NCBI GenBank assembly: GCA_964019135.1
Contig: OZ025265.1
Span: forward strand, 19,691,143 to 19,755,142
From: Arenicola marina
Lineage: Eukaryota; Annelida; Polychaeta; Arenicolidae
DNA length: 64,000 bases
Reading direction: 5' to 3'
How positions within the stretch are numbered: position 1 is the stretch's first letter; each line of letters opens with the position of its first letter. The notes under the pieces were generated by a model that was given only the letters and a program-made list of their open reading frames with translations, was not told the origin of the DNA and searched no databases. Both the position numbers and the translations under genes were made by a program. Positions 1-64,000 of this stretch are shown here, piece by piece.

Positions 1-135
1 CTAATAATAATAATTAGTAGTAGTAGTATAATAAAAATTATTAATAATAATAATAACAATAATTATTATTATTAGTATTATAATAATAATAATTATTATT
101 ATAATAATAATAAGAAAAAGAAGAATGATACTGAT

Positions 136-187
<52 letters not shown>

Positions 188-210
188 GTAATAATAATAC
201 ATCTATGCAG
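1..210. repeat. (TAA/ATT)n microsatellite
   Basis: The first 210 bases are almost entirely TAA/ATT triplets in both orientations, with a long uninterrupted AAT run at about 140-186. The long leucine run that can be read on the minus strand here is only a translation of the triplet repeat. Bases 210-460 hold no recognisable feature. Confidence 0.9.
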
Positions 211-689
211 TACCTTGTCATCTTCAGGCCTACTTGGTGAGTATCTTTCTCGATTAAGGACTGAAAGGAAACCGGAGTAGAAGTTACAATCGTGCTATGC
301 GGCAGACGCGTTCTTTTCACTGAAACAGGATTAAAATTCAATGGACCGAAAGTCATGATATTAAACTGCTTACGTCGTCATTTATATAATAATTAAAATA
401 ATTTATAATAATAATGTTAAGTTTATGGGGCACCTTGCCTGATCACTTAGGCGTTATATATTTAAGAAATGCATGCGTTTTCGTATGATGTTAAATTTGA
501 AGTTACAAAAGCACTTGTATTGAAATTTGATGGCGCAGTGCACAATATTCGCTGTAATATCGGCAATATGAGCTTTCTATGCTTGCCGGATACCGTTCGT
601 AGCGCCAAACCGCTCACATCTGCCGCTGGGAGACCACCGTTTATGACCCTCAACCACAAAATTAAAGCAAGCAATTCAACGAGCGACTT

Positions 690-1080
690 CTGCCCTGGGG
701 GGGTACTTAATACAACGCTGGGTTTGGGGGTGCTCCGCGGTAAAGCCCCCCCTCCCCCTTTTCACCGCCAAAATCAGCTCGGAAGGGGTATATTTTCGCG
801 GCAACCCACTCTATGAACGCACATTTTCAGAGCCGCCCCCCCCCCCTGGTCGCAAATTTTAAAATATCGGCTCTATATGTTGCTTTTTTTCATCATAACT
901 GTCCGCTGTATAAGGGTATCTTTTTCATCACAAAAGTCTGCTCTATAAGGGTATCTTTTTCGTCACAAATATCCGCTCTCCCAGGCATTAAGGCACCCGC
1001 GACCCCCCGCCCTCCCCCCCCCCCACCACCAGATTTGTATAACAGCCCACCCCCCCCCCCCACCCCCACGAGCCTCTGCC
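690..1080. repeat. Interspersed repeat with C/G homopolymer runs
   Basis: Bases 700-815 resemble, in opposite orientation, 54440-54600. Both contain a block reading roughly tacccctTccgagc followed by gattttggc and a G/C-rich run near a cagcg or cggag motif. This is therefore an interspersed repeat family. Bases 830-1070 are dominated by C runs and three near-copies of a block around ctctataagggtatctttttc (about 908-975). No coding potential is credible here. Confidence 0.5.
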
Positions 1081-1100
1081 GTCGTGAGAGTGACACTCAC

Positions 1101-2474
1101 CATGACCCCGACCGCCCACGCCGAGGCGAAGGCCACTGCGCATGACGCCGCAGACACAATGGCGGCCGAGACCTCAAGGTCAACCCTCATTGACCCCAGC
1201 GTCAGCAGCGCGCCCGATGCGGCCACTATACCGGAAGCCGCCACCGCTGCGCATGCGCCGACCCGAGCCTCGATCCGGGACGGCGGGAAAGACACGGCGG
1301 CGACCAAGGAGGCTAGGATGACGGTCATGGTCACAGTGGCCCCTGCAAGGAAATGTATAGACTCCACGTGTCGTGTTGACAGTGAATTATATTCACATAT
1401 ATATACCGTAGTTGCTGCAAAAAGCGCCTGGTGGCCAGGGCATTAGCCAGAGACCCATTTCAAATTTGGCAGGCAGATTTTCAGTTTGGCTGGCACTCAG
1501 ATGCTGTTTATCCGCCCTCAAAAGGCCTTTTCGTCAGGGGGTCTACAAGATAATTATAGCGCTAACAATTTCATATGAACAGATTCCCCTGCTTGAAGTC
1601 ATGGTACCAGTATAAGAATAAGGATTCATGATGCCACTAAAATACGATTCATGATACACCTACAATACAGATTCATTGTCCACTATATCACGGATTCATG
1701 ATATCACTACAATGCGGATGAATGACACCATACAACACGGATTGATGATAATAGTACAACGCTGATTTGTGAAATCTCTATAATACGGATTGTGAGACTG
1801 GGCAGTCAAGCTCCCCGCACGGTGGCGCTGCGCAAGCTAGCTTTTGCCGTTGCTGTCGGCCGGGGGCAAATTTCAAGACCCTTGAAAAACGGTCAAATCA
1901 GCTGTAATTTTTTACAACAATATAATTTTCAAGAATAAAACATAAACATAACGAGCTTGTGTATTTAATACAGCAAAAAACATCTTGTACCCTATTCGAA
2001 AAAGTTATAATTGCGAAAGAACTCTTTCTTCTCGTCACCTGATTTCATGTGTTATTCGGCTTAGGCTGGGTCCCAGCACTAATTTGTAGAAATGCGCGAC
2101 GCATTTTTCCTATTGATTTGCGCAGCGCCGCCTTGCGAATGAATGTAAAAATGCATTGAGGACGTAGGCGACAACAGAGATATAATGGAGCCTCAGCGGA
2201 GTGAGTCGAAGGCAGAGAGTGCTGGGCAGTGTGTGTGTTTGGGATGGAGGGGCGGCGCGGGGAGGCATCACCCACCTGACGTGAGGGCGGCCACGACCGC
2301 GACGAAGATCTCTCCAGCTGTGAGGATGATGTAGGCGATGAAGGCAAAGACAGCCTTGAGGAAGACGACCAGGTAGATGGAGACACAGGTGAAGAGGAAG
2401 ACAGCCGTGACCGCCAGCGAGGCCATCACCAACAGCGTCAACACAGACCACAGCCCGGTACTGGACGACGCCAT
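1101..2474 (-). CDS. Multi-pass membrane protein, unknown family (two exons, 3' end not found)
   Basis: I do not recognise this gene. Exon 1 runs 2474-2276. It starts at an ATG inside AAGATGGCG, a YY1-type start context common at animal promoters, and ends at CAG|GTGGGT in phase 1. Exon 2 runs 1342-1101, from ccttgcag to ATG|GTGAGT, and enters in exactly the matching phase. Exon 1 encodes MASSSTGLWSVLTLLVMASL followed by a second long hydrophobic stretch (around LVVFLKAVFAF and IAYIILTAGEIFVAVVAAL). Exon 2 encodes two or three more hydrophobic, alanine-rich segments separated by short polar loops (FPPSRIEAR, SMRVDLE). This gives about 147 residues with four or five membrane spans, an arrangement like small tetraspan proteins of the MARVEL or claudin type, although no family signature was seen. 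The matched phases and both splice sites are the main support. A third exon is expected below 1101 and may lie outside the window. Confidence 0.6.
1343..2275 (-). other. Intron of the membrane-protein gene
   Basis: The intron lies between two phase-matched exons. It contains a repeat segment at 1437-1560 that resembles 34972-35075 (shared blocks around agcactccagtgctg and aaaaggccttt), and a degenerate tandem at about 1617-1790 with units near 28 bp carrying gattcatgat. The rest shows nothing recognisable. Confidence 0.5.
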
Positions 2475-2500
2475 CTTGGATTTCTCTTGTATACGTCACC
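2440..2500 (-). promoter_or_regulatory. YY1-type start region of the membrane-protein gene
   Basis: Read on the minus strand, the start codon sits in ccAAGATGGCGtcg, the YY1 core-promoter motif often found overlapping the first ATG of TATA-less animal genes. Bases 2500-2810 upstream show no other clear element. Confidence 0.4.
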
Positions 2501-2814
2501 CTCAATGCATTAAGTACTCATGCAGTCTGCTGGAACGTAAACATTTGATTTCAGCACCAGATTTAAGCTTTGTACCAGGCAACTATGGTCAATTTTATTT
2601 ATAGTTTTACGACGATTTCAACCTGAAGCGACTATATCGTGCCATGCAAATTGTGTTCCATTCGAATAAAAATATCCTGCCCTAGAAAACAGAGGAATTA
2701 TTGGCTAGTTCATCTTTGGCCTGACACTTTCTTGTTTATAACCATATATAATTAACTTGCGTTAACTGGAAGTGAGAAACGGTATTTTTAAATATTACAT
2801 CACCATTCATAATT

Positions 2815-4065
2815 TACCTGTGAGCTGACTGCATGCGTCATGACACTAAATAACTCACCTCTGTGAGACAACTAATTGCGTCAAAACAATGAATAACTCA
2901 CCTTCGTGAGACAACTAATTGCGTCACAACAATAAATAACTAACCTCTGTGAGACAACTAAATGCGTCACAACACTAAATAACTCACATGGGAGACAAAA
3001 TATTGCGTCATAACACCAAATAACTCACCTCTGTCAGACATAACACTAACTAACTCACCTATCTGAGACAACTTGCTGCGTCACAACACTAAATAACTCA
3101 CCTGTGAGACAAAGTATTGCGTCATGACACTAAATACCTCACCTTATCAGGCAGCTTGTTGCGTCGTAACACTACATAACTCACCTCAGTCAGACAACTT
3201 ATTGCGTCCAAACACTAAATAACTCACCTCTGTCAGACAACTGATTGCGTCACAACACTAGATAACTCACCTCTGTCAGACAATTGATTGCATCAAAACA
3301 CTAAATACCTCACCTCTGTCAGACGTAAAACTAAATAACTCACCTCTGTCCGACAACGTATTGCGTCACAACATTAAATAACTCACCTGTGAGACAAAGT
3401 ATTGCGTCATGACACTAAATAACTCACCTCAGTCAGGCAGCTTGTTGCGTCACAACACTACATAACTCACCTCTGTCAGACAACTGATTGCGTCATATCA
3501 CTAAATAACCCACGTCTGTGAGACAACTGATTACGTCGTAACACTAAATAACTCACCTGTGAGACAACATATTGCGTCACAACACGAAATAAGTCGCCTC
3601 TGTCAGACAATTGATTGCGTCATAACACTAAATAACTCACCTGTGAAACAACTAATTGCGTCATAACACTAAATAACTCACCTCTGTCCGACATAACACT
3701 AAATAACTCTGTCAGATAACTATTCGCGACAAAACAATAAATAAGTCGCCTCTCTCAGACAAAGTATTGCGTCATAACACTAAATAACTCACCTCTGTCA
3801 GACAACTACTTGCGTCATAACACTAAATAACTCACCTGTGAAACAACTGATTGCGTCACAATACAGAAGAACTAACCTGTGAGACAACTGATTGCGTGAT
3901 AACACTAAATAACTCACCTCTGTCAGACATAACACAAAATAACTCACCTCTGTGAGACAAATTGCGCCATAACATTGAATAGCTTCTCTACTAGACAACT
4001 ACATGCGTCATAACTCATCTCTGCGAGACAACGGATTGCGTCATAACAGTAAATATATCTTAACT
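2815..4065. repeat. 43-bp minisatellite with C/EBP-ATF-like sites
   Basis: About 28 units of roughly 43 bp are arranged head to tail, many with internal deletions. A typical unit has ctgtgagacaact, then attgcgtca, then acactaaataactcacct. Roughly 16 units keep an intact ATTGCGTCA; its complement TGACGCAAT fits the C/EBP-ATF composite element. No reading frame is shared between units. Confidence 0.85.
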
Positions 4066-4479
4066 AAAACCATGCTAAATAGTTGGGCTATATATATCTG
4101 AGACAGCAAAATGACACACAATATTTATCATTCATTCTCTGAGACAGTTGTGAACATCACACAACTCAACAGGTCGCATTAGAGCAAACTTGATTACATA
4201 ACATTGTCGTAAGAACTCACTTGTAAGACGTTCGCTGGTTGAGACTGCTATCCAATGTTCTATATTGTTGCTGGCGTTGGCACAGCAACAACATCCCAAC
4301 ATGTTCGATTCCTAGCCGTTGGCCTTCGATCAGAGAGGCCAGGGTCGAAAGCTCTGTCTGCGAAATGATGGCGGCATTGGACTGGACTAGCTGTTTGGCG
4401 GGAGAGATCGGAAACGTGAGGGCCAGAAAGCAATGCACCCGGAGTTGGTTGTGAGGTTAATCTTAGCTGATGCTTAGTT
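4066..4479. other. Noncoding stretch
   Basis: Open frames of 70 or so codons exist on both strands at 4217-4454 but overlap antisense and show no family signature. I see no gene here. Confidence 0.4.
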
Positions 4480-4650
4480 GGGAAAGGGGGAACCGGGGGA
4501 GCCGGTTGGAAGTGCTATAAGCAGAGCTGGGAAGGGGGAATTGGAGGGGGGGTGGTATACGCGGAGCTGGGAAGGGGGAACTGGATGGTGGGGGGGGGGT
4601 GGTATACGCGGAGCTGGGAAGGGAGAACTGGAGGAGTGGCGGGAGAGTTG
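4480..4650. repeat. G-rich tandem repeat
   Basis: About four G-rich units of 40-50 bp contain ggtatacgcggagctggg and aagggggaactggag. The proline-rich minus-strand readings are translation artefacts of the repeat. G-rich sequence continues less regularly to about 4940. Confidence 0.7.
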
Positions 4651-4981
4651 GGGGCGAGGGGGAGGGGGTGGGGTGTAAATGGGGAAGAATGGAGTCCCGG
4701 GATAAGACGGATTTTGGCCCAGAAATACCACGGAGGTTAAGGTGCGTATGGAGCTTCACTTGGCGGCGCAGTGTGTGGAGGTTGGGGTCGGAGGATAGGG
4801 GAAGGGTGTAGTTCGATGGCGCAGCGCCAAGGTGGTGTTTGCGTGTGGGGGGGACGTACCGCGTGTGGGGGAGGGGGAAGGGTGGTCGGACACGTGGGAG
4901 AAAATAGGCTGACCTGCTCGGCATGGAGGGTGGGGGGGAATCGCTGAAGTATTATCGAGAGGACAGCAGCGGACTATAATT

Positions 4982-5250
4982 CAGTGGCGGATCTAGGGGG
5001 GGGGGGGATTAGGGGGGTTGCCAGAACATACAACATAAATGTTAACATACATGTTAAAGTCCTAAGTCTTCAGAGAGCAGCCCCCCCCCCCTTGGGAAAC
5101 TGAACATACACTGTTAAAGTCGGCTTCTCGGGTTTTCCCTCCCCCCCCCCCCCCCGCCCCCCCGGTCGCAAGTTTTTCAGAGCGCACACCCCTCGGACGG
5201 ACATTTTCAGAGAGCAACCCCCCCTTGGCAAATTCCTAGATCCGCCCCTG
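4982..5250. mobile_element. Short inverted-repeat element (MITE), GGCGGATCTAGG family
   Basis: The element opens with CAGTGGCGGATCTAGG and closes with CCTAGATCCGCCCCTG, an imperfect terminal inverted repeat of about 16 bp. The inside consists of long C runs around blocks such as aacatacactgttaaagtc and ggtcgcaag. A second copy lies at 19943-20271. The sequence actata occurs just outside both ends, a possible imperfect target duplication. There is no coding capacity, so it is non-autonomous. The CAGGGGCGG end is of the kind seen in hAT-like MITEs. Confidence 0.75.
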
Positions 5251-5604
5251 ACTATATGGTTGGGGTTCAGGACGAGAACAGAATGAACAATAGGCCGATG
5301 TGCGGTGGCGGGGGGCTTGGGGGGGCGGGGTGAGGTCCCTGGGGGTTGATGTCCAGTGTTGATATCTAGTCAGCCCCTCGCAAAGTAGGCGCTTTAGTTG
5401 TGTTCACGTGCGTTCGAAACAGAGTATTAAAAACAAGCAATAGATAAGTCACAGTGGGCAGTAGATAGTGAGGTAGACGGAGGGTCTGATACTGCAGCCT
5501 GCAGTAAAAGGGTCTTTATGCCTTGGCTGGTATCACTGCTGTCTGCGCGGGCCCGATGTCAGGGAGGGGAGGAAGTATTGATGTTTACCTTCTGGCGTGC
5601 TGGC

Positions 5605-6200
5605 ACGTTGCCACTGTGAGAGTAAGCCAAGCTATGTTGTGCAATAGTAACGCACAGACAAGGCGAGACCGCTGTTTTACGTTGCCACTGCGAGAGTAAG
5701 CCAAGCTATGTTGTGTAATAGTAACGCACAGACAAGGCGGGACCGCTGTTTTACGTTGCCACTGCGAGAGTAAGCCAATCTATGTTGTGCAATAGCAACG
5801 TACAGACAAGGCGGGACCGCTGTTTTACGTTGCCACTGCGAGAGTACGCCAAGCTATGTTGTGTAATAGTAACGCACAGACAAGGCGGGACCGCTGTTTT
5901 ACGTTGCCACTGCGAGAGTAAGCCAAGCTATGTTGTGCAATAGTAACGTACAGACAAGGCGAGACCGCTGTTTTACGTTGCCACTGCGAGAGTAAGCCAA
6001 GCTATGTTGTGTAATAGTAACGTACGGACAAGGCGGGACCGCTGTTTTACGTTGCCACTGCGAGAGTAAGCCAAGCGATGTTGTGCAATAGTAACGCACA
6101 GACAAGGCGGGACCGCTGTTTTACGTTGCCACTGCGAGAGTAAGCCAAGCTATGTTGTGCAATAGTAACGCACAGACAAGGCGGGACCGCCGTTCTCTGT
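5605..6200. repeat. 74-bp minisatellite, 8 copies
   Basis: Eight head-to-tail copies of a 74-bp unit carry acgttgccactgcgagag, taagccaagctatgttgtg and acaaggcgggaccgctg. Copies differ at only a few positions each. The unit is not a multiple of three, so a long shared reading frame is not expected. Confidence 0.9.
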
Positions 6201-8422
6201 ATGCGTGGTGTAGAGTAGTACTATAACTGGTCGAAAGGCGCGTGGATGGGAATCACTCTATGGTTTCGTGGTTAGTTGCTGGTATTTGGACAACAAGGAT
6301 GAGTAAGTCTGGTGCGTCGTTTCAATACCATGCGTGACATTATAATAATCAGTTTATTGCGACAAATTACATTCATTCAGTACGTGTTTACAAGACATTT
6401 ATCGTGATAAGAGCAGAAGCCAAAGGCTTATTCGCTCGTATTTGGTAACGTGTTTTGAGCTGAAAGTTATTTGCAAGCAAAGAAAAAAATTATTGCATGG
6501 TTACCTGTTGCATATCTTCTCGGCCACTCACTAATGTAAACGGAACGTCAGCTAGTGTCTCATGTACTCTCTAATCTCATGTACTCCTCATACGTCGCAT
6601 TAACTTCAATCAGACACAACCATGATTTTAAGTGTGTGGGCGAGGGGGGGGGGCTCCTCTCGCCAACAAACTGGGTCGACTTAACCTTTAGCGATGGAAT
6701 GGCCAGACGCCCCCCCCCCCCCCCACCCCCACCCCTGTGCGGTTACGTGTGTGCGCTCCAGGTCTGCCGTCCGGCCAGATCTGCCCGCATGGCTATTGTT
6801 GTACTTCCAGAACAAATTTACATTGCGTTGCGCTAAACGGTACGTTTTCATATTTAAAGAGGAAGCCAATTCCGGCCGTAATGGCAGTACCGGCAGTGCC
6901 AATGACAAAAATGTAGTCTAAAGATACTTTTCCTGAAAGAAAAAAAATATAGTTACGAATTCGCAGGGAAAACAAATTTGGCTTAAAAACTCCTATCGTC
7001 ACCCATGAGTGTACTTTCGGTGGGCACAGGCATTTAATTCCCCCTGGCCTTCTATCAACCAATCAGGATGAAGGACGCCACACGGGTCACTACGTCACGT
7101 GGGCGGCCGATGGCGTACATGTGCATGTAAATACAGGCCAGCAGATATGGAGAGGTTTCTAGTTATATGATGAATTCACCTGATGAACGAGCATACGTAT
7201 GTGGTTTTGTAAACGAACCCTGGAAACGAAAAGGGGACGTCACTGATCAAATAATGTAATTTGCAGCCGTGAAAGGTTTAACAAGTTTAATGCCTTCTTC
7301 ATGGACCACAATGGAAGTTGTTGTTCCCTCGATTTCAACGACTTGCCTTACAGTTATCTCAACGCGGCTTGCCATGGACAGTCGGTCCGCCACTTAAATG
7401 GAATATATCCAAAATCACAGCGATCGAACGGAAAATCGGAAAAAAACGGAAATTATGAAAGATAACAATTTTACTTTTTTCCACTTTTCCATAACTTGTA
7501 GGTGGTTATAAAAATATGAATAACAAAGAGCTCTGTGAAATCAGATATTTGTGCTATGCGTCATATGGCGTCACGATCACGTCAGTTCCGGTACATTAAA
7601 AAATCGCAATATAGAAAAAGGCAAATGGCGTTATTGTGTGGCAAATGAAATCTCCTGGTCGTGCTTAACATAAAAATAGTATGTTCATATCTTACTTCCG
7701 GTTCCAGGGACATCGATCTTTCATCATTACGGCAACATTTCGTGGAATATTTCAGAAGTGCCTTTTTCAAACAGTCTGAAAATAATTTACGTTGCGTAAG
7801 AAGGTACTCAGCAGAGACTATCGATTCTATGTGCGATTTGACTTAGGAATGACGTCACAGGAAAAAAAAACATTTGACCCATGCTGAAATACATTTTTCA
7901 CCATGTGCCAAGACACATAGAACCACGCAATTCATCTTTCATACAAATATTACACAAGGCAATATTTCAAAAGTGACCGTCTGTCAGCGACCTCGGTCAA
8001 AGGTAAAGGTCGTGACCTTGACTATTGTAAGTGTCAAGTGCTCGGCAGCAGCTCGAAAACTAAACGACATCTTAGCACGAAAATTGTCCTGGCAGATAGA
8101 GGTGATGTAGCTTATACCGAATCCTATCTCAGCTCGAACCCGGAGTGCGCAACCTTGGGGTCCTAGAGCGCCTGAAAGTTGGGGGTTCGAACCTGACTTT
8201 TTCAATTTTTAAGCTATCGCTTTCCAACGTTTGACTGGGGCATAAATTAGAATCTTATATGTGTGCGCCCCCCCACCCCCTTCTTCTATTTTTCGCTTGT
8301 TTAAAATTAGAAATGTGGCGAAATATCAGTAAAGTTTACTTTGGGTTTCTGCCGCAACGATCCATGGGATGCGACGATGATTTGTTTTGTTTTTTAGGTC
8401 TGATAATGTGACCCACAGCGGT
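6201..8422. other. Mostly featureless noncoding interval
   Basis: No gene was found. Two points stand out. At 7045-7105 an ATCAACCAATCAGG CCAAT box is followed by TACGTCACGTGGGCGG, a CRE/E-box overlap, which could be a promoter. At 8170-8200 a perfect tRNA-type B box GGTTCGAACC is followed by a run of five T, within a degenerate tRNA-like stretch from about 8125. A pure C/G run occupies 6643-6735. Small open frames throughout look random. Confidence 0.4.
8125..8200 (+). pseudogene. tRNA-like remnant with B box
   Basis: GGGGGTTCGAACCTGAC contains a perfect Pol III B box and is followed at once by TTTTT, a Pol III stop signal. No clean cloverleaf or A box could be traced upstream, so this is more likely a SINE or tRNA pseudogene fragment than a working tRNA gene. 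Confidence 0.3.
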
Positions 8423-11400
8423 TCAGTCATCTGTTATACCCTGCTTGGAGAGTTGAATGGCTTGACACAGCTCTAGGTTCTCTGAGGCTAAGCCGGACTT
8501 GGGGTTCAGTTTGAGAGCTTGCTCGAACGCCGTCGCGGCCACATCGTAGTTCTCGACGCTGAGGGCGGCGTAACCCAGGGCGGCGTGGACGTGAGGGGTG
8601 TCAGGGTAGTATCTACTGCACACGGCGGCGAAGTCCTCCAGCAGCGGGCGGCCGGCCCCCTCCCCCTGCGCCGTCTGCACGTAGCACTCGATCAGCTGGT
8701 AGTAGGCCATGACGACGGAGGGGAGGGTGAGCTCTCCGGTCTCTGCGTGTTCCTGCGCCAGCCTCTCGTCCAGGGTGAGCACTTCCATACCGTTGTAGAC
8801 GTTCCAATTTTCCGTCAGGGGTTCCTGGTCAGATATGAAGCGCTTGAGCAGCGGCACGGCCTCCAGGTGGCGCTCGCTCTTCACCAGAAACGTGGCGTAA
8901 TCGACGACACCAGCGGGCTGAGAGGAGGGACTCTGCAGGGCGCGTTGGAAGGCGCGCTCGGCGTTGTCGCGCAGCTCCTCCGCCCGGCGGCTACCGGGAG
9001 TCTCCTGGCGGTACATCATGTGGTAGATACACCCGCTGTTTGCCAGGAACAACCCCGAGATATCGGGGTAGCGTTCAATGATGTATTTGAACGCCTCGAT
9101 GGTGGTGTAAGGCCGGCATTTGAGGCATTGTTCGTTGTAGAGTGCCAAGAAGGACCAGTTTTTGTGGAAAGCGGTGCGCGCGACGGCGCTGCATTCCTTC
9201 GCCGTCTCCTCGGCGCTGAGAAAGTTGCAGTCTTTAAGCCTGGCGAGGAGGAGGGATTTCAGCGCCTCGAACTGGAACACCCCGTAGCGGCGCCTGGTGT
9301 CTTCCTCCCTGAAGGTCGAACAGTCCTTGACGAGAGCGTTCATCGCAAGCAGCAGCGTGAAATTCAACGCGGAGAACCTGAACTTGTAGATCGTGTCGAA
9401 TTCGAAGAGTGTTTTAAGCGGGTCCTGTCGGAGCCTGCTCACCTTGGCCGTCAGGTCGTGGATGAAGTCCGGGGCCACGTGGTCGATGAGGTTGTTACTG
9501 GGGATGAAGTAGTGAGGGAGGTCGTGGCGGATGAGGCAGTGCAGAAGGCGGTCCAGGAGGGCCAGCAGCCCTCGCGCCAGGCCGGCCTCTCCGTCGGCCC
9601 ACACCTCGGGCGAGGTGCGCTCCAGCGTCCAGAAGAAGACGGTCTTCAAGGCGTACGTCGCCAGCACGCTGGACGGGCTCAACGCGTACTGGGTCAGCGC
9701 CTTGAAGATGACGTACGCCTGCCGCTGCCGGACCGTCAAGGAGAGCGCCAGGGCCTTCTCGGCGACGGAGAAGGAGAACCGCCACTCGAGGTGCCTGGCG
9801 CGACTGGCGGGGTGGCCGATGGGCACGGCCAGGCAGCCCTGGGCGGCCAGCGTCTCCACTTGCGCGGCGGTTGGCCAGCCGTATGGTCTCCGCCGGGTCA
9901 GCCACCCCGCCGCCGCCTTGGGCCAACGCGGAGAGCTCATGGTTATCACGGTGTCCTGATCCCTGTGGCCGACTGCCGTCTTGGCTGTGGCACTCGTGAT
10001 GCAGCCAGACGGACCCTGTTGAATCATCGTCTGGCCGAACTGGGCCAAGTCAATCTGCCGCGACTTCCCCGATTGGTCCTCTGTGACCAAGGCGCTGGAC
10101 ATGTACAGGCAGCCGCCCTCGAGGACGTAGTATGGGCCCTCCGCTGTCGCGTCCGTGCGGCGCAATCTCAGGTAGCCGGGGTGACAGCTCTCCGTCTCGA
10201 TATAGAACCACAGCGGCTCTTCGCCCTCCTGGACTGGGTTTTCGCTTCCGGTCTCTTCGTCGCCGAAGGGCTTACCCTTTACGACGTACATCACGTCGAT
10301 ATCGGCGGCCTTGAAGCTGTGCGCAAGCTGGTCCTCCGTGAAGTGAGGGGCCGTGCCTCGCTTGAAGACCGGGGGCACGAACAGTTCCTCGAAAAAGCTG
10401 CCGCACAGTTTGACACCCATAGTCTCTGAGTCCCCTATGACGGCCTCCAAATCTGCCTGGAACTGTTGACGGTTCTCCTGCATGGGTCCCTGCTTCTGGA
10501 AGGAGTCGCTCCAGGCTGGCATGAACTGGCTGAGGATGAAGTGCAACTGGCAGAGCGGCAGCCCGCTCATCCAGTCCCACTCGACGGCTGTCCCACGCGC
10601 TGCCTTAGCCTCACCCGCTGTGTTCACTGCCTCACCGGCTGTGATCGCTGTATCAGCGGTTGTGTTCGCTGCCTCACCGGCTGTGTTCTCTGCCTCACCG
10701 GCTGTGTTCTCTGCCCCACCGGCTGTGTCCGCTGCCTCACCGGCTGTGTTCACTGCCTCACCGGCTGTGTTCTCTGCCCCACCGGCTGTGTCCGCTGCCT
10801 CACCGGCTGTGTTCACTACCTCACCGGCTGTGTTCGCTGCCTCACCGGCTGTGTTCTCTGCCCCACCGGCTGTGTTCACTGCCTCACCGGCTGTGTTCGC
10901 TGCCTCCCCGGCTGTGTTCTCTGCCCCACCGGCTGTGTTATCTGCCCCACCGGCTGTGTTCACTGCCTCACCGGCTGTGTTCACTGCCTCCCCGGCTGTG
11001 TTCTCTGCCCCACCGGCTGTGTTATCTGCCCCACCGGCTGTGTTCACTGCCTCACCGGCTGTGTTCGCTGCCTCCCCGGCTGTGTTCACTACCTCACCGG
11101 CTGTGTTCACTACCTCACCGGCTGTGTTCACTGCCTCACCGGCTGTGTCCGCTGCCTCACCCGCTGTGTTCACTGCCTCACCGGCTGTGTTCACTACCTC
11201 ACCGGCTGTGTTCACTACCTCACCGGCTGTGTTCACTGCCTCACCGGCTGTGTCCGCTGCCTCACCCGCTGTGTTCACTGCCTCACCGGCTGTGTTCACT
11301 ACCTCACCGGCTGTGTTCACTGCCTCACCGGCTGTGTTCACTGCCTCACCGGCTGTGTTCACTGCCTCACCGGCTGTGTTCTCTGCCCCACCGGCTGTGT

Positions 11401-12499
11401 CCGCTGCCTCACCGGCTGTGTTCACTACCTCACCGGCTGTGTTCACTACCTCACCGGCTGTGTTCACTGCCTCACCGGCTGTGTCCGCTGCCTCACCCGC
11501 TGTGTTCACTGCCTCACCGGCTGTGTTCACTACCTCACCGGCTGTGTTCACTACCTCACCGGCTGTGTTCACTGCCTCACCGGCTGTGTTCACTGCCTCA
11601 CCGGCTGTGTTCGCTGCCTCACCGGCTGTGTTCGCTGCCTCACCGGCTGTGTCTACTGCCTGACCCGCTGCGTTCACTGCCTCACCGGCTGTGTTCACTG
11701 CCTCACCGTTTGTGTTCACTGCCTCACCGGCTTTGTTCACTGCCTCACCGGCTGTGTTCTCTGCCTCACCGGCTGTGTTCGCTGCCTCACCGGCTGTGTT
11801 CACTGCCTCACCGGCTGTGTTCACTGCCGCATCCGCTATGTTCACTACCTCACCCGCTGTGTTCGCTGCCTCACCGGCTGTGTTCACTGCCTCACCGGCT
11901 GTGTTCTCTGCCTCACCGGCTGTGTTCTCTGCCTCACCGGTTGTGTTCACTGCCTCACTGGCTGTGTTCGCTGCCTCACCCGCTGTGTTCGCTGCCTCAC
12001 CGGCTGTGTTCACTGCCTCACCCGCTGTGTTCGCTGCCTCACCGGCTGTGTTCACTGCCTCACCGGCTGTGTTCTCTGCCTCACCGGCTGTGTTCTCTGC
12101 CTCACCGGCTCTGTTCACTGCCTCACCGGCTGTGTTCTCTGCCTCACCGGTTGTGTTCGCTGCCTCACCGGCTGTGTTCTCTGCCTCACCGTCTGTGTTC
12201 ATTGCCTCACCGGCTGTGTTCACTGCCTGACCCGCTGCGTTCACTGCCTCACCCGCTGTGTTCACTGCCTCACCGGCTGTGTTCTCTGCCTCACTCGCTG
12301 TGTTCACTGCCTCACCGGCTGTGTTCTCTGCCTCACCGGATGTGTTCGCTGCCTCACCCGCTGTGTTCTCTGCCTCACTGGCTGTGTTCGCTGCCTCACC
12401 CGCTGTGTTCATTGCCTCACCGGATGTGTTCACTGCCTCAGCCTCGCCGGCCACCGTCGCAGATGCCCGAATGCCTCTGTCCGAAGCTGCCGCTGACAT
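8423..12499 (-). CDS. Mab-21 domain and TPR protein with ~87 N-terminal heptapeptide repeats
   Basis: One uninterrupted frame of 1358 residues starts at the first ATG, 12499. The frame is open upstream to 12568, where a spliced 5' exon could join. Residues about 22-632 are about 87 copies of a seven-residue unit, mostly AVNTAGE with E, A, V or D in the second and third places, written in a 21-bp DNA repeat. The rest is unique. A Mab-21 nucleotidyltransferase-like fold follows, with GSFFEEL near residue 701, the acidic pair DIDVM near 735, and the family block GCLAVPIGHPASR...LEWRFSFSVAEKALAL near 890-910. The GS and D-x-D motifs match the catalytic layout of cGAS-like receptors, so nucleotide second-messenger synthesis is possible. 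This is inference: the third acidic residue was not located and no zinc ribbon was seen. The C-terminus has TPR units, clearest in AALGYAALSVENYDVAATAF. The frame ends in TGA at 8423. Confidence 0.85.
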   Translation of the reverse strand: MSAAASDRGIRASATVAGEAEAVNTSGEAMNTAGEAANTASEAENTAGEAANTSGEAENTAGEAVNTASEAENTAGEAVNTAGEAVNAAGQAVNTAGEAMNTDGEAENTAGEAANTTGEAENTAGEAVNRAGEAENTAGEAENTAGEAVNTAGEAANTAGEAVNTAGEAANTAGEAANTASEAVNTTGEAENTAGEAENTAGEAVNTAGEAANTAGEVVNIADAAVNTAGEAVNTAGEAANTAGEAENTAGEAVNKAGEAVNTNGEAVNTAGEAVNAAGQAVDTAGEAANTAGEAANTAGEAVNTAGEAVNTAGEVVNTAGEVVNTAGEAVNTAGEAADTAGEAVNTAGEVVNTAGEVVNTAGEAADTAGGAENTAGEAVNTAGEAVNTAGEAVNTAGEVVNTAGEAVNTAGEAADTAGEAVNTAGEVVNTAGEVVNTAGEAVNTAGEAADTAGEAVNTAGEVVNTAGEVVNTAGEAANTAGEAVNTAGGADNTAGGAENTAGEAVNTAGEAVNTAGGADNTAGGAENTAGEAANTAGEAVNTAGGAENTAGEAANTAGEVVNTAGEAADTAGGAENTAGEAVNTAGEAADTAGGAENTAGEAENTAGEAANTTADTAITAGEAVNTAGEAKAARGTAVEWDWMSGLPLCQLHFILSQFMPAWSDSFQKQGPMQENRQQFQADLEAVIGDSETMGVKLCGSFFEELFVPPVFKRGTAPHFTEDQLAHSFKAADIDVMYVVKGKPFGDEETGSENPVQEGEEPLWFYIETESCHPGYLRLRRTDATAEGPYYVLEGGCLYMSSALVTEDQSGKSRQIDLAQFGQTMIQQGPSGCITSATAKTAVGHRDQDTVITMSSPRWPKAAAGWLTRRRPYGWPTAAQVETLAAQGCLAVPIGHPASRARHLEWRFSFSVAEKALALSLTVRQRQAYVIFKALTQYALSPSSVLATYALKTVFFWTLERTSPEVWADGEAGLARGLLALLDRLLHCLIRHDLPHYFIPSNNLIDHVAPDFIHDLTAKVSRLRQDPLKTLFEFDTIYKFRFSALNFTLLLAMNALVKDCSTFREEDTRRRYGVFQFEALKSLLLARLKDCNFLSAEETAKECSAVARTAFHKNWSFLALYNEQCLKCRPYTTIEAFKYIIERYPDISGLFLANSGCIYHMMYRQETPGSRRAEELRDNAERAFQRALQSPSSQPAGVVDYATFLVKSERHLEAVPLLKRFISDQEPLTENWNVYNGMEVLTLDERLAQEHAETGELTLPSVVMAYYQLIECYVQTAQGEGAGRPLLEDFAAVCSRYYPDTPHVHAALGYAALSVENYDVAATAFEQALKLNPKSGLASENLELCQAIQLSKQGITDD
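10612..12440 (-). repeat. 21-bp coding minisatellite (heptapeptide NTAGEAx)
   Basis: About 87 copies of a 21-bp unit, on the plus strand near gctgtgttcactgcctcaccg, lie inside the Mab-21/TPR gene. The unit is in frame and nearly all changes fall in the codons for the two variable residues. Because the unit is a multiple of three and lacks stops in several frames, all three plus-strand frames also stay open for hundreds of codons. Those antisense readings are by-products. Confidence 0.95.
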
Positions 12500-12739
12500 T
12501 CTGGTCGCAATATCGCTGCGAGCTATCTCTTGTCTTGTGGAACCTGTTCGGAAGATAAAGGTGTACACATATATTATACATATGGGGCACCTACAAACTG
12601 AATGAATTAAATTGGAAAGCAGGCCGTCAATGAAATGATCAGCGTAACTTTCGTGTACTTAATTTAGCGATGAAGGTGCAACGAGAGGCGTTATGCTTAG
12701 ACGGGAGACATGCTCTCTGGGCACTGCCAGCCGGAACAT

Positions 12740-13238
12740 CCCAGCAAGCACACAACGTTCGCACAACGTTGGATTTAAGTTGTAATCGCGTTATCTCAAA
12801 GTGAACATTAGGATAACGTTGTTACAACGTTTATCGCAAACATCGAACAGCCTAAATTTAACTAAAAATATAACCTTTGCCATTTGTAGTGACTAATAAA
12901 AATTGGCTTCGTGTAGCAGTTGTTATAAATATAAAATGGTGAGAAGTCGGGAGTGGACGTTTTCACAACGTTGGGACAACGTTACCTGAAAAGTCCGACA
13001 TCATGAAAACTATATGCAATTGATTGTCTTTGACAGTCATGCTGCCATTTACTTCATCATATACGCATTTGCTGCTCACACAAGGCACAATTTTAATACT
13101 CGACTGATTGCTTGACAACATTATCTGAAAACGTTCGGGCAACGTAAACAAAACATCCATATTTACGTCGTTACAACGTTATCGCAACCCAAAATAACGT
13201 TGTGTCGACGATTTCATGACGTTAAATTGTTTTCTGGG
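12740..13238. mobile_element. MITE with CCCAGCAAGCACACAACGTT end and internal AACGTTG motifs
   Basis: The left end CCCAGCAAGCACACAAC pairs imperfectly with the right end (gttaaattgttttctggg). AACGTT or its variants recur about ten times inside, in both orientations, for example near 12758, 12818, 12970, 13170 and 13196. The element is about 500 bp and non-coding. Termini of this CCCAGCAAxCACACAACGTT type are common in MITEs of marine invertebrates. Confidence 0.65.
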
Positions 13239-13788
13239 ATAGGCGTCGCTGTCGCTGGTGGATACTTGAATCAGATGTTAGTCCGAGATGTGGAGTTAAA
13301 GCAATATGTCCTGTAATTTTTATATTACCAATCTCTTCTTCATGTCAAATAAGTATATTCTGTCTTAAAAATAAATCCTAAAAGCCGGTTGCTATCCGGA
13401 GAGTAGCAAATTTGATTACCGGAGCAGAAATTGGTGGCCGGCTTTATATCCCTGCGCGCCTGTTCGCTGTTCGGTATTCTGTGTGATGTCGACCGCGGCT
13501 CGATAGGACGTCCGCGCGATAAACTAGTCCGCGCAGTTGTATGTTGAAATTATTGTTTGACAGACTCAACGAGATATAAAACATATATGTATCATAATTT
13601 TGTGATACTTTTAGTTTTTATTGTAATGCGTAAAAATTCTAAGATGGCGCATGTAAGTAGCCTGCTTTAACTGTTGAATATGTGATGTTTACCATAGTTG
13701 AGACATTTGAAAAGCTGTTCATGCCAGCGATGTCAATGTTTTCTGATTGACGCATGGTATGCAATTAAATATTAAACAAACTGGCATT
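13239..13788. other. Noncoding interval
   Basis: I see no gene or repeat here. An AAGATGGCG (YY1-type) motif lies at about 13640 on the plus strand without a recognisable exon after it. Confidence 0.35.
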
Positions 13789-14002
13789 CAGCGCTCTGGC
13801 CACCTGAGAGCCTAACGGCACATGGATCGATGGTTCGAGCCTCGCTGTGATCATGTATGTGTGGTCGCATGATAGAGATCACATGTCCTTCCTCGCAAAG
13901 GGTAGGGGTTTACCTCCAGGGACATGGCTCCGCTCTTCCCTTCCTTCTCCCTTTGACACGATATGACCAAAAGACCAATATACAACCAACCGACCAACTG
14001 TA
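13789..14002 (+). mobile_element. tRNA-derived SINE
   Basis: The head is tRNA-like (gcgctctggccacctgag, then the B box GATGGTTCGAGCCTCG). The body is shared with four other copies in the window (acatgtccttc, tagggg-tt-accTccaggg, acatggctccgctct, gacacgatatgacc). The tail is CCAA/ACCA-rich. Sister copies are at 38970-39186, about 41200-41480, 53535-53765 and 59021-59240. Confidence 0.8.
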
Positions 14003-14134
14003 GTGTGTTTGTGTTGGGGTGGGCTGGGAGGTCCTTTCTTCCTTTCTTCGTGTTCTTGGCATGGAGAATCCATTCTACGCCCATTGTAGGGTATAGACCC
14101 CGCCACCTCCCCCCCCCCCTTCCCCCCACCCTCC

Positions 14135-17100
14135 ATAGGGTCGCGTTGAGACCAACGGTTGTGGTTGCGTAGAGATAGGCTATAGCCGCCTATAGGTCTA
14201 GGGTTGTGGTCGCGTAGAGACAGGCTATAGCCGCCTATAGGTCTAGGGTTGTGGCCGTGTAGAGACAGGCTATAGTCGCCTATAGGTCTAGGGTTGTGGC
14301 CGTGTAGAGACAGGCTATAGTCGCCTATAGGTCTAGGGTTGTGGCCGTGTAGAGACAGGCCATAGTCGCCTATAGACCTAGAGTTGTGGTCGCGTAGTGA
14401 CAGGCTATAGCCGCCTACAGGCCTAGGGTTGTGGTTGCGTAGAGACAGGCTATAGCCCGCTATAGGCCTAGGGTTGTGGTCGCGTAGAGCCAGGCTATAG
14501 CCGCCTATAGACCTAGGGTTGTGGTCGCGTAGGGACAGGTTATAGGTGCCAATAGGCCTAGGGTTGTGGTCGCGTAGAGACAGGCTATAGCCGCCTATAG
14601 GTCTAGGGTTGTGGCCGTGTAGAGACAGGCTATAGTCGCCTATAGACCTAGGGTTGTGGCCGCGTGTAGCCAGGCAATAGCCGCCTATAGGCCTAGGGTT
14701 GTGGTTGCGTAGAGACAGGCTATAGCCCGCTATAGGCCTAGAGTTGTGGTTGCGTAGAGCCAGGCTATAGCCCGCTATAAACCTAGGGTTGTGGTTGCGT
14801 AGAGACAGGCTATAGCCCGCTATAGACCTAGGGTTGTGGTTGCGTAAAGACAGGCTATAGCCCGCTATAGGCTTAGGGTTGTGGTTGCGTAGAGCCAGTC
14901 TATAGCCGCCTATAGACCTAGGGTTGTGGTTGCGTAGAGCCAGGCTATAGCCCGCTATAGACCTAGGATTGTGGTTGCGTAGAGACAGGCTATAGCCCGC
15001 TATAGACCTAGGGTTGTGGTTGCGTAGAGACAGGCTATAGCCCGCTATAGACCTAGGGTTGTGGTCGCGTAGAGAGAGGGGTATAGCCGCCTATAGACCT
15101 AGGGTTGTGGTCGGGTAGAGACAGGCTATAACCCGATATAGGCCTAGGGTTTTGGTCGCGTAGAGCCAGGCTATAGCTGCCTATAGACCTAGGGTTGTGG
15201 TTGCGTAGAGCCAGGCTATAGCCCGCTATAGGCCTAGGGTTGTGGTCGGGTAGAGACAGGCTATAACCCGATATAGGCCTAGGGTTTTGGTCGCGTAGAG
15301 CCAGGCTATAGCCCGCTATAGGCCTAGAGACAGACGTTAGCCGCCTATAGACCTAGGGATGTGGTTGCGTAGAGACAGGGGTATAGCCGCCTATAGACCT
15401 AGGGTTGTGGTCGCGTAGAGCCAGGCTATAGCCCGATATAGACCTGGGGTTGTGGTCGGGTAGAGACAGGCTATAACCCGCTATAGGCCTAGGGTTGTGG
15501 TCGGGTAGAGACAGGCTATAACCCGCTATAGGCCTAGGGTTTTGGTCGCGTAGAGCCAGGCTATAGCCCGCTATAAGCCTAGAGACAGACGTTAGCCGCC
15601 TATAGACCTAGGAATGTGGTTGCGTAGAGACAGGGGTATAGCCGCCTATAGACCTAGGGTTGTGGTCGCGTAGAGCCAGGCTATAGCCCGCTATAGGCCT
15701 AGAGACAGACGTTAGCCGCCTATGGACCTAGGGTTGTGGTGGCGTAGAGACAGGCTATAGCTGCCTATAGGCCTAGAGTTGTGGTCGCGTAGAGACAGGG
15801 GTATAGCCGCCTATAGGCCTAGGGTTGTGGTCGCGTAGAGACAGGCTATAGCCCGCTGTAGGCCTAGTGACAGACTTTAGCCGCCTATAAACCTAGGGTT
15901 GTGGTTGCGTAGAGACGGGCTATAGCCCGCTATAGGCCTAGGGTTGTGGTTGCGTAGAGCCAGGCTATAGCCCAATGTAGTCCTTAAGACAGACTTTAGC
16001 CACCTATAGACCTAGGGTTGTGGTCGCGTAGAGACGGGCTATATCCCGTTATAGACCTAGGGGTGTGGTCTCGTAGAGACAGGATATAGCCGCCTATAGA
16101 CCTAGGGTTGTGGTCGCGTAGAGACGGGCTATAGGCCGCTATAGGCCCAGAGTTGCGGTCGCGTAGAGACAGGTTATAGCCCGCTATAGGCCTAGGGTTG
16201 TGGTCGCGTAGAGCTAGGCTATAGCCCGCTATAGGCCTAGGGTTGTGGTGGCGTAGAGACAGGCTATAGCCCGCTATAGACCTAGGGTTGCGGTCGTGTA
16301 GAGACAGGCTATAGACCGCTATAGGCCTAGGGTTGTGGTTGCGTAGAGACAGGCTATAGCCCGCTATAGGCCTAGGGTTGTGGTCGCGTAGAGCTAGGCT
16401 ATAGCCCGTAATAGGCCTAGGGTTGTGGTTGCGAAGAGACAGGCTATAGCCCGCAATAGGCCTAGGGTTGTGGTTGCGTAGAGACAGGCTATAGACCGCT
16501 ATAGACCTAGGGTTGTGGTCGCGTAGAGACAGGCTATAGACCGCTATAGGCCTAGGGTTGTGGTCGCGTAGAGACAGGCTATAGCCCGCTATAGGCCTAG
16601 AGTTGTGGTCGCGTAGAGACAGGGGTATAGCCGCCTATAGGCCTAGGGTTGTGGTCGCGTAGAGACAGGCTATAGACCGCTATAGGCCTAGGGTTGTGGT
16701 TGCGTAGAGCCAGGCTATAGCCCGCTGTAGGCCTAGTGACAGACTTTAGCCGCCTATAGACCTAGGGTTGTGGTCGCGTAGAGACGGGCTATAGCCCGCT
16801 ATAGGCCTAGGGTTTTGGTCGCGTAGAGCCAGGCTATAGCCCACTGTAGTCCTTAAGACAGACTTTAGCCACCTATAGACCTAGGGTTGTGGTCGCGTAG
16901 AGACGGGCTATGGCCCGTTATAGACCTAGGGGTGTGGTCTCGTAGAGACAGGATATAGCCGCCTATAGACCTAGGGTTGTGGTCGCGTAGAGACGGGCTA
17001 TAGCCCGCTATAGGCCTAGAGTTGCGGTCGCGTAGAGCCAGGCTATAGCTGCCTATAGGCCTAGGGTTGTGGTGGCGTAGAGACAGGCTATAGCCCGCTA

Positions 17101-18533
17101 TAGACCTAGGGTTGTGGCGGCGTAGAGACAGGCTATAGCCCGCTATAGACCTAGGGTTGTGGTGGCGTAGAGACAGGCTATAGCCCGCTATAGGCCTAGG
17201 GTTGCGGTCGTGTAGAGACAGGCTATAGCCCGCTATAGGCCTAGGGTTGTGGTGGCGTAGAGACAGGCTATAGCTGCCTATAGACCTAGGGTTGTGGTCG
17301 CGTAGAGACAGGCTATAGCCCGTAATAGGCCTAGGGTTGTGGTTGCGTAGAGACAGGCTATAGCCCGCAATAGGCCTAGGGTTGTGGTCGCGAAGAGCCA
17401 GGCTATAGCCCGCTATAGGCCTAGGGTTGTGGTGGCGTAGAGACAGGCTATAGACCGCTATAGGCCTAGGGTTGTGGTGGCGTAGAGACAGGCTATAGCT
17501 GCCTATAGACCTAGGGTTGCGGTCGTGTAGAGACAGGCTATAGCCCGCTATAGGCCTAGGGTTGTGGTGGCGTAGAGACAGGCTATAGCTGCCTATAGAC
17601 CTAGGGTTGTGGTGGCGTAGAGACAGGCTATATAGCCCGCTATAGGCCTAGGGTTGTGGTGGCGTAGAGACAGGCTATAGCTGCCTATAGACCTAGGGTT
17701 GTGGTCGCGAAGAGCCAGGCTATAGCCCGCTATAGGCCTAGGGTTGTGGTGGCGTAGAGACAGGCTATAGCCCGCTATAGGCCTAGGGTTATGGTCGCGT
17801 AGAGACAGGCTATAGCTGCCTAGACCTAGGGTTGTGGTCGCGTAGAGACAGGCTATATAGCCCGCTATAGGCCTAGGGTTGTGGTGGCGTAGAGACAGGC
17901 TATAGCTGCCTATAGACCTAGGGTTGTGGTCGCGTAGAGACAGGCTATATAGCCCGCTATAGACCTAGGGTTGTGGTCGCGTAGAGACAGGCTATATAGC
18001 CCGCTATAGGCCTAGGGTTGTGGTGGCGTAGAGACAGGCTATAGCTGCCTATAGACCTAGGGTTGTGGTCGCGTAGAGACAGGCTATATAGCCCGCTATA
18101 GGCCTAGGGTTGTGGTGGCGTAGAGACAGGCTATAGCTGCCTATAGACCTAGGGTTGTGGTCGCGTAGAGACAGGCTATATAGCCCGCTATAGGCCTAGG
18201 GTTGTGGTGGCGTAGAGACAGGCTATAGCTGCCTATAGACCTAGGGTTGTGGTCGCGTAGAGACAGGCTATATAGCCCGCTATAGGCCTAGTGTTGTGGG
18301 GGCGTAGAGCCAGACTTTAGCCCGCTATAGGCCTAGGGTTGTGGTGGCGTAGAGACAGGCTATATAGCCCGCTATAGGCCTAGGGTTGTGGTGGCGTAGA
18401 GCCAGACTTTAGCCCGCTATAGGCCTAGGGTTGTGGTGGCGTAGAGACAGGCTATATAGCCCGCTATAGGCCTAGGGTTGTGGTGGCGTAGAGACAGGCT
18501 ATAGCCCGCTATAGGCCAAGGGTTGTGGCACGG
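14135..18533. repeat. 45-bp minisatellite, nearly 100 copies
   Basis: A 4.4 kb head-to-tail array has a 45-bp unit containing CTAGGGTTGTGG, CGCGTAGAGACAGG and CTATAGCCCGCTATAGG. The first units are exactly 45 bp apart. Later units show a TA insertion (ctatatagccc) that spreads through the 17.6-18.5 kb end, and a shortened variant (gacagacgttagcc) recurs at 15.3-15.9 kb. Each unit holds short palindromes (CTATAG, TAGGCCTA) that could fold into small hairpins. No shared open frame suggests coding. Confidence 0.95.
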
Positions 18534-19230
18534 AGGACAAGATATTAATATCACCGACCCAACTCTTGTGACTTGAGACAGACACACAACATAACACAAC
18601 TGCTCTACGGTCTTAGCATGAAGAATCATGCGAGCAGAGCGACATGTTCACTGGCTGAAGAGCAGGCCTTTATATATATACACACTTACCGAGATCGATA
18701 GCCTCCTATCGACGCCAGGCTTGGACCCCGTGTCAAGCAAAGCACACAACCTCTGAAAATGAGAGTCTCTACATCTCCAGACGGTATACGTTGACGTGGC
18801 AGTATGTTTTGTGACTGAGCGGCGGCGGGCCGGAGTGCAGTAGACATCCGCCTCGTTTCGATCGGCTGAGGTGAGCTGACGTGAACTACTTACGCGAGCG
18901 CTGATGCTTTGCATTGGGGGGGTGGAGTGGGGCGGGTTACCATATATAGGGTGCTGTTAGTGCTGTTTGTGACTGTACACCATGCAGTGTTGTGGTCCCT
19001 CGAGTCGTGTCTCATGACTGGCATGAAGGATGTGTTCGTTGGGTACGCCATGCAAGGATGCTAGGCGCGCATTTCTCTTATTCGTTGACAATATTGATAA
19101 CTGGGGGACACAGGCACTATAGCTTCGTATTCTAATATGGGATTCCAATCTTTGGGATTGGTTGACAGGTAGATAGGCCATGGTTGCAAAGGCACCCCCC
19201 CCCCACCCCCGCGACGTCCCCCACCCCCCC
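18534..19230. other. Noncoding interval between repeats
   Basis: No gene signature was found. There are a few short open frames, a (TA)n patch at 18673-18682, and G or C homopolymers near 18914 and 19195-19230. Confidence 0.35.
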
Positions 19231-19232
19231 AC

Positions 19233-19323
19233 TAGCCCCAGTTCTGTGGCTGTAGTGTAGGACGGGCAAAAAGACGGGCCCTGTCAGATTTTTGCCCGTC
19301 CTACAGCCACAGAACTGGGGCTA
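19233..19323. repeat. Near-perfect foldback hairpin
   Basis: The left arm at 19233-19271 (tagccccagttctgtgg..., then gacgggcaaaaa) and the right arm at 19289-19323 (tttttgcccgtcctacag..., then ctggggcta) are reverse complements over about 35 bp. The only interruption is a five-base tgtag insertion in the left arm, and the loop is about 17 bases. C runs flank both sides. It looks like a foldback element or the collapsed ends of an inverted-repeat transposon. Confidence 0.85.
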
Positions 19324-19942
19324 CCCCCCCCCCCCCACACACACACACACCGTGTTGAAGGTAGGAGCGTTGCGGTACCGAGTCTGTACGACTGTGGGAC
19401 GAAAGGCCCCACCCACCCGGGCAATCCCTCCCTCCCTCTCTCCGCCCGGCCCTGCGCCCCACGCAACAATTCACTTTCTGACTCACTCCAGACACGCAGG
19501 CATAACACACAGACGTGGACCCACCACGCGTTCCAGCATACCGCACGGGTGGCCCGGGTCGCTGGGTGGGCGGCCTTTCGGCACTGAGCTCTCTCCTTGT
19601 CAATCCATAGTGTTATCGTGTCATCAGTCATCGGTGACATCATAGGGAACCGAGTGCTCTTCTGGCACACTTATACAGCTAATCATACACACATGACGTA
19701 CTCACATCATGATAGCTCGATACTTTTTCAGGACTGCCCCAAATGTCCCATACACGACTTTGCAATTATGCGCCATCTTGGTAAAAGCGTGACTGGCGCA
19801 AAGAGTTCTGGAAATATGTTGGTGTTATCTTGATGCTATGGAGGTAAATACCATATTTCCAGGTTATTGGCAGGGATGTATACAATTAATGAGCATGTCT
19901 AACTAACAAACTGATTACTTTCCTTTCCCGTTTCACAGATGG
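19324..19942. other. Noncoding interval
   Basis: A C run and a CA run open this stretch at 19325-19350. A GCGCCATCTTGG (YY1-type, minus orientation) occurs near 19770. No gene was recognised. Confidence 0.35.
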
Positions 19943-20271
19943 CAGGGGCGGATCTAGGGGGGTGGGGGGTTAGGAGGGTTGCAACCCCCCCCCCACCCCT
20001 TGGGAACCCCAACATACAACATACATGTTAACATCCAAGTTAAAGTCGGGTTCTCCGAGAACCGCCCCCCACCCCACCCCCCTCCCCGGTCGCAAGTCTA
20101 AGTTTAGAGAGCAACCCCCCCCCCTCCCCCCTCTTGGAAACCTGAACATACACTGTTAAAGTCGGGTTCTCCAAGACCCCCCCCCCCCCCCACACACACA
20201 CCCCCTGGTCGCAAGTCTTCAGAGAGCACCCCCCCCCCTCCCCCCTTGGTAAATTCCTAGATCCGCCCCTG
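19943..20271. mobile_element. MITE, GGCGGATCTAGG family, second copy
   Basis: CAGGGGCGGATCTAGG at the left and CCTAGATCCGCCCCTG at the right form a perfect 16-bp terminal inverted repeat. The inside repeats the aacatacac/gttaaagtcgggttctcc block twice between long C runs, so the core has been internally duplicated relative to the copy at 4982-5250. No clear target duplication could be read. Confidence 0.85.
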
Positions 20272-20938
20272 GATAGCAATATCTATGTTTAAGTGTCTAC
20301 GTTGGCAAGCGATGACGCCATCTTGACAACTCGCCAAGACCAAAATAGAACCCAGAATGCATTGCACATGCAGTGGCGCCTCACAGTGGAATGACATGAA
20401 CTATGATTTGCGAAGTCGTCTATCCGTAGACAAACGTGTGTTGCTAACCCGGCGCAGCACAGAGGAAAAATAATTACTCCCCATTTTCATCGAGACTGCT
20501 GTTGGGTGCAGTGGAGTTTAAACGTGTTCGGCCGGGTCAAGGGTTTATGCAATACGGCGATCTCCTAACATTGCTAATATATTCATCTGAATTAGTAATT
20601 TAAGCAATGAAATTTAATTAAATGTATTTTCCGATTGGACGGGGGAGCGCTAATTTTCACATACACTATTTATTGTGACTGGCGACCGAGGCGTTACCAA
20701 CGATTGTGTGAGTGTGTGTGTGGTGCGGGGGGGGGGGGGTGGGGGCGGTGTTAAATTATAAAAATACATGCATTTCCACTCCTCGACGGCTTCGCAATAG
20801 AAACGAATGGAATTTTATCTTAGGGTTTCTAATCTTCCATCTAGAACTGAATAGACTTATCCAAAAGTGACTAACATTGCATGCACATGATAATAATCAT
20901 AATGGTGTTTTGATCTGAAATAGCTGACATTGAAGAAG
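20272..20938. other. Noncoding interval with promoter-like motifs
   Basis: GACGCCATCTTGAC (YY1-type) at about 20308 and CCCAGAATGCATTGC (part of a ZNF143-type site) near 20350 lie within 60 bases of each other, but no exon follows on either strand. A G run sits at 20729-20747. Confidence 0.3.
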
Positions 20939-21474
20939 TTTAAAGTGTTCGTGCCACGCCAAAACAACTTCAGCTCATATTAATCTTCTGTGTTTCCACG
21001 CTTATATTATCGAGCTGTAACGCCCCAAATAGTAGAAGGGCATAATTTTTCCACTTGTTTTTCCGCACCTACCAATTTAACTTCTGCGAGCGAGGAAAGT
21101 GACGTCAAAGGGGAATACAAACGCATGTGCTTTTATATTGAGACTCAGATTCTCTCTGCTCATTTGCTTGAACTCAACGAAACGCACTCAACCATAAAAA
21201 CAATACACGCCCTCGACCACAGATGCCTACGCACTGCGTCAAAGCTCACCTGTCAATCTTGTGACATCATTGGGGAATTTTGAAATAACGCTCAGATGCA
21301 CCGCTCCCAGAATAAACCCGCCGGATCTCACTTTTGCTACTTTGACGAACGCGTTTATAGTGATATCGTGGAATAGAAAATGTAAATTCCCATTAAAACA
21401 AATTGTTATTTGTTTATCTTCCCTAAACCAAGTTAACTCTGAGCAGGACAAAATCGTGGCACGAACACTTTAAA
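20939..21474. mobile_element. MITE with perfect 20-bp terminal inverted repeat
   Basis: TTTAAAGTGTTCGTGCCACG at 20939-20958 is exactly matched in reverse complement at 21455-21474. The 536-bp span has no credible coding frame. The ends can be read as TTAA or TA target duplications because the terminus is self-complementary, so the superfamily is not settled. Confidence 0.85.
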
Positions 21475-24400
21475 TGCTGTTAATTCATTGTTTGGCGAAT
21501 ATGATTGCTTGCTGGTGTGAAGATTGTTGGCAATTTGGCCTAGATATGGTCAGACTTCTTGTATTGAAAATGTGGATGTCCTTCTCAATTGTACCTTGCT
21601 ATTTCACGCAGATTATGTTTTTTTTATAAAACGTAATACCTGCTGTCTATATTAAATTTATGCTATGTTAAATCAGGGTAAACTTGTATGCATGGTCAAG
21701 ATTGTTAGGAGCCAATTCTTTCTTGGCGGGGACAAATGTAACCCATTACTCTGGCCAATTTATTCATATGATCAACGCGATAAGCTGATACCTCTTTTTG
21801 ACGGTTTAATTTCAACTCGCGGTTGAGATCTTGCTGACAAAACGAGAAAATTAAGACGTTGGCCTCGCATATATCTTGGGGAATATATTGCTTCGGTCTA
21901 GATACGTGACACTGCCGGGAAAACAAAAGGAAACCGAACGAGGCAATATTTGTTTAAAACAAAAATACAATACGTTATTTTGTTAATGGGCTCTTACAGA
22001 AATAAAGTAGCGCTTACCTAGAATAAACATTTGAACACAATATTGAAAACTTCAATAAGGGACTAAATTTGCATTTTCTCTTCATTTGAATAAATTTGTG
22101 TGTACCCGGCCAAGGACCTTTCTTAAAATAAGACTGGACTCCGTATATACAGGAAGAATATCATTTCTGCAGGCGCGCAGTGGCAATTTCTTATTAACTG
22201 ACATTGCTACTAGCGTAATAATGTATACATTTAACTCATATACCTCAATGTACTTTATGAAATAATTATGTTTGAGATCGCCGTATGTCCTTGACCCTGC
22301 TGAAGTTCACTGGTCCCGATTGCGGCCTGGACGAAAATGGGGGGAGCAAAAAAATTTCCTAAGGTCAGAACCGATGACATACGTACAGACCGTTCGGTAA
22401 GGATTTAAATCAGACTAATTTATGGTTATTTGTGCTTTGTCAAATGCTGGGTTTGGTTTTTGCATTTTTCTTCTTTTCAATTTTTGCTTCGGCGTTATGT
22501 TAGTGTATTCGTAATGGTCAAGACCTAAGGCATAGATGTGATGATTGCGGCCAGCTCTGCCGGTCTTAGTTAAACTTAGTCCTAAGCACCAATGCCGCAA
22601 AAGAAATCAGAATACTCGTCACATTGCATAAGCTGCAAATCCAGTCTTACGCAAACAGACGGATGGCAACCCACGACAGGTTTTAACACCAGCCTCCAAC
22701 GAGACATCTGTGTAACAGTGGGACACGTACATAAGTCAAATGTATTAAACTCACGACGTGCGACTTAAAAGTTGGCTGAATTCGATAGATTCGACAGAAT
22801 TGCGCAAATGTGATGCTATCTCTTTTAACAGTAAGAAAATTTGTCAGGTGCGGACGGGTCAAAATAAAACAAAGCAAAAGTATACGAAATTACAGATAGC
22901 AGTAAGACAATGTCCAAAGCGGTGCTAGAAATTTAAGGTGTATCCGTACAAAGAATATATAGAACATAATTGTTTGCGACAGTTTTATTTCAAACAAAGG
23001 AAAATCAAGCAACAAATTCCCTTCGTTAGAAATGCATTGCTATTATACAAAGACTTGATAATGTGAAAACGTGACTTCTGCAAAAGTCAGTTTCTGAATT
23101 CTGCGGGGACAAGTGCAGGGCTGGAGCTTGGAGGACTGGGATTACGACTTTCTATATATGACCCAGCCTCACGGCAGTCCGAGCGTTCCAAAAGAGCTTC
23201 ATTACTGTTTTCCAATCACACCATAGTAAGCGAAGTGAAACGGGTTTCGAAGTAACCACAATAGTTTTAACTGTTGTCACCCATAATATAAACCAGCGCT
23301 CGTGTCTCACAATAAAGCGTGTAAAGGATCGTTACAAAATATATCAAAAACAGTGGCTGGGAAGGGGCGGTTATCAAATCGATGGAACGATATTTTTCAA
23401 AGTCAGATTTAGAAGCCTCGAAGATGAAACCAAACAGGCCCGTCGAAGAAATTACAATGTATTTACAGTGCTGCATTCCTATCGTTCATGACCAGTCACC
23501 CCAAATACTTTGTTGTAAAACCAAAACGATGGACTTACACTGTAACGGTCACATACGCCGAACATGCACCTGGTGGGAAGGGATAAACCAATATCACAAA
23601 AGAACACAGGAACAACGTATTATCGCCCACGACAGGACACCTGGCATTGGCCTCGGAGAACTTCCCTAGTGGCTCAATGAAAATAGTAAGAGCTGGACTT
23701 ACAGTACTTAGAGACGAGGTTCCTTGTGTGTATTCCGCCACATAGCGTCCCTTATGAGAACTGTTCCCACAAACAGGTGAAAACAGTAAACTACTCTAGT
23801 CGGTTAAGTCTGAACATCTCCCCCAAGAAAAATATAATTTTTCGTTAGCACCTTGGCGGCGTTGAGCTACGTCCACGTTGAGAAAGATGGCGCAAAATCT
23901 TGCCTTGGGAAAGGTCCTCTCAATCCCTACCGGATGGGCTGATAGATTGTGGAGGGAATGAAAGTCCGGTCCTCAGCAATTCGATGCTCTGGCAAGATCC
24001 CGGTACAAGCCACCAAGCATCTTCGTTATTTAATTAATTTCTGTAAGACCAAGACCAAGCTTCCAGGAAATCATGGAACTAACTAACTTTACTTCACGAT
24101 GCCCCCTAATGGATTGAAGGGTATACGTCGTAAACGCAATTTCGTCACCCACCTTCTATTTTAAGTCTTTACCCCCCCCCCCCCCCCTCTATGTTTTAAC
24201 TGTGAAGCTTGCTATTTGTTCGTGAAATATGTAGTGTGTGTTTTTCGCATTGGGATCGAGTGTAACAAGGTATAAATCGACGAACACGAAAAACGCATTA
24301 ATTACACATGTAATAACAGGCAGGCATGGCAGAGATCTCTTCATGCACGGCATCCGTACACAGATCCCAGCTCACGCACAGGCGGAATGTCCACACACTC

Positions 24401-25180
24401 TCCGATATAACCTCCGAACCCTTCCGTCAGGGGTCGCTTCCATGCATACTCACCAGGTAAAGGCAGACGCGGTTAGACGACTTTCACTCTCACGCATTCT
24501 TTTCTTCATGTAAATTCATTCAGCACCAAGCAAATTAACAATTCAGCAGTTACAAAGAAAATAGCTCTCATGCTTAGGGGTTGTAACAAACAGGTGGTTG
24601 GATTTCAGATGGCGTTCGCAACAAATATGGTGCTTGGGCCTAAGAAGGGAGGGCGGGGGGGGGGGGGAGAACGGCGAGGTTATGCCATGTGCCGGTACTT
24701 CTATTATCGCCTTCTAAACCAGGCTAAATGCGTTATAATTAAGTGTGGATACACGCTTCCCGTTCACAACCTGACACACATATCTTCACTTTGAGGTGTT
24801 GTTCGCCCGCTATCACTAGGCTTCACGGAGTTCCCACTGTGGCATCAGCGGCGAACAACACTCACTTCGAGCGTCATATTCAAGACCAAGGTCACAGGGG
24901 TCATCGACGCTCGGGAATCTCCATGGGAGAGGGTATTTAAGGATGGAATGGGTTTGGTTGGGGGACGGGTGGCGGGGGGGGGGGGGGGGTGAGAGGGGTT
25001 TCACGTCACTTCATGCCACCTCTCGGTTTGTCCATACGACCACTTGCATTATATCACTGACACCAGTCTTACAAACCACACACCGCGCACCCTGGCGAGT
25101 GATTGGGAGAATCACAGAATTACTCCACCACACATTTCCCCCTTTCGCCCCGCGCTGTAAGGCCACTGCGGTCTGAGGCG
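21475..25180. other. 3.7 kb noncoding interval
   Basis: No family signature or convincing exon was found on either strand. C or G homopolymers lie at 24171-24187, 24655-24667 and 24974-24989. An AAGATGGCG motif occurs at 23884. Open frames of 60-100 codons overlap each other and look random. Confidence 0.4.
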
Positions 25181-25189
25181 GTCTGAGGC

Positions 25190-25520
25190 GCGCAGCAAAC
25201 GGCGGGCGCCATCGTAATCACGTGATCTTGAAGTCACGTGGTCGATCGGGCGGTCGGTCGGTCCGTCCGTCCGTCGGGTCACGTGACGCTGGCGCGAGAT
25301 CTCCTTGCCCGAGTCACGAGAGTTGACGCAGCTGCTACGACACGATACCGGCCTTTTCACTTCACCGCACGTACACACACTCCGTACCCGGCAACGCACA
25401 CACCAGCCGACCACAGTTCATGCATCCTTCGCCACCTCGCGTACACAAACTTGTCAATCGTCATCGGAGGCACCCCTCGCGCACGCAGCATGCTCATGCG
25501 CATGCGCAGGGCATGGCAGC
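25190..25520. promoter_or_regulatory. CpG-rich promoter-like region with E-boxes and an NRF1 palindrome
   Basis: Three TCACGTG E-boxes occur at 25218-25225, 25234-25241 and 25278-25287; the last is the ten-base palindrome GTCACGTGAC. A perfect NRF1 palindrome TGCGCATGCGCA sits at 25497-25508. GGCGCCATC lies at 25204. This density of TATA-less promoter motifs suggests an active start site, but no first exon was identified on either strand. Confidence 0.45.
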
Positions 25521-25739
25521 GGGACGCCCCCAAGTGGCTACAGAGTCAAAAGCTCTTGTGTTTTCAGTCTTCTTGTATGTGTGTGTGTGTGTTTGTTGTA
25601 AGGCTTTGAACCTGGTTGCCATGGGAGCCTGGCGATGACGTCACTGCGCGTCCGCAGGCACACTTCCGGCAAGCCTCTCTGAAATAAAAGAATCACAGGT
25701 CAAAATACATGGAATCACGCAATACGCAGCGAATACAGG

Positions 25740-26040
25740 GGGTGGGCAAGGGGTTTTTCCGTTCCTCGGAAACGGGGTTTTCATTTCACCGTGAACCGGG
25801 AATGAGGCAAATAATTCTTCGTGAACTGGGAATGGGGTATTAGCCGACCGTCGCGAACAAGGATTTTCATTAACCATGAACTGGGAATTTTAATATTAAA
25901 TAACCGTGAATCAGAAAATCGCTAATTTATATCATGTATCCGCTCTTCCTATGTATACTGGGAGTTATCCTTTTTAATTCATCGAAACCTGAGCATAACG
26001 ATATGTGTTCTTCGTGATCTTGGAACACGACCCCTCCTTG
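25740..26040. repeat. Interspersed repeat (matches 59620-59860)
   Basis: Shared blocks in the same order and orientation include aataattctt, gccgaccgtcg, gaggattttcat or aaggattttcat, cgtgaactg, gaaaatcg or gaaatcgg, atcatgtatcc, and tgtgttctt. Divergence is high, so both copies are old. A C-rich run follows at 26038-26070. Confidence 0.6.
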
Positions 26041-26601
26041 CCCCCTCCCCCCCCCCCGCCCCCACCCCAATACATTGAAGCGACAAGGTTTTAGCATTCA
26101 GTCTAACATATGGCATCAAAGGCACATTGGCCACTCATCGTCTTACTCAAAGGGACGGACGCCAGGACTTGTACACCATTGAACTTCAGGAAGTAAATGA
26201 GTAGACACAAAGCAAACACGAAACACGGTATTTCGTGCAAGTCAGTGCTTTTGGCTTTGAGTGTGGTTCGCACGGTATTGGCCCCGCTTTTACATCCACA
26301 AGAACTCATCCATACAGTAGAATGGGCTTGAATGGGGAGTACGAAGTACGAAGAGGGGGGGGGGGGGACATATGATTGAATCAGCTGGGACAGAAAAAGT
26401 GGTAAGGAATACTGGAGCGGCGTCCATGACTTCAAGGCTGAGTCCCACATGCATACAACAGTCGCATCGCAACCGAACCTTGAGATAATAATAAGAATGC
26501 TATAATAATAGAATAAAGACAGTGATGGCATTCAAATTCCAAAGAAACGCATTCGCGCACACAATAATAATAATAATAATAATATCGTAGGGTAATGATG
26601 T

Positions 26602-26839
26602 TCAATTCCAAAGCATCACTTCATGCATACAAAAACCGGTCTGAGCGATAATAGGGCGCCGTGGTTCGCATACTGACCACGAGGAGGCGTTCTTCATCTT
26701 GCGGATCTCGCGCGTGGCCCACGTGGCCAGCATCTTGGTTTTGTTGATCTTGGAGCGACGTCCCTTGGTGATCAGGTTGCTGACTGGCTCCTTCTCCAGC
26801 AGAGCCAAGATAGCGGTGCCGAACGCCGTGCAGAGGTCA
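26602..26839 (-). CDS. KPNB1: KPNB1 last coding exon with C-terminal extension
   Basis: It encodes [20 protein letters not shown], then [20 protein letters not shown] and RKMKN, matching the end of human importin beta-1 (...ATKELRKLKNQA). Where human stops, this frame runs on for about 28 residues ([18 protein letters not shown]...) to a TGA at 26602. A possible donor TCGTG|GTCAGT lies just after KMKNASS, so the true protein may end through a small further exon. No AATAAA was found close downstream on this strand. Confidence 0.85.
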
Positions 26840-29800
26840 CTGAAGATCGAGTGGAAGGCGGGGATGAAAAGGGTGTTAGGAGAGATATGCAATGTTATAT
26901 TTTTTTTTTTCTTATAAATAATACAGTACAAGAATCAAAAGATAATTATACACATAGAAGATGGACCAGTGATTGCGCACTTCCAAACATGCCATTTCGG
27001 TATTTTCTACATATGCATTAGTATCAAACTTCTACCAGACAGATGCCTTTATGTATGACAGCTATATTGGCGTCTACATTGTAAAAATCTAAGTGATCTA
27101 ACCTTTTTTTCACTCAGTGCTAAATCACTGGTCCGAATACGCATAACTGTGTAATAACGTTATGTTATAACAAAAATATTTTGATCACAGAATACGATCG
27201 GTGTCACGATTAGTCAAAACTCGATTTTACTATCAGTTAGTAGGGACATTGTGCCACACTCGTTATTAGCAAATTTCAATATAAACTACATACATTTTAG
27301 TTCACTCTAAGAGTTTCATCTATTTCTCACCAGAAATGTCCATTCTATTTCTATCCGATGCTGCCCAGAAGATCATATGCTATCTCAGCCTTTTATCAGT
27401 GCTACATAAGCAATTTCTCAGTAGAAATTTCAGTCTATTTCCCCCCAGAAGTTTCATTCTATTCTATCCGATGCCACTCAGCTGCTCACGTTATCTCACC
27501 CTTTTCGATTGCACGTTATTCCGCGCACTACGAATGAGGATCTCTCACCAAAAGCAGAAGCTGAACTGTGGCCTCACGTGCATAGGTTAGCCGGCTACGA
27601 TGCTTACTCGAATAAGATCGCCCATCCTTTACATGATAACTTTAGCCGACTAAGCCCCGTAGTCAGCTAAACTACGTTCGTGCAATCAGCCACTGGTTAT
27701 ATAATGACTGCATTGGCCTATGCTCTCAGAGGCGGATTTTACGAACGCATTTAGCTAGTCCGCTAACGTTAACACGCCCAATTCTATTCGACTAAGCCCG
27801 TAGCCGGCTAAACTATGTATGTGAAATAGGCCACAGCTGGCGACGGCTGCACCATGTGTGTCTCACCCAATCAGGCCGCAGCTGGCGGCGATGACGGCGT
27901 CGTTGATGTCGTTGTCTTGCGCCAGGTGTTCCACGAACTGCAGCATGTGTGGCACGTGGGGCTGGACGATCTGCACGTCTGTAACGCACGACACAAGGAG
28001 CCATAAGGGACCGCGTCATACAGGGCGTTCCCATCGACATTCAAGCGAATTGAAGGGATGAAGCTATTGATGTTCTAGACCAACTATGTGCACAGATGGG
28101 CTAAACCGGGACCAGGCTGGAATGGTGGAGAGACCATTGAGGGTTTTCTCGGTATATTTCTAAATTTGCTTTTATCCTTTTTCCCGGTAATTACCGATGG
28201 ATTACATAAAACACGCCTAATATCTGATGGCCTGTACTGTGCATAATAAATTATGCCAATATTCAAATTAATTCACATATTAACATAATTTAATATACAA
28301 ATTATGTAATATAAATGAGTGATTTCCATATACATCTAGAACTTTTTTTCCCCGGTCTCGAATGGCGAGCTTGGCAGGCGACCTTGGCAGGTGACCTTGG
28401 CAGGTGACCTCGGCAGGTGACCTTGGCAGGTGACCTTGGCAGGTGACCTTGGCAGGTGACCTTCGCAGGTGACCTTGGCAGGACTCGACTACCCACCAGG
28501 CGAGGTGTCGTTGTCTCCCTTCAGGCCTTGCACGATGCCGGTGTAGGCCTCCAGGCACCCCTCGCGCAGCTCATTCAAGTAATCCACCATGTCGTAGTCA
28601 CTCTGAAACAAGCAGGGGGAGAACATGTTGGTGAACTGGCAAGTAATCCACCATGTCGTAGTCACTCTGAAACAAGCAGGAGGAGAACATGTTGGTGAAC
28701 TGGCAAGTAATCCACCATGTCGTAGTCACTCTGAAACAAGCAGGGGGAGAACATGTTGGTGAACTGGCAAGTAATCCACCATGTCGTAGTCACTCTGAAA
28801 CAAGCAGGGGGAGAACATGTTGGTGAACTGGCAAGTAATCCACCATGTCGTAGTCACTCTGAAACAAGCAGGAGGAGAACATGTTGGTGAACTGGCAAGT
28901 AATCCACCATGTCGTAGTCACTCTGAAACAAGCAGGAGGAGAACATGTTGGTGAACTGGCAAGTAATCCACCATGTCGTAGTCACTCTGAAACAAGCAGG
29001 AGGAGAACATGTTGGTGAACTGGCAAGTAATCCACCATGTCGTAGTCACTCTGAAACAAGCAGGGGGAGAACATGTTGGTGAACTGGCAAGTAATCCACC
29101 ATGTCGTAGTCACTCTGAAACAAGCAGGGGGAGAACATGTTGGTGAACTGGCAAGTAATCCACCATGTCGTAGTCACTCTGAAACAAGCAGGAGGAGAAC
29201 ATGTTGGTGAACTGGCAAGTAATCCACCATGTCGTAGTCACTCTGAAACAAGCAGGGGGAGAACATGTTGGTGAACTGGCAAGTAATCCACCATGTCGTA
29301 GTCACTCTGAAACAAGCAGGGGGAGAACATGGTGGTGAACTGGCAAGTAATCCACCATGTCGTAGTCACTCTGAAACAAGCAGGAGGAGAACATGTTGGT
29401 GAACTGGCAAGTAATCCACCATGTCGTAGTCACTCTGAAACAAGCAGGGGGAGAACATGTTGGTGAACTGGCAAGTAATCCACCATGTCGTAGTCACTCT
29501 GAAACAAGCAGGGGGAGAACATGGTGGTGAACTGGCAAGTAATCCACCATGTCGTAGTCACTCTGAAACAAGCAGGAGGAGAACATGGTGGTGAACTGGC
29601 AAGTAATACACCATGTCGTAGTCACTCTGAAACAAGCAGGGGGAGAACATGTTGGTGAACTGGCAAGTAATCCACCATGTCGTAGTCACTCTGAAACAAG
29701 CAGGAGGAGAACATGTTGGTGAACTGGCAAGTAATCCACCATGTCGTAGTCACTCTGAAACAAGCAGGGGGAGAACATGTTGGTGAACTGGCAAGTAATC

Positions 29801-32800
29801 CACCATGTCGTAGTCACTCTGAAACAAGCAGGAGGAGAACATGGTGGTGAACTGGCAAGTAATACACCATGTCGTAGTCACTCTGAAACAAGCAGGGGGA
29901 GAACATGTTGGTGAACTGGCAAGTAATCCACCATGTCGTAGTCACTCTGAAACAAGCAGGGGGAGAACATGTTGGTGAACTGGCAAGTAATCCACCATGT
30001 CGTAGTCACTCTGAAACAAGCAGGGGGAGAACATGTTGGTGAACTGGCAAGTAATCCACCATGTCGTAGTCACTCTGAAACAAGCAGGAGGAGAACATGT
30101 TGGTGAACTGGCAAGTAATCCACCATGTCGTAGTCACTCTGAAACAAGCAGGAGGAGAACATGGTGGTGAACTGGCAAGTAATCCACCATGTCGTAGTCA
30201 CTCTGAAACAAGCAGGGGGAGAACATGTTGGTGAACTGGCAAGTAATCCACCATGTCGTAGTCACTCTGAAACAAGCAGGAGGAGAACATGTTGGTGAAC
30301 TGGCAAGTAATCCACCATGTCGTAGTCACTCTGAAACAAGCAGGGGGAGAACATGTTGGTGAACTGGCAAGTAATCCACCATGTCGTAGTCACTCTGAAA
30401 CAAGCAGGGGGAGAACATGGTGGTGAACTGGCAAGTAATCCACCATGTCGTAGTCACTCTGAAACAAGCAGGAGGAGAACATGGTGGTGAACTGGCAAGT
30501 AATCCACCATGTCGTAGTCACTCTGAAACAAGCAGGGGGAGAACATGTTGGTGAACTGGCAAGTAATCCACCATGTCGTAGTCACTCTGAAACAAGCAGG
30601 AGGAGAACATGTTGGTGAACTGGCAAGTAATACACCATGTCGTAGTCACTCTGAAACAAGCAGGGGGAGAACATGTTGGTGAACTGGCAAGTAATCCACC
30701 ATGTCGTAGTCACTCTGAAACAAGCAGGAGGAGAACATGTTGGTGAACTGGCAAGTAATCCACCATGTCGTAGTCAGTCTGAAACAAGCAGGGGGAGAAC
30801 ATGTTGGTGAACTGGCAAGTAATCCACCATGTTGTAGTCACTCTGAAACAAGCAGGGGGAGAACATGGTGGTGAACTGGCAAGTAATCCACCATGTCGTA
30901 GTCACTCTCAAACAAGCAGGAGGAGAACATGGTGGTGAACTGGCAAGTAATACACCATGTCGTAGTCACTCTGAAACAAGCAGGGGGAGAACATGTTGGT
31001 GAACTGGCAAGTAATCCACCATGTCGTAGTCACTCTGAAACAAGCAGGAGGAGAACATGTTGGTGAACTGGCAAGTAATCCACCATGTCGTAGTCACTCT
31101 GAAACAAGCAGGGGGAGAACATGTTGGTGAACTGGCATGTAATCCACCATGTCGTAGTCACTCTGAAACAAGCAGGGGGAGAACATGGTGGTGAACTGGC
31201 AAGTAATCCACCATGTCGTAGTCACTCTGAAACAAGCAGGAGGAGAACATGGTGGTGAACTGGCAAGTAATACACCATGTCGTAGTCACTCTGAAACAAG
31301 CAGGGGGAGAACATGTTGGTGAACTGGCAAGTAATCCACCATGTCGTAGTCACTCTGAAACAAGCAGGGGGAGAACATAGTGGTGAACTGGCAAGTAATC
31401 CACCATGTCGTAGTCACTCTGAAACAAGCAGGGGGAGAACATGTCGGTGAACTGGCAAGTAATCCACCATGTCGTAGTCACTCTGAAACAAGCAGGGGGA
31501 GAACATGTTGGTGAACTGGCAAGTAATCCACCATGTCGTAGTCACTCTGAAACAAGCAGGAGGAGAACATGTTGGTGAACTGGCAAGTAATCCACCATGT
31601 CGTAGTCACTCTGAAACAAGCAGGAGGAGAACATGTTGGTGAACTGGCAAGTAATCCACCATGTCGTAGTCACTCTGAAACAAGCAGGAGGAGAACATGT
31701 TGGTGAACTGGCAAGTAATCCACCATGTCGTAGTCACTCTGAAACAAGCAGGGGGAGAACATGTTGGTGAACTGGCAAGTAATCCACCATGTCGTAGTCA
31801 CTCTGAAACAAGCAGGAGGAGAACATGTTGGTGAACTGGCAAGTAATCCACCATGTCGTAGTCACTCTGAAACAAGCAGGAGGAGAACATGTTGGTGAAC
31901 TGGCAAGTAATCCACCATGTCGTAGTCACTCTGAAACAAGCAGGAGGAGAACATGTTGGTGAACTGGCAAGTAATCCACCATGTCGTAGTCACTCTGAAA
32001 CAAGCAGGAGGAGAACATGGTGGTGAACTGGCAAGTAATCCACCATGTCGTAGTCACTCTGAAACAAGCAGGAGGAGAACATGTTGGTGAACTGGCAAGT
32101 AATCCACCATGTCGTAGTCACTCTGAAACAAGCAGGGGGAGAACATGTTGGTGAACAGGCAAGTAATCCACCATGTCGTAGTCACTCTGAAACAAGCAGG
32201 AGGAGAACATGTTGGTGAACTGGCAAGTAATCCACCATGTCGTAGTCACTCTGAAACAAGCAGGAGGAAAACATGTTGGTGAACTGGCAAGTGATCCACC
32301 ATGTCGTAGTCACTCTGAAACAAGCAGGAGGAGAACATGTTGGTGAACTGGCAAGTAATCCACCATGTCGTAGTCACTCTGAAACAAGCAGGAGGAGAAC
32401 ATGTTGGTGAACTGGCAAGTAATCCACCATGTCGTAGTCACTCTGAAACAAGCAGGAGGAGAACATGTTGGTGAACTGGCAAGTAATCCACCATGTCGTA
32501 GTCACTCTGAAACAAGCAGGGGGAGAACATGTTGGTGAACTGGCAAGTAATCCACCATGTCGTAGTCACTCTGAAACAAGCAGGGGGAGAACATGTTGGC
32601 GAACTGGCAAGTAATCCATCATGTCGTAGTCACTCTGAAACAAGCAGGAGGAGAACATGTTGGGGAACTGGCAAGTAATCCACCATGTCGTAGTCACTCT
32701 GAAACAAGCAGGAGGAGAACATGTTGGTGAACTGGCAAGTAATCCACCATGTCGTAGTCACTCTGAAACAAGCAGGGGGAGAACATGTTGGTGAACTGGC

Positions 32801-35800
32801 AAGTAATCCACCATGTCGTAGTCACTCTGAAACAAGCAGGAGGAGAACATGTTGGTGAACTGGCAAGTAATCCACCATGTCGTAGTCACTCTGAAACAAG
32901 CAGGAGGAGAACATGTTGGTGAACTGGCAAGTAATCCACCATGTCGTAGTCACTCTGAAACAAGCAGGAGGAGAACATGTTGGTGAACTGGCAAGTAATC
33001 CACCATGTCGTAGTCACTCTGAAACAAGCAGGAGGAGAACATGTTGGTGAACTGGCAAGTAATCCACCATGTCGTAGTCACTCTGAAACAAGCAGGGGGA
33101 GAACATGTTGGTGAACTGGCAAGTAATCCACCATGTCGTAGTCACTCTGAAACAAGCAGGAGGAGAACATGTTGGAGAACTGGCAAGTAATCCACCATGT
33201 CGTAGTCACTCTGAAACAAGCAGGAGGAGAACATGTTGGTGAACTGGCAAGTAATCCACCATGTCGTAGTCACTCTGAAACAAGCAGGGGGAGAACATGT
33301 TGGTGAACTGGCAAGTAATCCACCATGTCGTAGTCACTCTGAAACAAGCAGGAGGAGAACATGTTGGTGAACTGGCAAGTAATCCACCATGTCGTAGTCA
33401 CTCTGAAACAAGCAGGAGGAGAACATGTTGGTGAACTGGCAAGTAATCCCCCATGTCGTAGTCACTCTGAAACAAGCAGGAGGAGAACATGTTGGTGAAC
33501 TGGCAAGTAATCCACCATGTCGTAGTCACTCTAAAACAAGCAGGAGGAGAACATGTTGGTGAACTGGCAAGTAATCCACCATGTCGTAGTCACTCTGAAA
33601 CAAGCAGGAGGAGAACATGTTGGTGAACTGGCAAGTAATCCACCATGTCGTAGTCACTCTGAAACAAGCAGGAGGAGAACATGTTGGTGAACTGGCAAGT
33701 AATCCACCATGTCGTAGTCACTCTGAAACAAGCAGGAGGAGAACATGTTGGTGAACTGGCAAGTAATCCACCATGTCGTAGTCACTCTGAAACAAGCAGG
33801 AGGAGAACATGTTGGGGAACTGGCAAGTAATCCACCATGTCGTAGTCACTCTGAAACAAGCAGGAGGAGAACATGTTGGTGAACTGGCAAGTAATCCACC
33901 ATGTCGTAGTCACTCTGAAACAAGCAGGAGGAGAACATGTTGGTGAACTGGCAAGTAATCCACCATGTCGTAGTCACTCTGAAACAAGCAGGGGGAGAAC
34001 ATGTTGGCGAACTGGCAAGTAATCCACCATGTCGTAGTCACTCTGAAACAAGCAGGAGGAGAACATGTTGGTGAACTGGCAAGTAATCCGCCATGTCGTA
34101 GTCACTCTGAAACAAGCAGGGGGAGAACATGTTGGTGAACTGGCAAGTAATCCACCATGTCGTAGTCACTCTGAAACAAGCAGGGGGAGAACATGTTGGT
34201 GAACTGGCAAGTAATCCACCATGTCGTAGTCACTCTGAAACAAGCAGGGGGAGAACATGTTGGCGAACTGGCAAGTAATCCACCATGTCGTAGTCACTCT
34301 GAAACAAGCAGGAGGAGAACATGGTGGTGAACTGGCAAGTAATCCACCATGTCGTAGTCATTCTGAAACAAGCAGGAGGAGAACATGTTGGAGAACTGGC
34401 AAGTAATCCACCATGTCGTAGTCACTCTGAAAAAAGCAGGAGGAGAACATGTTGGTGAACTGGCAAGTAATCCACCATGTCGTAGTCACTCTGAAACAAG
34501 CAGGAGGAGAACATGTTGGTGAACTGGCAAGTAATCCACCATGTCGTAGTCACTCTGAAACAAGCAGGGGGAGAACATGTTGGTGAACTGGCAAGTAATC
34601 CACCATGTCGTAGTCACTCTGAAACAAGCAGGAGGAGAACATGTTGGTGAACTGGCAAGTAATCCACCATGTCGTAGTCACTCTGAAACAAGCAGGAGGA
34701 GAACATGTTGGTGAACTGGCAAGTAATCCACCATGTCGTAGTCACTCTGAAACAAGCAGGAGGAGAACATGTTGGTGAACTGGCAAGTAATCCACCATGA
34801 CGTAGTCACTCTGAAACAAGCAGGAGGAGAACATGTTGGTGAACTGGCAAGTAATCCACCATGTCGTAGTCATTCTGAAACAAGCAGGAGGAGAACATGT
34901 TGGTGAACTGGGAGAACTAGGGACGCTCTAACCTCGAGAGATCAAATCGCGACAAGGTCGAGGCAGGGTATTAACCAGGGACCCGCCTGCCCGTCGGCAC
35001 TTTCAATTTTTGCGGGCACTCCAGTGCTGCTTACGCGTCCAAAAGGGCCTTTTGGTAAAGAGGTTTAGAAGAAAAGCAAACCACTCAAAATTGTATAGGA
35101 CATCGAGAACTACTTTTATTTATAGGATTGTAAATTGCGAGCTCAAAATGCGGCCTCATCGACTGGCGCCATATTACGTGCGTACACTGAACATTTTGTT
35201 TTTACCAGTCAAAAGTTTAGCTGACAAAAAATTCTGGCTAACACCCTGCGTCGAGGTAGAGAGGGTTTGAACCAGCAAACCAGTTGTTCTGAAGCCCAGT
35301 GAGCAACTTACCAACTAAGATGCGGAGACTCACGTGGTGAAAAACCATTGGTTGGCATCCGACGGTCTGCATAAGACGATGTATTAGCCGGTTACTTTAG
35401 GGGATTTAAAAATTCCCATTTAATACGACGCATTTGGACCTGGGACTGAATCAGCCTAACTGAGAGGGACGGAGCGTGCCAGTCACCACAACTATGTCCC
35501 GTTGACGGGGCCATGGAGGTACCTACCCTGTCCACCTGGGCCTGGGAGGCCTGGTGCGGCGTGTTGAGCACCACCTCCAGGTACTCCTTTAACTCTAGGG
35601 CCATGGAGGTACCTACCCTGTAACTCCAGTACCACCTCCTGTTCTTCTTCAACCTACCCTGTCCACCTGGGCCTGGGAGGCCTGGTGCAGCCTGTTGAGT
35701 ACCACCTCCAGGTACTCCTTCAACTCTAGGGCAATGGAGACCTGGTGGAGCGTGTAGAGTACCACCTCCAGGTACTCCATTAACTCTAGGGCCATGGAGG

Positions 35801-38800
35801 TACCTACCCTGTCCACCTGGGCCTGGGAGGCCTGGTGGAGCGTGTTGAGTACCACCTCCAGTTTCTTCTTCAACTCTAGGGCCATGGAGGTACCTACCCT
35901 GTCCACCTGGGCCTGGGAGGCCTGGTGCAGCGTGTTCAGTACCACCTCCAGGTACTTCTTGAACTCGGGGCCGACTGCCAGCGCGATATCGCCAAAGACT
36001 GATAAGATCTGAGGCTTGACGGACCGGTGAACCTGCTCATTCTGAAACCAAAGACACAGACAACGGTACGTTAACAACGTCAACCCTCCTCCTCAGTGTG
36101 ATGTGAACAACGTAGTCAGCCTCGACCGATACACGGGCAGTCTGTTTCGCTGTTAGTTAATATTTACGAGGCTTGGGGTACATCAGGCGTGAAGATTATG
36201 GCGAATAGTATGGCTGGTTTATTGACGTATATAAGGCCGTCGGCACATATTACAAAAAAGGGTCCTATTTCATCTCGTGGAGATGGAGATGGAAGGGAAC
36301 ATGTGCACAAAATACATGTACAACAAACTATACATGAGAGAAACTAAAAAGTTTTTTTTAGCGTCGTTCGAAATTGGTACAAAGGCTATTGACTGTCAGT
36401 CATAACATGACATGAGATTATGGGATATATGTACAAATGATAATGAAACTTTAACAACCATTCCATAGTACGTAAGCTCTCTTTTTTTTCCAGGCGTGAT
36501 GTGAAAGAACTCGGCATTATACAGTAAACTCACCCCGAGATTTTCCAGTAGACTCATCATGATTTCATCGCAGAGAGGCAGAATCTTGTTGCTGAGAGCG
36601 CGGCACAAGTCTCCTACTAACCCAACGGCGGCCAGACACACCTATCAACAACAGATACACAGGGTGAGCACATGTAGAGGCACACATTGCAAACAGATAC
36701 ACACGGTGAACACATGTAGAGGCACACATCGCAAACAGATACACACGGTGAACACATGTAGGGGCACACATTGCAAACAGATACACACGGTGAACACATG
36801 TAGAGGCACACATTGCAAACAGATACACACGGTGAACACATGTAGAGGCACACATTGCAAACAGATACACACGGTGAACACATGTAGGGGCACACATTGC
36901 AAACAGATACACACGGTGAACACATGTAGAGGCACACATTGCAAACAGATACACACGGTGAACACATGTAGAGGCACACATTGCAAACAGATACACACGG
37001 TGAACACATGTAGAGGCACACATTGCAAACAGATACACACGGTGAGCACATGTTGAGGCACACATTGCAAACAGATACACACGGTGAGCACATGTAGAGG
37101 CACACATTGCAAACAGATACACACGGTGAACACATGTAGAGGCACACATCGCAAACAGATACACACGGTGAACACATGTAGGGGCACACATCGCAAACAG
37201 ATACACACGGTGAACACATGTAGAGGCACACATTGCAAACAGATACACACGGTGAACACATGTAGAGGCACACATTGCAAACAGATACACACGGTGAACA
37301 CATGTAGAGGCACACATTGCAAACAGATACACACGGTGAGCACATGTTGAGGCACACATTGCAAACAGATACACACGGTGAACACATGAAGAGGCACACA
37401 TTGCAAACAGATACACACGGTGAACACATGTAGAGGCACACATTGCAAACAGATACACACGGTGAACACATGTAGAGGCACACATTGCAAACAGATACAC
37501 ACGGTGAACACATGTAGAGGCACACATTGCAAACAGATACACACGGTGAACACATGTAGAGGCACACATTGCAAACAGATACACACGGTGAACACATGTA
37601 GGGGCACACATTGCAAACAAATACGCACGTTATCAAAAGCTATACATGTTATCAAAAGTAATCACGTTACCAAAAGATACACGTTATCAAATTATACAAT
37701 TTAGCAAAATATGTACTCCTTATCAAAAGATATACTCTTTATCAAAAGATACATGATACACATGATACAATTAGCCGATATACATATACGACAATTTACA
37801 CCTGGTCACATATACAACCAAAACGCATAAGCCAGAGTCTAGCGGACGGGACCATTTGATATCCAGGATGGGGGGCAAACAATGTCCATGGGTTGGACGA
37901 GGACCGAACCTTTTTTGTGACCATGGGGGGGGGGGGGGGGGGGGTCCTGAGATGGGGAGGCATGGCTTTTTTATCTGGAAAATGTATTTAGCTTAATAGT
38001 GCGAGGGCAGGAATTTTATCGTTAAGAAATGGGAAACGGATTTTTGAATTCGTTAATTCCACATATTCCTTATCCGACACAATGATATCTGACTTTACTC
38101 TGATTATCGGTACAAATATCTCACAAAGAGACGCCCATATCGACTGACAAAATGCCTTACCTGATACTCCTCGTAGTTCTTCAGCGCCACGGTTAGGAAG
38201 GGCTTAAAAGAGTCCATGTACTTCAAGAAGTTATCTCCCAACACTGAAAAAAACACAAATATCAGTTTTATTAGCACAGCGTTTTCATTCTCCATAGAAC
38301 GCCTTGACCCGTCATGGTCACATAATGTCACATTGGGCCGACGGTACGAGCGCTTTTCAACGAGGACACTTGATCTTACCAAGGAACTTCGGAGGCAGCA
38401 TTGGAAAGTTTTCCTATTTTGAATGCAAAGGGATTCTATACAAAATTGTAAACAGACACAATAGGCCGACCCAGGCTGCCAATCATTCACTGACGTCACT
38501 GTTGCTTTTATCCAATCATGTGGTGCAAAAAGGTGTACCACGTGGGTCGGAAAAACAAAGCCGCATCTCACTTTGTTGTCAGTTTCAGAGGTGAGTACTG
38601 CTCACTTGTACCTACCGCCAGTTCTGATTGTCAATTTCATATTCAAGATAAAGGAAAAAGGGCTCACGCGTGGGCGGGGCTTAGCTTGGAGAATGGATCT
38701 CTCTATTAACAGGCTGGTGGTGACAACCTACCCTCGATCAGCGTGGAGACGGCGAGCAAGGCATCTTCCTGGACACCTCCGGATTTGCCCTCGGCGCCGC

Positions 38801-41800
38801 TGAGCATCTGGAGCAGGGCGGCCATGATGGGGTCCGAAATCTGGGGCGCGTCCGCCGGGGACACCTTGCGGAGCACCGACTGCAGCGTGGCGCACAGCAA
38901 GCACTGCAGGTCGTTCAGCTGCACGCGGTCCGAGGTCGATTGGACGTGGCCCTGTGAATGGGTGGTTGGTTTGGTTTGTTGTATATTCAGGATGCTTTAA
39001 TCACGTTTGGTCATATCGCGTCAATGGGAGAGTGGAGCCATGTCCCCGGAGGTAACTCCCATATCTTTGCGAAGAAGGACATGGGATCTTTATCCTGCGA
39101 CCACACAGACATGGCCACAGCGGGGCTCGAACCACCAACCCACGCGCCGTTAGGCTATCAGGTGGCCAGAGCACTCAAGGCGAGGGCCCTGTGAATGGGT
39201 GGGTGGGGGTGGGAGGGCCCTGTGAATGGGTGGGTGGGTGGGGGTGGGAGGGATAGATCGATCGATCGTAGGGGGAGTGGTGGAGAGTTTAAGACTGGAT
39301 TTACATTTCTCACGATTAATAATAATAATGGCTTATTTTAAACTGTCGGCACAGACGGTACAAAATTGCAACGAACACATTTACACCGAGATCCAAATTG
39401 AACCTATGTAGCTTTTCATTTAAGACATATAAGGTTCTCTAGTGCCATCCGAAGATATAAAAAAAAAATTACAACATGATTTTGATTACGAACCACTCGC
39501 AATAGAACTACATTCATATCATAAGCAACCTCGAAAATCTTCATAAAAAAAATGGCGAATCTTATACCAAATGCCGTGTTTTACGCCACCTTTGTGCACA
39601 TGAAGGGCATAGTGGGCAAAGAAACGACCAGGACCCATGAAATAAGATTTAATAAAGCATTTTCGGGTACCAGGACGCGAACCCAGAACTTTGTGACCCG
39701 CAGTTCAGCCTGCTTACCAACAGCGACGGGTTTCCCTTTGAGTTTTACAGGCGCTCGTGATCCAGGACCAACTAACCTCCATCTGGAGCACCCTCTGGAG
39801 TCGCTCCAGGATCACCAGTGTAGTCCTTTGTACAGTTACATAGCAGTCCTAACAAAACAAACAAAATCCACATCAGTTAGGGACAGTTTTTACGTAACCT
39901 AACACTCGCGTATAGCAGCATCCACGTTCAACATCAATGATAAAATAGGCTAGCAACCATTGTGAATGTTAATAATATAAAGGCACAATTGGAAATAAAG
40001 TATTAACTAAGCATAATTAGTTAATGCAGGCGTACCAGTCGAAGTAAATAACCAGATTCAACAGCAGCTCTCAACTTTGGCTACTCGTCCTTTTTTCACG
40101 TCCAAAAACAACATATGACGACAGTGTAACAATTGCCTGGTCCTGAATGTAACGTACGGATTTTATTATGAAATCAGGGTTACGTAGATGAGCAATCAAC
40201 AAAAACACATTGCACGTTGTACACAGTTTTACTGTTTATGAACAGTTGTCACACTGACCGTTGGGCTATTTTTAACCAGTTCCATCAAAGCTTCGTATGC
40301 CGCGCTTCTCAAGTTGTGAACATTGCCATCAGTCCTATAATACAAAACAAAATTAATCATTACCCGCACTCAGCTGGCTATCATTGCCGATAATCCTACA
40401 GTACAGACTAAACAAACACAAACTCAGGCCGTGAGAAAACCAAACTGCGATTAAATTAACCGTTCAGTTAATGAGTTTAAGTCGTGAGTACAAGCAGCTA
40501 GAGGTTTGAGTTAAACTGTTTAAAATGGGTCGATCATGCGAATGACCTTCATATAGTGTAAGCTCAGGGAGAATACGGAATAACTGATTTATAAGGGAAT
40601 ACGAAACTAGAGATTAATGCGGGAATACGAAACTAGATTAATACGGGAATACGAAACTAGAGATTAATACGGTAATACGAAACTAGAGGTTAATGCGGGA
40701 ATACGAAACTAGAAATTAATACGGGAATACGAAACTAGAGATTAATACGGGAATACGAAACTAGAGATTAATACGAAACTAGAGATTAATACGAAACTAG
40801 AGATTAATACGGGAATACGAAACTAGAGATTAATACGGGAATACGAAACTAGAGATTAATACGGTAATACGAAACTAGAGATTAATACGGTAATACGAAA
40901 CTAGAGGTTAATACAGAAATACGAAACTAGAGATTAATACAGTAATACGTAACTAGAGGTTGATACGGGAATACGAAACTAGATTAATACGGGAATACGA
41001 AACTAGAGGTTAATACGGGAATACGAAACTAGAGATTAAGCCAGGTGTTTGTTCTCACCTGTCAGTGGTTTCCAGCAGTTTTTGGACGATGGGTTCGAAG
41101 TAGGAGGACAGGCAGCAGGTGGCTGGCTCTGTCTGGTCCTCGGCCAACTCCGCAGCCTCAAAGGCGGCCTCGGCAAGGCTGGAGAACGCCTGTAACATGG
41201 TGGGTTGGTTTATTTAGAATGCGCTAACCTCAATGTTCCCAGGTTGTATAAGTATTGGGACCATGGAAAGGGTCAAGGTAGAGAGGAGCCATGTTTCCGA
41301 GAGTAGGTTAAGCCCATATTATTTCCGAAGAAAGCCATGAGATCTTTGTCCTGCGCAGACATTTGCACGGGTGGGGTTCGACCCACGCGCCGACCGCCTG
41401 GGCTTGCGTAAGTACACTTATGTACACTAGAAAGTACACTTAAGTACTCTAGAAGTGTACTACTTAAGTTCACTTCGCTCTAACCCACTGAGCTCTCAGG
41501 TGACCAGATCACTCAAGGCGAGCGTTCAAACCCACTGAGCTCTCAGGTGGCCAGAGCACTCAAAGCGAGCGCTCTAACCCACTGAGCTCCCAGGTGGCCA
41601 GAGCACTCAAGGCGAGCGCTCTAACCCACTGAGCTCCCAGGTGGCCAGAGCACTCAAAGCGAGCGTTCAAACCCACTGAGCTCTCAGGTGGCCAGATCAC
41701 TCAAGGCGAGCGCTCTAACTCACTGAGCTCCCAGGTAGCCAGAGCACTCCAGGCGAGCGTTCAAACCCACTGAGCTCTCAGGTGGCCAGAGCACTCAAAG

Positions 41801-44800
41801 CGAGCGTTCAAACCCTCTGAGCTCCCAGGTGGCCAGAGCACTCAAAGCGAGCGTTCAAACCCACTGCGCTCCCAGGTGGCCAGATCACTCAAAGCGAGCG
41901 CTCTAACCCACTGAGCTCCCAGGTGGCCAGAGCACTCACGGCGAGCGCTCTAACTCACTGAGCTCCCAGGTGGCCAGATCACTCAAAGCGAGCGCTCTAA
42001 CTCACTGAGCTCCCAGATGGCCAGAGCACTCAAGGCGAGCGCTCTAATCCACTGAGCTCCCAGGTGGCCAGATCACTCAAAGCGAGCGCTCTAACCCACT
42101 GAGCTCCCAGGTGGCCAGAGCACTCAAGGCGAGCGTTCAAACCCACTGAGCTCTCAGGTGGCCAGAGCACTCAAAGCGAGCGCTCTAACCCACTGAGCTC
42201 CCAGGTGGCCAGAGCACTCACGGCGAGCGCTCTAACTCACTGAGCTCCCAGGTGGCCAGATCACTCAAAGCGAGCGCTCTAACCCACTGAGCTCCCAGGT
42301 GGCCAGATCACTCAAAGCGAGCGCTCTAACTCACTGAGCTCCCAGGTGGCCAGAGCACTCAAGGCGAGCGCTCTAACCCACTGAGCTCCCAGGTGGCCAG
42401 ATCACTCAAAGCGAGCGCTCTAACTCACTGAGCTCCCAGGTGGCCAGAGCACTCAAGGCGAGCGCTCTAACCCACTGAGCTCCCAGGTGGCCAGAGCACT
42501 CAAGGCGAGCGCTCTAACCCACTGAGCTCCCAGGTGGCCAGAGCACTCAAGGCGAGCGCTCTAACCCACTGAGCTCCCAGGTGGCCAGAGCACTCAAAGC
42601 GACCGCTCTAACCCACTGAGCTCAATACCCAGCAGACGTTGGAAGCGACCCTGGGCTCGGCGGTCGCTGGGGGGGGGGGGGGGGGGTAGCGCACACACAC
42701 ATACCCAGCAGACGTTGGAGGCGACCCTGGGCTCGGCGGTCAGACCCTCGACCAGGGCGTGCAGGAGGGGGTTGAGGCACTGCTCGTTGATGACGGCCTC
42801 GGGGAGGACCTCGCACACGCGGCCCACCGTCCAGGCCGCCGTGTCCCGCACCACCACGCTGGGGTCCTTCAGCAGCTCGATCAGCATCGGCATCGCCTGC
42901 TCCACGATCGGCTTAAGGTTATCCGGGTTCGGACCCTCCAGGATCGAGCCTAAAATACGGAATCTGGAGATGAGTGAGGGGGACTCGGCTGCGGGTAGTG
43001 ACGCCGCGGGTAGTGGCGTCGCGTATTGGGTGACATTTTAGTACTGATTATTTTGTGAACTTTTTTTATGAACATATTTTTTTGTATTTTTTTTGGGGAG
43101 GATGGGAGGGGGGGGTGGGGGAGAAGGCATTTTGTTGTTATATGAATTTTTCCCATTAAAAAAATACAAATGGGGGAGAGTTGAAAATGGGGTAATATTT
43201 TCGTGAATATATTTCAACGGAGAGGGTCTCAAAATCATGTATTTTTAATAAAGGGGACAACTGCGCATTTTACTTGGTGTCACTTTCAGACCCTATATTG
43301 ATGGCCCTAACCAATATGACTGGCTGTAAACTCTTGGATGTGGTCATTGGGAACATCTAAAGGTATCTACCGTTATAGTTGTGCACAGTTAGTCTGTGCC
43401 ATATACGACCGTATCCATATCACACTACACACCCCGCCCCGCCGCATCCACTGACACACACACACACCCACACCCACACACAGACGCCCCGCCCCCACCC
43501 CACTTTACCCTCCCCCCCTACCCCGCCACGTCCCTCCCCCCCCCCCACCCCAACGCTCTCCGCCCCCCACGACACTTACCGAAAGCCATGACCGCGGCGT
43601 CCCGGTACCGCCAATCAGGGCTCTTGATGTGTTCTTTAACAAAGGGTAAAACATGGGGCACAATGTCATCCTCGCAGCACGTCGCCATCAGCATCAGACA
43701 CACACCGACCGCCTTGCAGGGGTTCCACTCATCATCATCGTCATACTCCTCCTGAAACACACCCACAGACACCTCATGTCAGCAGTCAGCCCTGCACTGT
43801 GACCACACCCACAGACACCTCATGTCAGCAGTCAGCCCTGCACTGTGACCACACCCACAGACACCTCATGTCAGCAGTCAGCCCTGCACTGTGACCACAC
43901 CCACAGACACCTCATGTCAGCAGTCAGCCCTGCACTGTGACCACACCCACAGACACCTCATCTCAGCAGTCAGCCCTGCACTGTGACCACACCCACAGAC
44001 ACCTCATGTCAGCAGTCAGCCCTGCACTGTGACCACACCCACAGACACCTCATGTCAGCAGTCAGCCCTGCACTGTGACCATACCCACAGACACCTCATG
44101 TCAGCAGCCAGCCCTGCACTGTGACCACACCCACAGGCACCTCATGTCAGCAGCCAGCCCTGCACTGTGACCACACCCACAGACACCTCATGTCAGCAGT
44201 CAGCCCTGCACTGTGTCCACACCCACAGACACCTCATGTCAGCAGCCAGCCCTGCACTGTGACCACACCCACAGACACCTCATCTCAGCAGTCAGCCCTG
44301 CACTATGACCACACCCACAGCCATCTCATGTCAGCAGTCAGCCCTGCACTGTGACCACACCCATAGACACCTCATGTCAGCAGTCAGCCCTGCACTGTGA
44401 CCACACCCACATCATGTCAGCAGTCCGCCCTGCACTGTGACCACACCCACAGACACCTCATGTCAGCAGTCAGCCCTGCACTGTGACCACACCCACAGAC
44501 ACCTCATGTCAGCAGTCAGCCCTGCACTGTGACCACACCCACAGACACCTCATGTCAGCAGTCAGCCCTGCACTGTGACCACACTCACAGACACCTCATG
44601 TCAGCAGTCAGCCCTGCACTGTGACCACACCCACAGACACCTCATGTCAGCAGCCAGCCCTGCACTGTGACCACACCCACAGGCACCTCATGTCAGCAGT
44701 CAGCCCTGCACTGTGACCACACCCACAGACACCTCATGTCAGCAGTCAGCCCTGCACTGTGACCACACCCACATCATGTCAGCAGTCAGCCCTGCACTGT

Positions 44801-47800
44801 GACCACACCCACAGACACCTCATGTCAGCAGTCAGCCCTGCACTGTGACCACACCCACAGGCACCTCATGTCAGCAGTCAGCTCTGCACTGTGACCACAG
44901 CCACAGACACCTCATGTCAGCAGTCAGCCCTGCACTGTGACCACACCCACAGACACCTCATGTCAGCAGTCAGCCCTGCACTGTGACCACACCCACAGAC
45001 ACCTCATGTCAGCAGTCAGCCCTGCACTGTGACCACACCCACAGACACCTCATGTCAGCAGTCAGCCCTGCACTGTGACCACACCCACAGACACCTCATG
45101 TCAGCAGCCAGCCCTGCACTGTGACCACACCCACAGACACCTCATGTCAGCAGTCAGCCCTGCACTGTGACCACACCCACAGACACCTCATGTCAGCAGT
45201 CAGCCCTGCACTGTGACCACACTCACAGACACCTCATGTCAGCAGTCAGCCCTGCACTGTGACCACACCCACAGCCATCTCATCTCAGCATTGTGACCAC
45301 ACCCACAGACATCTCATGTCAGCAGCCAGCCCTGCACTGTGACCACACCCACACACACCTCATGTCAGCAGTCAGCCCTGCACTGTGACCACACCCACAG
45401 ACACCTCATCTCAGCAGTCAGCCCTGCACTGTGACCACACCCACAGACACCTCATGTCAGCAGTCAGCCCTGCACTGTGACCACACCCACAGACACCTCA
45501 TGTCAGCAGTCAGCCCTGCACTGTGACCACACCCACAGACACCTCATCTCAGCAGCCAGCCCTGCACTGTGACCACACCCACAGACACCTCATGTCAGCA
45601 GTCAGCCCTGCACTGTGACCACACCCACAGACACCTCATCTCAGCAGTCAGCCCTGCACTGTGACCACACCCACAGACACCTCATGTCAGCAGTCAGCCC
45701 TGCACTGTGACCACACCCACAGACACCTCATGTCAGCAGTCAGCCCTGCACTGTGACTACACCCACAGACACCTCATGTCAGCAGTCAGCCCTGCACTGT
45801 GACCACACCCACAGACACCTCATGTCAGCAGCCAGCCCTGCACTGTGACCACACCCACAGACACTTCATGTCAGCAGTCAGCCCTGCACTGTGACCACAC
45901 CCACAGACACCTCATGTCAGCAGTCAGTCCTGCACTGTGACCACACCCACAGACACCTCATGTCAGCAGTCAGCCCTGCACTGTGACTACACCCACAGAC
46001 ATCTCATCTCAGCATTGTGATCACACCCACAGACATCTCATCTCAGCATTGTGACCACACCCACAGGCATCTCATCTCAGCAGCCAGCCCTGCACTGAGA
46101 GACCACACCCACAACAACATGTCCAGTCCATCCATCGCTTAGGGCAACATGCCCAGTCCATCCATCTCTTAGGGCAACATGCCCAGTCCATCCATCGCTC
46201 AGGGCAACATGCCCAGTCCATCCATCGCTTAGGGCAACATGCCGTCCATCCATCGCTTATGTCCAGTCCACCACTAGTGTTCAAGTCAATAAGGAGTCCA
46301 TCTGCCTATGGACTGCCGTTATTGACTAAAGCTAAGAAGCCCAGTCCATCCGTCCACACACAAATCATATCAGAAAGTCAGCAACACAGCCAGTGCAATC
46401 ACCGGCAAGTGAAGTAAGCTCGACAACGGAAAAGTCAATCAGCAATTCAATGAGTGAAGATGATAAGTCAGTTTGACCCCCTTGTGAGCTTGCCTTCCCT
46501 CCACTTCAAACACACACACTGTACTCTCCTCTTTTTTCTTCCACTCCTTTCTCACCCCTCTCGCGAGTTCGCTTTCAATTCATTCCTCCTTCGCCACCTC
46601 TTTCCTATCCTTATAAGCACCTCCACGCCACAACCTTACACGGTTTTCACCCTTCCCCAAACAAGGCTGTCTTGATAGGCCTGTGATTGACATCTCACGA
46701 AATAAATAGGGATAAAGTAGGGCTACTTGTGCCAAAAAAGCAGGGAAAAAGTAGGGCATTCTGATGACAATTAGCTACGCCTTTTCTGAATATTTATTTT
46801 CCGAGATGACTTTTACCCTTACCACAGAATGAATCAATTATTAATCAGATACCAGGCAAAATAACATGCATTCCAGTGCCACAGAGTAGGTATTATACAG
46901 TAGAACACCTATTATGTGCCAGTACCCAATGCTATCCGTCATCGAGCATCAATCAGACACTTTTGGCTTGATCCTGATGTACCAGATTTCTTTCAAACAA
47001 TGGGTGCCTTAAAGGGAACCGCCAGCATGGCCTCTAACGCTGCTTTACCGATTCATATAATACCCAATGGTCTATCCTCCAAATTACAGAATTTTTCGTC
47101 CTATCTATAGCTCACAATAAAATTTAGAAGTGACCGCCGGGCACGATTTCGCCGCCTAACCAGGCGTCAGCCCTCTTTGGAGGTGTGTCCGCGATTGACC
47201 AATCAGGAGGCGATACTCTAATTTATTCAAACCGGAAATTGCGCCTATTGTGTGAGCAAAACAAGAGCGCGTGATCATCGCTAATCTAAAGAGCTGCGAT
47301 TCTAACTCTAATTATGGCATAGTTGCGGAGTCAATCGTCGCAAGACGTATATCCATTTTGTTTGGACGGTACTTTTCTATGAAACACTAAGATCTTGCGC
47401 TACCGCGCGGCTTGGAACTGCCGCTGTTCATCTGTAAATCGCGGCCCTGATATCTCTCTCTGCGAGTGATAACGTAAGGCGGTGCCACATGAGTAGTCAC
47501 AATACGCGTCACTGCTCCCGGCAAAATGGCGCTCTGCTTGACATTGCTGGGGGCGGGTTGCCTTAATTTTTTTCTCCTTACCAGTCGGCCGAAACGAAGT
47601 GTTAACACTCGCCAATTGAATTTAAAGATGCAAACTTTCGGTGCAGATCGCCATTAAATTAGGTTGGACACGTGCTTTAAATGTCATCTGGTCAAATCTT
47701 AGAAATTTCTACGGGAGTAGTAAAAAAAAAGTGGGAACGAAATAAAAAAAAGTACCGAATAAAATAGGAAAGTAGGGAATGCCTAAACAAGGTAGTAATA

Positions 47801-50800
47801 AAAGTAGGAACGAAATAAAAAAGTAGTGAAAAAATAGGAAAGCAGGGAGAGCCTGAACAAGGTAGTAAGAAAAGTAGAGACGAAATAAAAAAAGTAATGA
47901 AAAAATTAGAAAAGTAGGGAGAGTCTAAAAAAAGTAGTGAAAAAGTATTTCAGGAAAGATCAATCACAGGCCTGCAACTCATTGAGCGTGAAAACTATTG
48001 AGCGTGAGAACTATTGAGCGTGAGAACTCATTGAGCGTGAGAACTCATTGAGCGTGAGAACTCATTGAGCGTGAGAACGCATTAAACGTGGCAATACATC
48101 ACAGGTGCACGGCTCATCAACGACTTAAACAAAAAGTTTATGACTAATCCTTCATTTAAGGGATCTATCACACGACTTGCAATCATATACCGCTAATCTT
48201 AGGTAGAATATGGCCCCCAAACCTCACCGTTGATTTTCCACCACTGACCAGCCATCACCCATCATATTTCTGTGATGAGTCGTGAACACCGATGGCACAC
48301 CCGAAATATATAAGAGCTCCACAAAATGCACGCACTGGCCTGGAAAACTGACCTGTTTGGCCAGCGTCTGAGTGAGGATGGGAACCAGATACTGTAGGGC
48401 ACCTTTAGCGTAGAAGCGGCTGCTCCTTTCTGGGGGTCTACCCTGCTCTTGTGCCTGAATAAAAAAGAATAAGCAATTTCAGAAAACAGATACATGTACA
48501 CACTGATTGCGAAATTCGTCTTTTGTCAGTATCCAACGTAACGCCCGATAAATCCTATATTTAGCGCTAAATTCATTTGCGTAGACCAAGTATGGTGATG
48601 AATACTGGCTTTGGGCCCTAACAAACCAATATGGACTGTACTGAGTCATCCAGAGCTTTGTCGTGGAATACCATGAGGGCCAGGGTTGTGCCACTGTGGG
48701 CAGTTCTGCGTTAGGACAAGAGCACATGTTAGCCGCAGCAACCTTTATGACCCTAATGAAAAGAATTGGTGTTTTAGGCCGCTTTTGTGAACACAAGAGC
48801 TCTACTGGGCCAAGGAACCTCCCGGCACGATGAAGGATGCACGGATGAAACATCCTTAGTTTAGGCTTCCGGGACCTATTTGTACCCTAGTGCGCTAACC
48901 AGTACACCAGAGAGGATTCGAACCCGGAACTTATTGATCTGAGGTCTAGTACGTTAACCACTACACCAGGGAGGCCCCCAGGACCTATTGATCCGAGGTC
49001 TAGTGCGCTAACCACTACACCAGGGAGGCCTCCAGGACCTATTGATCTGAGGTCTAGTGCGCTAACCACTGCACCAGGAAGGCCCCCAGGACCTATTGAT
49101 CTGTGGTCTGGTGCGCTAACCACTACACCAGGGAGGTCCCCAGGACCTATTGATCTGCGGTCTAGTACGTTAACCACTACAGCAGGGAGGCCCGCCAGGA
49201 CCTATTGATCTGCGGTCTAGTGTGCTAACCACCACACCAGGGAGGCCCTAGGACCTATTGGTCTGCGGTCTAGTGCGTTAACCACTACACCAGGGAGGCC
49301 CCAGGACCTATTGATCTGCGGTCTAGTGTGCTAACCACCACACCAGGGAGGCCCCAGGATCTATAGATCTGCGGTCTAGTGCGTTAACCACTACACCAGA
49401 GAGGATTCGGACCCAAGACCTATTGATCTGCAGTCTAGTGCGTTAACCACTACAGCAGAGGATTCGAACCCAACACCTATTGATCTACGGTCTAGTGCGT
49501 TAACCACTACAGCAGAGAGGATTTGAATCCAGGACCTATTGATCTGCGGTATTGACCCCCCCCCCCCACCCCGCCCCGCCTGATCACCCTAACAGCCTGT
49601 TACTGCAGGCCATACCTCGGCGGCCTCTATAGACAGGTCGACTTCCTCGTCACACACTGACGACCAGAACTCCACACCCTGCAGCGCCACCTCGTCTACG
49701 TCACTCTTCATCGCCTCCATGGTGATCTGGAGCAAACAAACAAAATCAATCGCAACAGTCCCCGCAATAACTTGACATCTGTCGCAACCAAACATGCTAT
49801 GTAGAACATACTTTTCACAAGTTAATGTAGTTCTATTACTGGGACAATAAAAGTTTGTTACGTTAGTCTAACAATGAATTGTAATAATATATATGGAGAA
49901 ACAGAAAGGGAAGTAATCACCTTTACAAGACCAGAATATGCAATCATATATCGATCATCGAGTGAATGAACACTGACAGCAGTCGATGCTTGAAAGTATA
50001 GATCATTGCAAACAATTCTTCCCTTTCCTTGTCATGCCATCAAGGTAACTTCAGAAGAAACAGACCCCTTCAGAGATCAATCTAGTTACTTTTTTCTTAT
50101 TTTTTTAAGTGTGTGTTTATTACACATGCGTCAAATATAAGAATTTCGTACCTTAAATAGATGAAAAAAAACACATCCTAAATTGCAAATTATATGGGGA
50201 TTCGAGGTCGAAAAAAAAGCAACAAAATTTATGGTTACTTAATTTTACTCATGGTTAATAAATAAGGCATATATTCATGTATATTCGTATACTCACGGCA
50301 AAAAGGGCAGGCCCCATGTAATGTTCCATATATTGGTAGTAGAGGGACATTATTTTGACAAGACACTGTAGAGCGGCCACTCTGACTTGTGTGTCAGAGC
50401 TCTGTGTGGTCTCACAAACAACTTGCATGATGAAATGGCGTTCGGACTGAAAACAAAACGAGCACAAACACATTTTAAATACAAATAAAACGGTACCATT
50501 CATTAGACCTAGAACCCAAGTCGTTTATTCAATGAATTATGGATATTTCGATATGAGGATCGATTTGCAAACCTAACCTAACCATTCCTGTCTCTAACTG
50601 CAGGTCCTAGTGAACAATTTAAACTGTGAAATCGACAGAAATATATATTTTACTTCTTTGAGTCACATGAAAAATGCATATAATAGGAGTACCAACAGAT
50701 TTAAGTGTCCTTTGTTTAAATACAAGGCATTGACACTGTCATCCATCGATTGACTAATATGATAACCAAACAGGCTCATCACTCACCTCAATATCAAAGT

Positions 50801-53800
50801 TGGCTCGGGTAAATTCAAGAGAGTTGAGTAGGGCGTTGGTGGCTGCCAGTTTAACGTGATTACTGGAACATGATTGAAAAGTTGCATGCACATTTTGATG
50901 CTTGAAAGCCCCTCGTGATAAATAGCAATTGGCGGAACACCTCACAAACTGCTCATACAGCAGTTTTTGACCTCTGCAATGAGCTCTCAAATATTTTAAT
51001 GGACACATCGTTTCATCTGATTTGTATAAACTCCTTTGAGAAACGCATTCGTTCGCAAATATGACTCCACGTTAAGCAGTAAAACACGGCACCAATTTCA
51101 AAATTTGACGACGCAGTACACGAGAAAACCACATCAGGCCAAGCAGCAATCTTCCGCTTTTCGGTACGTGTCCCTGTACCTATAAAAGGTAGTGTCTACT
51201 CATTTTACTATTCTGTCCATGACCTTAAATCCTATGGTATTGCCATTGCTTGCCTTGAGGCTTTATTTAGAAAAGTGTGCTATCGGTAGTTTTAATCAAG
51301 ACTGACCTGGGTTCTTCCTTTTTCATGCCGTGTACAATAGCAGTCAAAATGGCGTTGGACTGAGTCTGCAGGATTTCAGGATCCTAGAAGAAACCACAAT
51401 ATTTAGGTGAAATCCAGACTGAATAGACGTTTTTCAAACACATTGAGCACCAGAATATCATTTTTTAGTAAACCAGATATACCGGTAGTTATGCAGAAGA
51501 GGGTGGAAAAATACCTAAGTAAAGTTACCAAAGCCACTAACAGAAAGGCAGTTTTATTTTCCTAATTTCACCTGTTGAGCAAGATAAAAAACTACCCATC
51601 AAACATTCATGGCAAAAAAGAAAACATCTTAAATAAGTTTCTGAGTTGATAATGAAGAAGCTTTTTTAGATCACGAAACATTATGATCATGTGCTATTTT
51701 AGGCCACCTTTTGGCACACATAGGCAAAAACAAAACAAAATGCCCAACAAAAGATTTCTTTTGCATAATGATATTAAAAAAAAAAAAAAAAATATTCAAA
51801 TATAGATCAACGTAGATTTTTAAATTGAAACAAAGTTATTTATTTTATTTAACAATGACAAATTGAAACTCACAATATCGACACAGATGTAGCCGATTGC
51901 CTCCAGCGAGGATTCCTTCATCATCTCTGTGCTGCCTTGGTTGGTGACATTCTGCGTGAGGATCTGCATCAGGTCTGGCCAGAGGCCCGGCGGCAGCTCG
52001 GCACAGGCTATGTAGGCCACGCACTGGGCCGCCGTGCTGGGCCGCAAGGTTTCCGTACCCAGGGTCTCCAATACCTGTGGGATATTAATTAAATAATCTG
52101 CACAACAGATAATTTTGTGCACAATCACTGATGTGATTTCTATATACATGTACCGGTAGGTTAGAGAATAAAGACACACCGGGTATACATACATTGTTAC
52201 TAAATCAGCAGTCATAAAAAGTTTTCACAAAAAAATTGATGTCACCAAACAAAAAAAATCAAATAGAAAACAATGATAAAAGTACCTTATTAAGTTGGCT
52301 TGAACATCAAGCATCTTCTACATAATATCCCCATGTTCTGAACTCACATTTTTCTTTATATGAAGTTTGGCATCATCAGGAAATTGCAGCCAGCGCTGCT
52401 GGTACTGGAGTCGTATTGTCTGGTCTTTGGAATATAGTGCATTCTTTAACTGAATTCCAGCCTGCATTCGGGCCACAGGACTGTTACCCCCATGCTTCAG
52501 GACATCAGACAGTTGTTTCAACAACTCTGGCTGTAAAATAAATAGTCATGTACAGTATAATTTCAGCACCTAAAAGTAAATAAACGGTTTAACATTCTTG
52601 CATATAATTTTATTTAGCTTTAAACTTGACACCTTGGAAACTAACAATGACTAGCAGTAATTTGTGCTGACATGTGAGAATATCACTGATGATATAAAAA
52701 GTTTAACAGACATGGAAAGAAATGTGAAAGAGTGCAAAAGAGACACCCCTAAATGAGAACAAATTAGTGACAGCCAAGTAACATGAATAATATCATGGAT
52801 AATACTTACCAAGTTTTGCTGTGCTGCTTGTTCAAGGAACTGTTGGGCAGTTTCTAATTCGGTCTTATCTGAAAAAAAGATACAAGGATTTTTTTTCAAA
52901 TAGAACCTTTAGTTACTGAGAAGTTAAAGTTTTATACCTCTATGTTGAGGCTTGACACATTTTTATTTGTTTAACATATAGAGAACAAAATGTATGCAGC
53001 TCTTGGCACCTTATATAATTTCATTAAAGAAATACAACTTTTAAAGAAAATATTTTTTTTTACAGTAAATCTTGAAGAATTGCTGAACTTCCTCCATTTA
53101 GCAATATTATTGTCTTAATGCTTCTCATCTATTGTATCAGGTAAAAAAGCTAGCAATTATGTTGCCTTCAAAAGCATTGTTCCCTCTCCCTCTTTAGGTC
53201 CTGATCATGTTAATAATTACAGAATGAAATACAAAGCAACAGTAGTATGAAATATTGTATTATTATTATGCATAGGCTATAAATAATAGGATACCCATTT
53301 AAAGTTAGAAAAATTATCAATTTAATGTATTGCAACTTTTTGGACATGAAAGATATTTTCAGACAGGATATCAGTATCATTAATTATTATTATTCTTATT
53401 GTTTATTTTGTACGAAGGATACAACGAGTATTAAACTTAGTCTTGCTTCTCCCGTCACTGATTTTCAGACCGGTTGCAACAAATATGTAGAAACTACTGG
53501 CAGAAATGTGAGTACAGTACTCAGAGATACAGTTGGTTGCTTGGTTATTCAGGACACTTTAACCACTTTTGGTCATACCACGTCAATGGGAGAAGGAAGG
53601 GAGAGTGAAGCCATGTCCCCGGGGGTAACCCCCTACTCTTTACTACTCCCTACCCCCTACATGGCCACAGCAGGGCTCAAACTACCAATTCACATACTGT
53701 TAGGCTCTCAGGTGGACAGAGCACTCAATGCGAGTGCTCTAGCCCACTGAGCTATAGCGCTGACCCTCAACTGGCACAGAAAGGGCAACAGGCGTTAGGG

Positions 53801-56800
53801 CTTTTATACCAAATTTTACTTTTATTATTACTTTTAATCATTTCTAGATCCTGACAAGTATTTATTCTGCTTCCAAGGCAAACTACTGCATCAAATTCTC
53901 ACAATATCAGCCATCAGCGACTTTGCGGTCAAACCCTGGAAAGTGCATCATGCAATTCCTAATAGTAGCTGCAGCTTCAAAAAGGCAGTTTACAGTATTC
54001 TCTTGTTGATTTGTTACCAATTTGGGATATGACGTTGCTTGATGCTTGTGTTTTGATAACTTTTCCATCCGCTGTGTGATTTCTGACCTTTTCTGGCTGC
54101 CGCGGGTGCCATGTTTTGATAGGGGTTCAGGCACACCAGAAAAAATATTCATTGGGCATGCACACTTTTGGTTGGGGAATGTAAAGTACAGATTTTACAT
54201 CACATCAAACTGCATGTCATGGTTGTTCAACAGTCTTTTGTTTCAAATGGTCTGATTTTACCAGATCAGTGACATCTTTGCATTAAATTTGAAAGCACAA
54301 ATTAAGTGGAAGTTTTCTCAGCGTCACATTGATGTTTAATTTGCATTCAAGACAATCTCACCAAGCAAATGACCATGTTATAGGTGTGGATATCTCGGAA
54401 TATTTGAAACCATTAGTGACCCAGCGGGCCAGGTGGGGGCACTAGTATACAAACTGATGGGGGGTTTACGCAGGGGTGCCTTGAAAAATACCCCTTTCCG
54501 AGCAGATTTTGGCTGCAAAAATGCATCGACGGAGCACATTTTGGCAGTGGAAAAGAGGAGGCTTTACAGCGGAACCCCCCCCAGTAGCCCCCTTCCCCAC
54601 ACCTCCCGAACTGGATACCAACAGTGTAGTTGTAACAATATGCAGTACCAGCATGTGAAGTATGGAACACTCCCGCTTTACACTAATTCTACTATAATAA
54701 ACTCCCCCTGTTGCGCATGACTGATTACTGTTGTTGAGTGGCCGGAGATGAATAAACACCTGAACTGCAATACATGACTCTGTCTTACGTCTCTCTGGAC
54801 TTATAATACTGTTACAGTAGTGGATCCAGTATAAACAGGGGAGAGGAACATGGTTGCTTAGGAACATTATAGGGATGTTTAAGAAAAGGGGGCGGGGGAG
54901 GACTCCCGGGACCTCGGCCCCTGTGCCAGTCCCTGCTCTCACTCATTTGTAGGCATTCGCAATTCATCAGGTGCATTGTTCTTCCTTTGGGGATTTAATG
55001 GCTAAAACGAACATCCACCTTCGGAAACTGCCGGAAAAGTAGCAATTGAATTCCATCTCTGATCGTTAGCTAGCTTTTATCCCGGCTGGGATATAATCTT
55101 TAATCTGTTTAGTGTCCCACTGTGGTTAGTTTGTCAACCGCATGTTGGGGATGGGTGGGTCAAGTAGGGTTGTAGTTCCTTGTTTGATTTTGGGATGGGT
55201 GGGGGAGGGTGGTGGTTGGGATTGCAGACATATCCGTATGTGTATGATTTAAATGTTGACCTGGAAGACAAACTTTTACACATCAAATACGGCGGATGGT
55301 CTGTTATAGCTTTATTCCCCTGGGAATGGGGGTGGGGGGCTATGGAGCAGATATTTTTTATCAAAATACACCTTCCAAAATAAAATACCCACGGAACAAA
55401 AAATAAACCCACTGAACCCACATTTCATATGTAAACCAACATTAGAAGAGAACATCTGGGAACTTTTGTTACATCTGGGCAGATATGTAGATTCACTTAA
55501 GCAATGTCCTGTGTCTTGTCTTTGCATTGCTCTGCTGAGCGGGGTGTGGCCGCCAACAAGCTCCCTCGCTCCAATCTATATCTGACTACAGGACTACAGG
55601 AGCCCTGTTGACACTGTTAATGCTCTTAATCATTTGATACATCGATCAACCTTTTACTTGCCACAAAATGTTTATGCCCATTTTGACTGCTGGATAAAGT
55701 TTATGTTAGGCATGGTATAGGAGATTTGGTGGTTAATGTTTGAGGGGGTAGTCATGCCAAGGTGAAGAGTGATTGAAATAACTGGTTGTTATCATTGATC
55801 AACTGAAACATAGCAGCTGGAGCAAGCAACGGGAGAGGGCATCACCAGGTGTCAGCCACAGCAGCTGAGTGATATCAGCTCCAGCGACGGGAATACAGGG
55901 ATGGGTATACCAGGGTCCGATGAACTGGCTGCCAGCCTGAAGTAGCAAGACAGGGTCCCATTCCCAAGCCACAATAGTCCCATATGAGACAGTTGTTATT
56001 CCGCACAACAGTCTCAAGTCCTCAGGCAGGAAATGTAGGCGTAAGATTTGTTCTTAACGGTACGATCCATCAAACCATCATCATTTTGTACTATGATACC
56101 TAAACTTCATAGCTACTGCAAAACCCACATGCATATGAACTACCAAAGTGATTGCATTACTTTCAAGTCAGTTGAGATGAGACTTTATCATGCCATTTCG
56201 TATTTGGTCATTCTTCCCCCGCAGCTTTCACCAGGTGGCGTTTTGCTTATTGCGTATCAATGGTTAGGTGTATGAAGTACCACCAAGCGATTGGTGTTTT
56301 GACGACAAGTGGGCATGCACAATTCCTGCACTGGGTTGGCACGATGGTGGATGGAACAGAGGGGTCTGTTGGCTTTAGAAAACAATAAACGTGATCGTCG
56401 TAATAATGAAGACTTGAACCAAAATAATAAAATAAATTGATAAATACATACTTCCAGAAACGTCCACATACCAAAAAGTTCTCGCCATCAATACCACTTC
56501 TTGCCACGCATGTTTGCGCATTGCCATACAGGATTTGATGGTTAGGACATGTGGTGGTGTTGCGTGAAACCAACATCACATGGGGCTATAGCCATATATG
56601 AGGCCTATGCCCCCTTCCCCTTAACACTTCCACAGTCAAATCATCCAGCGGTCAAAATGTCCTGCAGTCAAACTGGGTATACACCCCACAAATACCCATT
56701 TAAAGACTTAAATAGCAACAGTTTATTGTGTTGCACCAGTTGCAATGATCAGCTTGGAGTGTCAGTTTAAATACTTACTTTACAACAAATTTAAGAAGTA

Positions 56801-57287
56801 AATTTAAATGTGAATGAATGTTGCAATGATTGAGGATTATCTAAGTTATCACATAATCACTACATATTTACATGTAAAATATTTTGGTTTTCAAATGTTT
56901 TAAAGTTTGAAGTCGTTTGATCGTGTGCATAGACGGCCCTGCATACAGATGATGAACATAAAAGTGAAAAGGCAGGCAGACTGGGTCGAGTGCACAAAGA
57001 ACTGGGAAGAAAATCAGGTCAACAGAAAAGTGACGGAAACACGTGATTTTATCAGCTGGAGTATCTGTGCAACCTCTGACAGCAATCACTTACAATGTAA
57101 CCATGGATATATGCTATTAATTTAAAGCAAGTAAGAATTATCCGGCGATGACAAGAGTGCGCCATTTCAGATTTCAGACGGTAACCTTTTTTCAACTGTC
57201 ATCGATGAGAATTTACTTTTGGATCAAGTTGTTAGGACGTTACATACCGGATGAGACCGTCTTCTCTAAGATGGTTAACAAATCCAT
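26602..57287 (-). CDS. KPNB1: Importin subunit beta-1 (karyopherin beta-1), 21 coding exons
   Basis: This is the nuclear import receptor that carries importin-alpha/NLS cargo through the pore and releases it on RanGTP. Exons: 57287-57248, 52868-52810, 52530-52348, 52074-51874, 51383-51307, 50862-50787, 50446-50297, 49726-49616, 48454-48353, 43751-43580, 42949-42705, 41189-41059, 40334-40259, 39848-39777, 38951-38732, 38243-38161, 36641-36534, 36041-35898, 28602-28497, 27978-27867, 26839-26602. All junctions are GT/AG, phases agree throughout, and the total is 901 residues (human 876). The start [13 protein letters not shown] matches the human [13 protein letters not shown]. An importin-beta N-terminal domain follows ([12 protein letters not shown], residues about 80-94), then HEAT repeats to the end. 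The acidic Ran/IBB loop [16 protein letters not shown] falls at residues 334-349, as in human. Exon 7 ([12 protein letters not shown]...YMGPALFA) is nearly identical to human. The gene looks intact. Its oddity is the tandem repeats at many junctions. Confidence 0.97.
28366..28490 (-). repeat. 13-bp tandem repeat at the exon 19 donor
   Basis: About nine units of 13 bp (plus strand ggcaggtgacctt) begin six bases past the exon 19 5' splice site. On the gene strand each unit carries AAGGTCACC, a nuclear-receptor AGGTCA half-site in direct repeat every 13 bases, and each plus-strand unit has a CAGGTG E-box. Confidence 0.85.
28497..28602 (-). CDS. KPNB1: KPNB1 exon 19
   Basis: It encodes residues 751-786, beginning [20 protein letters not shown] and ending ...NDTSP, then one base of an aspartate codon completed in exon 20. 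The acceptor is TTTCAG|AGTGAC and the donor is CTG|GTGGGT. Its first 26 bases and the acceptor form part of the 64-bp unit repeated 98 more times upstream in the intron. Confidence 0.95.
28577..34910 (-). repeat. 99-copy 64-bp array of the KPNB1 exon 19 3' splice site
   Basis: The native exon start is the first unit and the last unit begins at 34849. The distance of 6272 bases is exactly 98 x 64, so there is no net length change across 6.3 kb. On the coding strand each unit reads GCCAGTTCACCAACATG, TTCTCCTCCTGCTTGTTTCAG split as a pyrimidine tract plus AG, and then the first 26 exon bases (AGTGACTACGACATGG and on). Two variant positions dominate (aggag/gggag and gttgg/ggtgg on the plus strand), with scattered single changes. 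Almost all units keep the CAG and pyrimidine tract. Confidence 0.97.
35262..35328 (-). mobile_element. tRNA-like SINE head
   Basis: On the minus strand an A-box-like TTAGTTGGTAAGTTGC is followed about 35 bases later by the B box CTGGTTCAAACCC, the spacing of a tRNA. It differs from the five-copy SINE. The flanking 34972-35075 segment resembles 1437-1560. Confidence 0.45.
35500..35890 (-). repeat. Tandem copies of KPNB1 exon 18 tail plus 5' splice site
   Basis: Four more copies of the exon 18 tail ([18 protein letters not shown]) lie in the intron just past the native donor. The first copy is exactly 90 bp away, with donor at 35807. One shortened copy lacks the donor. Later copies have donors near 35657 and 35526, and an isolated donor-like GTAGGT fragment lies near 35618. 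Between copies the unit reads [10 protein letters not shown]. The frame continues open with exon 18 through the donors at 35807 and 35657. Confidence 0.9.
35898..36041 (-). CDS. KPNB1: KPNB1 exon 18
   Basis: It encodes residues 703-750 ([18 protein letters not shown]... to ...[10 protein letters not shown]), a HEAT helix pair close to the human sequence. The native donor is AGG|GTAGGT at 35897. The reading frame stays open past it through repeated copies of the exon tail down to 35649. Confidence 0.93.
36650..37620 (-). repeat. 42-bp array abutting the exon 17 3' splice site
   Basis: About 23 units of 42 bp start within nine bases of the exon 17 acceptor (GTTGATAG|GTGTGT at 36642). On the gene strand a unit has CATGTGTTCACCGTGTG, TATCTGTTTGCAATG and TGTGCCTCTA. 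It resembles the acceptor region itself (TATCTGTTGTTGATAG, GTGTGTCT), but the AG is lost in the repeated form. Since 42 is a multiple of three and stops are absent, all three minus-strand frames are open for over 330 codons; these cysteine-rich readings are artefacts. Confidence 0.92.
37621..38160 (-). other. KPNB1 intron 16 remainder
   Basis: A short degenerate repeat with ttatcaaaagatac lies at 37629-37760 and a pure G run of about 20 bases at 37925-37945. Nothing else was recognised. Confidence 0.5.
38970..39186 (-). mobile_element. tRNA-derived SINE in KPNB1 intron 14
   Basis: It is in reverse orientation to the copy at 59021. The B box GGTTCGAGCCCC can be read on the minus strand near 39125, followed by the shared body (acatggctccactct, gacgcgatatgacc). 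The (AACC)n tail on the minus strand is represented by ggttggtttggtttg at 38965-38979. The head, near 39160-39186, ends at a short duplication of the exon 15 acceptor. Confidence 0.8.
39186..39240 (-). repeat. Two extra copies of the KPNB1 exon 15 acceptor junction
   Basis: GGCCCTGTGAATGGGTGG, which spans the native exon 15 start and its acceptor (38947-38965), recurs at about 39186-39204 and 39216-39234. On the gene strand each copy keeps CCACCCATTCACAGGGCC, with the CAG of the splice site. One SINE-length lies between the native site and the copies. Confidence 0.75.
39670..39735 (-). mobile_element. tRNA-like SINE head in KPNB1 intron 14
   Basis: On the minus strand CGCTGTTGGTAAGCAGG (A-box-like) precedes CTGGGTTCGCGTCCTGG (B-box-like) at tRNA spacing. 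It is related in form to the element at 35262-35328. The intron sequence around it shows no other gene. Confidence 0.45.
40588..41038. repeat. 26-bp minisatellite next to the exon 12 donor
   Basis: About 17 units of roughly 26 bp (aatacgaaactagagat, taatacggg), some shortened, end 20 bases from the exon 12 5' splice site at 41058. Confidence 0.9.
41200..41480 (-). mobile_element. Degraded tRNA-derived SINE
   Basis: The SINE body is recognisable (ttggtttattt tail side, ggagccatgtttccgagag, aagaaagccatgagatctttg, tgcacgggtggggttcgacccacg). It is more diverged than the other copies. Its head runs straight into the 47-bp array, which is made of the same head sequence. Confidence 0.65.
41480..42622 (-). 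repeat. 47-bp array of the SINE tRNA-like head, about 24 copies
   Basis: Each unit on the minus strand reads GAGCTCAGTGGGTTAGAGC, GCTCGCCTTGAGTGCTC and TGGCCACCTGG. This is the tRNA-derived head of the SINE at 59021 (GGCTCAGTGGGCTAGAGCG). The A-box region (GCTCAGTGGGTTAGAGC) is kept in most units. The array fills the intron from the degraded SINE up to the duplicated exon 11 tail. Confidence 0.93.
42625..42665 (-). repeat. Duplicated tail of KPNB1 exon 11 with its 5' splice site
   Basis: About 39 bases matching the exon 11 end (42705-42740, ...CGTCTGCTGG|GTATG) recur 76-78 bases downstream in the intron with one or two changes. The copied donor reads TGG|GTATTG, weaker than the native GTATGT. 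A G/C homopolymer of about 18 bases separates the two copies, and the 47-bp array begins right after the duplicate. Confidence 0.85.
43580..43751 (-). CDS. KPNB1: KPNB1 exon 10 (acidic loop)
   Basis: It encodes residues 334-391, starting with the acidic EEYDDDDEW loop of HEAT repeat 8, which in the family contacts RanGTP and the importin-alpha IBB domain. The 3' splice site TTTCAG lies at 43752-43757, and a 46-bp tandem array begins immediately beyond it. Confidence 0.95.
43758..46110 (-). repeat. 46-bp array abutting the exon 10 3' splice site, about 51 copies
   Basis: The plus-strand unit is ccacacccacagacacc, tcatgtcagcagtcagcc, ctgcactgtga. The first unit touches the exon 10 acceptor: on the gene strand the native site reads GGTGTGTTTCAG|GAGGAG, and each unit carries the similar GGTGTGGTCACAGTGCAGG plus CTGAC, which fits a branch-point consensus. 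Several units have short deletions. A four- to five-copy run of cccagtccatccatcgct, about 30 bp per unit, follows at 46118-46270. Confidence 0.93.
46271..47700 (-). other. KPNB1 intron 9, unique part
   Basis: No coding exon of importin beta-1 is missing here. A CCAAT-containing GACCAATCAGGAGG lies at 47195. Short open frames show no family match. Confidence 0.45.
47700..48075. repeat. Two short tandem repeats
   Basis: At 47715-47945 about four degenerate units of 60-65 bp carry aaaaagtagggaacgaaataa. At 47980-48085 five or six units of 13-18 bp carry attgagcgtgagaactc. Confidence 0.8.
48887..49555 (-). repeat. ~55-bp array of tRNA-like sequence, about 12 copies
   Basis: On the minus strand the unit reads CCTCCCTGGTGTAGTGG, TTAACGCACTAGACC, GCAGATCAATAGGTCC. 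The TGGTGTAGTGGTTA block is a typical tRNA A-box region. Several units also contain a B-box-like GGGTTCGAATCC (near 48913, 49392, 49452). It is different from the 47-bp array, so a second tRNA-type sequence has been amplified. It ends about 60 bases from the exon 8 donor at 49615, with a C run between. Confidence 0.88.
53535..53765 (-). mobile_element. tRNA-derived SINE in KPNB1 intron 1
   Basis: The copy is full length in reverse orientation: tail side tggttgcttggttattcagg, body with catgtccccgggggtaac, B-box-like TTTGAGCCC on the minus strand, and head TATAGCTCAGTGGGCTAGAGC at the high-coordinate end. Confidence 0.85.
54440..54610. repeat. Interspersed repeat, opposite-strand relative of 690-815
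   Basis: It shares aaaatacccctttccgagc, gattttggc, a purine-rich run and ctttacagcggaaccccc, in reverse orientation to the first copy. It has no coding potential. Confidence 0.55.
54611..57247 (-). other. KPNB1 intron 1, proximal part
   Basis: No exon was recognised. An open minus-strand frame at 55799-56017 preceding a TTTCAG-like sequence shows no family signature. G/C-rich homopolymers lie near 55330. Confidence 0.4.
57248..57287 (-). CDS. KPNB1: KPNB1 coding exon 1
   Basis: It encodes [13 protein letters not shown] and the first base of the next codon, ending at CCG|GTATGT. The ATG is chosen by alignment to the human N-terminus ([13 protein letters not shown]). Intron 1 is 4.4 kb and contains a SINE and the interspersed repeat at 54440-54600. 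Confidence 0.93.
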
Positions 57288-57860
57288 CCTTGACGAAATC
57301 TTCTTCTGCAATCTGAACAAATGGTAAAGGTGTCAAAGGGAATTATTGCTAAAATTTCCTCAATTTGATGTCAACTGTCATTCGCAAAGGCCCATGTGCA
57401 CTGAGGCGCACGAACACAAGTCCGCACACCGACCGCAATAGCCGAAAAGAAAAACGGAATCTGATTCGCTAAATCTGCATATACTCTTGATGTCGGCTAA
57501 ATTTAAGCCAATCAGACAAAACATAACATAGTCTAAGAACTTTATCTTCTTGTGCAATGGCTTCCGGTTTTAAATGTCTCGTCTCCTCAGTTGGCTACGA
57601 TTCTAAATTGAAATTAAACACGTATAAACTTACTGCTAACTACATTTGCTATGTAATTCTCATAAGGATGTTAACAAAAGTGCGTAAAATCGAGACCGAC
57701 AAATAGCGGTGACGCGGTTCAAGTTTTGGAACCGGCAAGTGGATCTCGCGTTAAACTACGAGAGTTGAATATCGCCACCTGGCGCCACCTGGCGAATACG
57801 AACCTCGTGCGCGGCAACCGAATCCCGGACACGAGGCCGTGGGTGCCGTAGGGGTGGGGA
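57288..57860 (-). promoter_or_regulatory. KPNB1 5' UTR and probable promoter
   Basis: The interval upstream of the ATG has no TATA box. It contains the repeated CGCCACCTGGCG at 57772-57796, a CTCF- or E-box-like pair, and is richer in CpG than its surroundings. The transcription start was not determined. Confidence 0.35.
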
Positions 57861-57953
57861 AATCATAATCAGTAATCGTAATCGATTACATTCTCCAAGT
57901 AATCATAATCGTAGCCTGGTAATCAGGATTATTTTTGATTATTATTTTGTTAT
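57861..57953. repeat. GTAATCGTAATCGATTAC simple repeat
   Basis: Repeats of GTAATC/GATTAC with the core AATCGATTA occur here and again at 59355-59590 in longer form (cgcaatcgtaataaatttctt units). The repeated TAAT cores are homeodomain-like. Confidence 0.6.
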
Positions 57954-58206
57954 CAGTGGCGTGTGCAGGAATCCTTGAAAGGGGGGACAATAAAAAAATG
58001 CAGCGGGGGGGTTGGGGGGGCACCCCGGACAGTGATGCAATCTTGCGACCGGGTGGGGGGGGGGGGGCTGAACAAAATTGCGACCAAGGGTTCCATTATT
58101 GGGGAGCACAGATTTTGCAAAAGGGGGGGCACAGATATACTTTCAATTAGGGTCTGAAAGGGGGGGCACGTGCCCCCCCCCCCCCCCCCCCCTGCACATG
58201 CCCATG
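57954..58206. mobile_element. MITE-like inverted-repeat element with G/C runs
   Basis: CAGTGGCGTGTGCAGG at the left and CCTGCACATGCCCATG at the right are imperfect inverted repeats (13 of 16). The inside holds G runs broken by gcgaccgggtgg and attgcgaccaagg, and is similar in style to the GGCGGATCTAGG elements. It is non-coding. Confidence 0.6.
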
Positions 58207-59020
58207 GTTATTTCCACTCGGGCTGTTTTAGTCTCCACAATGAGCGTCCCACTTTCTATGTCGCCAGTATCATCATTGGAAATTGGCCACTGGAGTTCTT
58301 CTTTAGAGATGCCCCCAACCTCGAACCACCCCTAATTGTTCCGGTTATTTATTGTGTCCCACCCCAGGCCATTCTACCAGATAACAAATGGAGCCGGCTG
58401 GGTACTTGAAAGTTGACCACATTCTAATCCCGTAAGTATCTTGTTTGCATTGGATAACTAGGAATGGTTCAGTATTCTATTGCTATCTGTAGGCCTATTG
58501 TTGGGATAACCCCATCACAACCCGGCCCACCCATGGGTTGGTTGCTTGTGCTATTGTTCTCTGCATAGATGGATTGGAAGAAGCGTTGTTATAAAACGAA
58601 CTCGAACTCGTTCAGTAGTGGGGCGCGGGAACGTATGGTACGGATATCCCCGTGTCCTATAGCATTGTGCATGCTTCCTTTTTTTTATCTGCCATGTAAC
58701 ATAGAGGCCGTAAGTTCTGTTACCCACCTAGATCCTTCTAAGAAAGACAAGAATAATTGCAGCGAATTTGTATCAAAATTATATATGGTGTTCTTTATAT
58801 TAAACTTACTATTTAATATATCTAGGCCTAATATAATAACTTGTATAAGTCTTACTAGTATTTTGCTTGTTCTCAGAATAACCGATTACGATCAAGGATT
58901 GTTCTTCAGAAAGTGACTACCATGGGCTGTAACCGTCAGTATACCTAAATGCTGTCAAAAAATGTTTCCGTCAGCAATTGAACGCACAGCCCTAGCTATG
59001 ACTAGAAATCCGCCGCTCTC
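58207..59020. other. Intergenic stretch
   Basis: A plus-strand frame at about 58225-58409 reads FYVASIIIGNWPLEFFFRDA in part but has no start context, no recognised family and no partner exon. I do not annotate it as a gene. Confidence 0.4.
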
Positions 59021-59240
59021 CCAACCCAGCTGGCTCAGTGGGCTAGAGCGCTCGCATTGAGTGCTCTGGTCACATGAGAGCCTAACGGCACGTCAGGATA
59101 AAGATTCCATGTCTTTCTTCGTAAAGAGTAGGGGGTTACCCCCGGGGACATGGCTCCACTCTCCCTTCCTTCTCCCATTGACGCGATATGATCAAAAGTG
59201 GTTAAAGCGTCCTGAATAACCAACCAACCAACCCAACCCA
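59021..59240 (+). mobile_element. tRNA-derived SINE, clearest head and tail
   Basis: The head is AGCTGGCTCAGTGGGCTAGAGC and the body includes catggctccactctccc and gacgcgatatgatc. The tail is (AACC)n at 59217-59240. The B-box segment present in other copies is missing after cctaacggcacg, so this copy has an internal deletion. Confidence 0.85.
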
Positions 59241-59354
59241 GCTGCCCAGTCCTCATATGTCATGTATGTATGACCCCGCTTATCCAATGTTTACTGTTTG
59301 TTGAAATAGCTACTTAAAGGTCTAGTCCAGGGTTCATTTATTACCAAACAGAAA

Positions 59355-59590
59355 GTAATCATGATTGTAATCATGATAATCTTCAATGCAATCGTAATCG
59401 ATAACTTTAATATTTCTTCGTAATCGTAATCGATTACTTTAATATTTCTTTGTAATCACAACAAATTTCTTCGCAATCGTAATAAATTTCTTTGCAATCG
59501 TAATAAATTTCTTCGCAATTACGTTTTTCGTAACCATCAAATTTCTTCCTGATCATGAAATTTCTTTGTAATCGTAATCGATTACTTTTA
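59355..59590. repeat. GTAATC-type tandem repeat
   Basis: About eight degenerate units of 25-30 bp carry aatttctt and cgtaatcgtaatcgattac. It is linked in sequence to 57861-57953, so both may belong to one larger element split by the 57.95-59.24 kb insertions. Confidence 0.7.
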
Positions 59591-59619
59591 CAATGTAAAA
59601 TGTCAATTCCCGCTGGCAA

Positions 59620-59860
59620 TAAGGAAAATAATTCTTTGTAAACTGAAAATGGGATAGCCGACCGTCGTGATCGAGGATTTTCATCAATCGTGAACTGAAT
59701 TTTTTTTATATTAACTGATCGTGATTTGGGAAATCGGCAATTTTAATCATGTATCCACACCTTCCATTGTATGCAAAGAACTTCTTCATTGAATTTCACC
59801 GTGATCTGGGAGTACAGAAATGTGTTCTTCTCCGAATATAGTTTCAAGAGAACACGGGTC
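59620..59860. repeat. Interspersed repeat (matches 25740-26040)
   Basis: See the copy at 25740. Shared blocks include aataattctt, gccgaccgtcg, gaggattttcat and atcatgtatcc in the same order. The two copies lie in the same orientation on the two sides of KPNB1. Confidence 0.6.
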
Positions 59861-60139
59861 GACGAAAAAACGTTTCATTCAGTCATGCGTACCCCATCTA
59901 AGAAGTTTAAAATGGAAGTTGTCGACATGCTGTGATGTTTCCTCTTGAAAATATAGATTCGGTCAATGGCACTTGTGTTGATGACGTTTTTTTTCTCACT
60001 CTTACATCGATCGATTGGAAGCACACCAATACTTCCAGCTGGACGACTTCTACTTCGACGACACCACGTTTTGGTGCTTCTGTAGCATCTCGGTACCGGT
60101 CCGGTGCGACATAAATAGACCAAAAACAACCTTCGCCAA

Positions 60140-60200
60140 CAGGAATGGCCTGGAAAGCGAGAGGTCGGTGGTTCGAGCCTGAGCCATGGCGGGAACCAAA
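60140..60200 (+). mobile_element. tRNA-like fragment with B box
   Basis: GGTCGGTGGTTCGAGCC is a good B box with a tRNA-like lead (gaatggcctggaaagcg), probably a SINE remnant. Confidence 0.35.
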
Positions 60201-60534
60201 AAGTTTCTGAGTTAGTTCGTGACCCTTGATCCCCGTTTACAGTGCTACGTGTTATGCATATGATTGTTATACATGAGCTTACTTGGGGAACAATCCTGGC
60301 GATTAGAGTTCAAATCGTCTGCGCCGGTTCTTAATGATAAATTTGTTTCCTCATTATATAATAGATAAGGACATTTAATGCGAGATTCCCAAAGGAAAAT
60401 GCTTCAAGATCTATTTTGTTCATTAAGAAACAATTATAGAAAGTAAAATTAAACGCCTTTTGACGTAAAAATTGTCTTGGTATCCATATTATATTAAATG
60501 TGAATTGATTTCGCATTTTAAGGTTTCCTTTTCT

Positions 60535-60704
60535 CGACGTCAATGACGTCAATGACGTCACTTGACGTCATTGACCGAGACCATTTTAAATATGATGGGT
60601 CCAATCAATGTCATTATACTTTTCAGTTGGAATGCGATCATACATAAATCGAAAGTGTGAAAACAATCAAGGTCAAAGCACCGGGTCACGGAACGATGAC
60701 GTCA
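60535..60704. promoter_or_regulatory. Cluster of CRE palindromes
   Basis: Four perfect TGACGTCA palindromes are at 60544-60551, 60553-60560, 60563-60570 and 60697-60704. A fifth (CGACGTCA, one mismatch) is at 60535-60542. The first four sites are packed into 36 bases. CREB/ATF family binding is the established reading of this motif. Confidence 0.6.
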
Positions 60705-60735
60705 TTTTGCGCTAAAGTGAGTGACGCATAAAAAA

Positions 60736-60895
60736 GTGACCAATATTGAGCAAAAATTAAAAAGTGACCAATATTGAGCAGAAATATAAAAAGGGACCAA
60801 TATTGAGAAAACATTAAAGTGACCAATATTGAGCAAAAATAAAAAGTGACCAATATTGAGCAAAAATAAAAAGTGACCAATATTGAGCAAACGGT
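60736..60895. repeat. 26-bp tandem repeat carrying CCAAT
   Basis: Six units of about 26 bp carry gtgaccaatattgagcaaa. Each holds an intact CCAAT core. The array lies directly after the last CRE palindrome. Confidence 0.85.
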
Positions 60896-61389
60896 GGAAC
60901 GACATATTTACAGCGATGAAATGTGCCCCATACTGGGCGCATTTCTTTGGGCCAGGTTCGGTATCCCGCCCGGGACCCGCAACACGTGACAGGGAACTTT
61001 CGGGTGTGCCGACAGAGATATGCCTATTCCAATGAAATGCACACATCGTTCACATCTGGTGCACGTAGGGGGCACCGGAACCAACCTACTCTCATCACCT
61101 TTCAATCAGCTGCCATCTTCTCCCGAATGTCCCGTGCTGTTTTAAACGGGGCACATCGGCATACCGAATGGATGCGCGCACCCATGCCCGGGTAAAAGAA
61201 GTGTCGGGCGGTGGACCGATGCGTAATGTGTGTATTCGGTCCACCGCAGGGATACACCCGGGTTACCAAAGAAATGCGCCCATTAGGTGACCGGGCCCGG
61301 ATTCAAACCAAGGACATATGGAGCTGCGGTCCAGTGCTCAAACCATCAGAAGAGGGTAGGCGATTAGGAGAAAGCCAAAAATTCAACAA
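60896..61389. other. Intergenic stretch
   Basis: A small inverted repeat (ggtggaccgat ... tcggtccaccg) lies at about 61210-61246. A B-box-like GGATTCAAACC occurs near 61300. No gene was recognised. Confidence 0.4.
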
Positions 61390-63433
61390 ATGTCTTTATT
61401 TATCACCAAAATGAAATACAAGACAATATATAAAATTCAGGTATTGCAAATTTTCTATACGAAACATTGTTTTGATTCAAAAAAAATGCATCCAAACATT
61501 GCATACAATTCCTATGATGAATACATTCCAAAAGATAGGCACTTATTTTGTCTTTCTTGTAGTCCAACTTAACATTTCAGCATACTCTGGTACTGTTGAA
61601 CTACCAATAATACATTGTAAAATACACAATAAAATATTTCTTGTGATTTCAGAACTTGTAGCATTCACGCATAGTACAGCATGATCCAAACGCAATTTGT
61701 TTTTATAAAAAGTTACAGTTGTTAAGTTAAACCGAAAAATATGGGAAAAGTTGGTAAAATATAAAGTAAATATGATTTAAGTCCATGTGTCAATTAATTC
61801 TTTCATAGCCACTGAGTGTCTTCCAAGATTTGACCATTCAGACTTCCGCAAAGCGCATGTCACTCATTATAGACAAGGCCTGTCATTCGGAACGGAATAA
61901 ATACAAGCCATAAAATAAGTTAGGCTCTACTTACAACTTATTGATTGGTACTTTCAAAAACATCTCAGAGACGCTGTCTACATTGATCAAATACACTGCT
62001 CTTTAAATACAGCCAGACTTTCACTCATTTAAACTTACACCTTTTGCTCCGATAAATGTAACAAAACTCAGGAATCGAATGGAATACAGTTGCCTCACAT
62101 GGGTCTTCAACATTAATTGTGATTTGACTGAAATAGCTTCAACCTCGGTCTCGCGACAATGGTAAGGGACACCTAAAGAGAATCCACGTCTCTGAGAGTA
62201 TCTCCGTACGGTTTCCGACGAAACACGTGGGGGATTTTGTATCATGCACAAACAGTTGCACAAGTGCGACTCGATCCACGCAACGACAGCTTTGGCTGGC
62301 TTAACACAACACACTAAACAATAGCCGAACGCGCTACCTAGACCACGAGCTTGCCCTTGCTGGACACATTCCACAAAACATGCACAAGAGTGTCTGTAAC
62401 ATGCTTTTTGGTAACACCCTATTTTTTTTTATAATTAGGCAATCAGGACATAATTAGATACTATTCATTACAAGAATTATTTGTTTATCAGAAGTGAGTG
62501 GAGCACTTATGACCAGCTTTAAGCATCTTGGAATCTTACAATTTACAAGGTTACTAAACATTTTTTTTTTACTTTTTTTTTTTAGAACTTGCTCATTTGA
62601 ACACCTTTTCATGGTTTCTTAAAAAAAGACACGCACATCCATCTAGCAACAAAAATCGAGTACTGGCAACCACTATTACCGATAAATGTTAAGCATCGCG
62701 AAGTGAACACTTTCTGGGATGAATTTGATTGATGTAACACAGTAACAAAGTTTAAAAATGCAAAAGTAGCTAAAAATGCATAGGTTTGTCCAGGCGCAAT
62801 AAAATTTAATAAGAAACAAGGACAGATGCAAATTAGTACTTTCTGTCCAAACATGGTAAAACGTCCCAATTGATAAATGCGGAATAAAATACTTGACATG
62901 CAACGATAAGATCTGCCCCGAACGAAAACTGCATAGTTAAAAAAAATATATACCATACTTCAAAGTATAAAATACAGTCGCCAAATCAAAAAAGCGACTG
63001 AAGCTATTTCGTGTTTAAAAATCATTGTACACAAATCTGTAAATGCCTTTAAAATGTTACGTAATAACATAAACCCAGCGTCACGGAAGCAACCGTTTCG
63101 TCGTTGCATACTAAAAAATACTTCTCTAAAAACAGGTAATTTGACGGTTCGTATTTCGTTAATGCGCAGTAGGATAACTGATAGTTTGGGCTTGTCAGTT
63201 GGTATAACAATAACAACGGATATTTAAGCAATGAGCTGGTCGTTAAAACACAGGCAGTCAATCAGCAATAGTTCAAGCTGCTCTTGAACCGAGTAGAGCA
63301 TGATGGTTGGGCTGCAAGTAATCACCACGGAGATCTTTCGTTAATTGGGATTCCTTTTGTCCGCGATGGTGTGATGGTTGTCTCTGGAGACCACATTTTG
63401 ATGTCCTGAACCGGGTATATACACTGAGCATGG
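61390..63433 (-). other. Probable 3' UTR of the gene ending at 63434
   Basis: The stretch is AT-rich and non-coding, and runs from the stop codon to an AATAAA on the minus strand at 61400-61395. No other coding exon or strong repeat interrupts it. The long UTR is an inference from the polyadenylation signal and composition. Confidence 0.5.
61395..61400 (-). terminator. Poly(A) signal AATAAA
   Basis: The plus-strand TTTATT gives a canonical AATAAA on the minus strand. It is a good candidate signal downstream of the stop codon at 63434. Confidence 0.5.
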
Positions 63434-63523
63434 CTAGGGTAACCCCTGCGCCAGTATCGTGGACATCAGTGTTTTGTCTTGTAGCGTGGCTTCCAACTCC
63501 TGCTCATCCATCTTCAGTGACAC
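63434..63523 (-). CDS. Last coding exon of an unidentified gene
   Basis: After the acceptor TTGCTCACCAG at 63524 the frame reads VSLKMDEQELEATLQDKTLM, then STILAQGLP and a TAG at 63434. If phase 0 is right this is 29 residues. The peptide is polar and helix-like, and I do not recognise the family. Support comes from the splice acceptor, the absence of stops and a downstream poly(A) signal. The rest of the gene lies beyond 64000 or in the next kilobases. Bases 63524-64000 show no second clear exon. Confidence 0.5.
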   Translation of the reverse strand: MSLKMDEQELEATLQDKTLMSTILAQGLP

Positions 63524-63574
63524 CTGGTGAGCAAAAAGAAACGCTCATATCTATTAATAACCACAAGTAAAGCT

Positions 63575-63712
63575 TTCATTTAAGCGCTCAGACATTGCTC
63601 AGTTAAGCTCTCAGACATTGTTCAGTTAAGCTCTCAGACATTGTTCAGTTAAGCCCTCAGACATTGTTCAGTTAAGCTCTCAGACATTGTTCAGTTAAGC
63701 TCTCAAGACATC
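63575..63712. repeat. 23-bp tandem repeat
   Basis: Six units of ttcagttaagctctcag, acattg sit about 50 bases past the acceptor of the exon at 63523, and a T run follows at 63719-63730. Confidence 0.85.
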
Positions 63713-64000
63713 AATTAATTTTTTTTTTTTATTAATGTTGCCGGGTAGGCAATGTGTTTTCGGTGTTTAGGGAAGTAATAATGTTATTTGAAGGTTGACT
63801 CCCATGAGCCTTTGCGCGGGGATTCGCGGACTCGCTCCCCCCGCGCGTTCCCGCGCCACTTACTCCAGAGGAACTAAAGAGAACAGACACACCGTTTGAA
63901 TACTGAAATTGCTTTCGGTTTATCCCCGGTCACGACACTCCCGGTGGGCATTTTAAACTGGTTTATATTAACGCTAACGTCTTTTGGTTTATGAATTATA

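Follow-up and report, generated by a model that had tools for sequence, protein, structure and literature searches.

The 3' end of intron 18 of KPNB1, the importin beta-1 gene of this annelid, consists of 99 head-to-tail copies of a 64-bp unit, without indels, each with its own acceptor. We consider the array to be a mirage, that is a repeat array spanning an exon-intron boundary, which is mostly silent because the acceptor adjacent to the full exon wins, and put the probability of this reading at about three in four.

KPNB1 lies on the minus strand at 26602..57287 of the window, by which we mean the whole stretch of 64,000 nucleotides that was analysed. The model has 21 coding exons and 901 amino acids, with the C-terminal tail past residue 874 uncertain, and all 20 introns are GT-AG. 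All 12 of the KPNB1 matches in the 867-Mb assembly are at this locus, and no second KPNB1 was found in that assembly. The original prediction had the gene, strand, splice signals and frame correct, and its exon numbers, 18 and 19, agree with the 21-exon model. Neither Rfam, searched at gathering thresholds, nor a scan for tRNA genes gave a match in the 64-kb window. An amphioxus host, which the literature on mirages would suggest, was rejected on the mitochondrial contig: among the 120 matches listed of 8000 scored, its COX1 is closest to that of Pilargis wolfi (91% identity), followed by Saccocirridae and Phyllodocida, and its genes are in the order of the annelid ground pattern.

Exon 19 (106 bp, 28497..28602, minus strand) was placed by the spliced model and the match to importin beta-1, and its native acceptor is in unit 99 of the array. 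Intron 18 (7295 bp, 28603..35897, minus strand, from the spliced model) has four donors at its 5' end and the 99 acceptors at its 3' end. TRF reports the acceptor array at 28576-34911 (minus strand) with period 64, 99.0 copies, 98% matches, 0% indels and a score of 12091, and cutting at a fixed 64-bp step gives an exact register across the 99 units, the span of 6336 bp being 99 x 64. Each unit has 37 bases of intron, with a branch-like TTCAC, a pyrimidine tract and CAG, and the first 27 bases of exon 19, and thus straddles the exon-intron boundary. The 99 tandem 64-bp units with tract, CAG and exon start that had been predicted are therefore borne out, with the ends corrected from 28577..34910 and the exon part from 26 to 27 bases, exon 19 starting at 28602. 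It had also been said that nearly all copies keep the splice signal, and indeed with fixed 64-bp cutting the AG is invariant (99/99 units) and the C before it is kept in 97/99. The T-G-A of the stop discussed below is likewise invariant in 99/99 units, and 97 of the 98 upstream acceptors score at least as high as the native exon 19 acceptor. In the assembly the sequence was found at this locus alone: a three-unit query had at least 43 matches reported, all within the array.

Reading of the codons gives a stop after 22 codons from 97 of the 98 upstream acceptors and after 20 codons from the remaining one, so that the 22 codons originally predicted for any upstream copy apply with a single exception, and full-length protein is obtained only via the last unit (unit 99), as had been claimed. 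For the other 98/98 the early stop is upstream of exon junctions, with 216 nt or more between it and the last of them. Donors within the units, and with them microexons, were rejected, the best in-unit donor scoring 2.4 vs 7.0-11.8 for real donors.

There are 25 distinct unit types among the 99 units, two of them accounting for 62. Units 1 and 2, the farthest from exon 19, are of private types, but unit 99, which adjoins the exon, is of a common type. Higher-order repeats were looked for in the array, and nothing was found beyond a weak periodicity at lag 5 (z 2.4). Judged from the mutation types in the exon parts, 10/10 of which are nonsynonymous against 86% expected without constraint, there is no coding constraint visible. 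Mutation types number 5 in the 21 positions of the pyrimidine tract and splice core vs 17 in the 43 other positions, and the candidate branch A is mutated in 7/99 units. Neither purifying selection on the decoy splice signals nor selection to kill them is visible in these 22 distinct mutation types, which are too few.

The donor of intron 18 is also amplified, which is new and was absent from the original prediction. Exon 18 (144 bp, 35898..36041, minus strand, spliced model) has the native donor AGG/GTAGGT, and an array of four copies lies at 35527..35966 (minus strand), with the last exon base at 35898 (native), 35808, 35658 and 35527 and the same 9-mer in 4/4. Use of the copy at +90 or +240 nt would keep the reading frame open, and use of that at +371 would shift it. 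Other KPNB1 introns (all coordinates on the minus strand) have arrays or extra copies as well. The donor of intron 11 (42605..42740), with last exon base 42705, has a second copy at 42629 (30/40 bases). Intron 16 has a 42 bp x 23 array (36650..37629, TRF), with the TRF end 8 bp before exon 17 (36641) and units that align over the native acceptor with a consensus that has no AG. In intron 14 two short extra copies of the acceptor core CACCCATTCACAG/GGCC were seen by eye at 39182..39245, the native one being at 38951, and one of the two was also aligned in the unit comparison. The 46 bp x 50 array of intron 9 (43758..46014, TRF) is intronic only, with 6 bp between its end and exon 10 (43751).

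Boundary-spanning arrays are present elsewhere in the genome, in adaptin, myosin and kinesin genes. After curation they number 9 among the 90 donor (exon 3') ends sampled and 2 among the 90 acceptor (exon 5') ends. The automatic test had flagged 12 donor ends and 4 acceptor ends, in each case out of 90. Those set aside had either an array at or near the donor in which the exon end is not clearly copied (L046, L068, L087) or an array away from the boundary (L023, L097). One of the two acceptor arrays counted (L089) has diverged upstream copies with the AG out of its native place, and a 4.7-copy acceptor array (L035) was left out of the count as it is at a neighbouring boundary. A first, coarser scan, also not counted, flagged 3/30 adaptin and 6/30 myosin exons. 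By the same automatic test 25/180 GT sites located 200 bp into introns were flagged vs 12/90 donor ends (25/180 at reach 330 and 26/180 at reach 1450), and array cover drops toward exons, from 27% at 800-1500 bp to 9% at 0-25 bp and 1.7% in exon interiors (60 exons). An element targeted to boundaries is rejected on these two observations. As donor edges have arrays at about the rate of intronic sites, a genome rich in minisatellites seems to have generated them as by-products, and that in KPNB1 looks like one product of a genome-wide excess that reaches exon edges too. Acceptor-spanning arrays look disfavoured relative to donor arrays (3/110 vs 11/110, p 0.050), which suggests that they carry some cost.

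We suggest that a tandem duplication of a 64-bp stretch over the intron 18/exon 19 junction started the minisatellite, and that unequal exchange or slippage probably then raised the number of copies to 99. The copies are intronic. Exon 19 would be recognised as a unit with its own donor across its 106 bp, so that the spliceosome most likely splices exon 18 to the acceptor next to the full exon, and the 98 upstream ones would leave with the intron. Any leak into upstream copies would meet a stop and then further exon junctions, and degradation is expected. As no second KPNB1 was found, the native site and normal splicing must work. The silent mirage is favoured by the boundary-spanning unit with its signals kept, and by boundary arrays in other conserved genes. 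Against it are the 97/98 upstream acceptors that score no lower than the native one, the transcription of all of them before it, which should favour them, the lower frequency of acceptor arrays than of donor arrays, and the amphioxus globin precedents, with just 3 and 6 units in the part of that report used here (PMC3087553). The original prediction had offered a decoy or a silent array, and the silent one is better supported, by the search that found no second KPNB1, boundary arrays elsewhere, the lack of visible coding constraint and the amphioxus precedent.

It is in our view unlikely that the upstream acceptors divert a length-dependent share of KPNB1 transcripts into decay, with array length thereby modifying the dosage of the one importin beta-1 gene found; in a broader form of this reading, this annelid would tolerate donor arrays freely and purge acceptor arrays, as copied acceptors are transcribed first, and the 99-copy array would be an exception, either costly or useful. 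It is quite unlikely that some transcripts, in a proportion either steady or regulated, are spliced into upstream units and degraded on account of the stop, with array length tuning the level of importin beta-1. The high scores of the 97/98 decoys, the position of their stops and the AG and T-G-A invariant in 99/99 units would fit this. However, at 98% identity some invariant bases are to be expected, mutation types occur also in the pyrimidine tract, splice core and candidate branch A with no sign of selection, and the same kind of array is present in unrelated genes. A dosage-tuning decoy role would be possible but unsupported. A reservoir of ready splice sites for new introns, exons and in-frame extensions, as proposed for amphioxus globins in the part of the account drawn on (PMC3087553), is very unlikely here. 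The two in-frame, open exon 18 donor copies would add 30 or 80 residues, but nothing in frame would come from the 64-bp acceptor units (98/98 stop), and these have no internal donor that scores near real ones. That the assembler inflated or mis-joined a shorter array is scarcely credible, for although long near-identical arrays are hard to assemble, 6.3 kb fits within a single long read, the 64-bp register is exact over 99 units without indels, the types are many with private ones in the two exon-distal units and the lag-5 periodicity is weak, and there are other such arrays at other genes.

The usual material for work on acceptor choice among equal sites is a designed minigene with two or three of them. 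KPNB1 is essential in animals studied. The silent mirage that we prefer and its alternatives could be set against each other in a natural test, with 99 near-identical sites in the sole KPNB1 found, in an intron whose donor is also multiplied. If the last acceptor alone is used, exon-side context must outweigh both site strength and transcription order; if upstream acceptors are used, array length may set KPNB1 dosage. Our sample suggests that boundary arrays, previously known from amphioxus, occur commonly in this annelid, with acceptors less affected than donors. Such arrays may defeat gene prediction and the mapping of short reads.

With regard to known systems, tandem acceptors such as NAGNAG likewise compete for one donor. 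Their sites are separated by a few bases within a single region, whereas in KPNB1 the entire 3' splice region recurs every 64 bp. The metallothionein gene of earthworm, also an annelid, has intron minisatellites and exon 4 duplications, and large tandem intron arrays are thus shared, although in the sections of that paper used here the monomers are of about 180 bp and are described in the intron, not across a splice site (PMC12783039). No named precedent had been known to the original prediction, but amphioxus has mirages in Adh3, TnC, the globin genes BflGb6 and BflGb9, and PGBD5 (PMC3087553, PMC3902484). As far as the portions of these papers used here go, splicing is reported to be undisturbed and mRNA normal for globin and Adh (PMC3087553) and for Adh and TnC (PMC3902484), many copies keep AG or GT, and the arrays are outside the mature coding sequence. 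KPNB1 resembles them in the last two respects, with a unit that crosses the boundary, AG in 99/99 units and the donor 9-mer in 4/4 copies, and its 64 bp is within the 10-72 bp of the Adh3 mirages. It differs in its annelid host, in having 99 copies against the 3 and 6 of the globins, and in that both ends of one intron are hit; the donor-end arrays at 9/90 sampled ends are a further difference. The amphioxus mirages were seen with normal mRNA and length instability, and the KPNB1 array is known from the sequence of one assembled haplotype. The KPNB1 array is an extreme case of this known kind.

KPNB1, the importin beta-1 gene, lies on the minus strand at 26602..57287, and its spliced model has 21 exons with GT-AG ends at 20 of 20 introns. 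The 901-aa model matches a solved importin beta-1 structure at 1456 bits across residues 1-874 and has the importin-beta families in Pfam; the tail past residue 874 is uncertain. When a C-terminal stretch of 531 residues was searched against the genome, all 12 matches fell at this one locus, and thus no second KPNB1 was found by that search.

The acceptor array, which crosses the junction of intron 18 and exon 19, extends from 28576 to 34911 and is reported by TRF as 99.0 copies of period 64, with 98% matches and no indels. On the minus strand each unit consists of 37 bases of intron, which hold a branch-like TTCAC, the pyrimidine tract and the CAG, followed by 27 bases of exon, where the original prediction had 26. 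The AG is kept in 99/99 units, the C preceding it in 97/99 and the branch-like A in 92/99. The units fall into 25 distinct types, of which the commonest two account for 62 of the 99 units, and a 3-unit query against the host assembly gave at least 43 matches, every one within the array.

The native acceptor at 28602 is the one in the last unit, and on a score matrix built from the other 19 introns of KPNB1, a small training set, 97 of the 98 upstream acceptors score as well as it or better. Splicing into an upstream acceptor leads to a stop in all 98 cases, after 22 codons for 97 units and 20 codons for one, and these stops are at least 216 nt ahead of the last exon junction. Transcripts with such early stops are usually targets for decay. 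The native donor of intron 18 (35898, minus strand, AGG/GTAGGT) also has copies with the same sequence at 35808, 35658 and 35527 on that strand; with the first two the protein would gain 30 and 80 residues respectively in frame, and with the third the frame would shift.

As regards selection within the array, the exonic mutation types are 10/10 nonsynonymous, with 86% expected without constraint, so coding constraint on the units is not visible. Mutation types are distributed across the whole unit, and neither protection nor loss of splice signals could be seen, the 22 types being too few for this.

With regard to the other boundaries of KPNB1, a further copy (at least 75% identity over 40 bp) was found for 3 of 40, namely the donor and acceptor of intron 18 and the donor of intron 11, and for 0/40 with reversed queries. 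At comparison positions the same test gave 10/400 in exon interiors, 205/400 in introns and 3/400 in introns outside the listed arrays. In intron 16 an array of 42-bp units, which align across the acceptor without an AG, comes within 8 bp of exon 17, the array in intron 9 stops 6 bp short of the exon, and intron 14 has, by eye, two short acceptor copies. The intron 11 array (41476-42623, 47 bp x 24) has a unit that by eye is like a dispersed sequence also present near 39160 and in L039, one of the exons sampled below.

For the genome we surveyed 90 exons, 30 of 35 Adaptin_N matches, 30 of 77 Myosin_head and 30 of 133 Kinesin, partly from the same genes and so not fully independent, with match ends as approximate exon ends only. 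The Kinesin set was taken in table order without contigs C390, C536 and C504 and matches with internal stops, a filter applied to that set only. Kinesin-like or adaptin-like matches on these small contigs and on C149 have internal stops that are TAG/TAA only; they may be retrocopies or foreign DNA that uses a different genetic code. The automatic test found further copies at 12/90 donor ends and 4/90 acceptor ends (Fisher p 0.064), of which 9 donor (L015, L037, L051, L058, L071, L072, L079, L084, L098) and 2 acceptor (L089, with diverged copies, and L098) were retained after reading the sequences (p 0.057). Within the fetched sequence the donor 16-mer occurs at least 28 times in L015 and at least 25 times in L051, whose arrays continue up to the edge of that sequence, and 24 times in L037, whose array comes to within 5 bases of the edge. 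The kinesin exon L098 (C14:21551447-21552305) has arrays at its two ends, with TRF periods of 32 and 38 among others upstream and a 61-bp donor array including 42 exon bases downstream. In the myosin exon L058 (C7:32814139-32814321) the 37-bp donor-side unit has, by eye, a pyrimidine-preceded AG plus a GT, and each copy thus resembles a 12-nt microexon.

Arrays have no preference for exon boundaries. Over the first 60 exons array cover is 27% at a distance of 800-1500 bp and drops to 9% at 0-25 bp; it is 6% in the outermost 20 bases of the exon and 1.7% in the exon interior. The automatic test is positive at 25/180 intronic GT sites 200 bp away, about the donor-end rate. Acceptor sides seem poorer in arrays than donor sides, which is suggestive but not firm, the asymmetry having been sought post hoc, after the data were seen. 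Mean cover of the first 25 intron bases in the 90 exons is 4.4% on the acceptor side and 15.3% on the donor side, and the discordant exons split 4 to 14 (p 0.031, sign test); the difference has p 0.093 at 100 bp and 0.74 at 350 bp. With KPNB1 added to the curated counts there are 11/110 donor and 3/110 acceptor ends (p 0.050).

The window is part of contig C20 of an 867 Mb assembly of 762 contigs, and tandem arrays with a period of at least 10 cover 34.5% of it, compared with 7.9% and 2.1% of two flanking 10-kb stretches. Away from the KPNB1 exons is a 45-bp array with indels (14157-18528), which has some 96 units provided that the TRF row of 135 bp (32.1 copies) represents triples. A 1411-aa frame (8423-12658, minus strand), open from stop to stop, has a coding minisatellite (10608-12440, 21 bp x 87) of 7-residue repeats like EAVNTAG that is open and in frame along its full length; after it come TPR motifs and a Mab-21 C-terminal domain. 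The mitochondrial contig has, by eye, 13 protein genes on a single strand, in what we take to be the annelid ground pattern. Among the best 120 of 8000 scored hits, its COX1 comes closest to Pilargis wolfi (91% identity), followed by Saccocirridae and Phyllodocida, which places the host as an annelid near Phyllodocida.

The original prediction offered two roles, a decoy field that tunes dosage or a silent array. We start from what is directly observed, that is the anatomy, frames, scores, lack of a second gene copy in our search and sample frequency, and prefer the silent array. It would have arisen by tandem duplication and grown by unequal exchange or slippage, with the exon-adjacent acceptor probably used through exon definition and any leaky products from upstream copies going to decay. 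That only this KPNB1 was found and that arrays of the same kind occur in other genes both argue for silence, as does the precedent of the amphioxus arrays. However, the upstream copies equal the true site in score and precede it in transcription, and acceptor arrays look less frequent than donor arrays, as though they carried a cost. These points count against a silent array, but we still consider a dosage decoy unlikely.

In open-access literature, by titles and starts of abstracts, we found no array across a splice site outside amphioxus, annelids included, which is weak evidence of absence, and there is none in the available text on earthworm metallothionein (PMC12783039). The statement that there is no named precedent has to be withdrawn, as the available text of two papers (PMC3087553, PMC3902484) describes amphioxus mirages, tandem repeats over exon-intron boundaries. 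According to the first (PMC3087553), both 5' and 3' boundaries can be affected, the Adh3 units are 10-72 bp, and two haplotypes of globin BflGb6 carry 6 and 3 units; the second (PMC3902484) names PGBD5 as a further case, with citations for Adh and TnC. As in KPNB1, AG or GT is kept in many amphioxus units, and RT-PCR there suggests normal splicing (PMC3087553, available text).
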